40,552 nt of DNA, from contig JAJZJX010000015.1 in assembly GCA_021850985.1 (NCBI GenBank), forward strand, positions 1 through 40,552. Reading direction: 5' to 3'. The notes under the pieces were generated by a model, which saw nothing but the letters and a program-made list of their open reading frames with translations, searched no databases and was not told where the DNA came from. The stretch is from a bacterium (GTDB taxonomy: Bacteria; SZUA-79; Acidulodesulfobacterales; Acidulodesulfobacteraceae). The translations under genes and the position numbers were made by a program. Of the stretch, positions 1 to 40,552 are shown one piece after another (within the stretch, counting starts at the first letter, position 1; each line of letters starts with the position of its first letter).

Positions 1-298
1 ATCTACATTTTCAGCAATTGTTCGTACTTTTTTTTAAAAACTCGTTTTCTATTTTGAGCTTGCCTATTTCTTTATAAAGATCGTTTACGTCCAGCTCTTC
101 TTTTGAAGAAGTTGTTTTCTTTCTTTCCTCGAATAAAGAAGGAATGGAATTTAAAAGCTCTTTTTTCCATTTGCCGATTAAATTCGGATGCACTTCGAAT
201 GCCGAAGATAATTCGGCAATGGTTCTTTCGTTTTTAATTGCTTCAAGAGCTACTTTGGCTTTAAACTCCTTAGAATGTTTTCTTTTCATTGTTCCCAT
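1..298 (-). mobile_element. Partial IS3-family insertion sequence
   Basis: Only the 5' part of the element (orfA) lies in the window; orfB and the right end lie beyond position 1. The left inverted repeat should lie between about 299 and 350, but I cannot delimit it without the other end for comparison. The insertion flanks the distal end of the glycosyltransferase island, a common place for mobile DNA. Confidence 0.7.
11..298 (-). CDS. IS3-family transposase OrfA (helix-turn-helix subunit)
   Basis: A 95-residue protein with the typical IS3/IS911 OrfA layout. It has a basic N-terminus (MKRKHSKEFKAKVALEAIK), a helix-turn-helix around residues 25-50 (TIAELSSAFEVHPNLIGKWKK), and a C-terminal leucine-zipper-like helix ending in IENEFLKK. 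OrfA binds the IS ends and normally joins OrfB, the DDE catalytic part, by a frameshift on an A-rich tract. Here the reading frame crosses eight A residues and stops at 11-13. The -1 frame stops about ten codons later (TAG), whereas the +1 frame stays open to the window edge. Translation could start at 298 or at the second ATG at 289. The family assignment is firm; whether the element is active is unknown, because orfB is outside the window. Confidence 0.85.
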   Translation of the reverse strand: MGTMKRKHSKEFKAKVALEAIKNERTIAELSSAFEVHPNLIGKWKKELLNSIPSLFEERKKTTSSKEELDVNDLYKEIGKLKIENEFLKKSTNNC

Positions 299-778
299 TT
301 CTAAAAACCCCCGTAAAAGATTTTAGGTTAGATTATTATAATTTTACAATAATTTCGGGATATTTGCATATCCAGAATCCACCTATGAGAGTTGTATTAA
401 TTTATGGGAACATTATAGTACGCCTATTCTGCCAAATAGAATTTACACAAAATATTTTACACTATCGAAATTTTAAACGGTTTCAAGATTAAACAAAAAC
501 CAAAAAAGCCAGGCTGGAGTATGAGAATAAATAAATCTGACAAACTTTATGAAAACAAATTACCCATCATATTTTTATAAATTCAAATATTCCGCACCCA
601 TAATTACAACGTTAATTATTTTTGATTAATTTATAATTTAGATACTGTCAGCTTTCTCGTAGCACCGTGAGGGTTTAGATGCATCATATCTTATTCCGCC
701 GTCGTATCCGGTTATCTTTTAATCAGGACGACTAAATCTTTTAGTTTAATATCAACTCTCAGTTTCAATATTATAAGT
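299..778. other. Gene-poor stretch of 480 bp, possible remnant sequence
   Basis: No convincing gene. Most of it is very AT-rich. A GC-richer patch at about 640-740 stands out. On the minus strand, 638-718 is open for 26 codons without a start (…GIRYDASKPSRCYEKADSI, stop 638-640), which could be the tail of a decayed gene. The stretch separates the insertion sequence from the GT17 gene. I see no RNA gene and no array. Confidence 0.4.
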
Positions 779-2032
779 TCAATGTTGCGAGAGGTGCGTC
801 ATGAGTTTGTTTAATTTTATATATTCTTCTGATATTTTATTTAAAATATTTTCGTAGCCGATATATAAATATTTTAAATGAATTCTAAGTGTTTTTGATT
901 TCTCCATAATGTTTTTATCCGCTTTAATTATATAAATTGGGTCGTTATGAAAGAAATAATCCTCATGATTTATTTTTAAATTAAAATTTATTGCCTGAAG
1001 GTCAACTTTAATTATACTTTCGTCATTAATTATTAATTCTACATTCTCAATTTCTATTATACAAGGTTCGTTTAACGGATCAAATCTGATTTGTTTTATT
1101 TTATGGAATATAGATATATCGAATTCTATAGAAGTTGTATCATATGGTTTATAAAATAATAGAGAATTATTTTCTCTAAACCCGCTGCCGTCATCAATAA
1201 ATAATTGCGCAAAATATAATCTTTGTTGTTTTATTCTATTGATATATATTTCTCTTTCTTTTTTATTCATTTTTTCAATATACAAAAAAAATTTATTTTT
1301 ATTTTTTACAATATACTCAGGAAAACTATCGTCTATTGGGACAATTTGATATATATATTCATCCCTTCCAAAAATGTCTTGTCTTTTTTTTATATTTTCT
1401 TCAATTTTATCTATAATGTCAGATTTATTAAACTCTTGATGAGCAAAAGATTGTATCTTATATTTAATCTGTTCGATATTTCCAAGATAGGAAAAGTGCC
1501 ATCCTCCATTTTTTATTGCAATATATTTTTCAACACATACCCGAACATAATCTGGCGATATCTCTTTTAATATTTTATATTTTAACATTTTTGTTCCTAC
1601 CCATTTTGACCCGCTTAATTGTTCATAGTTCAAATAAAAATAAAATAGTCTTTGTTCAAATCCATATATTTTATCTTCTAAATTTGCTATTATTAATTTT
1701 GGATTTGGAATTTCATCGACATCGCTTATTAAAATTATATCTTCATCGACGGCCAAATTTTTCAAACCATTCATTATCGAGTTTCTTTGATATTTTTCTC
1801 TTGTCCAATCACCTTTCAAATTATCCATATCATCTATTACAACATGAATTATTTTATTCAGATAGGAATTAAATTTTTCTTTATTTATATCAAAATATAG
1901 AGGTTTTTTCTGCCCTGAATGTGTTGTGTTTGATTCAACAAGAACAAACTTATCTACAACATTGTTTAGAGTGTGTAATCTTATATCCAAAATCTCAAAT
2001 TCGTTAAAAAATGTAAAGCAATCATAAATCAT
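779..2032 (-). CDS. Glycosyltransferase family 17 protein with C-terminal beta-rich accessory domain
   Basis: The N-terminal ~270 residues match the GT17 family (beta-1,4-mannosyl-glycoprotein N-acetylglucosaminyltransferase-like). Visible marks are the opening MIYDCFTFFNEFEIL, the segment FVLVESNTTHSGQKKPLYF, and the DxD-like ISDVDEIP near residue 102, the likely nucleotide-sugar/metal site. The last ~150 residues contain QLFIDDGSGFRENNS and IKQIRFDPLNEPCIIEIENVE. This resembles a beta-rich accessory domain that often trails bacterial polysaccharide glycosyltransferases. The frame is open back to a TTG at 2044, but the ATG at 2032 has GGGA 9 nt upstream and gives the canonical family N-terminus, so I use it. 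The gene is very AT-rich and is the last of the minus-strand glycan island. Sugar donor and acceptor are unknown. Confidence 0.82.
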   Translation of the reverse strand: MIYDCFTFFNEFEILDIRLHTLNNVVDKFVLVESNTTHSGQKKPLYFDINKEKFNSYLNKIIHVVIDDMDNLKGDWTREKYQRNSIMNGLKNLAVDEDIILISDVDEIPNPKLIIANLEDKIYGFEQRLFYFYLNYEQLSGSKWVGTKMLKYKILKEISPDYVRVCVEKYIAIKNGGWHFSYLGNIEQIKYKIQSFAHQEFNKSDIIDKIEENIKKRQDIFGRDEYIYQIVPIDDSFPEYIVKNKNKFFLYIEKMNKKEREIYINRIKQQRLYFAQLFIDDGSGFRENNSLLFYKPYDTTSIEFDISIFHKIKQIRFDPLNEPCIIEIENVELIINDESIIKVDLQAINFNLKINHEDYFFHNDPIYIIKADKNIMEKSKTLRIHLKYLYIGYENILNKISEEYIKLNKLMTHLSQH

Positions 2033-2106
2033 AGTTTTTCCCAAAATATTTATTGTTATTTTATATATATAAGGAATATTATTGTTATCGTATAATTTAA
2101 TTGCCT

Positions 2107-5100
2107 CTAACTTTTATAGTTAGGGATAAACTTACTATGCACTAAATAATTATATATTTCTCTAAGTATATATTCAGGACATTGATTCCGTAAAATAATA
2201 CCTTTACCATAAGACTTCACTCTTTCCGCAGGGGCTCCGATATCAAATACTGCGATTGGAAGCCCCATCTTAATAGCTTCTTCAGTAGTATATGAAAATG
2301 TTTCGGGGCAAATAGAAGGAACCAAAATTATATCGATTTCATTTGCTTCCATAAGTTTTGATAAATCTCTTTTTTTATATTCCCCATGTTTGACAACAGT
2401 TTTACTATTCTCAAGGTTTTTATTTTGAACTAAAATATTACCAAAAATATGAATTCTAAAATTCATATTATAACTGTATATATAACCTGCAAGTTTATCA
2501 ACAATAAATGAACCTTTATGAATCGTTAAATGACCTAAAACGCCAATATTTATCGTGTCTGATGTTTTGTTAACTACAACTGGATTCACCCAATCAACAA
2601 TATGGGGAATTATTTTAAGTTTGTATTCTGTCATATCCAGATAGACTCTTTTTAAGATATTGACAGAACTTCGCGAAAAACAAATTATTTTTTCTGAGTA
2701 ATCCAATAAATATTTGAATTTTTCACGCCATAATGCAATTGTTAATTCAGGATAATCCCTTAATATAAGCGAAACATCATTATTTAATGAATCTAATTTT
2801 TTTAGACAATCATTGCAATAATTCAAATCAGGGGGGACGCCGCAGTATTTAACTTCGTAATTTAAAAGGTTATATTGCGGGCATATACAAAAAAAATCGT
2901 GCACAATAAATATAAAATTAATACAATTATTATTTTTTTTAAAATCTATCAAAAAATCTAATAAATCTAAAATTTTTGGGTACGTAACAAGTTCATTAAT
3001 AATAATTTCTTTTGTATTTATATGTTTTATTATTAATTCAAGTTCTCTTATATCCTTCATTTCAAAAGATATTTCTTCAATCTTTTGTCCGCTAAATGTG
3101 ATAATATATTTTCCTGATTTAACATCGTAAACAACTATCGCTATTAATTTTTCATTTGATGCTAAATTTGTTAAGTATTCATTGGCTCCGCCTCCTATCG
3201 AATGGTTTATAACTATTTTAAATTTATATAAATTCGATAAAATTTTTATTTCTAATATTTTTCTTAATTTCATTAGATTTAATCCATTAAATTTTATAAA
3301 TTCTTCAACTAATGGAAAGTAATCAGGATGCTTAATCCGCAGCAAATATGAATTATGTTCCTTTAATTTATTTTTATCTTCGTTTAAAAATGAGCCTCCA
3401 TGTTTATGATAAACAAATAGATTTGGGACAATAATATTTTTATACCCAATTTTTCTGGCTCTCATACTCCAATCATTCTCTTCCCCATAGCCTTTACCAA
3501 AAATTTCATCAAACATGCCTATTTTTTCAAATACCTTTTTATTTATTCCCATGCAAAATCCAACACCGGTAGGAATTTCTATTGAATTCTTTTTAAAATC
3601 AACATATTGGAAAAAATAATCAAGAGTGGCGACATCTAAATTCTCAAATATTTGATTATCCTTCAAAAAATTTGGAAAACTACAAATAGTTCCTGCATTT
3701 GTAAACGGCGTAGTACTGGCAATATCATCCCTCGTTAATATCGGGTACATTAATCGTTCTATCCAGTGAGGAGGCACTTCTACATCTGTATTTAAAATAA
3801 CAAAATTATTCTTGATAAGATTAGTAAGTCTATTAATTGTTTTTACAAAACCCAGATTATTTTCATTTTCAATAATTGTGATATCTATATTATGATTATT
3901 AATTTTAAAATCTGTCAAATATTTTATTATATTAGGGTCTGAACTTTTATCATTAGCTATTAATAATCTATAGGGAATAGTTGTATTTTTTATAATGCTT
4001 TTAAATAAAGTATCTAAAAATTCATAACCATTGTAAACAGGAATAAGTATATCAATAACCGACTGAGCTGGAACTATCGGCATAGATGGCTCTATTTGTA
4101 ATAAATTAAGGAAATCCGATATTGGTTTTATTACTTCATTGTTAGATTTTAACTGTATATTATTCTTAACAATATTTTGTAATAGTTCAATTTTTGCTTC
4201 ATATTCTTTAAGTAATAATTTGCTATCATTTAATTCTTTTTCATAATCTTGCGATATCCTAATTAATTCATCTATTATATTAAAAATTTTATCTATAGGA
4301 CTTATATTATATTTTAATTCCGAATTAAAAATATTATCACCTTTTTTAACTTTTGTTAATGCAAATATATTTTGCAAAACATCTATATCGGGATTAGCTG
4401 ATTTTAATAAATTATATAAAATTGGTTTTTCGGAAATTATATTTTTAACAAAATCGGATACATAAATAGTACTTGTAATAAAATCTATTTGGAATTTAAA
4501 ATCGTCACATGATTCACTTTGATTTATAGATTCAATAAATTCTATAAAAGAATTTTTAGTAAAAAATCTTAAATGAGTTCTATCTAATAAACCAGCATCA
4601 CCATAATTAAATTTGCCTTCAATAAGATTTAAAATAATATCCGCATTTGAAATATTAGGGATACTTATTATAAAATTTGAATAAAATTTGAGTTTTTCTG
4701 ATAATAATATTATGATATACGCAGGATCCTTTAAATGCTCGAGCGCATCTCCTATAACAATATAATCAAAAACTGTGCCCATTTGGCTAAACCTTTTAAA
4801 ATCTTCACCTTCCGGTTTATCTAAATCAATTAAAAATACATCATCGTAGTCTGCTTCATGTTTTGCATAATTCAATGCATCATAGTCATTGTCTATTCCG
4901 TATACCTCGCAGTTTTTATTAATTTTTAGCCATTTTCCTAAATATCCGTAGGAACATCCAACATCAAGCACTATTGAGTTTTCAGCTATTAAGTCGACAA
5001 TAATTGATGGAGATGAATTTTTATTATTAATATCTACCTCGCTACCTTTGAGTATCAATTCATATTTTGAATTTATCTTTGAATAAAGATTATTTTTATT

Positions 5101-5118
5101 ATAATTTGCTAAATACAT
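2107..5118 (-). CDS. Trimodular methyltransferase - GT2 - GT4 glycan protein
   Basis: A 1003-residue fusion. Residues ~45-200 form a class I SAM-dependent methyltransferase (motif I VLDVGCSYGYLGKWL, then IVIGDALEHLKDP). A coiled-coil-like linker lies near 285-330. Residues ~350-610 are a GT-A family 2 domain (IDILIPVYNGYEF, LNTDVEVPPHWIERL, and GEENDWSMRARKIGYK, the ED-type catalytic segment). Residues ~640-1000 are a GT-B family 4-like domain (HSIGGGANEYL, INIGVLGHLTIHKGS, and TEEAIKMGLPIAVFDIGAPAE near the end). The ATG at 5118 follows GAGG at good spacing. Such a protein could extend and methylate a surface glycan; substrates cannot be read from the sequence. It is markedly AT-richer than the genes from 9213 upward, which suggests separate acquisition. 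Confidence 0.85.
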   Translation of the reverse strand: MYLANYNKNNLYSKINSKYELILKGSEVDINNKNSSPSIIVDLIAENSIVLDVGCSYGYLGKWLKINKNCEVYGIDNDYDALNYAKHEADYDDVFLIDLDKPEGEDFKRFSQMGTVFDYIVIGDALEHLKDPAYIIILLSEKLKFYSNFIISIPNISNADIILNLIEGKFNYGDAGLLDRTHLRFFTKNSFIEFIESINQSESCDDFKFQIDFITSTIYVSDFVKNIISEKPILYNLLKSANPDIDVLQNIFALTKVKKGDNIFNSELKYNISPIDKIFNIIDELIRISQDYEKELNDSKLLLKEYEAKIELLQNIVKNNIQLKSNNEVIKPISDFLNLLQIEPSMPIVPAQSVIDILIPVYNGYEFLDTLFKSIIKNTTIPYRLLIANDKSSDPNIIKYLTDFKINNHNIDITIIENENNLGFVKTINRLTNLIKNNFVILNTDVEVPPHWIERLMYPILTRDDIASTTPFTNAGTICSFPNFLKDNQIFENLDVATLDYFFQYVDFKKNSIEIPTGVGFCMGINKKVFEKIGMFDEIFGKGYGEENDWSMRARKIGYKNIIVPNLFVYHKHGGSFLNEDKNKLKEHNSYLLRIKHPDYFPLVEEFIKFNGLNLMKLRKILEIKILSNLYKFKIVINHSIGGGANEYLTNLASNEKLIAIVVYDVKSGKYIITFSGQKIEEISFEMKDIRELELIIKHINTKEIIINELVTYPKILDLLDFLIDFKKNNNCINFIFIVHDFFCICPQYNLLNYEVKYCGVPPDLNYCNDCLKKLDSLNNDVSLILRDYPELTIALWREKFKYLLDYSEKIICFSRSSVNILKRVYLDMTEYKLKIIPHIVDWVNPVVVNKTSDTINIGVLGHLTIHKGSFIVDKLAGYIYSYNMNFRIHIFGNILVQNKNLENSKTVVKHGEYKKRDLSKLMEANEIDIILVPSICPETFSYTTEEAIKMGLPIAVFDIGAPAERVKSYGKGIILRNQCPEYILREIYNYLVHSKFIPNYKS

Positions 5119-5154
5119 TATAGTTCCTCAATACAAATAAAATATTTTTATATA

Positions 5155-8100
5155 TTATAGGCTGAACCAGCCCTCTGGCAAAAATATCGAAAATAAAGAG
5201 TCCGGTCTAAGGTTGAAATCAGGATTGTAAGCAAAATCGTGTTCAATAATTTTACCCCATTTATTTTTAAAATAATCTATCTCTTTTTTGAACCTGATCT
5301 GCTTTTCTTTTGTGTCGCAATATCCTCTAGTTTTAGATTCATAATGATAAAGAATTGCATAAGGCGTATAAACATTATAATATCCTAGTTGCATAACTTT
5401 CAGACAAAAATCTACATCATTATACGCAACGGCTAAATTTTCGTCCAAGCCACCCGCATCTTTATATAATTTTTTTCTAATAGCCATACATGCCCCCGTG
5501 ACGGCAGAATAATTTTGTAATAAATTTGCTCTTCCGAAATAACCTTGATCATTCTTATCAAGTTTTCTAAAAATATGGCCAGGATAGCCTCCATATGTAA
5601 TTACCACCCCAACATGCTGAATAGTATCGTCCGGAAATAAAAGTTTAGCGCCGACTGCTCCTATTTCGGGACGCAAGGCATGGGAAACAAGCTCTCTTAA
5701 CCAGTCGTCATTAATGACTTCGGTATCGTTATTTAATAAAACCAATACCTCTCCTTTTGCAAACTTTACCGCAAAATTATTAATAGCCGAATAATTAAAA
5801 GGCTTATTGTATTCTATTACATTTATATTATTCAACTGCATAATCGTTCCTAAATATTCAATCGTTTTTTTATCATTACTGTTGTTATTAACAACTATAA
5901 TCTCATAATTTTTATATGAGGTTTTTCTAATTATGCTATCTACACATTTTTTTAATATTTCATATCCGTTATATGTCGGGATTATTATGCTCACCAAAGG
6001 ATTACCTATTATATCGTATATTACTCTGGTAAAATCTGATAATAGCGGTGCTTCCACTACTTTAGCCATTATTTTTAACCTGTCGAGATGGTCCTGAATT
6101 GCTTTTCTTGCGACTGATGCCGCATATAATTTATTTCCTATATTTATGGCAATAGAACCTTCCGTCATTCTCCAGTGATATAATATCATTGGAATATGTC
6201 TTATTTCGTTATATTTTATTTGTTCTATAAATCTGAGTGCCAAGTCGTAATCCTGCGAGCCTTCATATCCCTCCCTGAAGCCTCCTATTTCATCGACTAT
6301 CTCTTTTTTATAAACTCCTAAATGTCTTATCATATTCTGGGATAGAAATAAATCGGGGTTCCAGTCGGACTTAAAATAAGGATTTACTCTTTTACCTTTT
6401 TCATCAAGTTTATCCTCATCACTGTAAATCAACTTTGTTTTAGGATGTTCGTTTATCTCCTTGATCACAAAGAATAAAGAAAATTCCGACAGTTCGTCGT
6501 CGTGATCCAACAATGCTATATAATCACCGGTCGCGAGCGACAGAGCACTATTTGACGCTTTTGAAATATTACCATTTTCGGTTCTATAAATTACTTTAAT
6601 TCTTTCGTCTTTTTCTTTGTAATATTTTAAAATTTCCTTAACATATGTTTCCGTAGAAGCATCGTCGGCAATACACAGTTCCCAGTTTTGATATGTTTGG
6701 TTGATTACGGATTCTATTGCCTTAATTAAATATTCTCTGTCTGTATTATAAGCGGACATAATAATGCTTATTTTCGGATTAAATTCGAATCCGAAGACTC
6801 TTTGTTCTTCAAGTTCCGTTTGGGAAGGTTCGTTATATTTAATCCATACTTCATAAATTTCATGCTGGTCCAACGATATCTTTATCTCTTTATTATGTTT
6901 AGCTATATTGTTAATTACTATCCTGTATGCAAAAAGTAATTTTTCTTTTTCATTAAGTAATAATCTTACATCTTTTTGGGATTCTAATATATCTAAACTT
7001 CGTTTAATATCGATTCTTTTATTATAAATTTTTATATCATATTCATTTAATTCTAAAAGATTATTACAAAGTCTCAATGCTTCTTCATATCTTTTGTTTA
7101 AGGTTAAAAAATCAATTTCGCTTTCGATAGATTTAACACTATTTAAAGAAATATAATATTTAGAAACATCGTTTTTAGATTTATTCGAGATAAATAAATT
7201 ATCCATTTCGGCAAATATATAATTATCTCTTTTATATTTGAGCCACCATTTTTTTATAAAGCGGTTAATATTTTCAATATCGTGCTTTTTTCTGCCCGCC
7301 GTTTTTTCTTCAAAATGAAATATTATGCTTTTTGGATTAAATATCAGCCTGTAACCCGCTTCTCGCAATTTAAGGCAAAAATCCACATCCTCGAAACCGT
7401 TAATATATCCATCATCAAAACCGCCAACCGTCTCGAATACTTCTTTTTTTAGCATAAGGCATGCAGCCGTAAGCGCGTTGTAGCTTCTTATGTAAATTGT
7501 ATTCTTGATATCCGATTGCCCGCAGCCGGATATATCCATTCCGGAATAGGCATTATAAGGAACTAAACGTTCCTCAAACATTATGCCGGCCTGCTGAATT
7601 TTTTTGTCGGGATATAACAGCAGAGGACCTGCTGCACCGATTTTTAAAGATTTTGCCTCGCCGGAGTTTATAGAACAATATAGTTCGTCTATGGCTCCCT
7701 TTGAAACTACCGTATCGTTATTTAAAAATAAAATATTTTGCGAGCGTGAAATTTTCGCTCCAATATTAGAGGCTTTAGCAAAACCTAAATTTTCATCGTT
7801 TGAAATAAAGCGAAAATTATTTAAACCGTTAAACTCGGCAAAATATTCCTTTGTTTCGTCGGTTGAACCATTGTCTATTATGATTACTTCAAAGTTCAAG
7901 AGAGGATGATTTTTAAATATCGAAAAAACGCATTGTTTAGTGTAACTAAAATTATTATATGCAGGTATTACTATCGATACGTCAAAACTCTCGGTTTTAT
8001 GGTCTCTTTTATAATTAGTCCCGCCGGAAAGGGCATTATAAGACGGAATATCCATAGAGTCCGCAAGAAAATAATTAAACCCGCCGCCGGCATAAAAAGA

Positions 8101-9210
8101 GGAAAGTTGTAAAAGTAAAGCTTTATCTTTTAGTGCTAAGCCGTTAAAATCTTCTCCTATGATTAGCGTTTTAAAAGTGGTTTTAACGATATAAGGAAAA
8201 TCGGTTTTAAATTTTTCTATAATATTTTCTTTGTTTTTCGTATCGATAAAAACGGAATCTATAATAAGAAAAAAATCGTTTCCGGCTATTCTGTGCTTAT
8301 CTAAAAAAGCGCGGATATTAGTCATATTTTCCTGCGAATAAAATAAATCCGGTTTGCGGCCGTCAAGGCTTTTAAATTCATAATCTATAACAGGAAACGG
8401 ATTAAAATCGTCAATATATATAACATAGTCGATGTTTACCGAAGGAGATTCCGCGGAACAATGTTTTAAATAAATATTTTCGTCGAAAATTTTCCAGTCG
8501 TCGGAAACTAAATATAAATCCCAGTTATTATATTTATTATGTATGTCCCTGATTAAAACTGTACATTCAAGTAATTTTTCCGGTTGTTTTAAATCAATGT
8601 TTATTAAAACTTTTTTAGGCTGCTTAGATATGTCTGTCAAACCGATTTTTTTAGAATTAATTTTAATTTTCCCCTGCTCGTATTCGCCTGCCGAAACTAC
8701 AGGAAAAACGTTTATAAAACCGGCATATTCCATATATCCTTTCAGCAGATATTCAGAAACAGCAGTTCCTATATACTCAAAATAAAACGATGAACCGTAT
8801 GATAATATTCTGAAAGCCTCTGAAAATAATTTTCCCAACTCTTCATAAGTATAATCGTCGGTTATACCTACGAACGATAATGCTTTAACGGAAGAATCAG
8901 GTATATTTTTAAAAATGCTTAAAGACTCGTTGATTTTTCTTTTATCGCAAAAGTTGATAGCGGCGGAAAAATTAAAATTATCTGATTTTTTTAAAGCGAT
9001 TTCTATATAATCTGAATTTTCATTTAATTCGCAAATTAACAGACCGTTTTGATTTATTTTTTCTTCAAATAAAGGCAAAAATATATAATCCTTGGGAACC
9101 GCAAATTTAAAAAAAACCGACGATTCCAGCTCTTTAATAATGACGGATAGAGATTCATTTAAGGCCTTTTCGCCGAAAATATTAAATATTTTAGTTTTTA
9201 TATTATCCAT
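5155..9210 (-). CDS. Giant glycosyltransferase with three GT2 domains
   Basis: 1351 residues. Residues 1-190 look like a degenerate SAM-methyltransferase fold (YEELGKLFSEAFRILSYGSS) without a clear motif I; 190-400 is not recognised. Three GT-A family 2 modules follow. The first (~408) has VSIVIPAYNNFSYTKQ, FLNNDTVV and FEDVDFCLKLREAGY. The second (~812) has ISIIMSAYNTDREYL, ALLDHDDELS and GSQDYDLALR. The third (~1072) has VSIIIPTYNGYEILKK, LNNDTEVI and NDVDFCLKVMQLGYY. All three keep the aspartates of the nucleotide-sugar site. The start ATG lies 2 nt after the cysC stop and has no Shine-Dalgarno sequence, so translation is probably coupled to cysC. The likely role is stepwise addition of several sugars to one glycan, acting in the cytoplasm. 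Confidence 0.85.
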   Translation of the reverse strand: MDNIKTKIFNIFGEKALNESLSVIIKELESSVFFKFAVPKDYIFLPLFEEKINQNGLLICELNENSDYIEIALKKSDNFNFSAAINFCDKRKINESLSIFKNIPDSSVKALSFVGITDDYTYEELGKLFSEAFRILSYGSSFYFEYIGTAVSEYLLKGYMEYAGFINVFPVVSAGEYEQGKIKINSKKIGLTDISKQPKKVLINIDLKQPEKLLECTVLIRDIHNKYNNWDLYLVSDDWKIFDENIYLKHCSAESPSVNIDYVIYIDDFNPFPVIDYEFKSLDGRKPDLFYSQENMTNIRAFLDKHRIAGNDFFLIIDSVFIDTKNKENIIEKFKTDFPYIVKTTFKTLIIGEDFNGLALKDKALLLQLSSFYAGGGFNYFLADSMDIPSYNALSGGTNYKRDHKTESFDVSIVIPAYNNFSYTKQCVFSIFKNHPLLNFEVIIIDNGSTDETKEYFAEFNGLNNFRFISNDENLGFAKASNIGAKISRSQNILFLNNDTVVSKGAIDELYCSINSGEAKSLKIGAAGPLLLYPDKKIQQAGIMFEERLVPYNAYSGMDISGCGQSDIKNTIYIRSYNALTAACLMLKKEVFETVGGFDDGYINGFEDVDFCLKLREAGYRLIFNPKSIIFHFEEKTAGRKKHDIENINRFIKKWWLKYKRDNYIFAEMDNLFISNKSKNDVSKYYISLNSVKSIESEIDFLTLNKRYEEALRLCNNLLELNEYDIKIYNKRIDIKRSLDILESQKDVRLLLNEKEKLLFAYRIVINNIAKHNKEIKISLDQHEIYEVWIKYNEPSQTELEEQRVFGFEFNPKISIIMSAYNTDREYLIKAIESVINQTYQNWELCIADDASTETYVKEILKYYKEKDERIKVIYRTENGNISKASNSALSLATGDYIALLDHDDELSEFSLFFVIKEINEHPKTKLIYSDEDKLDEKGKRVNPYFKSDWNPDLFLSQNMIRHLGVYKKEIVDEIGGFREGYEGSQDYDLALRFIEQIKYNEIRHIPMILYHWRMTEGSIAINIGNKLYAASVARKAIQDHLDRLKIMAKVVEAPLLSDFTRVIYDIIGNPLVSIIIPTYNGYEILKKCVDSIIRKTSYKNYEIIVVNNNSNDKKTIEYLGTIMQLNNINVIEYNKPFNYSAINNFAVKFAKGEVLVLLNNDTEVINDDWLRELVSHALRPEIGAVGAKLLFPDDTIQHVGVVITYGGYPGHIFRKLDKNDQGYFGRANLLQNYSAVTGACMAIRKKLYKDAGGLDENLAVAYNDVDFCLKVMQLGYYNVYTPYAILYHYESKTRGYCDTKEKQIRFKKEIDYFKNKWGKIIEHDFAYNPDFNLRPDSLFSIFLPEGWFSL

Positions 9211-9212
9211 GT

Positions 9213-9833
9213 TTAAACTAAAAGTTTATTATTTGCTCCGCTGATAGTTTCTATAATTACTTTAACGCCTTCTTCTGCCTTTATACTGTCTGCCTTTATA
9301 TGCACATCCGGCTTTTCAGGCTTTTCGTAAGGAGAATCTACGCCCGTATAGCTTTCTATTTCTCCATTCAACGCTCTTTTGTACCAACCTTTGACATCCC
9401 TCTTAACGCATTCGTGAAAAGGCGTATCTATAAATATTTCGACAAAATCGCCGGAGCCTATTATTTCTCTTGCCGTCTGCCTGTGCTTCTTTAGTGGCGA
9501 AATAAACGACGCTATAACAATAATCCCTGCATCTACGAAAAGCTTTGCGGTTTCGGCAACCCTTTTTATGTTTTCCAACCTGTCCCACTCTGAAAACCCA
9601 AGCCCGCTGCTTAGTCCGTGCCTTATATTGTCGCCGTCGAGCAGATAGGTATGGCGGCCTTTTTCGTAGAGTTTCTCTTCAAGCATATTGGCAATTGTGC
9701 TTTTTCCGCATCCGCTCAGTCCTGTAAGCCACAAAACGCAGCCTCTTTGGTTTTTAAGTTTTTCTCTGTCGCTCCTTTTTATTTTATGTTCAAACCAGAC
9801 GACGCAAGAACTTGAGTGATTTTTTATGTTCAT
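9213..9833 (-). CDS. cysC: Adenylylsulfate (APS) kinase
   Basis: Phosphorylates APS with ATP to give PAPS, the universal sulfate donor. Diagnostic features are the P-loop GLSGCGKST, LLDGDNIRHGLSSGLGFS (APS-binding DGDN and the R/L run), ASFISPLKKHRQTAR, FVEIFIDTPFHEC and YTGVDSPYEKPEKPD. Length is normal for stand-alone CysC. The frame opens further upstream to 9866, but those extra 11 codons are translated from a palindromic repeat (9838-9865), so I place the start at the ATG at 9833 (weak GGAA upstream). No ATP sulfurylase or PAPS reductase lies nearby. Directly upstream is a sulfotransferase and directly downstream is the triple-GT2 protein, so this PAPS is probably destined for glycan sulfation rather than cysteine synthesis. 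Confidence 0.93.
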   Translation of the reverse strand: MNIKNHSSSCVVWFEHKIKRSDREKLKNQRGCVLWLTGLSGCGKSTIANMLEEKLYEKGRHTYLLDGDNIRHGLSSGLGFSEWDRLENIKRVAETAKLFVDAGIIVIASFISPLKKHRQTAREIIGSGDFVEIFIDTPFHECVKRDVKGWYKRALNGEIESYTGVDSPYEKPEKPDVHIKADSIKAEEGVKVIIETISGANNKLLV

Positions 9834-9837
9834 ATTT

Positions 9838-9865
9838 CCGGGTTCCCGCTTTAGCGGGAATGACA
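9838..9865. repeat. Palindromic repeat, TTCCCGC family (copy 1)
   Basis: Imperfect palindrome: TTCCCGC, TTTA, GCGGGAA, followed by TGACA. It is the same family as the repeats at 31302, 31391 and 34718. It sits between the sulfotransferase stop and the cysC start and creates a spurious in-frame ATG for cysC. Confidence 0.8.
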
Positions 9866-9870
9866 AGATA

Positions 9871-10839
9871 TTATAGAGATTCCATTAATTCGGTAATTTT
9901 TGCGTTTTTTTTATCGAAATCTTTTTTTAAGCAAATCAATGCGTCGAATTGAGCCTGCATATATAAAAGCGTGGAGCGGAGTTCCGCCATCCATGAATAA
10001 ATTTTATTAATTTTTGCCGCCGCTTCGATACTATCTATGGAAATTTCATCTGTTGCTATGCGTTTAAGCAAAACGTAAAGTTCTGCAATTTTAGGCGGAA
10101 CTTCCTCATTAGCGGCAAGGTCAGATATCCCGAAACTTGTATGCCTTAGGGATTCGCTCAAAAATGATTCTTTATACTCTATAAACTCGGCGCTCTTTGA
10201 ATCAAACTTTAAATTCAGGCGCTCCGCTACCCTTCTAAGCTGTTTTTCGGGATCTTTCATCATTTCATCGTAATCTACGACTATGCGGTTATAACCTGCC
10301 GAATGGATTAAGGAAGCAATAATGTAGCCGAGCCATATATAGCAGCCCTTGACTAAGTCGAATCCGTCCCTTTTCTGCATAGATTTTGCGGTGCTTAGGG
10401 GATTTCGGCATGTTATGATATACGATACATCCGCTCCAACATCTTTAAATATCTCATTCCATAGGGGCAGAAGCCTTGCGATTAAAGGGTCTTTAAAACC
10501 GAATAAATCATTTGTTGCAAACCTCCTTTGCAGAATATTTGCGGCAATAGGATAAAATGCCGATAAAACCTGCTTCGTATTATCATCAAATATCGGCAAA
10601 ACCGGATTATCCCAAGTATAGCCGATAGAGTTCAGCATGCTTACGTCTAAATGGCTAATTTCTAAATCCTCGAAATATCCTTTTTCGTTATCCGAACCGA
10701 CGATTTCCTGTCCGTAAAACCTCCCGAGATTAACACCTAAAACTTGAAGTCCTCTAGTAATTGCGCTCGTGCCGCTCCGCTGAACCCCTATTACAGCTAC
10801 GATACGTTTTTTTTTAAAATCATTTAGCGTCTGATGCAT
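9871..10839 (-). CDS. PAPS-dependent sulfotransferase family protein
   Basis: 322 residues. The N-terminal VAVIGVQRSGTSAITRGL is the 5'-phosphosulfate-binding loop of sulfotransferases (consensus close to RSGTS/T). The segment YIITCRNPLSTAKSMQKRDGF (~residues 138-158) carries the R…S pair of the 3'-phosphate-binding motif. The following RIVVDYDEMMKDPEKQLRRVAERLNL is the usual family continuation. It moves sulfate from PAPS to a hydroxyl or amine of a glycan or protein. The start codon overlaps the upstream gene by 20 nt and has no Shine-Dalgarno sequence, so translation is likely coupled. Lying directly upstream of cysC and inside a glycan island, its acceptor is probably the surface or flagellar glycan (inference). 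Confidence 0.85.
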   Translation of the reverse strand: MHQTLNDFKKKRIVAVIGVQRSGTSAITRGLQVLGVNLGRFYGQEIVGSDNEKGYFEDLEISHLDVSMLNSIGYTWDNPVLPIFDDNTKQVLSAFYPIAANILQRRFATNDLFGFKDPLIARLLPLWNEIFKDVGADVSYIITCRNPLSTAKSMQKRDGFDLVKGCYIWLGYIIASLIHSAGYNRIVVDYDEMMKDPEKQLRRVAERLNLKFDSKSAEFIEYKESFLSESLRHTSFGISDLAANEEVPPKIAELYVLLKRIATDEISIDSIEAAAKINKIYSWMAELRSTLLYMQAQFDALICLKKDFDKKNAKITELMESL

Positions 10840-11464
10840 TAGAATCGTCGTTTATTTTAGTTTTCATATCTTTTAAAATATTTTCAAATATTTCTATATT
10901 AGGCTTAAGTTCGAACTCGACTATGTCGGCAAGAAGAACGTAGTCTTGTTCCACCTGCGTAGAAAGAACGGAAGAAAGAATTTTTTCAAGTTCGTTAAAA
11001 TAAGATTGTACGCTTTTGCCGTCATAAACTATATTATTGTAATCTATTTTTAAAAACTGCGATATTTTTTCCATAATCTGTATAAACATAGTAAGTCCGC
11101 TAAGATATGCCGAAAAATCTTTAAATCCTCCGACGCTGTTTCCCCATCTTATTTCATCGGTGGTTTTTACTATTCCGGCTTTAAATTCTTTTAAAAACGT
11201 TATAGCGGCGTTTAACGAACCGTTTACAAGTTCAAGCTGGCTCATAGTAGTTATTTTAATCTCGTCGGCTTCTCCGAGTTTAAATGCTTTTGATTTGTCG
11301 GCGTTCAGCATTAAATCGTCGTATTGGGTTCCGTTTATAACTATGCTTTTTATTACTTTGCCTTCGGGAATAAAACTTTTTACGCTGCCGCCGAATAAAA
11401 TATCGTGCATACTGCCGGCGTTTGAAACGAAATCATTTAAATTTCCGTCGATATATAGTTTCAT
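10820..11464 (-). CDS. Uncharacterised 214-residue protein of the flagellar glycan island
   Basis: I do not recognise the family. The N-terminal ~75 residues look like a small beta-rich module (MKLYIDGNLNDF, GKVIKSIVINGTQYDD, AFKLGEADEIKI). The remainder is predicted helical (LVNGSLNAAITFLKEFKAGIV, AYLSGLTMFIQIMEKISQFL, YFNELEKILSSVLSTQVEQ). It has no signal peptide, membrane segment or cysteines, so it is probably cytoplasmic. The ATG at 11464 follows a good GGAGG. Its end overlaps the sulfotransferase start by 20 nt, which suggests the two proteins are made together. A helical partner or scaffold for the sulfotransferase or the flagellin is possible but unproven. Confidence 0.75.
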   Translation of the reverse strand: MKLYIDGNLNDFVSNAGSMHDILFGGSVKSFIPEGKVIKSIVINGTQYDDLMLNADKSKAFKLGEADEIKITTMSQLELVNGSLNAAITFLKEFKAGIVKTTDEIRWGNSVGGFKDFSAYLSGLTMFIQIMEKISQFLKIDYNNIVYDGKSVQSYFNELEKILSSVLSTQVEQDYVLLADIVEFELKPNIEIFENILKDMKTKINDDSNASDAK

Positions 11465-11503
11465 TTTAATACCTCCGTTATATATGTTATTTTAATAATA
11501 TTT

Positions 11504-11551
11504 AACCGCCCCGTCAGGCTTTGCCTGACACCCCTCCTTGCAAAGGAGGGG
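11504..11551 (-). repeat. Two-hairpin REP-like repeat (copy 1)
   Basis: Read on the minus strand it has a first stem, CCCCTCC / GGAGGGG. A second stem, GTCAGGC / GCCTGAC, follows, and then GGGGCGGTT. The same plan occurs at 20711-20759 with a different second stem. It fills the gap between the GT9 gene and the 214-residue protein. No T-tract follows, so it is not a canonical intrinsic terminator. Confidence 0.8.
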
Positions 11552-11556
11552 AATTT

Positions 11557-13263
11557 TTATTGCGTCTGATTTTTTATTCTATTCAAAAATATTAACGAAA
11601 CTTTTTTCAATATACTTAACTGCAGTTTATATTTTGAATAGTTTTTCAAAGAATCTATGGCAAGACCAAACAGGTCGTAGCTGACGGAACTGTTCTGGCT
11701 TATAACGTGCATCTGGTTAAATAAAGACAGGTCATCGTAAACCGAAGATATATATTTTAAATCAAAATCAATAGATTTAATATTGCCCGTATGTTCGTCT
11801 ATTTTTTTAGAATTAAAAGGATCTTGAAGGGCAAGATTAATCATTTTTTTAGTCTCCGACATACCTCTTTTACATAAAGCGATAAGGTTTTCAACGGACT
11901 TTAATTCTTCCTCGATATCTAAGCTAAGATTATATTCTATGCCCTCAAAACAGTCAAGGAAAAGTTGAATTTCGTTTTCGTCTATATTACAAAAATCTCC
12001 TTCGTAATAATGTTCGAGGGATAATTTTAGTATTTTAAGTTTCAAATCTTTAAAATTTAATTTAATTTTTACGGCAGGCAAATAATCGATAAATTTTTTA
12101 GAATCAAAACGCGATAAATAAGGAATTATACCTATATTTTTGTATTTTGAAAGTTTTTCCGCATAACCGGTTTCTTTTTCTAAAATCATTAAAGACATAT
12201 CGTAAATATATTCCGGTTTAATCAGCCCCTGACAAACAGGATTTAAACATTTTAAATTAAAATCGCAAGGAAAACATCCTATATCCGGAATTACGAGCAG
12301 GCGGTTATCGGCATAAGGTCCGGTTTCCAAAAACCCTACGTTGCCTGTATAAATAACGATTAATTTAGTTCCGACTGCAACCCCGATATGCATTGTTCCC
12401 GTATCGTGGGTTATAAGGAGATTTGAGCGCCCGACTATATAAATAAGATCGGAAATCGATGTTTTGCCGGTAAGATTGATAAGCCTTTCATTGGAAACTA
12501 TGCTTTCTATAAAGCCGCCTGCTTTAGCGTCGTAGTCTGCCCCTAGTAAAACGACTTTAGTTTTAGTATCTCCGTTTAAAAACATCTTAGCCAGTTCGGC
12601 AAAATAATCGTAACGCCATTTTTTAAGTTCGGTCGATGCTCCTATAGCAAAAGAAATAACAATATCATTTTCTTTTATACCGTATTTTTTTAAGACTTCA
12701 AACCCTTGCTCTCCGTCCTTTTTTTTTGCGTCTAAATAGATGTTGTTAACGTGTATTTTATTGCAGCCCTGCTTTGTTTTTAATGTTCTTTCATAAATAT
12801 CCACGAGGTTTAAAACGCTTACCTTTCTGTTTTTAACGGCGGAAAATATATAGGCTATCATTTCGTCGTTGGATATTATAGTTCTTTCTCGAGTTACGGA
12901 TATGCCTATATTTTTTAACGAATTTAATATATAAAGAAAATATGCACTTATTTCGTCATGGGAAAGATTTACGGCAAGGTCGTAATTTACGTTTAAAATA
13001 CCGTCAAACATGGCATTTAAGGCTCTTAAAATTTCTAAAGTAAATTCGAAATTGTTTGCTTTCAATAGCCCTGAAAGTCCTTTGAAATCTACTGTCTTAA
13101 TTTCATCTACATACGGCAGGAACAGCATAATTTCTGCAAATTCACTAGAAATTATAAGTTTGACATGGCTTTCGGGATAAGTTAATTTAATTTTTTTAAA
13201 AAGAGCCGTGGACTGAATAAGGTCGCCCATACGGGTAAGGTTCAGTATGATTATATTTTTCAT
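11557..13263 (-). CDS. Glycosyltransferase family 9 (heptosyltransferase-like) protein
   Basis: 568 residues. The N-terminus IIILNLTRMGDLIQSTALFKKIK has the GT9 signature with the catalytic-type Asp of RMGD. The second Rossmann half carries FAIGASTELKKWRYDYFAELAK and, near residue 286, HDTGTMHIGVAVGTKLIVIYTG, the donor-binding loop of ADP-heptose transferases. A CxxC…C…C cluster (CFPCDFNLKCLNPVC) follows at ~327. A ~170-residue helical C-terminal extension beyond the GT9 core is unusual. Similar proteins occur next to flagellin genes, and here the gene is one of two GT9 genes downstream of fliS. An AGG 4-5 nt before the ATG is the only ribosome-binding signal. The actual sugar is unknown. Confidence 0.85.
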   Translation of the reverse strand: MKNIIILNLTRMGDLIQSTALFKKIKLTYPESHVKLIISSEFAEIMLFLPYVDEIKTVDFKGLSGLLKANNFEFTLEILRALNAMFDGILNVNYDLAVNLSHDEISAYFLYILNSLKNIGISVTRERTIISNDEMIAYIFSAVKNRKVSVLNLVDIYERTLKTKQGCNKIHVNNIYLDAKKKDGEQGFEVLKKYGIKENDIVISFAIGASTELKKWRYDYFAELAKMFLNGDTKTKVVLLGADYDAKAGGFIESIVSNERLINLTGKTSISDLIYIVGRSNLLITHDTGTMHIGVAVGTKLIVIYTGNVGFLETGPYADNRLLVIPDIGCFPCDFNLKCLNPVCQGLIKPEYIYDMSLMILEKETGYAEKLSKYKNIGIIPYLSRFDSKKFIDYLPAVKIKLNFKDLKLKILKLSLEHYYEGDFCNIDENEIQLFLDCFEGIEYNLSLDIEEELKSVENLIALCKRGMSETKKMINLALQDPFNSKKIDEHTGNIKSIDFDLKYISSVYDDLSLFNQMHVISQNSSVSYDLFGLAIDSLKNYSKYKLQLSILKKVSLIFLNRIKNQTQ

Positions 13264-13270
13264 TGCCTAA

Positions 13271-15094
13271 TTAAAGCCCTTCGAGTTTGACTAATTTTGT
13301 TCTTATCGCCCAAAGCATTAAAATCATGGCTTCCGATTTCGACAACCTGCCATCGCCGCTCTTTATGCGCTCCGCCATATCCCTTATAGAAAGAGATTTC
13401 TTATCGGAAAACTGCATAATAAGGTCGTGAAGTTCTTTGTTTCCTTCTGTTTCTTTCAAAAGCTCCGATATATTATGCCTTCTTGTTTCAAGCTTAGATT
13501 TTATTTGATCGTATGAACCCATAAGTATTATGTTCATCATTTCGCGGATGCGGCGTTCGTATGTATGGTTTTTAACGACGGTTTTCCTGCCGTGTGCAGC
13601 TATAGACAGCCTTTCCTCTTCATTGGCAAGATAGTACTTTATTTTTTTTCTCAAATCGTCAACCGTATCAAAAACTACTAAATCTTTTCCGTCTTCAAAG
13701 ATTCCTTCCATGTACTTGCGCCTGTCAACAAGCTGAAAACCGCCGCAGGCTAAAATTTCGTAAACTCTCGGATTTAAAAAATCTCCGTTGGGATTTATAT
13801 CCCAGTGCCACATAGAAGAATGAAGATTTATATTTATTTTGGAATAATTATAAATTTTGACTGCTTCTTCTTCGGTAAATCTTTTACCGCTGTCCTGAAT
13901 CAACAGACTTAAAGGCAGTCCGACATACCAGTCGGCTCCCCATATTTTAAAATTAAAATCAATAAGCTGGGCAAAGACGTTTTTTCTGTTGTAATAGCCC
14001 GCTCCTGCAAAACTTACGTCGGAACCGTATTTTATTTTGTCTACTTCGTTAATTTCGGTAATTTTTTTATGAAAATCGGGAAGACAGGCTAAGGGAAGAT
14101 AGTGATAGTTATCGGCTCCGATGTTTTTAAGTTCGGCAAAAAAGTCGTCTTTTTGTATCGTAAAAAAATAATCGACGTTTTTTACAATGGTATTCCAGTA
14201 GGTAAGCGTTCTGAAATCTTCTACGAACCAGTATGCCGTTTTAATACCCATGCTCCTAAGTTTTAAAAGCGTTCTTTCGCTTGCCGGAGACTGCGCCATA
14301 AAAATAACCAAATCCGGAGGTTCGTTAAAAACGGAAGAAAGAAGGGCTTCCGACATAAGGTTAAATAAACTCTGTTTTAACGAATTTACATGGTCTTCGT
14401 TAGGGGTAAATTCGCCCATATATTTATAAGCGTCGTAAAATTTTGAAAAGTCGAGTATTTTTGCATCATAACCCAGATTTAAAAGAGCTGAATACAGATA
14501 ATTTCCAATGGTTGAAGACCCTCCGTACATCGGCTGTACGACCAAAACCTTAAAGGAAGACGGAGTAAAAAACTGGTTAATTCCATGAAGTTTATGGATA
14601 AACGAATACTCTTCGGGAAATATTTTTTTATAGGAAGGTAGTTCGCATAATAATATACTGCCTTTATCGAGTTCAAGTTTTTGAGAGATAATGGAAACTT
14701 CTGAATTTAAGTTTTCGCCTATATAATTAATACCTTTGTCTATACGGTCCAAAACCGTGACGTTTATTTTAGACAGTAATTCTGAAACTTCAAAGTTGCT
14801 TTTTATAAATTCAAGAGATTCTTGAGCAGGTTCGACAACTTCTATTTTTATTTCTTTATTATCTTTTTTTAAAAAATCTATTAAAGATTCTATATTGTAA
14901 CCAGCGCCTAATCCGAAAACTATTATTTTATCCGGTATTCCTCCCGAGTTAATTCTTTCCATTACCTGAATAGCCCATTTCTGAGATTCGGAAACCGGGT
15001 CGTAAACGGAATGCACGGTTATACCGTTTATCTTAAATGACGGGGCGGATGGAATTTTCGTTTTGATAATTTCGAAATTGATATTATTATTCAT
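13271..15094 (-). CDS. CgeB-like glycosyltransferase (GT-B, spore-maturation/flagellar glycan type)
   Basis: 607 residues. Residues ~50-170 (IIVFGLGAGYNIESLIDFL, then KIEVVEPAQESLEF) resemble the Rossmann-like N-terminal region seen in motility-accessory and flagellin-glycan proteins. Residues ~183-330 start with VLVVQPMYGGSSTIGNYLYSAL and include AYWFVEDFRTLTYWNTIVKNVDYFFT, typical of CgeB. Residues ~360-530 form the GT-B C-terminal half (DVSFAGAGYYNRK, NPRVYEILACGGFQLVD, NHTYERRIREMM). The C-terminal ~70 residues are helical. It lies between two GT9 genes, 8 nt upstream of the second. The family is well known in operons for flagellin or surface glycans; donor and acceptor cannot be assigned. 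Confidence 0.83.
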   Translation of the reverse strand: MNNNINFEIIKTKIPSAPSFKINGITVHSVYDPVSESQKWAIQVMERINSGGIPDKIIVFGLGAGYNIESLIDFLKKDNKEIKIEVVEPAQESLEFIKSNFEVSELLSKINVTVLDRIDKGINYIGENLNSEVSIISQKLELDKGSILLCELPSYKKIFPEEYSFIHKLHGINQFFTPSSFKVLVVQPMYGGSSTIGNYLYSALLNLGYDAKILDFSKFYDAYKYMGEFTPNEDHVNSLKQSLFNLMSEALLSSVFNEPPDLVIFMAQSPASERTLLKLRSMGIKTAYWFVEDFRTLTYWNTIVKNVDYFFTIQKDDFFAELKNIGADNYHYLPLACLPDFHKKITEINEVDKIKYGSDVSFAGAGYYNRKNVFAQLIDFNFKIWGADWYVGLPLSLLIQDSGKRFTEEEAVKIYNYSKININLHSSMWHWDINPNGDFLNPRVYEILACGGFQLVDRRKYMEGIFEDGKDLVVFDTVDDLRKKIKYYLANEEERLSIAAHGRKTVVKNHTYERRIREMMNIILMGSYDQIKSKLETRRHNISELLKETEGNKELHDLIMQFSDKKSLSIRDMAERIKSGDGRLSKSEAMILMLWAIRTKLVKLEGL

Positions 15095-15117
15095 ATATTT
15101 TTGCTGACACCTTTTCC

Positions 15118-16731
15118 TTATATTAAAATATTAATTGCGTTATTTAAAAGCAAAATAATATCGTCAAAACCTTTCTGCGCGCCCGACGAATTTAATTCGT
15201 CTATAAAGTAATCGCTTGCAAGTTTAAAATAGGCATAGTTTAAACCTAAAGATTTAACGGCGTTTTTAAATTTTTCAAAATATAAAGAAGTACGATCAAA
15301 TTCACAAAAAGATTTTTGGGCATTTTCAAAAACTTCTTTAATAAATGAAATTTCCTTTATTAAAGAGGTTAACTCTGCTTGGTCTATTTTATAATATTTG
15401 TTTGTATATCTCAAAACATTATTTTTATCTATTTTTGCACTATTTTTTGAAAGCGCGTTAATCCAGCAGAACTTAAATATTTCCGAAGCAAATTCGTTTT
15501 TGGATATTTTTCTTTTATATAACGGATAAAAATGAATCGAGTCTAAATGTTTACAGACGGCGACGGAAAAATTTCCTTTTTTTGCATTTGCAATGACTCT
15601 TTTTTTAACATCTGAAAATTTAATTTCCTGTTCATTATGTTCTTTTAAAAAATGATGTATTTTATTTTTAATAATCTGCATTAAAACAAGATTAAAAACG
15701 TCTTCGGGGTCTATATCGTTTTTGCATGAGTAATTATAGATACAAGGCTCGTGCTGCATACAAGGATAACAATGTATTTTAGAGTGTATTACGTATGAAT
15801 TTTCTATATGAGGCCCCGTTTCGTAAAAATTGGCATTGCCTGTATAAATAGAAACCGACGGAATGTTAAAAATCTGAGCTATATGTAAAGTTCCGGTGTC
15901 TGATGAGATAATTAAATCGAAGTCTTTTATGAGATAAATAAGTTCATTAAGGCTTGTTTTTCCAGTTAAATCTATAATATCAACACCGTCAGGCAGTTTT
16001 TTCTTTATTTCTTCGGCGGCGGAAGATTCTTCGGCAGTCCCTACTATTATTATTTCGCAGTTTAAATTTGAATAAAGCAAGGCGATTAATTTTGCGTAAT
16101 TTTCGGACTGCCAGATTCTTTTTGGGTGGGTTGCTCCAATGGAGATGCAAATTCTGACGGGTTCGCCGCTTACACGCTTTTTATTGATTGCAGTCTTTTT
16201 TTTTAAGTTTATAATGCCGTATTTAGCCTTAATTTCTGCCGGTTTTTCGCTTCCTATAAGAGAATATAAATCAGTTATATGTATTCTGTTGAGGCTGCGG
16301 TTTTTTACGATATTAAAAAGATAGTTTGCAGCGCCGCTTCTTGAAACAGATTCCGTTGTTTTATTAGATTTATTTAATACGATAAACCCTAGCTTACCAT
16401 TTTTAAAAAAACTTAGAAAGAGAGAATTAGTAAAATCGTAGTTTAAGTTTACGGCAAGTTTATAATTAGAAGCAAAATCCGATATAAAAGTATCAAATTC
16501 GTTTAGGCGTTTAACGGAAATCCCCAGAGAATTTAAAAGATTTTGATAAGTAAAAAAATTTATTTTTTCGTTAAAAATACTTCTTATTCCAAATATGCTT
16601 TCATCTATAAGAATATCTATTTTTTCAAGTTCATCGGCGTTTTTAGAACATAATTGCTTTAAAGTTTCTATAAGCGGAACAGATTGAAAAAAATCGCCTA
16701 TTCGTCTCGTCTGAAATACAAATATTTTCAT
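15118..16731 (-). CDS. Second glycosyltransferase family 9 protein
   Basis: 537 residues with the same plan as the other GT9 protein in this operon. The N-terminus is KIFVFQTRRIGDFFQSVPLIETLK. The donor loop near residue 275 is SSDTGTLHIAQIFNIPSVSIYTG, followed by the Cys cluster CYPCMQHEPCIYNYSC and a long helical C-terminal extension. The two GT9 genes are probably old duplicates, with matching order of motifs but low identity. It follows fliS by 30 nt, with no Shine-Dalgarno sequence before the ATG, so it is likely read through from the flagellar genes. Role: cytoplasmic glycan assembly, probably on flagellin (inference from context). Confidence 0.84.
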   Translation of the reverse strand: MKIFVFQTRRIGDFFQSVPLIETLKQLCSKNADELEKIDILIDESIFGIRSIFNEKINFFTYQNLLNSLGISVKRLNEFDTFISDFASNYKLAVNLNYDFTNSLFLSFFKNGKLGFIVLNKSNKTTESVSRSGAANYLFNIVKNRSLNRIHITDLYSLIGSEKPAEIKAKYGIINLKKKTAINKKRVSGEPVRICISIGATHPKRIWQSENYAKLIALLYSNLNCEIIIVGTAEESSAAEEIKKKLPDGVDIIDLTGKTSLNELIYLIKDFDLIISSDTGTLHIAQIFNIPSVSIYTGNANFYETGPHIENSYVIHSKIHCYPCMQHEPCIYNYSCKNDIDPEDVFNLVLMQIIKNKIHHFLKEHNEQEIKFSDVKKRVIANAKKGNFSVAVCKHLDSIHFYPLYKRKISKNEFASEIFKFCWINALSKNSAKIDKNNVLRYTNKYYKIDQAELTSLIKEISFIKEVFENAQKSFCEFDRTSLYFEKFKNAVKSLGLNYAYFKLASDYFIDELNSSGAQKGFDDIILLLNNAINILI

Positions 16732-16761
16732 TAATAATATTCATTAAGAGGATATGACGCA

Positions 16762-17244
16762 TTAAACGGATACGGTAATACCGCCGGAAACTTGTTTGCC
16801 GGAAATGCCTGCCGACTGAACAGGTTCAGCGTTTATGGCGGAATTAACGCCGGAAACTTCAGATTTTTGATTCTGCATTCTGTCTTTTTCTATTATAATT
16901 TTCCATCCGTTTAAAAGATTTTGAAGTATAGTAAGCGACTCGTCAAGTTTGTGGGCATCTTTTTTTAAGTTTGCGGTAGTAAGATGAATAGACAAAAAAG
17001 TGTAAAGTTTATTTAAATTTTTTGCCGTTTCTCCGCCTTTTTCCATATTAAGACGCGCATTGAGCTCGTTAATTATGGAAACTGCATTAGATATGTTTAT
17101 GGATTTGCCCGCATAATCGTTTTGCGCAAGTCTTTCTTTTGCTTCCTTGACAAAATTTATAGCGCCTTCGTAGGCCATTATTATAAGAGTACCCTGATCA
17201 ACGGTATTAACGTTTATATTTTCGTATTTTGAAATTGCATCCAT
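16762..17244 (-). CDS. fliS: Flagellar export chaperone FliS
   Basis: 160 residues, slightly longer than the usual ~130 because of a loose C-terminal tail. It is all-helical with the family landmarks: N-terminal AISKYENINVNTVDQGTLIIMAYEGAINFVKEAKERL, central ISNAVSIINELNARLNMEKGGETAKNLNKLYTFLSIHLTTANLKKD, and the LTILQNLLNGWKIII helix. It binds the C-terminus of flagellin and prevents premature polymerisation in the cytoplasm. It follows fliD as in many flagellar operons. A strong AAGGAGG precedes the ATG by about 12 nt. Confidence 0.93.
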   Translation of the reverse strand: MDAISKYENINVNTVDQGTLIIMAYEGAINFVKEAKERLAQNDYAGKSINISNAVSIINELNARLNMEKGGETAKNLNKLYTFLSIHLTTANLKKDAHKLDESLTILQNLLNGWKIIIEKDRMQNQKSEVSGVNSAINAEPVQSAGISGKQVSGGITVSV

Positions 17245-17311
17245 AGTAAAATTTATCCTCCTTAAAATTTATTTATTATATATTTATACTAATTTATTAT
17301 TATTAAAAATA

Positions 17312-18781
17312 TTATGCGCCTTGAGCTATCATCTGTTTTATACTGCTCGTCATTGCAGAATTAGTTGTCTGCATCTGTCCTATATAAGATTCTAAGCTTG
17401 AAAACTGTTTCGTATACATACCCATCTGATCCTGTACTAATGCCTGCTGAAGAGAAATTTGGTTATTCATAGCCGTAAGCTGGTCATTTATATCCTGTTC
17501 GCTGAACTGTATAACTCCGTTTGCCGGATTTGTATATGTTTTTAAAAAATTAGTCAAACTGCCCTGGTAAGACACACCGTCCGCAGTCGGCGAACCGTTT
17601 ACTAAAGAACTGAAAAACTGCTGAACCTGCTGCGGATCGGATGTCAGCATATTGTTTAACTCGGTTGTATTAAGCTGCAGTTTGCCGGAGCCGCTTGAAC
17701 TTTGCGTGATTCCGTAAGTAGAAGCAAGTCCGGCATTTCCGGAAAGACCCGCACCTTCGCCGCCTATAAAACTGCTAAGGTTAGTTACTAAATTAGTCAA
17801 CGAAACATTACCGCCGAGAGGACCGAGAGTTTCCGATTTTGTATTCCCCGAACCGCTCGAAGTTACTGTATTTTCTGTTGCAACATCACCTATTACTTTA
17901 TTATATGCCGAAATAAAACTGCTTACGGCATTATCTATAGTCTGCGTATCCAAACCAACAGTAATAGTAGTTGAACCTTTAGATGCTACATTTAAGGTAA
18001 CGCCCGGAATAACGTTTTTTATGGTATTAGACTGGCTTGTTATACTTATGCCTTCATAACTTAATGCTGCATTTGCCGCAGATTGAGTAGTAGTAAAAGT
18101 AAGAGCCGTTCCTCCTGAAAGATTGTCAGTAACGGAAGGCGCATAATCAGTTCCGGTATTATTAGCCGTAAGAACAAGCTGATAAGGATCTGATGAACTT
18201 CCGTTGTTTATAATGGAAGCGGTGACGCCAGCATTGTCATTATTTATCGTCTGCGCCAAATCTGCCAAAGTATAACCTGTAGAAGAGTTTAAAGCTACAT
18301 CTGTAGTGTTTCCGTTAACGGTTATATTAAAAGTCCCCGTCGAACCCGAGCTTGCAACGGCTGTAGAAGTAGACGCCAAGCCTTGTGAAGCAATTACTCC
18401 TGAAGTGGCAAGGCTTGAAACGGTTATATTATATGTTCCCGGAATAGCGGAAGACGAAGCCTGAGCCGTCGCAACGGAAGTATCGCTTGAAGTCGCCGTA
18501 TAAGATTGAAACACAGACGGCTGCCCGAGAGCCGAGGCAGACGAACTTAAAGTAGAAATATCCGAACCAATAGCTTGCCATGCCGAAAGTTGGTTATTAA
18601 GAGGCGTCTCCTGCGCCTGCATCATTGCAATAGGTGCGGAAAGCGCTTTATCGAGAGCATTTAGTATAGCCGTATAATTAATACCCGATTCGGGACCTGT
18701 TCCCATAACTATAAGACCCTGGTTTGGATATGAACTCGGCGTTAAAGTACTGCCTACCGAGGAAGCCGAAGATACAGACAT
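17312..18781 (-). CDS. fliD: Flagellar filament cap protein FliD (HAP2)
   Basis: 489 residues. The FliD N-terminal domain is at ~30-130 (GINYTAILNALDKALSAPIAMMQAQETPLNNQLSAWQAIGSDI) and the C-terminal domain at ~250-480. The C-terminal domain includes VSSFISAYNKVIGDVATENT, LNTTELNNMLTSDPQQVQQFFSS, and the terminal coiled-coil DINDQLTAMNNQISLQQALVQDQMGMYTKQFSSLES. The middle is rich in Ser/Thr/Gly/Ala, as expected for the surface-exposed part. It caps the growing filament and folds incoming flagellin. The ATG follows GAGGTG at good spacing. It lies between flaG and fliS. Confidence 0.93.
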   Translation of the reverse strand: MSVSSASSVGSTLTPSSYPNQGLIVMGTGPESGINYTAILNALDKALSAPIAMMQAQETPLNNQLSAWQAIGSDISTLSSSASALGQPSVFQSYTATSSDTSVATAQASSSAIPGTYNITVSSLATSGVIASQGLASTSTAVASSGSTGTFNITVNGNTTDVALNSSTGYTLADLAQTINNDNAGVTASIINNGSSSDPYQLVLTANNTGTDYAPSVTDNLSGGTALTFTTTQSAANAALSYEGISITSQSNTIKNVIPGVTLNVASKGSTTITVGLDTQTIDNAVSSFISAYNKVIGDVATENTVTSSGSGNTKSETLGPLGGNVSLTNLVTNLSSFIGGEGAGLSGNAGLASTYGITQSSSGSGKLQLNTTELNNMLTSDPQQVQQFFSSLVNGSPTADGVSYQGSLTNFLKTYTNPANGVIQFSEQDINDQLTAMNNQISLQQALVQDQMGMYTKQFSSLESYIGQMQTTNSAMTSSIKQMIAQGA

Positions 18782-18797
18782 TTTACATCACCTCTTT

Positions 18798-18840
18798 AGA
18801 TAATAAGGGACAGAATTACAGTTCTCTCCTTTATTATCCT
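18798..18840. repeat. Intercistronic stem-loop between flaG and fliD
   Basis: An imperfect inverted repeat, arms at 18798-18815 and 18822-18840 (GATAATAA… / …TTATTATC), with a 6-nt loop. No T-tract follows on the minus strand, so it may affect mRNA stability or the ratio of FlaG to FliD rather than terminate transcription. Confidence 0.5.
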
Positions 18841-18851
18841 TAATTTTAATT

Positions 18852-19310
18852 TTACAACTTGCCGTTATACAGCGAACCTTTATGGTAATTAGACATCATT
18901 TTTAAAACAGAATTAGGCGGAATCTGTGCTAAAACTTTACCCGTTTTAAAATCAACTACGTTAATAACCGCTCCGTCTGCACTTGCATCCCATTTAAAAA
19001 GCATTGCCTGAGATAACATGGGGGAAGGATTAAGGTTAGCCTCAATCTGTTTACTTAATTCTTTTTGTTTTTCGACATTACTTTTAGCATAATTAGCCTG
19101 TTGTTGATTCTGGGTTTCAGAACTTGCATGCTGATTCTGGTTTAAAGTTTTTGTAGTAACGGCATTATTGTTAGCATTGCCTTGATTGTCAGTATTTTGA
19201 TTTACGGCATTTGCGTTTGAATTGTTAGTTTGCTGGGTTGTTGAATTTGCGCTATTATTGCCGTTGCCTATATTTATCGAATTTAAGTTTAACGATAATA
19301 TATTGTTCAT
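18852..19310 (-). CDS. flaG: FlaG-family flagellar protein with Asn/Gln-rich N-terminus
   Basis: 152 residues. The last ~60 match FlaG (LSKQIEANLNPSPMLSQAMLFKWDASADGAVINVVDFKTGKVLAQIPPNSVLKMM). The first ~90 are low-complexity, dominated by Asn, Gln, Ser and Thr, and probably disordered. FlaG proteins influence filament length and are usually encoded beside fliD. The ATG at 19310 has only a weak AAGAAGTGA ribosome site, which fits low expression relative to flagellin. It sits between fliC and fliD in the same direction. Confidence 0.85.
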   Translation of the reverse strand: MNNILSLNLNSINIGNGNNSANSTTQQTNNSNANAVNQNTDNQGNANNNAVTTKTLNQNQHASSETQNQQQANYAKSNVEKQKELSKQIEANLNPSPMLSQAMLFKWDASADGAVINVVDFKTGKVLAQIPPNSVLKMMSNYHKGSLYNGKL

Positions 19311-19331
19311 GATATATCACTTCTTTTTTTT

Positions 19332-19356
19332 GGGGACGGATTTCAAATCCGTCCCC
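19332..19356. repeat. Perfect 12-bp stem-loop between fliC and flaG
   Basis: The arms are GGGGACGGATTT and AAATCCGTCCCC, separated by one base. On the minus (coding) strand the stem is followed by A residues rather than T, so it is not a standard intrinsic terminator in the fliC direction. It could protect the fliC 3' end or reduce read-through. The sequence type is also seen as a dispersed palindrome in other genomes. Confidence 0.7.
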
Positions 19357-19378
19357 ATTAGCTTATTGTATTAATCAT

Positions 19379-20293
19379 CTATTTCAACAGAGTCAAAAGC
19401 CCCTGAGGAACCATAGAAGCTTGAGAAAGCATAGCTTCACCGGACTGCGCCAGAGTAGAAAGCAAAGTAAACTGTGACATTTCCTGAGCGAAGTTGACGT
19501 CCATTATGTTGTTGTAAGCAGCCTGAGTGTTTGTTCCTTCAGTCTGAAGGTTTCCTAGTATCTGCGTAACCCTGTTCTGATAAGAACCAAGCTGACCGCT
19601 TATACCGGAGACCTGATTAATAGCCGCCTGAACCGCTGAAAGTGCGATTAATGCGCTTGCGTTGCCTGCGCTGGCTGTAGAGCCTGTCAAGCTGACATTT
19701 GTCAATGCAGTAGTAACGGAACCTGACGCATTTGTTAATCCAAGTAAACTTGCCGCAACGCCTTGAATAGAAACTGAAATCTGATTAGTACTAGTTTGAG
19801 AATTAGGTCCTATTTGAAACGAAAAGGCACTAACAGCCGCAATGCCGCCGTTTGGTCCGGCAGAATATGCATTTAAAAGATTAAGTCCATTAAACTGCGT
19901 TGAATCGGCAATCTGCGTAATTTCCGCACTAAGCTGAGAAAACTCGCTGTTTAACGCATTTAAGTTCTGCACGCTGTTCGTTCCGTTGGCAGCGTTAGTC
20001 GCAAGAGTCTGCATCGTGCCTAACATCCCCTGTATGGTGGAAAGAGCGCCGGAAGCGATGTTGATTAACGAATTTCCGTTGTTTGCGTTTGACGTTGCCT
20101 GATTGATGCCAAGGCTTGTTGCATTCAAACTCTGAGCTATTTCGTAGCCTGCAGGATTGACCCAAGCGCCCGTTATCTGCAAGCCGCTGGACAATTCGTT
20201 TAACGACTGCCCCAACTGGTTATTGGTGTTTTGAAGATTGTCAGTCGCTATGACGGCTGACTGGTTCGAATTGATAAATAGACCGTTATACAT
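19379..20293 (-). CDS. fliC: Flagellin
   Basis: 304 residues, the filament subunit. The conserved D0/D1 helices frame a short variable region. N-terminal part: NLQNTNNQLGQSLNELSSGLQI and NGNSLINIASGALSTIQGMLGTMQTLATNAANGTNS. C-terminal part: SALIALSAVQAAINQVSGISGQLGSYQNRVTQI and the terminal NIMDVNFAQEMSQFTLLSTLAQSGEAMLSQASMVPQGLLTLLK. The N-terminus (MYNGLFINSNQSA) and the motif GLQITGAWVNPAGYEIAQ depart from the usual MALxINTN and GLRINSAxDDAAGLAI. The central ~100 residues are Ser/Thr/Asn-rich, a plausible glycosylation surface. A strong GGAGG precedes the ATG. Its transcript probably starts from the sigma-28-like site at 20581-20608. Confidence 0.93.
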   Translation of the reverse strand: MYNGLFINSNQSAVIATDNLQNTNNQLGQSLNELSSGLQITGAWVNPAGYEIAQSLNATSLGINQATSNANNGNSLINIASGALSTIQGMLGTMQTLATNAANGTNSVQNLNALNSEFSQLSAEITQIADSTQFNGLNLLNAYSAGPNGGIAAVSAFSFQIGPNSQTSTNQISVSIQGVAASLLGLTNASGSVTTALTNVSLTGSTASAGNASALIALSAVQAAINQVSGISGQLGSYQNRVTQILGNLQTEGTNTQAAYNNIMDVNFAQEMSQFTLLSTLAQSGEAMLSQASMVPQGLLTLLK

Positions 20294-20580
20294 TTTTCTA
20301 TCCTCCGTGATAATTATTCCGGCATCCGTGCCGAAATTGTTAAATTAAATTTTTACCTGCTTTGCTTTAATTCATTTTAACAGTTGCACTGCTTGTAAAT
20401 TAATCAACTGCTTTTTACTTTATTTTTAAAGCTTGCTTTATTGAATAGATTAACGCGCCTCCAGCCCCTTTAGAAAAACATCGACTAAATAATCAAAAAC
20501 CTTAAATATTCACCTCCTTAAAAATTTTTATCTCATATCTTCTAAATTCTTTAGATGCCTAACCTATCCTTTCATAAATT
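20294..20580 (-). other. Long noncoding leader of fliC
   Basis: About 290 nt between the proposed sigma-28 promoter and the fliC ATG, with no gene. On the minus strand it contains an unusually perfect orphan Shine-Dalgarno AAGGAGGTGA (20511-20520) that is not followed by an open frame. A 14-nt palindrome (20427-20440) lies further on. A hairpin of about 8 bp (GGCA / TGCC core) lies just upstream of the fliC ribosome site. A regulatory RNA leader is possible. Confidence 0.45.
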
Positions 20581-20608
20581 AATCGTCACGAGAATTTAAA
20601 AACTTTAA
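20581..20608 (-). promoter_or_regulatory. Sigma-28 (FliA)-type promoter for fliC
   Basis: On the minus strand TAAAGTTT (20601-20608) is followed after 12 nt by GACGATTA (20581-20588). The flagellar consensus is TAAAGTTT, 11-12 nt, GCCGATAA. The -35 matches 8/8 and the -10 matches 6/8. It points at fliC about 290 nt downstream. Confidence 0.6.
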
Positions 20609-20710
20609 TTTTTTGAAATATATTCTTTTATCTATTAGGATTTTAGCTCCCTTTTTTTTAAATGAGTGTAGGTGTTTTTGGAAATAGTTCTGTATGTGGC
20701 GATTTTAGCT

Positions 20711-20759
20711 CCCCTCCTTTTTAAAGGAGGGGTGGCGGCCGAAGGCCGCCGGGGTGGTT
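20711..20759 (+). repeat. Two-hairpin REP-like repeat (copy 2)
   Basis: A first stem CCCCTCC / GGAGGGG, a second stem GGCGGCC / GGCCGCC, then GGGGTGGTT. It follows the same plan as 11504-11551, but the second stem has changed on both sides. It lies immediately downstream of aroK, between aroK and the fliC promoter. Confidence 0.8.
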
Positions 20760-20761
20760 CA

Positions 20762-21331
20762 TCAATTAATAAAAATCCCGATTTCTTCCGCTGCCGCCGC
20801 TGCAGTTAAACCCTCGGTATATATAATAATGTCCGCCTGCCCGTAAAATTTTTCTCTTTCCTTAAGTTTTTCAGCCACGGTTGCTTCGGTAAACCCGTTT
20901 TCGCCTAAAACAGGTCTATGTACCTCAGACTTTATTCTACCATAAATGGTCTTTGCGTCGGCTTTAAGATATATTGTCGTGCCTATATTTTTAAGCAGTT
21001 CAATATTGCCGTTAAACGCCGGCATTCCGCCGCCTGTAGATATTACCCAGTTTTTATTTTCTTTACTGCCTATTTGTCCGTATTTTCCCGCTATCTTATA
21101 TATGTCGGTTTTATTTTTATATAACTCTTTTAAAATTTCGGTTTCGAGATTTCTGAAATAATTCTCGCCTTTCTTTTTAAAAATATCCGTAATAGCCGTC
21201 CCTTCTTTTTTTTCTATTAAGCAGTCCAAATCTATAAAATTGAACCCTTTATTTCCAGCCAGAATCTTTCCGACTTCCGTTTTTCCCGCTCCCATAAAAC
21301 CTATCAATATTATATTGGTATTTCTTTTCAT
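20762..21331 (-). CDS. aroK: Shikimate kinase
   Basis: 189 residues. Converts shikimate and ATP to shikimate 3-phosphate in the chorismate pathway. It shows the P-loop LIGFMGAGKTEVGKILA (residues 8-24), FIDLDCLIEKKEGTAITDIF, the FRNLE shikimate-binding element, the STGGGMP motif (~97), and VHRPVLGE with the lid arginine. An insertion of about 15 residues (NKTDIYKIAGKYGQIGSKEN) between FRNLE and STGGG makes it longer than the usual ~170. Its ATG overlaps the aroC stop (ATGA), so the two are translationally coupled. Confidence 0.93.
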   Translation of the reverse strand: MKRNTNIILIGFMGAGKTEVGKILAGNKGFNFIDLDCLIEKKEGTAITDIFKKKGENYFRNLETEILKELYKNKTDIYKIAGKYGQIGSKENKNWVISTGGGMPAFNGNIELLKNIGTTIYLKADAKTIYGRIKSEVHRPVLGENGFTEATVAEKLKEREKFYGQADIIIYTEGLTAAAAAEEIGIFIN

Positions 21332-22584
21332 TTTTTAAAATACCCGTCGTAATTTCTTTTAATCTCGGCTAAACCGTCGCCGCCGAATTTTTTAAGGAAA
21401 AAATAGCATATCGAAAAAGCAAGGGCAGATTCGACGACTATGGACGCCGCCGGAACGGCGCATACGTCGGATCTTTCGAGAAAGGCTTTTTTTGGTTCGC
21501 AGGTATTTAAATCTACCGTGTCAAGATATGGTTTCATTAAAGTCGGAATGGGTTTCATTGCGCACGTTACGCTTATTATTTCCCCGTTAGACATTCCGCC
21601 TTCTATACCGCCGGCTTTGTCGGTTTTCCTGAAGAATCCGGAATTGCTATCTTTGAACAAAGCGGCATCATTTGAAATCGGATTTCCTTGTTCTTTATTG
21701 TCGGTATTTTCGTTATCGCGGTTACCTCTGCAATATATAGAATCGTGGCATTCGGAGCCTTTAAGATAGGCCGATTTCACGCCTGCGCCGATTTCGACGC
21801 TCTTAATTGCCTGTATGCTCATTACGGACATAGATATGTGGGCATCCAATTTCTCGTCCCACTGTGTAAAACTGCCGAGTCCGACCGGTACGCCTTTTAC
21901 TTGAGCTGTTATTAATCCGCCGGCGGTATCGCCTTCCGCTTTTATGTTATCGATATAAGCCTTAGTCTTTTCTTCAAGTTCTGGATACGGCATACGGAGT
22001 TCCGAGTTTTCGATATTTTTGCGGATAGAAGGATTAAAAAGGTTCAGGTTAATGGGCTCAGAATTAAATTCTGACCCAATTTTTGCTCCGACCCCGCCGA
22101 TGTTAAGCACGGCGGAAGAAAACTCGATGCCGAAATTTTTCAAAAATATCTGGCAGATCGCCCCGACCGCAACCCTCGATGCAGTTTCCCTTGCGCTGGA
22201 ACGTTCTAAAACATTTCTGATATCGTCTAATCCGAATTTTATCGAACCGGCAAAATCCGCATGCCCAGGTCTCGGAGTATGGATTTTGCTTTCTTCGGGA
22301 ACGGGCTTAAAGGCGTCCATCCTGTCCCGCCAGTTTTCGTAATCTTTGTTTTTTATAAAAAACGAAATAGGCGAGCCCGTCGTTAAACCGCCCCTGACTC
22401 CGGAAAGAAACTCTATTTTATCGGTTTCTATCTTTTGCCTTGCGCCCCTTCCGTAGCCCGACTGCCTGAGCCTCAGCTTTTCGTTTATAAAATCTTCGTC
22501 TATTTTAACGCCCGCAGGAAAGTTGTCTATTATAGTAACGAGCCCCTTGCCGTGCGACTCACCCGCCGTTAAAAATCTTAGCAT
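21328..22584 (-). CDS. aroC: Chorismate synthase
   Basis: 418 residues. Converts 5-enolpyruvylshikimate-3-phosphate to chorismate with reduced FMN. It starts with LRFLTAGESHGKGLVTIIDNFPAGV and keeps RQSGYGRGARQKIE, GLTTGSPISFFIKN, the RPGHADFAGSIKFGLDDIRNVLERSSARETASRVAVGA block, and GGIEGGMSNGE. It belongs to the longer AroC type and has an extra polar stretch before GGIEGG (~residues 280-320, DNENTDNKEQGN). AAGGAG lies at good spacing before the ATG. Order: folE2, aroC, aroK, all minus strand. Confidence 0.95.
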   Translation of the reverse strand: MLRFLTAGESHGKGLVTIIDNFPAGVKIDEDFINEKLRLRQSGYGRGARQKIETDKIEFLSGVRGGLTTGSPISFFIKNKDYENWRDRMDAFKPVPEESKIHTPRPGHADFAGSIKFGLDDIRNVLERSSARETASRVAVGAICQIFLKNFGIEFSSAVLNIGGVGAKIGSEFNSEPINLNLFNPSIRKNIENSELRMPYPELEEKTKAYIDNIKAEGDTAGGLITAQVKGVPVGLGSFTQWDEKLDAHISMSVMSIQAIKSVEIGAGVKSAYLKGSECHDSIYCRGNRDNENTDNKEQGNPISNDAALFKDSNSGFFRKTDKAGGIEGGMSNGEIISVTCAMKPIPTLMKPYLDTVDLNTCEPKKAFLERSDVCAVPAASIVVESALAFSICYFFLKKFGGDGLAEIKRNYDGYFKK

Positions 22585-22603
22585 TGTTTTATCTCCTTTT
22601 CGT

Positions 22604-23389
22604 TTACCCCTCTATCATCGCATATGCGTTATGATTATGGATACTTTCAAAGTTTTCCGCTTCCACTCTGAACCATTTAATATTTTTATTCTTTTTAAGT
22701 TTTCCAGCCACACACCTTGCAATGTCTTCAACAAACATAGGATTTTCATAAGCATGCTCGGTCAAAAATCTTTCGTCTTCCCTCTTTAACAACGAATAAA
22801 TGGGGGAGCTTGCGCACGATTCCACATCGGCTATTATATCCTCGAACCATATCAACTTGGAAAATTCGAGAGAGACGGAAACGACTCCCCTTTGATTATG
22901 CGCACCGTATTTGGATATCTCTTTAGAACACGGACAGAGCGTATTTACTGGCACTTTTACTCCGATTATAATGATACTTTCATCTTCCTCATCGGCTTTT
23001 TTATTCTTTATCGTTCCGTTATAATAGCAGATATACTCCATCAGACTTTTTTTTCCGCTTACCGGAGCGGTTTTTTCTATAAAATAGGGAAATTCGATTT
23101 CGACGGATGCCGAACCTGCGTTTAAAACTTTTTTGATTTTTCGTAAAATATCCGGAAAATTAACTATGCTTATTTCGCCTCTGTATTCGTTTAAAACCTC
23201 TAAGAATCGGCTCATATGCGTTCCTTTGAAATAGTGCGGAAGATCGACGTACATATTTATATCTGCTACGGTGTGCTGGAATGATTTTGCTTTATCGAGA
23301 ACGGATATAGGATAATGAAGGTTTTTTATTCCGACTTTATCTATAGCTATACCTCTTCCGTCTTTTAAATTTTGAACGTCTTTCAACAT
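22604..23389 (-). CDS. folE2: GTP cyclohydrolase IB (FolE2)
   Basis: 261 residues. Converts GTP to 7,8-dihydroneopterin triphosphate, the first step to tetrahydrofolate (and queuosine). Family marks are DVQNLKDGRGIAIDKVGI at the N-terminus, YVDLPHYFKGTHMSRFLEVLN, the catalytic Cys in VNTLCPCSKEISKYGAHNQRG (~residue 150), and FVEDIARCVAGKL and NFESIHNHNAYAMIEG at the end. Presence of the type IB enzyme, not FolE1, means no strict zinc need. It lies 20 nt upstream of aroC, and chorismate feeds the pABA branch of the same vitamin, so the grouping makes sense. Only a weak ribosome site precedes the ATG. Confidence 0.94.
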   Translation of the reverse strand: MLKDVQNLKDGRGIAIDKVGIKNLHYPISVLDKAKSFQHTVADINMYVDLPHYFKGTHMSRFLEVLNEYRGEISIVNFPDILRKIKKVLNAGSASVEIEFPYFIEKTAPVSGKKSLMEYICYYNGTIKNKKADEEDESIIIIGVKVPVNTLCPCSKEISKYGAHNQRGVVSVSLEFSKLIWFEDIIADVESCASSPIYSLLKREDERFLTEHAYENPMFVEDIARCVAGKLKKNKNIKWFRVEAENFESIHNHNAYAMIEG

Positions 23390-23448
23390 TGCTTAATTTT
23401 ATCAAAAAAACGGAATAAATAAAAGCCTTGGTATAATTACACTAAATA

Positions 23449-24807
23449 CTATCCGTTAATAATTCTCGGCGTTATAAATATCATAAGTTCGTCTTTTGAA
23501 TAGCTGACGCTTCTTGTTTTAAAAAGCCAGCCCAGAAGCGGGATACTCATAAGACCGGGAACGCCGCTGTTAGAAACGGTTTTGCTCATCTGGTAAACGC
23601 CGCCTATGACGACGGTTTGTCCGTTTTTGATTATAACCGTAGAATTGGCGCTTTCCGTATCAAGAGTGGCCTGCGCGCCTGAAACCGGAGGAGCGACGGT
23701 ATTATTAGACGAATTAATGACTAGTTTAACGTTTCCGTTTGCCATTATATGGGGGGTTATTTGAAGCGAAATCTGCGCAGTAATAGCCTGAGGAGCGGCG
23801 GTTGCACCTACTCCTGCGACGCCGGGCAGATAAAGAGTCTGGCCTTTTTCTATAGTCGCTGTCTGATTGTTAAGAACGACGACCTTGGGGGAAGCGATGG
23901 ACTTTGCCCTTGACAAACTTTCTAACGCTTCAAGCGTAGCGTTGATGCTTGCGTAAGAGTTTAATATGCCGACCGTAAAAGTGTTTGCCGCAGCCGCAGT
24001 TGTAAGAGTAGGACTTAAACCGGGTCCCGCCGGATTGCCGGTTGTTTGGCCGCTGAAATAATTAGGCGTAACGGCGGCGTTTGAAGAAGCCGGAGCGGCG
24101 CCGAGATAACTGCCGTTCCAATTTATGCCCAACTGGTTTGAATAATTTTTTTCAATCTCGACCATTTTTGCGATAATCTCAACTTCCGGAGTTCTTTTGT
24201 CGAGCATTTTTACCAATCTTACGGCTCTTTTGACGCGGCTTGGAATATCGGTAATAAGCAAAGAATGAAGAGACTTATCGTAAACTACCCTGCCCTGAGA
24301 ACTTAAAACGGACTTTACCTTTGCCATCAATCCGCTTGCCGAAACATAATTAACGGGAACAAGCCTCGTTACTTTATGTTCGGAAATCGCTCTTGCTTTT
24401 TTCTCCGACGAAACTACCGTCGCTATGGTTCCGGTAGAGTTTATATAATATATTCCGTCTTTTTTAATCATACCGAGTCCGTAAGCCTCTAATATAAGGG
24501 ATAGTATATTTTTCAGGGGAACGTCTTTCATTTTCATAGTGACGGTTCCTTTCACGTTTGAACCTATCAAAACGTTCATGTCGGAAACTTTCGCTATCAT
24601 TCTAATTACATCGGAAACGTTAGCATTTTGGAAATTAAAACTGACCTTCATATCGGAAGGATCTACGAAAAATTTTTTAACCCCGCTGCCGCTTACTCCG
24701 CCGTCGGTTTTTTGTCCGGCATAAGCCGAAGATAAACTGATTCCGGCAGACAAAGCTAAGAATAATATAAATATAAAAGGCGTAAATAATAATTTTCTCG
24801 TTTTCAT
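23449..24807 (-). CDS. pilQ: Type IV pilus secretin PilQ (short form)
   Basis: 452 residues, well below the usual 600-900. The signal peptide is at 1-30 (LLFTPFIFILFLALSAGISLSSAYA). A secretin N0/STN-like domain (~53-120: VSFNFQNANVSDVIRMIAKVSDMNVLIG…) and an N1 domain (~145-203) follow. The secretin core runs from ~206 to the end, with VEIIAKMVEIEKNYSNQLGINW, GQTVVIGGVYQ and VPGLMSIPLLGWLFKTRSVSYSKDELMIFITPRII. The N-terminal AMIN (peptidoglycan-binding) domains found in most PilQ proteins are absent. It forms the outer-membrane pore for the pilus. GGAG precedes the ATG. It is the last gene of pilMNOPQ. Confidence 0.92.
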   Translation of the reverse strand: MKTRKLLFTPFIFILFLALSAGISLSSAYAGQKTDGGVSGSGVKKFFVDPSDMKVSFNFQNANVSDVIRMIAKVSDMNVLIGSNVKGTVTMKMKDVPLKNILSLILEAYGLGMIKKDGIYYINSTGTIATVVSSEKKARAISEHKVTRLVPVNYVSASGLMAKVKSVLSSQGRVVYDKSLHSLLITDIPSRVKRAVRLVKMLDKRTPEVEIIAKMVEIEKNYSNQLGINWNGSYLGAAPASSNAAVTPNYFSGQTTGNPAGPGLSPTLTTAAAANTFTVGILNSYASINATLEALESLSRAKSIASPKVVVLNNQTATIEKGQTLYLPGVAGVGATAAPQAITAQISLQITPHIMANGNVKLVINSSNNTVAPPVSGAQATLDTESANSTVIIKNGQTVVIGGVYQMSKTVSNSGVPGLMSIPLLGWLFKTRSVSYSKDELMIFITPRIING

Positions 24808-24892
24808 ATTATTTTCTCCATCGCTAAAATTTAATAACTGTCATATTGTTTTATCTTTACTTTATCTTTTTATATCTTTGATTGTTATTTTT

Positions 24893-25456
24893 CTATTGCA
24901 GCGGCATAACTAAATTCATAGACTGCATTTGACCTAAAATATTATAAGTACTTTCTACCAGATGTACGGCGTTCGATGTAATGGAAACTACTTTTGCCCT
25001 ATTCACACCTATTAAAGAACCTTCCGTAACGATATAAGACCTTCCGTCCGGCGTCTGAACCATAGCAAAATATTTTCCTCTTCTGCTCATAATGCCTACG
25101 ACTTTCAGAGATGAAACGGCGTACTGCAATAAAGGCAGTTCACCGACTTTAAAAGACGATGCAGATCTTTGAGTATATAAAAAAGTCTGAAAAGGATCTC
25201 TTTTTAAGTAATAAGGATAAGCGATACCGTTACTTTTTGATTTTTCGGCCGATTTATTTTTATTTTGCGTTCCGCTGTTATTAACGCCGCCGGCATAACA
25301 AAACGGGGCGCAGAAAATTAATGCGGCAGATAAAACCGTAACGGCAGCAAACAATACCGGCAGCTTAAACCGCTTCCGCGATCCTATTTTTTGAGTTAAA
25401 TTTCCTATTATACCGTTCATATTTTTTATCGGCGTTTTTTTATTAATAATTGCCAT
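24893..25456 (-). CDS. pilP: Type IV pilus assembly protein PilP
   Basis: 187 residues. A cytoplasmic basic N-terminus is followed by a hydrophobic signal/anchor (~32-55, LPVLFAAVTVLSAALIFCAPFCYA). A polar linker rich in Asn/Lys/Ser follows, then the PilP beta-domain (~95-187) with YYLKRDPFQTFL, LKVVGIMSRRGKYFAMVQTPDGRSYIVTEGSLIG and VHLVESTYNILGQ. It bridges the inner-membrane PilN/PilO complex and PilQ in the periplasm. Other PilP proteins are lipoproteins, but no clean lipobox is visible here, so it may be membrane-anchored instead. GAGG lies before the ATG. Confidence 0.87.
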   Translation of the reverse strand: MAIINKKTPIKNMNGIIGNLTQKIGSRKRFKLPVLFAAVTVLSAALIFCAPFCYAGGVNNSGTQNKNKSAEKSKSNGIAYPYYLKRDPFQTFLYTQRSASSFKVGELPLLQYAVSSLKVVGIMSRRGKYFAMVQTPDGRSYIVTEGSLIGVNRAKVVSITSNAVHLVESTYNILGQMQSMNLVMPLQ

Positions 25457-25483
25457 TTTTATACCTCGTTAACCTCTTTATCG

Positions 25484-26110
25484 CTAAGGTTTCTTAACTG
25501 CAGGCGGCTTCTGCGCCGGCTTTGCCGGCAACTTAGGCTTTACCGCTCCTATGAACGAGAATGTCGTTCCCTGAAAAGATACCGAAACATTCCCGCCCTT
25601 AGCTTTCTTTGAAATAGACACGCCGTGTACGTCCACTATCCGTTTCATAGAAGCAAGTTTATAAAAAAACTTATACACGTTATAAAAATTTCCGCTTATG
25701 TTCATCGAAAAAGGAACCGTTTCATAAAATCCTTTGGTAATTCCTTTGTCAGGTTTAAACATATTGAGATTAAGATTTAAAACTTTTTCGTAGTTAGAAA
25801 TTTTCATCAAAAGCTGAGGTATATTTTTCTTTGACGGAAGTTCTAAAAGCAGACCTGCAAATTCTTTACTTAATTTTTTATCCTGCTTTAATACAAGCGG
25901 ATAACTTCTCGCTAAAGTTAAATAGGAATTATATTTGGACGTTGCCGCGTTTAAAGCGTTCTGCTGCTGCGCTTCCTTCGTTTTTAATCCGGCATATATA
26001 AAATAATAATAAACTCCGATGATAACTATAAACAAAACTATGCTTATAATTATCCCTAAAACCTTAGGATTTTTTAAATCGATTTTAGATTTTATAGATT
26101 CTAAATTCAT
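25484..26110 (-). CDS. pilO: Type IV pilus inner-membrane protein PilO
   Basis: 208 residues. A short cytoplasmic N-terminus and one membrane segment (~17-40, VLGIIISIVLFIVIIGVYYYFIYAGL) are followed by a coiled-coil stretch (KTKEAQQQNALNAATSKYNSYLTLARSYPL). A ferredoxin-like periplasmic domain follows (KNIPQLLMKISNYEKVLNLNLNMFKPDKG, YETVPFSMNISGNFYNVYKFFYKLASMKRIVDV). The C-terminus is Pro/Lys-rich. It pairs with PilN to form the alignment complex. It starts 1 nt after the pilN stop. Confidence 0.9.
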   Translation of the reverse strand: MNLESIKSKIDLKNPKVLGIIISIVLFIVIIGVYYYFIYAGLKTKEAQQQNALNAATSKYNSYLTLARSYPLVLKQDKKLSKEFAGLLLELPSKKNIPQLLMKISNYEKVLNLNLNMFKPDKGITKGFYETVPFSMNISGNFYNVYKFFYKLASMKRIVDVHGVSISKKAKGGNVSVSFQGTTFSFIGAVKPKLPAKPAQKPPAVKKP

Positions 26111-26111
26111 A

Positions 26112-26693
26112 TTATTTTTTTAAAGTATTATTAGATAATGCTTCGCCTTTTACGTTCATAGTCATGCTGAAATTTTGCAGCTTAAGCCCCTGTTTTTTTG
26201 TTTCGGAAGTCTGTATTAAACTTACGTCGTTAAAAAAACCGGTTTTGCTTAAATTGTTCATAAAAATAGACTCGACCTGTCCGTCTAATGCAGTTCCTGA
26301 AACAGAGATTATGCCTTTATTTGATTTTAAAGAATTAATCCACGAAAATCTTGGTATTGCGGCCGTAATGTAATATATGTATCCCAACGGACCCATTTGA
26401 GCTTTTTTTAACGTTTTAATAACGTTAATCTTTTGCAATATTTGGGCGTCTTTTGCTTTCAGGGCGTTAACTTTTTCAACTTGCGGCATTAACACGACCG
26501 TTTTGGCGTTATAGATTTTTATATTCTTATTTATATCGTTTATTTTGCTTTTAATAGATGACTGCATTAAAAAAATAACGATTCCTCCGGCTATAATAGG
26601 AATTATTAAAAAGATAAGCATATTGCGCAGGCTTCCCGCTTCTATGGAAATTTTTACTTTTTTAGGTTTTTTATTCAAATTGATTTTAATCAA
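26112..26693 (-). CDS. pilN: Type IV pilus inner-membrane protein PilN (TTG start)
   Basis: 193 residues. The N-terminal IKINLNKKP is the conserved cytoplasmic PilN peptide that binds PilM. It is followed by one membrane helix (~29-49), a coiled coil, and a PilO-like periplasmic domain with YYITAAIPRFSWINSLKSNKGIISVSGTALD. The start codon is TTG at 26693, supported by GGAG about 9 nt upstream and by exact agreement of the N-terminus with the family; no ATG is available nearby. It begins 1 nt after the pilM stop. Confidence 0.9.
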   Translation of the reverse strand: MIKINLNKKPKKVKISIEAGSLRNMLIFLIIPIIAGGIVIFLMQSSIKSKINDINKNIKIYNAKTVVLMPQVEKVNALKAKDAQILQKINVIKTLKKAQMGPLGYIYYITAAIPRFSWINSLKSNKGIISVSGTALDGQVESIFMNNLSKTGFFNDVSLIQTSETKKQGLKLQNFSMTMNVKGEALSNNTLKK

Positions 26694-26694
26694 T

Positions 26695-27747
26695 TTATTC
26701 CGCTCCTCTTATCGCAAGACCGACTGCTACGCTGAAAAAATCGTGAATATCGTCGGATAATTCATGCTTAAAAAGTAAATTTCTAAAAGGATTTAAATTT
26801 GACGCGGGAATATTAATCTTGCTCTCTATTTCTTGTAATATGTTGCTAATCAGCGCAGAACCGCCCGTCAAATAAATTTTTTTAGGATACTGCTTGTCGT
26901 TGTTTGCCGCAAAATAGTCTATAGTTCTGTGAATTTCGGAAATAACCCTGGTCAAAATCATATCTAAATATATATTGAATTCCGATTTAAAATCTTCGCT
27001 TCTGTTCCCCATATTTCCTGTTTTAATATTTTCGGCTTCGTTAAAATTCATTTGAAACTTTTTGGCTATTTCTTCCGTTATATTGATTCCGCCTATAGGT
27101 ATATCCCTTCTGAATAAATTAGTTCCTTTTTGGAGTATGTGGACGTTTGTTTCCGACGCGCCTATTTTTACTATGGATATAAGTTCGTCGAATTCTTCGG
27201 GATAATTAAAATTAAACATATTTTCGAGAGCTATGCAGTCAACGTCTATTATATAAGGATTCAAACCGCACTCATGAAAAAAATTAGACTGATTTTCTAT
27301 TATATCTTTTTTGCCGGCAATTATCATTACAGCATTGCTTGAAGGCTCCGACGGCGAATCTCCTAGAACCACGTAATCTAAAGATACTTCGTTCATATCG
27401 TACGTTATATATCTTTGAGCTTCGTAATAAATCGAAGATTCAAGTTCCGACGATTTCATTTTAGGCATTTCTATGGTTTTAATTATTACGTGCTTGCAAG
27501 GTATTCCGACTACTACTTTTTTTTCTTTTATGCCGTGCTTGGCGAGAGAAGTCTTTAGATATGAAGCCGTTGAAGCCGCATCGTTTATAATGCCTCCGCT
27601 AACGGCTCCGGAAGGAAGGTCTATTATATCTAAAACGTCTATATAATATTTATGTCCGCTTTTAGAAAGTTCAATTACTTTAATAGAACTGGATCCGATG
27701 TCTATACCCACGCTCTTTTTTGAACTTATTCCAAATTTAAGCGCCAT
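26695..27747 (-). CDS. pilM: Type IV pilus actin-like ATPase PilM
   Basis: 350 residues. An actin/FtsA-like fold with SVGIDIGSSSIKVIELSK (phosphate 1), GIPCKHVIIKTIEMPKM, YEAQRYITYDMNEVSLDYVVLG, IVKIGASETNVHILQKGTNLFRRDIPIGGINITEEIA (phosphate 2) and KKIYLTGGSALISNI (adenosine motif). It binds ATP on the cytoplasmic side and docks the PilN N-terminal peptide. First gene of pilMNOPQ; GAGG lies at good spacing before the ATG. The 237-nt gap upstream (27748-27984) is extremely AT-rich and probably holds its promoter and that of the divergent gene. Confidence 0.94.
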   Translation of the reverse strand: MALKFGISSKKSVGIDIGSSSIKVIELSKSGHKYYIDVLDIIDLPSGAVSGGIINDAASTASYLKTSLAKHGIKEKKVVVGIPCKHVIIKTIEMPKMKSSELESSIYYEAQRYITYDMNEVSLDYVVLGDSPSEPSSNAVMIIAGKKDIIENQSNFFHECGLNPYIIDVDCIALENMFNFNYPEEFDELISIVKIGASETNVHILQKGTNLFRRDIPIGGINITEEIAKKFQMNFNEAENIKTGNMGNRSEDFKSEFNIYLDMILTRVISEIHRTIDYFAANNDKQYPKKIYLTGGSALISNILQEIESKINIPASNLNPFRNLLFKHELSDDIHDFFSVAVGLAIRGAE

Positions 27748-27984
27748 GAAAACCTCATTTTATTTTTATTTAATATTTTTATTTAAATAAATCGGCAATG
27801 TATATGCAAAACTTTATATATAAAATATTAATAAATAATTTCTAAATATAATTTAATTTATATCAAACTTTTATATATATCTAAATATAAAATACCTTCA
27901 ATTAAATTAAATGTCAAGTATTTTTATTATTTTTTATAAAAATTATAATCTTTTTGATTTTATTTTAACTCTAAAAATCGTATA

Positions 27985-29568
27985 ATGTTTCTAAAAAAAA
28001 TTAATAACGCTATGAATAAAAACAAAATAATCGCTTACTCTCTTTCTTTTATCCTGCTTATTTTATTCGCCGTCAGGCTTATATTAATAACTAAAATAGA
28101 CCTTATCCCTGAAGAAACTTATTACTGGCAATGGTCTAGGCATCTCGCGCTTTCATATTACGATATGTCTCCTATGGTTGCATATACTATCGCGTTAACG
28201 ACTTTTTTCGGAAGATTCAATTCCCAGTTTTTCGTCAGGTTTGCGGCTCCGGCAATTTCTCTACTGTTGTCGGTGTTCGCTTATTTAATCTTAAAAAAAA
28301 TAACCGGAAAGACCTTACAGCCGTTAATATGGGCGATTTTATTAAACGCCATCCCGATATTAAATATAGGTTCCGTTTTGATAGTTTACGGAAATTTGCA
28401 GATGCTCTTTTTCTCGCTGACTATTCTGCTATTGATATATTTTATTATTTCCGGCAAAAATTTTTACTGGTATTTAATAGGGATATCAACGGGGCTCGCC
28501 TTGCTGAGCAAATACACTGCAGCGTTTATTTATCCGATAGTTTTAGCTTTTCTTCTTTTAAGCGGAAAGCATAGGAAATATCTTTTTAAAAAAGAACCGT
28601 ATATAGCCTTTTTAATATCGGCAATTATATTCGCTCCGGTAATAGTTTGGAACAGCCTTAACGATTTCGTATCGTTCAGGCATCTTATGACGCTGTCGGG
28701 AGGCTATAAAAGCTTCGATATATTTCTAAATAATCTTTTTTTGTTTATAGTATCGCAGGCGGGTATTATTTCTCCATTTTTATTTTTAATAATAATGGTT
28801 TCGATGTTTGCCGGATTATATATCGGCTTAAAAGAAAAAAACGACGTGTATTTAGCTCTTTCCGCCGCGTCTATAATACCTTTTTTATATTTTTTATATC
28901 AATGCGCAAAAACTATGGTCCAGCCTAACTGGCCGGTTTTTTTATATTTTCCCGCTTTCCTGCTTGCTTCTCTCGTCGCTTACAGGCTTTACGAAACCTC
29001 TAAAAAGAAAATAAAAAAAATAATAGTTTATTTTTACGGTCTTTCGTTTTTCACCGGAATTCTGTTTTCGGTTATTATTTTTATTTCCCCTTATTATCTT
29101 CCGGTAGGAAAACTGTTTAACGTTAAGGTAAGCAAAAGCCCTTTAAGGGATATGCTCGGATGGAAAAAGATGGCCGAAGACGCAGATTTTATTTTAAATA
29201 AATACAAAAAAGACCGGCTTCTTATAGCAGCAAGAAGATTTCAAACTGCAAGCGAACTTGCGTATTACGTTAAAGGAAGGCCTCAGACGTACTCTTTCAA
29301 CTATTTTATTAGAAACAACGAATATTCGCTGTGGAATAATTTTAAAAATAAAAAAGGGCGGAATTTTCTTTACGTGATAGATACAAAATACGGAAAAAAC
29401 TTGGAAAAAAGCTTATGCGAAAATTTCAAGAGCTGCACGCTCGTTAAGAAAACCGTAATAAAAAATAAATTCGGCCGGAAAATCAGGACGGTAAAATTTT
29501 ATATACTTAAAGATTTTCTCTACAAAGATAAGTATATGTTTAAAAAATTCTCGTCTAAAGAATTTTAA
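27985..29568 (+). CDS. ArnT-like lipid-linked sugar glycosyltransferase (GT39/GT83-type membrane protein)
   Basis: 527 residues with about 10-12 membrane segments in the first ~385 residues, then a soluble C-terminal domain. The first periplasmic loop, PEETYYWQWSRHLALSYYDMSPMVAYTIALTTFFG (~37-71), is the signature of the ArnT / protein-mannosyltransferase group, with the usual acidic pair written EE. These enzymes move a sugar from a polyprenyl carrier to lipid A, protein or glycan at the outer face of the inner membrane. No Shine-Dalgarno sequence is visible before the ATG at 27985 or the alternative ATG at 28012. A TATAAT at 27944-27949 could serve as -10. It is alone on the plus strand; its 3' end overlaps hdrB2 by 4 nt, convergently. 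Confidence 0.83.
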   Translation: MFLKKINNAMNKNKIIAYSLSFILLILFAVRLILITKIDLIPEETYYWQWSRHLALSYYDMSPMVAYTIALTTFFGRFNSQFFVRFAAPAISLLLSVFAYLILKKITGKTLQPLIWAILLNAIPILNIGSVLIVYGNLQMLFFSLTILLLIYFIISGKNFYWYLIGISTGLALLSKYTAAFIYPIVLAFLLLSGKHRKYLFKKEPYIAFLISAIIFAPVIVWNSLNDFVSFRHLMTLSGGYKSFDIFLNNLFLFIVSQAGIISPFLFLIIMVSMFAGLYIGLKEKNDVYLALSAASIIPFLYFLYQCAKTMVQPNWPVFLYFPAFLLASLVAYRLYETSKKKIKKIIVYFYGLSFFTGILFSVIIFISPYYLPVGKLFNVKVSKSPLRDMLGWKKMAEDADFILNKYKKDRLLIAARRFQTASELAYYVKGRPQTYSFNYFIRNNEYSLWNNFKNKKGRNFLYVIDTKYGKNLEKSLCENFKSCTLVKKTVIKNKFGRKIRTVKFYILKDFLYKDKYMFKKFSSKEF

Positions 29569-30488
29569 AAGCCTTTTTCGTTAAGAACTTTTAAAGGTTC
29601 GGAAATCATATCGCTGAATTCCGCTTCTTTTTTTGAAAAACCGAACGCTAAAGCCATTAACTGCGTAAGATAAACAATAGGGAGTTCGGAATCTTTTCCA
29701 AATTTTTCGACTATTTTCGGCTGATTAACGTCTAATGCTCCGGCGCATTTAGGGCATATAAGAGCTATAACGTCGGCTCCGGCTTTTTTAGCCTTTGAAA
29801 TAGTCTGAGAACATAAAGTAAACGACGTCTCCTCGTCCTGGACGACGTTCCTTCCGCCGCAGCACTGCACTTCGTTGCCGTAAAAAACCGTTTCCGCGCC
29901 TAAAGCTTCAAGAAATTCATGCATGAACCGCGGCCTTTCGGAATTATCCATTTTAGGTTTTTTATCGGTAAAAGTGTACATAGAAGGCCTGGAATAAAGG
30001 CATCCGTAATAAGGAGCGACTTTAAGCCCTTTAAGAGGTTTAACGACGTTCTTTTTTACTTCTTCCACGCCTTTTTCGTTATATAAAAATTCGAGAATGT
30101 GCCTTGCTTCGCCGTCAGGAATAAATTCCTCGTTAAATTCGCCGGCTTCTTTAAATATTTCGTTAACGGCAGAAAGTTCGTTTTGGTTTTCCTTAACTCT
30201 GGCAATCGACCTGCTGAATTCGTGGTAGCATACCGAACAAGCCATAACTAAATTTTTAGAGCCGAGCCTGTTTTTAGCAAGCATCATATTTCTTAGGGGC
30301 ATATACATAGAAGCCGCCCCCTTAGATTTCATTTCGCCTATTCCGCAGCAGTTATAATCCGGAATTTCGACAAGTTCTATCCCCATTTTTTTTGAAACTA
30401 ATTTTGAACTGTTATTGTAGGCTCTGTCTATAGTCAATAATGCGCATCCAGGATAATACGCCGCCTGATTTTCCTTTAATTTATCCAT
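29565..30488 (-). CDS. hdrB2: sHdr subunit HdrB2 (two CCG domains)
   Basis: 307 residues. Two cysteine-rich CCG domains typical of heterodisulfide-reductase subunit B. The first has YYPGCALL, PDYNCCGIGEM and MACSVCYHEF. The second has YYGCLYSRP (~159), VQCCGGRN (~207) and LICPKCAG (~243). In methanogen HdrB these ligate unusual [4Fe-4S] clusters that split the disulfide. In the sHdr system it is part of a cytoplasmic complex that oxidises protein-bound sulfane sulfur. It starts 4 nt after the hdrC2 stop. Last gene of the six-gene operon. Confidence 0.9.
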   Translation of the reverse strand: MDKLKENQAAYYPGCALLTIDRAYNNSSKLVSKKMGIELVEIPDYNCCGIGEMKSKGAASMYMPLRNMMLAKNRLGSKNLVMACSVCYHEFSRSIARVKENQNELSAVNEIFKEAGEFNEEFIPDGEARHILEFLYNEKGVEEVKKNVVKPLKGLKVAPYYGCLYSRPSMYTFTDKKPKMDNSERPRFMHEFLEALGAETVFYGNEVQCCGGRNVVQDEETSFTLCSQTISKAKKAGADVIALICPKCAGALDVNQPKIVEKFGKDSELPIVYLTQLMALAFGFSKKEAEFSDMISEPLKVLNEKGF

Positions 30489-30492
30489 TTAT

Positions 30493-31263
30493 CTAAACCC
30501 CCGCTTCGCCGTTTTCAATAGTATTTAGTTTATGTAAATAATTTTCTATCGCTTTTCTGGAACTGCCCCAGTTATGAGGCTTGCCAAGCTTTAGTATAGA
30601 AAATGCCCTGCCGTCTTTAGCCATTTTTAAAATAGCGCCTCTTTCTATCTTTCCAAGCAGTTCTTTCGTTCTTCCGGATTTTTGCATTGCGGACGTATGA
30701 AGTTTGGCAAGATCCAGCCTTCCGTGCCCTATTATCATGTCTTCGTATATTTTCTTTACTTCCTCGTCAAGTTTTAATTTGGTTTCAACCTCTTCCGGAA
30801 AGTATTTTTTTATAACAAGCGCAAGTGCTTCCATCATTTCTGCAGGATTTACCTGTTTCGGGCATCTCTGGGAGCATTTATAGCATCCGACGCAGCGCCA
30901 GGCGACGTCTATATATTTTTTCAGTTCTTTTAAATTTCCCAACTGCATCATATAAATGAACGCCCTTGGATTAAATCTTCTGTATAAAGGCGTCACGGTA
31001 CAGCTTGCGGTACACATCCCGCACTGCCAGCATCTGTTTATTCTGGAACCTGCGACGGTTTTCTTAATTTCTTCAAAAAAACTTCTGTCAAATTCGGAAT
31101 CCACGCGGGAAATAATGAAGGTATTCCAGCGGCCCGAAACATCTACGCCGTCGATGACTAAGTTTTTTTCTTCTTTAATATTTTCGTCTTCTATAAGGTG
31201 CCTTGCTATTATATGTTCGCCTTTTTCGGCAACTGGCCTGCTTTCGTGCTTTTCTAACGCCAT
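30493..31263 (-). CDS. hdrC2: sHdr subunit HdrC2 (ferredoxin-like)
   Basis: 256 residues. Two [4Fe-4S] motifs, CWQCGMCTASCTVTP (~77) and CVGCYKCSQRCPKQVNP (~124), as in HdrC. A ~75-residue N-terminal region precedes them and a helical C-terminus with basic residues follows. It shuttles electrons between HdrA and HdrB2. The ATG is preceded by GGAGGG. A 197-nt gap with an inverted pair of palindromes separates it from the hyp gene, which is unusual inside a tight operon. Confidence 0.9.
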   Translation of the reverse strand: MALEKHESRPVAEKGEHIIARHLIEDENIKEEKNLVIDGVDVSGRWNTFIISRVDSEFDRSFFEEIKKTVAGSRINRCWQCGMCTASCTVTPLYRRFNPRAFIYMMQLGNLKELKKYIDVAWRCVGCYKCSQRCPKQVNPAEMMEALALVIKKYFPEEVETKLKLDEEVKKIYEDMIIGHGRLDLAKLHTSAMQKSGRTKELLGKIERGAILKMAKDGRAFSILKLGKPHNWGSSRKAIENYLHKLNTIENGEAGV

Positions 31264-31301
31264 AAACCCTCCATATTTACATATACATCAATAATAATAT
31301 T

Positions 31302-31330
31302 CTGGATTCCCGCTTTCGCGGGAATGACAA
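31302..31330. repeat. Palindromic repeat, TTCCCGC family (copy 2)
   Basis: CTGGATTCCCGC, TTTC, GCGGGAATGACA. It lies in inverted orientation to the copy at 31391-31418, 60 nt away, within the hdrC2 leader; together they form a REPIN-like pair. Confidence 0.85.
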
Positions 31331-31390
31331 TACCGGTTAGAGCTTTCTTAAGAATGATAGTAGATAGAAATTTATCGCTCATTGTTAAGA

Positions 31391-31418
31391 TGTCATTCCC
31401 GCGAAAGCGGGAATCCAG
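31391..31418. repeat. Palindromic repeat, TTCCCGC family (copy 3)
   Basis: TGTCATTCCCGC, GAAA, GCGGGAATCCAG. It is the inverted partner of 31302-31330. The transcript of the operon could fold into two short hairpins or one long one spanning 31302-31418. Confidence 0.85.
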
Positions 31419-31460
31419 TCCTTTTTAAATCTCCATATCTTTAATTATTAAATAATATTA

Positions 31461-32243
31461 TTATCTTGACTTTTCCAATTTACTCGGTTCTATTTTTTCG
31501 ATGCCTAGAAGTTTTTTCATTAAAGTAAATCCGTCGGGAACGCCGACCGACAACGACTTGGATTCGGCGTAAACCATTTTATAAACGTAATCGGAATACA
31601 TATAGCTTAACAAAATATCCGCCCCGTAAGGACGCTCTAAATTAAGTCCGTTTTTGCCCGACAGTTCGTAAAGATAATCAATTTCGTCTTTCATTTCTTT
31701 AATACTGAAAGGCATAATATAAGGATTGCCGTCCCACGTTCTTTTTAAAAAATCCGCCATATAAGGCAGGCATCCAGTTCCATTATCCTGCCTGTAAACC
31801 CAAGAAGTCCACAAAATATTTTTATCGGGTTCGTAAAAATGCAAAAGTTCTAAAGCTAAGTCCCTTTTAACTATGACGTCGTCATATGAAAACAATTCTA
31901 AAAAACGTCCTATTCTAATTTCAGCCGACTTTTTATTGTCCGCAAGAATTGCAAACGAATTTTGTAAAACTTCCCCGCTTAAGTCATTTAAAATTTTTTC
32001 CTTATGCCTTCTAATCGAAAAAATCATGGATAATATTTTATCCAATCTTTCTTTTTCTAATTCACCGCCTGTTTCCGATGCGTTTTTTACATCGGACAAA
32101 AACTCCTTTATAATTTCCGTTTTAAATCTTAAAAGGCCGTTAAAAAGCTCTATTTTTTCATCCGGTAAATTTTCTCTTACTATCTCGAAAAATTTTTCTT
32201 CGTATCTTTTATCTATTTTGTTATTTTTTAGTATATAGGGCAT
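31461..32243 (-). CDS. sHdr-associated hypothetical protein (Hyp position of the cluster)
   Basis: 260 residues, mostly helical, soluble, no signal peptide. Only two cysteines are visible, so a metal cluster is unlikely. Segments such as FEIVRENLPDEKIELFNGLLRFKTEIIKEFL, RFLELFSYDDVIVKRDLALELLHFYEPDKNILWTSWVYRQDNGTGCLPYMADFL and NPYIMPFSIKEMKDEIDYLYELSGKNG stand out. Its identity rests on position: it lies between hdrA and hdrC2, where sHdr operons encode a conserved hypothetical protein. It starts 1 nt after the hdrA stop, so it is surely co-expressed. Biochemical role unknown; a complex subunit or assembly factor is likely. Confidence 0.75.
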   Translation of the reverse strand: MPYILKNNKIDKRYEEKFFEIVRENLPDEKIELFNGLLRFKTEIIKEFLSDVKNASETGGELEKERLDKILSMIFSIRRHKEKILNDLSGEVLQNSFAILADNKKSAEIRIGRFLELFSYDDVIVKRDLALELLHFYEPDKNILWTSWVYRQDNGTGCLPYMADFLKRTWDGNPYIMPFSIKEMKDEIDYLYELSGKNGLNLERPYGADILLSYMYSDYVYKMVYAESKSLSVGVPDGFTLMKKLLGIEKIEPSKLEKSR

Positions 32244-32244
32244 T

Positions 32245-33288
32245 TTACCTGTTTTTTACCGCATAAGTATAAGCATTCATAGCGGCGGCTGCGCCTTCCG
32301 TAATTGAATCGGAAATAGCCTTTGGTCCGGTACATGCGCCCGCCAGAAAAACTCCTGGTTTATTAGACTTAAACGGTGAAAGCGTGACGTTTTCCGGCTT
32401 TAAAAATCCGTGTTCGTCAAGTTCGATGCCAAGTTTGCTTGATATTTCGGGCGACTGCGGTCCGCCTTCCATGCCCGAAGCAAGAACTACCATATCGAAA
32501 GGAATTTCGAACGGTCCTCTTAAAAGCGTATCTTCTCCTTTGCATACGACCGTATTGTCCGGTCCGGAAGTAATTTCCGCAATTCTGCCTTTAACTATCT
32601 GAACGTCATGTTCTTCCATAGCTTTCCAGTATAAATCTTCAAAAAAACCGTAAGTCCTTATGTCCATATAAAATATATAAGCTTCGCAGTCCGGAAAATG
32701 CTCTCTCATTTCAATAGCCTGCTTTACGGAAACCGTACAGCAAACTCTTGAACAATACTGATTTCCTACATGTCTGTCCCTCGAACCGACGCAGAGAATA
32801 AACGCTACTTTTTTAGGAGGCTTTCCGTTTGACGGTCTTACAAAATTATTCTCGCCCATCATTCTTTCTAGGTCTTTTATGTCTATAACATCGTCAAAAA
32901 GCTGATAAGAATATTTTGCGTCTCTTGCAGGATCGAAATGCTCAAAGCCGGTCGCAACGATAACCGAATCAAATGTTTTAGTTTCGCTTCCCGAAGCAGA
33001 CTTTATAACGGCGTCGAATTTTTTTCCGTTTTCTTTAAAATCAGAAACTTCGGAAGAATAATAAACTTTGATATTGCCGCCGGACTCGGCTTTTTTAATA
33101 AGCTCTCCTATTACGTTGTCTGCCGGCTGCATATCGGGAAACAAAAATTTATATTTGAATTTTTTAGGGTTGCCTCCGAGAAATGAATCTCTTTCGACCA
33201 AAGCTACGTTCACCCCCAATTCTGAAAGCATGACGGCCGCATTTAAACCTGCCGGACCTCCGCCTATCACTAAAATATTTTCAGACAT
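32245..33288 (-). CDS. hdrA: sHdr subunit HdrA (FAD-binding)
   Basis: 347 residues, the short sHdr-type HdrA. It has an FAD-binding Rossmann motif at the N-terminus (ILVIGGGPAGLNAAVMLSELGVNVALVERDSFLGGN), SVIVATGFEHFDP, and a cysteine motif for an [4Fe-4S] cluster at ~162-183 (FILCVGSRD…NQYCSRVCCTVSVKQA). The second FAD segment PGVFLAGACTGPKAISDSITEGAAAAMNAY follows. It lacks the N- and C-terminal ferredoxin extensions of methanogen HdrA. It would be the flavin core that passes electrons from sulfane-sulfur oxidation. GGAGG precedes the ATG at 33288. Confidence 0.92.
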   Translation of the reverse strand: MSENILVIGGGPAGLNAAVMLSELGVNVALVERDSFLGGNPKKFKYKFLFPDMQPADNVIGELIKKAESGGNIKVYYSSEVSDFKENGKKFDAVIKSASGSETKTFDSVIVATGFEHFDPARDAKYSYQLFDDVIDIKDLERMMGENNFVRPSNGKPPKKVAFILCVGSRDRHVGNQYCSRVCCTVSVKQAIEMREHFPDCEAYIFYMDIRTYGFFEDLYWKAMEEHDVQIVKGRIAEITSGPDNTVVCKGEDTLLRGPFEIPFDMVVLASGMEGGPQSPEISSKLGIELDEHGFLKPENVTLSPFKSNKPGVFLAGACTGPKAISDSITEGAAAAMNAYTYAVKNR

Positions 33289-33340
33289 AAAACATCCTCC
33301 ATTAAATCGCCTTATTATAATAATTAATCTTTATAAAGTT

Positions 33341-33370
33341 TGTCATTGCAAGCAAAGCGAAGCAATCTCA
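33341..33370. repeat. TCATTGC…GCAATC palindromic repeat
   Basis: TGTCATTGC, AAGCAAAGCGAA, GCAATCTCA. A well-known type of dispersed bacterial palindrome, different from the TTCCCGC family. It lies between hdrB1 and hdrA in the sHdr operon. Only one copy is in the window. Confidence 0.65.
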
Positions 33371-33398
33371 ATCAATATCGTCTGCTTTTCTCTATTCT

Positions 33399-34601
33399 CT
33401 AACTTTTAGGATACTCATATAAATTAACTGTTTTACCGCCCGCTTTAAGTTCTTCGAGATAGGCGTTGTATTCTTCTTCGGATTTTTTCCAGTCTATTCC
33501 GATTTTATCGCATAGCGGTCTCCAATCGGTCGTATGCCATTGAAGCTGGACTATTTTAAAAACGTCCGCGCCGCACGCTAACGCCGCAAACATAACGTCA
33601 GCCATAACCGGAACCTGTTCCGTGTAGCCCATAGCTTTTCCTATCCACTGGTTTTTATCCAATGTAGTGGTGCATCCGGTATCCTGTGTAATGCAGACGT
33701 CGGAATGGGCTTCCCTTACCATCGGCCTTATTTTTCTGTCCATTACGAAAGACCTCGACGCTTCCCTTTCCGTCAATATATGCCTGAAACCGAAACCGCA
33801 GCAGTCGTACCATGTAGAATAATCCGCAACCTGTGCGCCGAGAGCAAGCATTACTCCGGTAGAAACGGCAGTTCTTTTTCCGGCATATATATCTTTGTCG
33901 TAAATACAGTCTTCGGGAATCATTTTATATGTATGGCAAGCAGGATGAACGGTAGCTATAACGCTGCTTAAATCGTATTTTTTTAACTTTGCAATTTCAA
34001 AACGCATAACATGCACCCATTCGCTGTAATGCACGATATATTCGGGGATGACTAAATCTCTTCCTATTTTTTGCATAATTCTGCGGACTTCGTCTCGCAG
34101 TTCTTTGTTTTCGACGAGCAAATTTCTCATCTCTTTATAGTCGCCGAACGTCGTAGCGCAATGAAAAAGCGGAAATAAACCTAATTCGTATGCCCTGTGC
34201 CAGTTTCTTACCGCAACGGCGGCAAGCCCGACAGGGTTGGACGTTCCTGACCCGTGGTAATTCCAGGCGGTACACGACGTCTGATTTCTTTCATCGACAT
34301 ATTCCAAACCCATCTGGTTCATAAACCACAGAAGCGAAACCGGATAGCCCGGAATATTGCCGCACTGTCCGCAGGATTTGTGATGCCATAATTTATTTGT
34401 GGGGATTTTTTTCTTCCAGCCAAGCAGAGTTTCAGCTTCTATAGGTTTGTTTTCGTCTTTTACGTGTATTACCTTAACCTCGCCTTTTGCTTCAAGTTCA
34501 AGCAGCCTCTCATGTATATCTTCGAGTTTTCTTCCCGCAGTGTGGATATAATCCGATTTTACGTTTGCAAGACCGAGCCTGTTGCTGATTTCTATAGCCA
34601 T
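33399..34601 (-). CDS. hdrB1: sHdr subunit HdrB1
   Basis: 400 residues, longer than HdrB2. Cysteine motifs in order: HHKSCGQCGNIPGYP (~74), QTSCTAWNYHG (~108), FHCATTFGD (~147), HPACHTYKM (~217), WYDCCGFGFRH (~264), CITQDTGCTTTLD (~307). These fit the CCG-type cluster ligands of HdrB. Together with HdrC1 it forms the second electron-transfer arm of the sHdr complex. AGGAG at good spacing before the ATG at 34601 supports the start. The leader (34602-34778) holds a strong hairpin and a palindromic repeat. Confidence 0.88.
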   Translation of the reverse strand: MAIEISNRLGLANVKSDYIHTAGRKLEDIHERLLELEAKGEVKVIHVKDENKPIEAETLLGWKKKIPTNKLWHHKSCGQCGNIPGYPVSLLWFMNQMGLEYVDERNQTSCTAWNYHGSGTSNPVGLAAVAVRNWHRAYELGLFPLFHCATTFGDYKEMRNLLVENKELRDEVRRIMQKIGRDLVIPEYIVHYSEWVHVMRFEIAKLKKYDLSSVIATVHPACHTYKMIPEDCIYDKDIYAGKRTAVSTGVMLALGAQVADYSTWYDCCGFGFRHILTEREASRSFVMDRKIRPMVREAHSDVCITQDTGCTTTLDKNQWIGKAMGYTEQVPVMADVMFAALACGADVFKIVQLQWHTTDWRPLCDKIGIDWKKSEEEYNAYLEELKAGGKTVNLYEYPKS

Positions 34602-34644
34602 GTTTATGTCTCCTTATTTCTGGATTAACGCTTCGCCATCTACA

Positions 34645-34680
34645 GCACGCATCAAAGAAGATGCTTTGATAAATGCGTGC
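34645..34680. repeat. Strong stem-loop in the hdrB1 leader
   Basis: The arms GCACGCAT / ATGCGTGC are extended by CAAAG / CTTTG, with loop AAGATG and a 2-nt bulge on one side. It lies about 45 nt upstream of the hdrB1 start codon on the transcript and could set the relative expression of hdrC1 and hdrB1. Confidence 0.6.
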
Positions 34681-34717
34681 TTCCGATATGGCTTTTCAAG
34701 CCTTGTGAGGTCATTTT

Positions 34718-34744
34718 GTCATTCCCGCACTGGCGGGAATCCAG
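34718..34744. repeat. Palindromic repeat, TTCCCGC family (copy 4)
   Basis: GTCATTCCCGC, ACTG, GCGGGAATCCAG. Same family as copies at 9838, 31302 and 31391, here with a different loop. It lies in the hdrC1-hdrB1 gap. Confidence 0.85.
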
Positions 34745-34778
34745 TTTTTTCTCTCCACTTAATTAATGACGCTTCCTG

Positions 34779-35456
34779 TCAAGAACTCCTGACATCGTCC
34801 ACGATATCCTGTATTATTTCGTAAAGCGAAGGATCGACGGCTTCTATTATTTTAAAAACTCCCGCTTCGTCGAATATGTCGTATAATTCTTTCATCGTTT
34901 CGGGAGCGACGTCCCATGCCAGATTAGTAACCTGAAGGGTCGGCATAGGGATTGCTTTTCTTTTTACGGCAAGGTCGGTTGATGCATATCCGATGTGGGG
35001 ACCCCAGTCCGGAAAGAAATCCGGCTGTATCATATCAGGAGAAAGCTGGTTGCCGTATGCGGTAAGTTTTAAGAGTACGCGTGAATATGGTTTTAAAACT
35101 TTTTTTGCCGATTCAAATCCCCTTCTAACCGCAATTTCCCTTAATATAGCTATAACTCCTCCCGGACTGTTTAAGAACGGGCAAATCATAGCGCACGTGA
35201 AGCACTGGAAACACGCCCATACATATTCGTCCATCATCGTCCAAATAAGTTCAGGGTCTTTTGATTTCATTTTTTGCAGGACTATACGCGGGGAAAAATC
35301 GAAAAATCTGTGCGGCGGACATCCGCCGGTACAGACTCCGCAGTTTAAACAACCTCTGACATATTCTTCATAACGGAAATCTTTTCTTGCTTCTTCGAAA
35401 ATCTCTTTTTTTAATTCGGCTGGAACAATACTTACTCCATTTTCATCATATTCCAT
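34779..35456 (-). CDS. hdrC1: sHdr subunit HdrC1 (ferredoxin-like)
   Basis: 225 residues. Two [4Fe-4S] motifs, CLNCGVCTGGCPPHRF (~36) and CFQCFTCAMICPFLNSP (~80), then a helical C-terminal half with PETMKELYDIFDEAGVFKIIEAVDPSLYEIIQDIVDDV. It passes electrons to HdrB1. First gene of the sHdr operon; AGGAG precedes the ATG by 7 nt and a good sigma-70-type promoter lies upstream at 35545-35572. Confidence 0.9.
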   Translation of the reverse strand: MEYDENGVSIVPAELKKEIFEEARKDFRYEEYVRGCLNCGVCTGGCPPHRFFDFSPRIVLQKMKSKDPELIWTMMDEYVWACFQCFTCAMICPFLNSPGGVIAILREIAVRRGFESAKKVLKPYSRVLLKLTAYGNQLSPDMIQPDFFPDWGPHIGYASTDLAVKRKAIPMPTLQVTNLAWDVAPETMKELYDIFDEAGVFKIIEAVDPSLYEIIQDIVDDVRSS

Positions 35457-35544
35457 AAAGCTCTCCTGCTTTACCGTTTTCGTTTATATCTGCTCAAATA
35501 TCAAACTTAAATACAATAATATCTCAAATAATCATTTATTATTT

Positions 35545-35572
35545 ATAATATCACAATAAATAAAAAAGTCAA
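35545..35572 (-). promoter_or_regulatory. Sigma-70-type promoter for the sHdr operon
   Basis: On the minus strand TTGACT (35567-35572), 16 nt, TATTAT (35545-35550), about 90 nt before hdrC1. The rest of the 35457-35758 gap is AT-rich and also contains inverted-repeat element A. Confidence 0.5.
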
Positions 35573-35580
35573 ATTTTATT

Positions 35581-35754
35581 CCTAAAATTACCGATAGGAA
35601 AAGGCGTCAGATTATTTTTTTTCAGGAACTTTATATATTGATTGACTTTTTTAGCTAATGCAAAAAATAAGATCTAACACCTTTTCCTTCCGAATTTTCC
35701 TTAATTATTGCTTTATTTTATCTAACTTTACAACTTTCTATCGGCAATTTTGGG
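35581..35754. mobile_element. MITE-like nested inverted-repeat element, copy A
   Basis: 174 bp. The outer arms 35581-35597 and 35738-35754 are complementary at 15 of 17 positions. The inner arms (GGAAAAGGCGTCAGAT at 35597 and its partner ending at 35686) are complementary at 14 of 16. The whole is flanked by a perfect 5-bp direct repeat TTATT (35576-35580 and 35755-35759), as expected for target-site duplication. The right repeat overlaps the last base of the FNT gene stop codon. It has no coding capacity. Copy B is at 39792-39972. Confidence 0.7.
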
Positions 35755-35758
35755 TTAT

Positions 35759-37204
35759 TTAAAGCGTGTCCTCTATATTTTCTACGTTTTCCATTGCATC
35801 ATACTTTGCCCTGCCGTTTCCGCCGCCCATCATATCAAGTTCGTACGAAGAAGCGGAAATATGTTCGTCCGGAACCGTGGGAGCGGCATGTAAAATCTGC
35901 AAATACTGCAGAATCGTAACGAAAAATAAACCGCCTATCATATTGCCGAGAAGCGTTAACGGGACATAACCGTAAAGCCAAGAAATATATGAAATATGCG
36001 AACCTGTGTTTATAGCTATTAAAATTTCCGACGACGCCACTACTATATGGCTGAAAGAGTTCAGATAAATCATAAAACCGACGACCCATATAATAAATAT
36101 TCTTGCAAGGGTGCCGCTTGACGCTATCAAGAGCCACGTCATAAGCGTTATCAGCCAGCCGGCAAAAATAGCGCTTAAAATCATTACAAAAGGCGTTCTA
36201 TCCATATAGCTGTTTGCAACGCCGTGTATGTGATTAACAACGAAAGACGGAACAATCTGATTTAACGAGCCTGCTATTACGAGCGCAAAAATAAAAATAC
36301 CCGCCATATTTCCGATAAGCGTAAGCGACCACAATTTTAAAAGCTCAAGGATTCCGCCTCTTTTTGCGATGACTGCGGTAACCGGAACTAAAAAATTTTC
36401 AGTAAAAAGTTCGCTTTTGCCTATCATTAAAAACATGAAACCTATAGGGAAAAAAAGCGCTCCAAGGATTTTTGCCACATCAGCACCGACTAAAGGAGCC
36501 GTTGCTCCGGCAACGTACGAAGAAGCAATTATACCGAAAGTAACGTTCATACCTGCTATAAGACCAGACATAGACATTTCCAGCCAGCTTCGTTTAAGCC
36601 TTGCTTGTCCGACCTCTACCGAAGCCTTAAAAATTTCGGAAGCTTCTTTCCCTCCGGGCTTTTCTATTCCTTTAATGGCGCCGATACGAGCTTTGGTAGT
36701 TTCTAAAATTTCATTTATTCTTTTCGACAAGTATAAAGAATGGTGAATTTCTTCTGCAAGATTGTTTTCTATAAGCGCTCTCACGCCAGGGTCGTCAATT
36801 ACTTCCAATCCTGCGGTATAATCGTTAATTGCATTTTCTTCTATTTTTAAATCGATTCTAAGCATATCAAGAGGAGCCGAAACCTGATGCGACGCCTCAC
36901 TCACGCCTTTCTGAGCTTCCCTGATAGAGTTTAAAGTATTCGGCGTTCCGCCGAGTTCGGTTATTTTTTCTCTTATGTTTATAATGTGTCCGCTTTCGGT
37001 GGACGCAAAAGATTTTAAAGCCTGAACTAAAATAGGGTCTTTGAGGGTTTTAGCCTGCTCAACGTAAAGATCTCTGCCTGCTACTTCTGCGGCAAGGTAT
37101 TTTTGAAGCAGAGCAATAGTATCCTGAACGGCTTTGGTATTTTTAGAATGTCCGGAACTTGAACCGCTTTCGCGTTCGTCGTTTTTTAAATATAAATCCG
37201 TCAT
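35759..37204 (-). CDS. Ferritin-like domain fused to a formate/nitrite (FNT)-family channel
   Basis: 481 residues. The N-terminal ~25-170 form a rubrerythrin/ferritin-like helical bundle with repeated Glu/His ligands (AAEVAGRDLYVEQAK, ASTESGHIINIREKI, LKIEENAINDYTAGLE, NNLAEEIHHSLYLSKRI). Residues ~195-455 form the FNT channel (six membrane segments; KRSWLEMSMSGLIAGMNVTFGIIA, IGKSELFTENFLVPVTAV, SFSHIVVASSEILIAI). FNT proteins carry formate, nitrite, hydrosulfide or other small anions; the substrate here is not defined. The fused diiron-type domain is unusual. No Shine-Dalgarno sequence; the promoter at 37212-37240 places the transcript start at the ATG. It lies upstream of the sHdr operon, so a sulfur anion is an attractive guess. 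Confidence 0.85.
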   Translation of the reverse strand: MTDLYLKNDERESGSSSGHSKNTKAVQDTIALLQKYLAAEVAGRDLYVEQAKTLKDPILVQALKSFASTESGHIINIREKITELGGTPNTLNSIREAQKGVSEASHQVSAPLDMLRIDLKIEENAINDYTAGLEVIDDPGVRALIENNLAEEIHHSLYLSKRINEILETTKARIGAIKGIEKPGGKEASEIFKASVEVGQARLKRSWLEMSMSGLIAGMNVTFGIIASSYVAGATAPLVGADVAKILGALFFPIGFMFLMIGKSELFTENFLVPVTAVIAKRGGILELLKLWSLTLIGNMAGIFIFALVIAGSLNQIVPSFVVNHIHGVANSYMDRTPFVMILSAIFAGWLITLMTWLLIASSGTLARIFIIWVVGFMIYLNSFSHIVVASSEILIAINTGSHISYISWLYGYVPLTLLGNMIGGLFFVTILQYLQILHAAPTVPDEHISASSYELDMMGGGNGRAKYDAMENVENIEDTL

Positions 37205-37211
37205 ATTATTA

Positions 37212-37240
37212 ATTATATATCAAGTCTATTAATTTAACAA
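37212..37240 (-). promoter_or_regulatory. Leaderless-type promoter for the ferritin-FNT gene
   Basis: On the minus strand TTGTTA (37235-37240), 17 nt, perfect TATAAT (37212-37217). The -10 ends 7 nt before the start codon, so transcription should begin at or within 1-2 nt of the ATG, in line with the lack of a ribosome-binding site. Confidence 0.5.
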
Positions 37241-37259
37241 CACCGGTGCAAAGCAATAA

Positions 37260-37288
37260 TTGACTAAAAAGTCATTATACTGTAAAAT
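37260..37288 (+). promoter_or_regulatory. Leaderless-type promoter for the MFS gene, with palindrome over the -35
   Basis: TTGACT (37260-37265), 17 nt, TAAAAT (37283-37288); the ATG follows 8 nt after the -10, so the transcript would be leaderless or nearly so. A palindrome TGACT-AAAA-AGTCA (37261-37274) covers the -35 and could be an operator. Confidence 0.45.
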
Positions 37289-37296
37289 AACTTGTT

Positions 37297-38694
37297 ATGG
37301 AACCAAAACCGTCGCCGGCGTCTGCATCCACAAAAAGACTTTTAATTGCTATACTTTCGACTATAGCTCTTGCCGATTTCGGGCTTGGATTAAATACCGT
37401 CGTGCTTCCTCTTTACGCAAAAAGCCTCGGCGCAAGCATAATCACCATCGGTTTAATAATCGCATCTTTCGGACTTGCCCGCATATTCGTAAATATTCCC
37501 ATAAGCATTATAAGCAAAAAACTGAATGCGCAATATATACATATAGGAATACTGTCTATTTTTCTTGGCGCAGTAGGATACCTGCTTTCAACTTCATATT
37601 ATCAGCTTTTCTTATTCAGATTTCTCGAGGGATTCGGTTCTGGTATAATCAACACGTCTTCGATGATAATACTGACTAAACGCCTTTACAAAGAAGAAAA
37701 GAGAGCTAAAGTTTTAAGCAGGTATATGATAGCGAGAAGGCTTTCTATGGGCTCCGCGCCGTTTCTCGGCGCCGTCGTCGCTTACGAATTTTCCGATAAA
37801 GCTGCATTTTTGCTTTACGCTTTAATAATGGCCGCAGGAGTGATAATAGCTTTTTACAATAAAAAATTCCTGAACGGCATAAATAATATAAACAAAACAC
37901 CCTTAGAAGATAATGGGGAAAACGTAAAAGAAAACATAAAAATAAAAACGGATAAAGAGGATAACGCTCTAAATTCCGGAATAGATGAATACGGCAAGGA
38001 TTATATCAAAACTGCCGGTGCAGATAAAAATGCCGGAAAAGTTAAGAATGCTAATATTAATTACGATAAAAATTCTGGAATGAATACGCGTAAAAAATAT
38101 TTTTTGCTTCTGTATAATTTTAATTTTATCGCATTATGTTTTTTAACGTTTACTTTTTTCTTTTCAAGAATAGGGTCCAGAAGAGAACTGGTACCTTTAG
38201 TAGGATACAGCATAATGGGTTTAAATAAAGCGGACATAGGGCTGCTTGTTTCTATATCGGCGGTAATAGGCGTCGTTCTTACATATTACTCCGACAGAGT
38301 TATAAACGTTATGGGAGTTAAAAAATCTATAATAACATCTTTCATAATTACTGCAGTCGGAGTTCTAAGTTTTATAATATTTAAAAACTTGATATCGTTC
38401 GGATTATCTATTATTTTATTAAGCGCTGGCGGCGGATTTTCAGGTCCCGCAAGAAACCTTTATTTAATGGACAGCGTGGACAAAAACCGTTACGACGAGG
38501 CAATAGGCATTTACAGAACATTAAGCGATTTCGGTTTTGTTCTGGGACCTGTTGCCGTAGGCGCGGTTTTCGATTACTTTAATTATATAAATGCATATAG
38601 CTTAGTTGCCTTTGCATTAATTTTTGCCACCGTTTTATTCGGATTTTTCGCTAAATCGTATAAAAATACAAATACGCCCGTCGTTGCAGATTGA
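37297..38694 (+). CDS. Major facilitator superfamily transporter
   Basis: 465 residues, 12 predicted membrane helices in two halves. The first half includes FGLGLNTVVLPLYAKSLGASIITIGLIIASFGLARIFVNIPISIIS, a typical MFS TM1-TM2 with the loop 2-3 region. A long, Asn/Lys/Asp-rich hydrophilic loop (~190-265) joins the halves, followed by TM7 (YFLLLYNFNFIALCFLTFTFFFSRIGSR). It resembles sugar- or drug-efflux MFS proteins, but the substrate cannot be named. Start at ATG 37297 without a Shine-Dalgarno sequence, consistent with a leaderless mRNA. Divergent from the ferritin-FNT gene. Confidence 0.85.
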   Translation: MEPKPSPASASTKRLLIAILSTIALADFGLGLNTVVLPLYAKSLGASIITIGLIIASFGLARIFVNIPISIISKKLNAQYIHIGILSIFLGAVGYLLSTSYYQLFLFRFLEGFGSGIINTSSMIILTKRLYKEEKRAKVLSRYMIARRLSMGSAPFLGAVVAYEFSDKAAFLLYALIMAAGVIIAFYNKKFLNGINNINKTPLEDNGENVKENIKIKTDKEDNALNSGIDEYGKDYIKTAGADKNAGKVKNANINYDKNSGMNTRKKYFLLLYNFNFIALCFLTFTFFFSRIGSRRELVPLVGYSIMGLNKADIGLLVSISAVIGVVLTYYSDRVINVMGVKKSIITSFIITAVGVLSFIIFKNLISFGLSIILLSAGGGFSGPARNLYLMDSVDKNRYDEAIGIYRTLSDFGFVLGPVAVGAVFDYFNYINAYSLVAFALIFATVLFGFFAKSYKNTNTPVVAD

Positions 38695-38716
38695 ATATAA
38701 AATATCAATTTTTATT

Positions 38717-39643
38717 TCATTTAGCGATAAATATCGAGCAAGGCAGGGCATTAATTATCCTTTCCGCGGTACTTCCGAAAAGAATTTCTTTTATTCCTTC
38801 TTTGTCTCTCCCTTTAAAACCTAAAATTAATAGTTTTTTTCCCGTTTCTTCTATAAAATCGATCACTTCCTTGCAAGGAGCGCCTTTTTTAACGACTATG
38901 GCAATATTGGACTTTTCCTTTGCAAACCTGTAATCAAGTCCCCGCATTACGGATTCAAATTTATCGGCAAGATTTTTTTCGTAATTTTCCAATTCGGCTT
39001 GAGCAAAATCCTTTAGTCCTCTGATTAATTTTTCGTCTATAACGTGCAAAACGGTGAGGAGTTTAACTACATCGACGGGTATTTTCAAAATTAACGGTAT
39101 AGCTTTAAACGAAAAATCGGAAAAATCTGTAGCAAAAACTATATCGTCGAACAGATTTCTGCAGCTCGTTTTCGCATCGTTCCTGAAATCGCTCGAAGAA
39201 TGAAACAAAACCCTTCTCATGACAAGTATCGGCTTTTCCGTTTTTAGAATTATATCGTACAAAGGAGAACCGTAAAATGAAAAATACCCTTTATTTTTTG
39301 CATCAGCCTTTTTATCTAAAACTACAAAATCTATATTCTCGGCTTTTGCTTCATCGGCAATTTCCTCTGCTACGTTACCTACCCTTATGACATATCTTAC
39401 GCCGAACCCCGATTTTTCCAAATATTTTTTAATATCTTCGAGCTTTATTTCCGCAAATTTCCTTATTTTTTCTTCGTCTTCTTTTTTATAAACGGAATAA
39501 AGGCTGTGATGAAAAAGGGCCGGATCTATTACATGTATGAGCACTATTTCTTTTAAACCGATTTTAGAATAGTTTATGAAGCAATCAAGATTTTCGTAAT
39601 AAAAATCCCCGAAATTTATAGCATACAGGGCCGTATTAAACAT
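38717..39643 (-). CDS. Tandem universal stress protein (two UspA domains)
   Basis: 308 residues with two UspA folds. The first (~1-145) starts NTALYAINFGDFYYENLDCFI and ends EKPILVMRR; its ATP loop (VVLDKKADAKNKGYFSFYGSPLYDI) is degenerate. The second (~165-308) starts DDIVFATDFSDFSFKAIPLIL and carries the ATP-binding pattern LGFKGRDKEGIKEILFGSTAERI. Probably a stress- or energy-responsive nucleotide-binding protein in the cytoplasm. AAGGA lies about 10 nt before the ATG. Converges with the MFS gene. Confidence 0.88.
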   Translation of the reverse strand: MFNTALYAINFGDFYYENLDCFINYSKIGLKEIVLIHVIDPALFHHSLYSVYKKEDEEKIRKFAEIKLEDIKKYLEKSGFGVRYVIRVGNVAEEIADEAKAENIDFVVLDKKADAKNKGYFSFYGSPLYDIILKTEKPILVMRRVLFHSSSDFRNDAKTSCRNLFDDIVFATDFSDFSFKAIPLILKIPVDVVKLLTVLHVIDEKLIRGLKDFAQAELENYEKNLADKFESVMRGLDYRFAKEKSNIAIVVKKGAPCKEVIDFIEETGKKLLILGFKGRDKEGIKEILFGSTAERIINALPCSIFIAK

Positions 39644-39791
39644 TTTTGCAAATCCTTTTTTATTATTTATAATGTATATATGAATAATTTTCGTTTTCCA
39701 AATATTTTAAAAAATTTAATTTAATTATACTCTCTTGTATTATAAGGTGTCAACAAACAAACTCCATAAACAAAACTTTATTCTACTTTAT

Positions 39792-39972
39792 CCTTAATCC
39801 TGCAATAGAAATTATACCCAGAAAAAGGTGTCAGATTAATTTTTTTGCGAAAGAATTTTATAAAATTTGACCTGTTTCGTATGCAAAAAAATAAAATCAG
39901 ACACCTTTTTCTTACATTTTTGTTTATCCGAACAAAATAAAAATCTAAAAACTTTCTATTGCAGGATTAAGG
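39792..39972. mobile_element. MITE-like nested inverted-repeat element, copy B
   Basis: 181 bp. The outer arms 39792-39811 and 39953-39972 are a perfect 20-bp inverted repeat. The inner arms (AGAAAAAGGTGTCAGATT… and …ATCAGACACCTTTTTCTT) are nearly perfect over about 30 bp. Flanked by a perfect 5-bp direct repeat TTTAT (39787-39791 and 39973-39977). Internal sequence clearly resembles copy A (35581-35754). It lies between the UspA gene and the tRNA promoter. Confidence 0.72.
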
Positions 39973-39985
39973 TTTATATTTTTTA

Positions 39986-40015
39986 TTGACTTAAAACCTC
40001 ATATTATAGTATTAT
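39986..40015 (+). promoter_or_regulatory. Promoter of tRNA-Ala
   Basis: TTGACT (39986-39991), 18 nt, TATTAT (40010-40015), about 33 nt before the tRNA. MITE-like copy B ends only 13 nt upstream of the -35. Confidence 0.5.
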
Positions 40016-40048
40016 AAAATAAATTAATTAAACCGGAATTTACACAAT

Positions 40049-40124
40049 GGGGCTGTAGCTCAGTTGGCAGAGCGCTTGCATGGCATGCAAGAGGTCGTCG
40101 GTTCGACCCCGATCAGCTCCACCA
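40049..40124 (+). tRNA. tRNA-Ala (anticodon GGC)
   Basis: 76 nt with CCA encoded. Acceptor stem GGGGCTG / CAGCTCC (one G-T pair), D-arm GCTC / GAGC, anticodon stem CTTGC / GCAAG with loop ATGGCAT (anticodon GGC, reads GCC), T-arm GTCGG / CCGAT with loop TTCGACC, discriminator A. All conserved positions are present. Confidence 0.96.
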
Positions 40125-40247
40125 TTAAAAACCGCAGTAAATAAGCCTTTCCTAACATCATTAAGAAATTTTATTTAGTTGCCATCTATTTTTGTTCCCC
40201 TCTCATATTATTTCCTTTTATCAAAATTAATTTACATCATCTAAAAG

Positions 40248-40552
40248 TCAAATAATTACAGTCTTTTTCTTGTATAACAAATATAACTTATCTTGCCTTA
40301 TCCTAAACTTAGTTCCATGATTATGTCCGGTGCGAGCGTCGAAATCTACCAAAATATTTGCATTTTCTATTTGATTTAAGAATTCTTCGAAATTAAATTT
40401 CTCTAACATCATAACTTTTGAATATTTATAAAATTCTTTTTTATTCTCTTTTTTAACTTCGGCTTGAACGTAAAAACAATTTAATAATTTCGTTCCGGCT
40501 TTATGCTCTAAATCATCGAATCCCCAATACGGCTGTGGATTCAGTTCTTTTA
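40248..40552 (-). CDS. MvaI/BcnI-family type II restriction endonuclease, C-terminal part
   Basis: An open frame of 100 codons enters from the right edge and stops at 40248-40250. The protein (NPQPYWGFDDLEHKAGTKLL, FYVQAEVKK, then FEEFLNQIENANILVDFDA, RTGHNHGTKFRIRQDKLYLL) matches the C-terminal part of MvaI/BcnI-like PD-(D/E)XK endonucleases. In that family a histidine-glycine segment like GHNHGTKFR lies near the end. The catalytic residues and start codon lie outside the window. A cognate DNA methyltransferase is expected beyond the edge. It lies 3' of tRNA-Ala on the opposite strand, a usual site for acquired genes. There is no other gene from 40125 to 40247. Confidence 0.7.
   Translation of the reverse strand, partial: KELNPQPYWGFDDLEHKAGTKLLNCFYVQAEVKKENKKEFYKYSKVMMLEKFNFEEFLNQIENANILVDFDARTGHNHGTKFRIRQDKLYLLYKKKTVII

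Follow-up and report, generated by a model that had tools for sequence, protein, structure and literature searches.

What would an APS kinase and a sulfotransferase do among glycosyltransferase genes behind a flagellin? The window, i.e. the whole stretch of 40 552 nt that we analysed, is one entire contig (C8) of a draft genome with 84 contigs and a completeness of 81%. The first-pass annotation had reported an adjacent APS kinase and sulfotransferase, downstream of fliC-flaG-fliD-fliS and in the same direction. Both genes are where it had placed them (cysC at 9213-9866 and the sulfotransferase gene, STF, at 9871-10839, both minus), and they belong to one co-directional minus-strand run with the order fliC-flaG-fliD-fliS-GT9a-GT1_2-GT9b-unk214-STF-cysC-GT2-fusion-GT17:

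19379..20293, minus: fliC, flagellin, the presumed carrier (Pfam Flagellin_N 95.8 bits, Flagellin_C 66.3 bits)
18852..19310, minus: flaG (PF03646 42.5 bits)
17312..18781, minus: fliD, filament cap (PF07195 and PF02465)
16762..17244, minus: fliS, flagellin chaperone (PF02561 116.6 bits)
15118..16731, minus: GT9a, GT9 glycosyltransferase, first after fliS (PF01075 82.6 bits; same slot in relatives)
13271..15094, minus: GT1_2, Glyco_trans_1_2 glycosyltransferase with DUF3880 (PF13524 122.4 bits)
11557..13263, minus: GT9b, GT9 glycosyltransferase (PF01075 69.3 bits)
10820..11464, minus: unk214, protein of unknown family (214 aa); overlaps STF by 20 bases
9871..10839, minus: STF, predicted PAPS-dependent sulfotransferase (profile, motifs, predicted fold, dN/dS)
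9213..9866, minus: cysC, putative APS kinase CysC (PF01583, TIGR00455)
5155..9210, minus: triple-domain GT2 glycosyltransferase (PF00535 254.6 bits, three stretches); starts 2 bases past cysC
2107..5118, minus: methyltransferase-GT2-GT1 fusion (Pfam)
779..2044, minus: GT17-like glycosyltransferase (PF04724 102.7 bits)

As unk214 overlaps STF and only those 2 bases separate cysC from the GT2 gene, these genes are probably co-transcribed. The annotation had counted seven glycan-related genes; we found six glycosyltransferase ORFs (by Pfam GT9, GT1_2, GT9, triple GT2, methyltransferase-GT2-GT1 and GT17) together with unk214, and the number seven holds only with STF counted. Its observation that assimilatory sulfate-reduction genes are missing nearby agrees with our scan: none was named among the scanned ORFs of the window (29 by Pfam; pilM by NCBIfam; all but 11-298, 26112-26693 and small overlapping ORFs). 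The middle part of the fliC product is rich in Ser/Thr (22 of the 75 residues at 144-218, by composition).

The gap between GT9b and unk214 is 92 bases long and holds a palindrome in the window; the same two genes overlap in G004. Related palindromic elements are located at 11504-11551 (in this gap) and at 20711-20759 (before fliC), with a similar one in G029:C9 (L041 1879-1897). A search for sigma-54 or sigma-28 promoters upstream of fliC returned only two bare GG-N10-GC matches, and these candidates were dropped. Consensus scans gave 121 promoter-like sites versus a shuffle mean of 87 (sd 8.5), and 14 terminator-like sites versus 12.8.

Taken alone, STF scored just under the Pfam cut-offs (PF13469, 26.0 versus 27 bits; PF00685, 19.4 versus 22); PF13469 (Sulfotransfer_3) matched all 18 aligned members of the STF family at E≤0.01, with the best value of 7.4e-7. 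Residues R21 S22 G23 T24 S25 and R145 N146 P147 S153 are invariant in the 18 rows; we take them to be the 5'-PSB loop and the 3'-PB motif. Eight residues (S22, G23, S25, K116, P118, R145, P147 and S153) are kept in six divergent rows as well as in three unlike sulfotransferases, 18-33% identical. The AlphaFold model (pLDDT 82.4) had five fold matches in PDB at E≤0.001, all of them sulfotransferases: TPST1, TPST2 and the CurM and Ols sulfotransferase domains, several solved with PAP, with human TPST1 with PAP as the best match. For these five, TM values of 0.35-0.50 (15-17% identity) put the model in the same superfamily and say nothing of the same function. The acceptors of TPST1/2 and CurM/Ols are peptides or polyketides; unlike these enzymes, STF sits in a glycan operon. 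We predict from motifs and model that STF is a PAPS-type sulfotransferase, which would transfer sulfate from PAPS.

The product of cysC scored 218.5 bits with PF01583 (cut-off 21.1) and 244.5 bits with TIGR00455 (cut-off 138.7); it passed the equivalog-domain model, has an intact P-loop, GLSGCGKST, and aligns with solved APS kinases over nearly the whole length. Positions T48-G52 and G54-T57 are invariant in 14 rows, and comparison with relatives indicates that translation probably starts at the ATG at 9833. By family and motifs CysC appears to be a full-length APS kinase, expected to make PAPS. It is the only complete APS kinase that we found in the 81% complete genome; the second match was a partial P-loop match in another frame, presumably Ffh. 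The values of dN/dS were 0.10-0.20 in 8 comparisons of STF, with 0.10-0.16 for the window's gene set against four relatives, and 0.11-0.15 in 4 comparisons of cysC; both genes are under purifying selection.

The comparison sample consisted of 30 genomes of the phylum, all draft MAGs of one family. The STF profile matched 20 of the 30 at 1e-10. Close copies were present in 17 genomes, 24 copies in all out of 29 profile rows; we left out two rows of one broken gene (G006:C15, 43% and 30%) and, as distant, G015:C70, G008:C157 and G023:C29, while L033, the same contig as G004:C61, was counted once. Fourteen of the 24 copies, the window's included, are on contigs reaching flagellar genes, and in all 14 STF lies behind fliS-GT9a-GT1_2-GT9b. 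Of the remaining 10, eight are on contigs whose sequence sets in within this glycan block and two on contigs that set in within STF. The annotation would have been contradicted by relatives carrying the pair with no flagellar genes nearby: this was the case in none of the 14 assessable copies, the other 10 of 24 being on contigs that end too soon. In 21 of the 22 copies with downstream sequence cysC is directly next to STF, G003:C1 being the exception. The second genus has the order GT9b-STF-cysC-unk214, with unk214 on the other side in comparison with the first genus; since unk214 changes side between genera while the pair stays together, STF-cysC moved or stayed as a unit. With this arrangement recurring in many relatives and with the low dN/dS of STF, the pairing is not a matter of chance.

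At the level of genomes, too, STF goes with flagellar genes. We considered 23 genomes as flagellar: 21 of the 30 with a flagellin match at 1e-30, G012, whose contig holds flaG, fliD and fliS, and G007, by its glycan block alone (its contig begins in GT9b). Of the 23, 17 have a close STF, as against none of the seven genomes with no flagellin match; the Fisher test, uncorrected for relatedness here and in both variants, gave p=0.0008, with p=0.005 if G007 was counted as lacking flagellin (16/22 versus 1/8) and p=0.018 if G023 and G026 were also counted without their suspect STF contigs (14/22 versus 1/8). The six flagellar genomes that lack a close STF are G006, G015, G017, G019, G021 and G022. 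All of them but G015, whose contig ends in GT9b, keep the glycosyltransferase block and unk214 (in G017 the block is split over two contigs). In G026 the genome's own flagellar block (C182) is also free of STF; the copy counted for this genome lies on another contig, which is genus-1-like. As glycan blocks with no close STF do exist, we regard the glycan block as the core and the predicted sulfation as an added module, not needed for the glycan.

Rows for cysC numbered 33: 23 of the flagellar type, eight of another type, G003:C71 (in another context) and a weak fragment in G025. Of the 23, all but two adjoin STF; these two are a truncated one in G019 and G023:C3, where the contig begins in cysC. 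The G019 gene (L218 7468-8240) lacks the P-loop and has no STF nearby; the module may have decayed there, or the sequence may contain an error. Individual draft genomes have additional STF-cysC copies on short contigs (L034, L035, L041, L044 and L232), some of which resemble genus 1 but sit in genomes of other genera; mixed strains, wrong binning or transfer could account for them. Those in G023, G026 and G029, which resemble genus-1 sequence, may be binning errors. In G004 genes for NeuB-cupin and a TPP enzyme follow further downstream; NeuB-type sugars are common on flagellins.

Within one genus two forms of STF occupy the slot, one with 70-86% and the other with 46% identity to the window's STF, and the neighbours are 74-92% identical. 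The 46% form occurs in G002, G011 and G013, where unk214 is 85, 83 and 92% and cysC 80, 82 and 86% identical to the window's genes. In the STF tree these three sequences group with the STF of the second genus (support 95/94, with a long-branch outgroup); 4 of the 16 inner branches were well supported, and we used the tree only for the split into types. With STF unlike and both neighbours alike, STF was probably exchanged independently of its neighbours. Such exchange is as would be expected of an enzyme setting a variable surface feature.

The unk214 gene was found in 22 of the 30 genomes and is part of the glycan block in the mapped loci. Neither Pfam (at 0.001) nor NCBIfam matched it; a Pfam search with members of its family gave nothing better than E 0.006. 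The model (pLDDT 83) has an N-terminal beta part followed by long helices, with no PDB fold at E≤0.001. As a candidate for a known family nothing was convincing (a FliS-complex fold match, at E 0.29, was disregarded). Its dN/dS was 0.15-0.17 in 3 comparisons.

Where could the APS come from? Away from the window locus, the genome carries sat and aprB, beside a gene for a 641-aa FAD protein of the size of aprA and for further FAD/FeS proteins; with sat and aprB present elsewhere in the genome, APS should be available. The sat profile matched 27 of the 30 genomes. A PF01507 protein is also encoded elsewhere; in both relatives examined (L143 1417-3498, L144 1-2091) it is fused to a sulfatase-like domain, with CC...CxxC, and its scores with the NCBIfam models of APS reductase and PAPS reductase are both below cut-off. 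PF01507 occurs with no cysC in G001, G006 and G008, and cysC with no PF01507 in G004, G007, G011 and G026 (draft genomes, in which single absences are weak indications). Assimilation as the purpose of cysC was rejected, as the presence of PF01507 does not track it. The CysQ model had no match in the genome (81% complete).

The genome has a second sulfotransferase, of the TPR type (884 aa, L248 444-3098, G000:C70), that could use PAPS as well. It is 45% identical to the TPR-sulfotransferase of G019, located downstream within the flagellar locus itself, where STF is missing and cysC has no P-loop; besides the genome's own, TPR-type sulfotransferase proteins lie at L218 321-1985 and L249 9643-12252, one of them being this G019 protein. 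The second type of cysC, 51-52% identical where measured, is present at eight places in the phylum, two of which we examined. In L234 it follows genes for GDP-mannose dehydratase and epimerase and precedes an inositol-phosphatase-family gene passing the CysQ cut-off; in L235 the genes after it encode a flippase and a sulfotransferase of 347 aa. Both are probably loci of sulfated polysaccharides, judging from gene content. The second cysC type with its different sulfotransferase makes a contrast to the flagellar link rather than a refutation of it: L235 has a flippase, and the scan of the window's flagellar block named none.

We consider it fairly probable that the locus is a flagellin glycosylation operon with a sulfation module and that the glycan of flagellin is sulfated. 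In the proposal that PAPS is made locally for a flagellin glycan, the first part stands: local making of PAPS and its use on a glycan are well supported by sequence, given the intact cysC, the fold and motifs of the sulfotransferase, the strict adjacency and the glycosyltransferase block. The second part is less firm; what points to flagellin as the carrier is synteny. Glycosyltransferases that adjoin fliC, run in the same direction and are kept across species make up a flagellin glycosylation island, and all three features were observed. One could argue instead that the product of the glycan block and STF is a sulfated polysaccharide of the cell surface (O-antigen, LPS core or exopolysaccharide), and that these genes lie behind flagellin by coincidence. 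GT9 is the heptosyltransferase family, and relatives of STF on plasmids of Phaeobacter and Cereibacter sit among polysaccharide genes (glycosyltransferase or ABC/sugar-export). These are two of five plasmid relatives examined among the best 20 of 46 records, all with identity <60%; one of the others is beside a single glycosyltransferase, one among IS elements and one in an unannotated record, whose ORFs matched only STF out of the window set, and none of the five is beside an annotated flagellin. (Relatives were also seen in viruses, at 23-30% in six loci and at 32% in one phage record.) A locus for lipid-linked polysaccharide, O-antigen or capsule, would include genes for a flippase/polymerase or an ABC exporter; Pfam named none of these among the nine window ORFs at 779-16731. 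With the order behind fliS fixed across genera, no flagellum-free copy among those assessable, and a separate cysC type in the phylum having sugar-nucleotide genes, a flippase and another sulfotransferase of its own, we find the surface polysaccharide unlikely.

Other alternatives change the substrate or the role of one enzyme. That STF sulfates flagellin directly on tyrosine, like the tyrosylprotein sulfotransferases, is suggested by TPST1 as the best fold match and by TPST2 in the top five; however, fold neighbours at such TM values do not give specificity, the pair sits inside a glycosyltransferase block, and of the five Tyr residues of the window flagellin (2, 50, 143, 238 and 260) only 143 is at the edge of the variable part and is absent from eight longer flagellin relatives examined, making tyrosine a very improbable target. 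CysC could serve general sulfur metabolism or the TPR-type sulfotransferase and be next to STF incidentally; there is no other complete APS kinase for these roles among the genes found, and a second sulfotransferase does exist, but the near-constant adjacency to STF and the occurrence of PF01507 and cysC one without the other, which do not look coupled, leave this reading little chance. CysC homologues are not always APS kinases; in Campylobacter CysC is reported to take part in capsule phosphoramidate synthesis, and the pair might likewise move another group from a nucleotide carrier. Against this, CysC passes the APS-kinase model by >100 bits and aligns almost end to end with solved APS kinases, sat is present, and no other gene of a phosphoramidate pathway was named among the scanned ORFs in the general Pfam/NCBIfam scan; the chance of such a role seems to us close to negligible.

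In the favoured reading, a sulfated flagellin glycan, Sat, encoded with the apr genes elsewhere, would make APS, and CysC would phosphorylate it to PAPS on the spot. The GT9, GT1_2 and GT2 enzymes would build a glycan, and STF would pass the sulfate of PAPS on to a hydroxyl of one of its sugars. Synteny and what is known of flagellin glycosylation elsewhere suggest that the glycan would be attached to Ser/Thr of the variable middle of flagellin in the cytoplasm, prior to FliS-guided export; sulfation too would take place in the cytoplasm before export. STF would be the replaceable part: depending on which of its two forms fills the slot, a different sugar or position would receive the sulfate. 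It is conceivable, with our doubts slightly outweighing our trust, that the whole phylum of sulfur-metabolising bacteria sulfates filament glycans in the cytoplasm from APS of the dissimilatory pathway and varies its surface by swapping STF in a fixed slot.

Flagellin glycosylation islands are known in Campylobacter, Pseudomonas and Aeromonas; as in these, the window's glycosyltransferases are next to fliC and co-directional with it, whereas the cysC-sulfotransferase module sets the window apart. The annotation regarded sulfation of bacterial flagellar glycans as little described, and no precedent in a bacterial flagellin appeared among the literature matches listed. Neither sulfation of a bacterial flagellin nor a cysC-sulfotransferase module was among these matches, mostly outside subscription papers; in the literature searched, with the same coverage, the phrase 'sulfated flagellin' was not found, and 'flagellin glycosylation' together with 'sulfotransferase' came up, in the text available, only in the context of giant viruses. 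According to the accessible part of PMC8743553, Campylobacter jejuni HS:19 has a sulphation cluster, cysD-cysN-permease-cysC-sulphotransferase, proposed to sulfate surface biomolecules. As in the window, cysC there adjoins a putative sulfotransferase; unlike the window's pair, that cluster is downstream of a capsule locus, has its own ATP sulfurylase and, in that part of the paper, has no link to flagellin.

A swimming filament with sulfate is known from an archaeon: in the available text of PMC11980604, which cites Wieland 1985, two sulfotransferases, VNG1056C and VNG1057C, sulfate N-glycans of Halobacterium salinarum, those on archaellins among them, and loss of sulfation affected motility only slightly. 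In both cases the subunit of a motility filament has a sulfated glycan, known there and predicted from genes here. The archaellum, however, is not homologous to the bacterial flagellum, and its glycan is N-linked; the likeness is drawn at the level of systems. The Akkermansia paper PMC8262928, as far as its accessible text goes, had no bearing on the question.

If our reading is right, sulfate would be a filament decoration in bacteria too, as previously reported for an archaeon, and dissimilatory sulfate activation would be linked to surface chemistry. If these organisms are bacteria of acid mines, as we suspect, sulfate esters would let the filament stay negatively charged at low pH, where carboxylates are neutral. 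The predicted mark is +79.957 Da on flagellin glycopeptides. A phylum with a single family and with sat and apr genes would fit Ca. Acidulodesulfobacterales (PMC6776010). In that taxon fliC and fliD rank with the most highly transcribed genes, according to the accessible part of PMC6776010, so that existing metaproteomes could test this prediction if the organisms do belong there.

Elsewhere in the window, one ORF (35759-37204) combines a ferritin-like domain with a formate/nitrite transporter domain, and a PMT_2-type glycosyltransferase gene (27985-29568), on the opposite strand, adjoins the pilM-Q genes.
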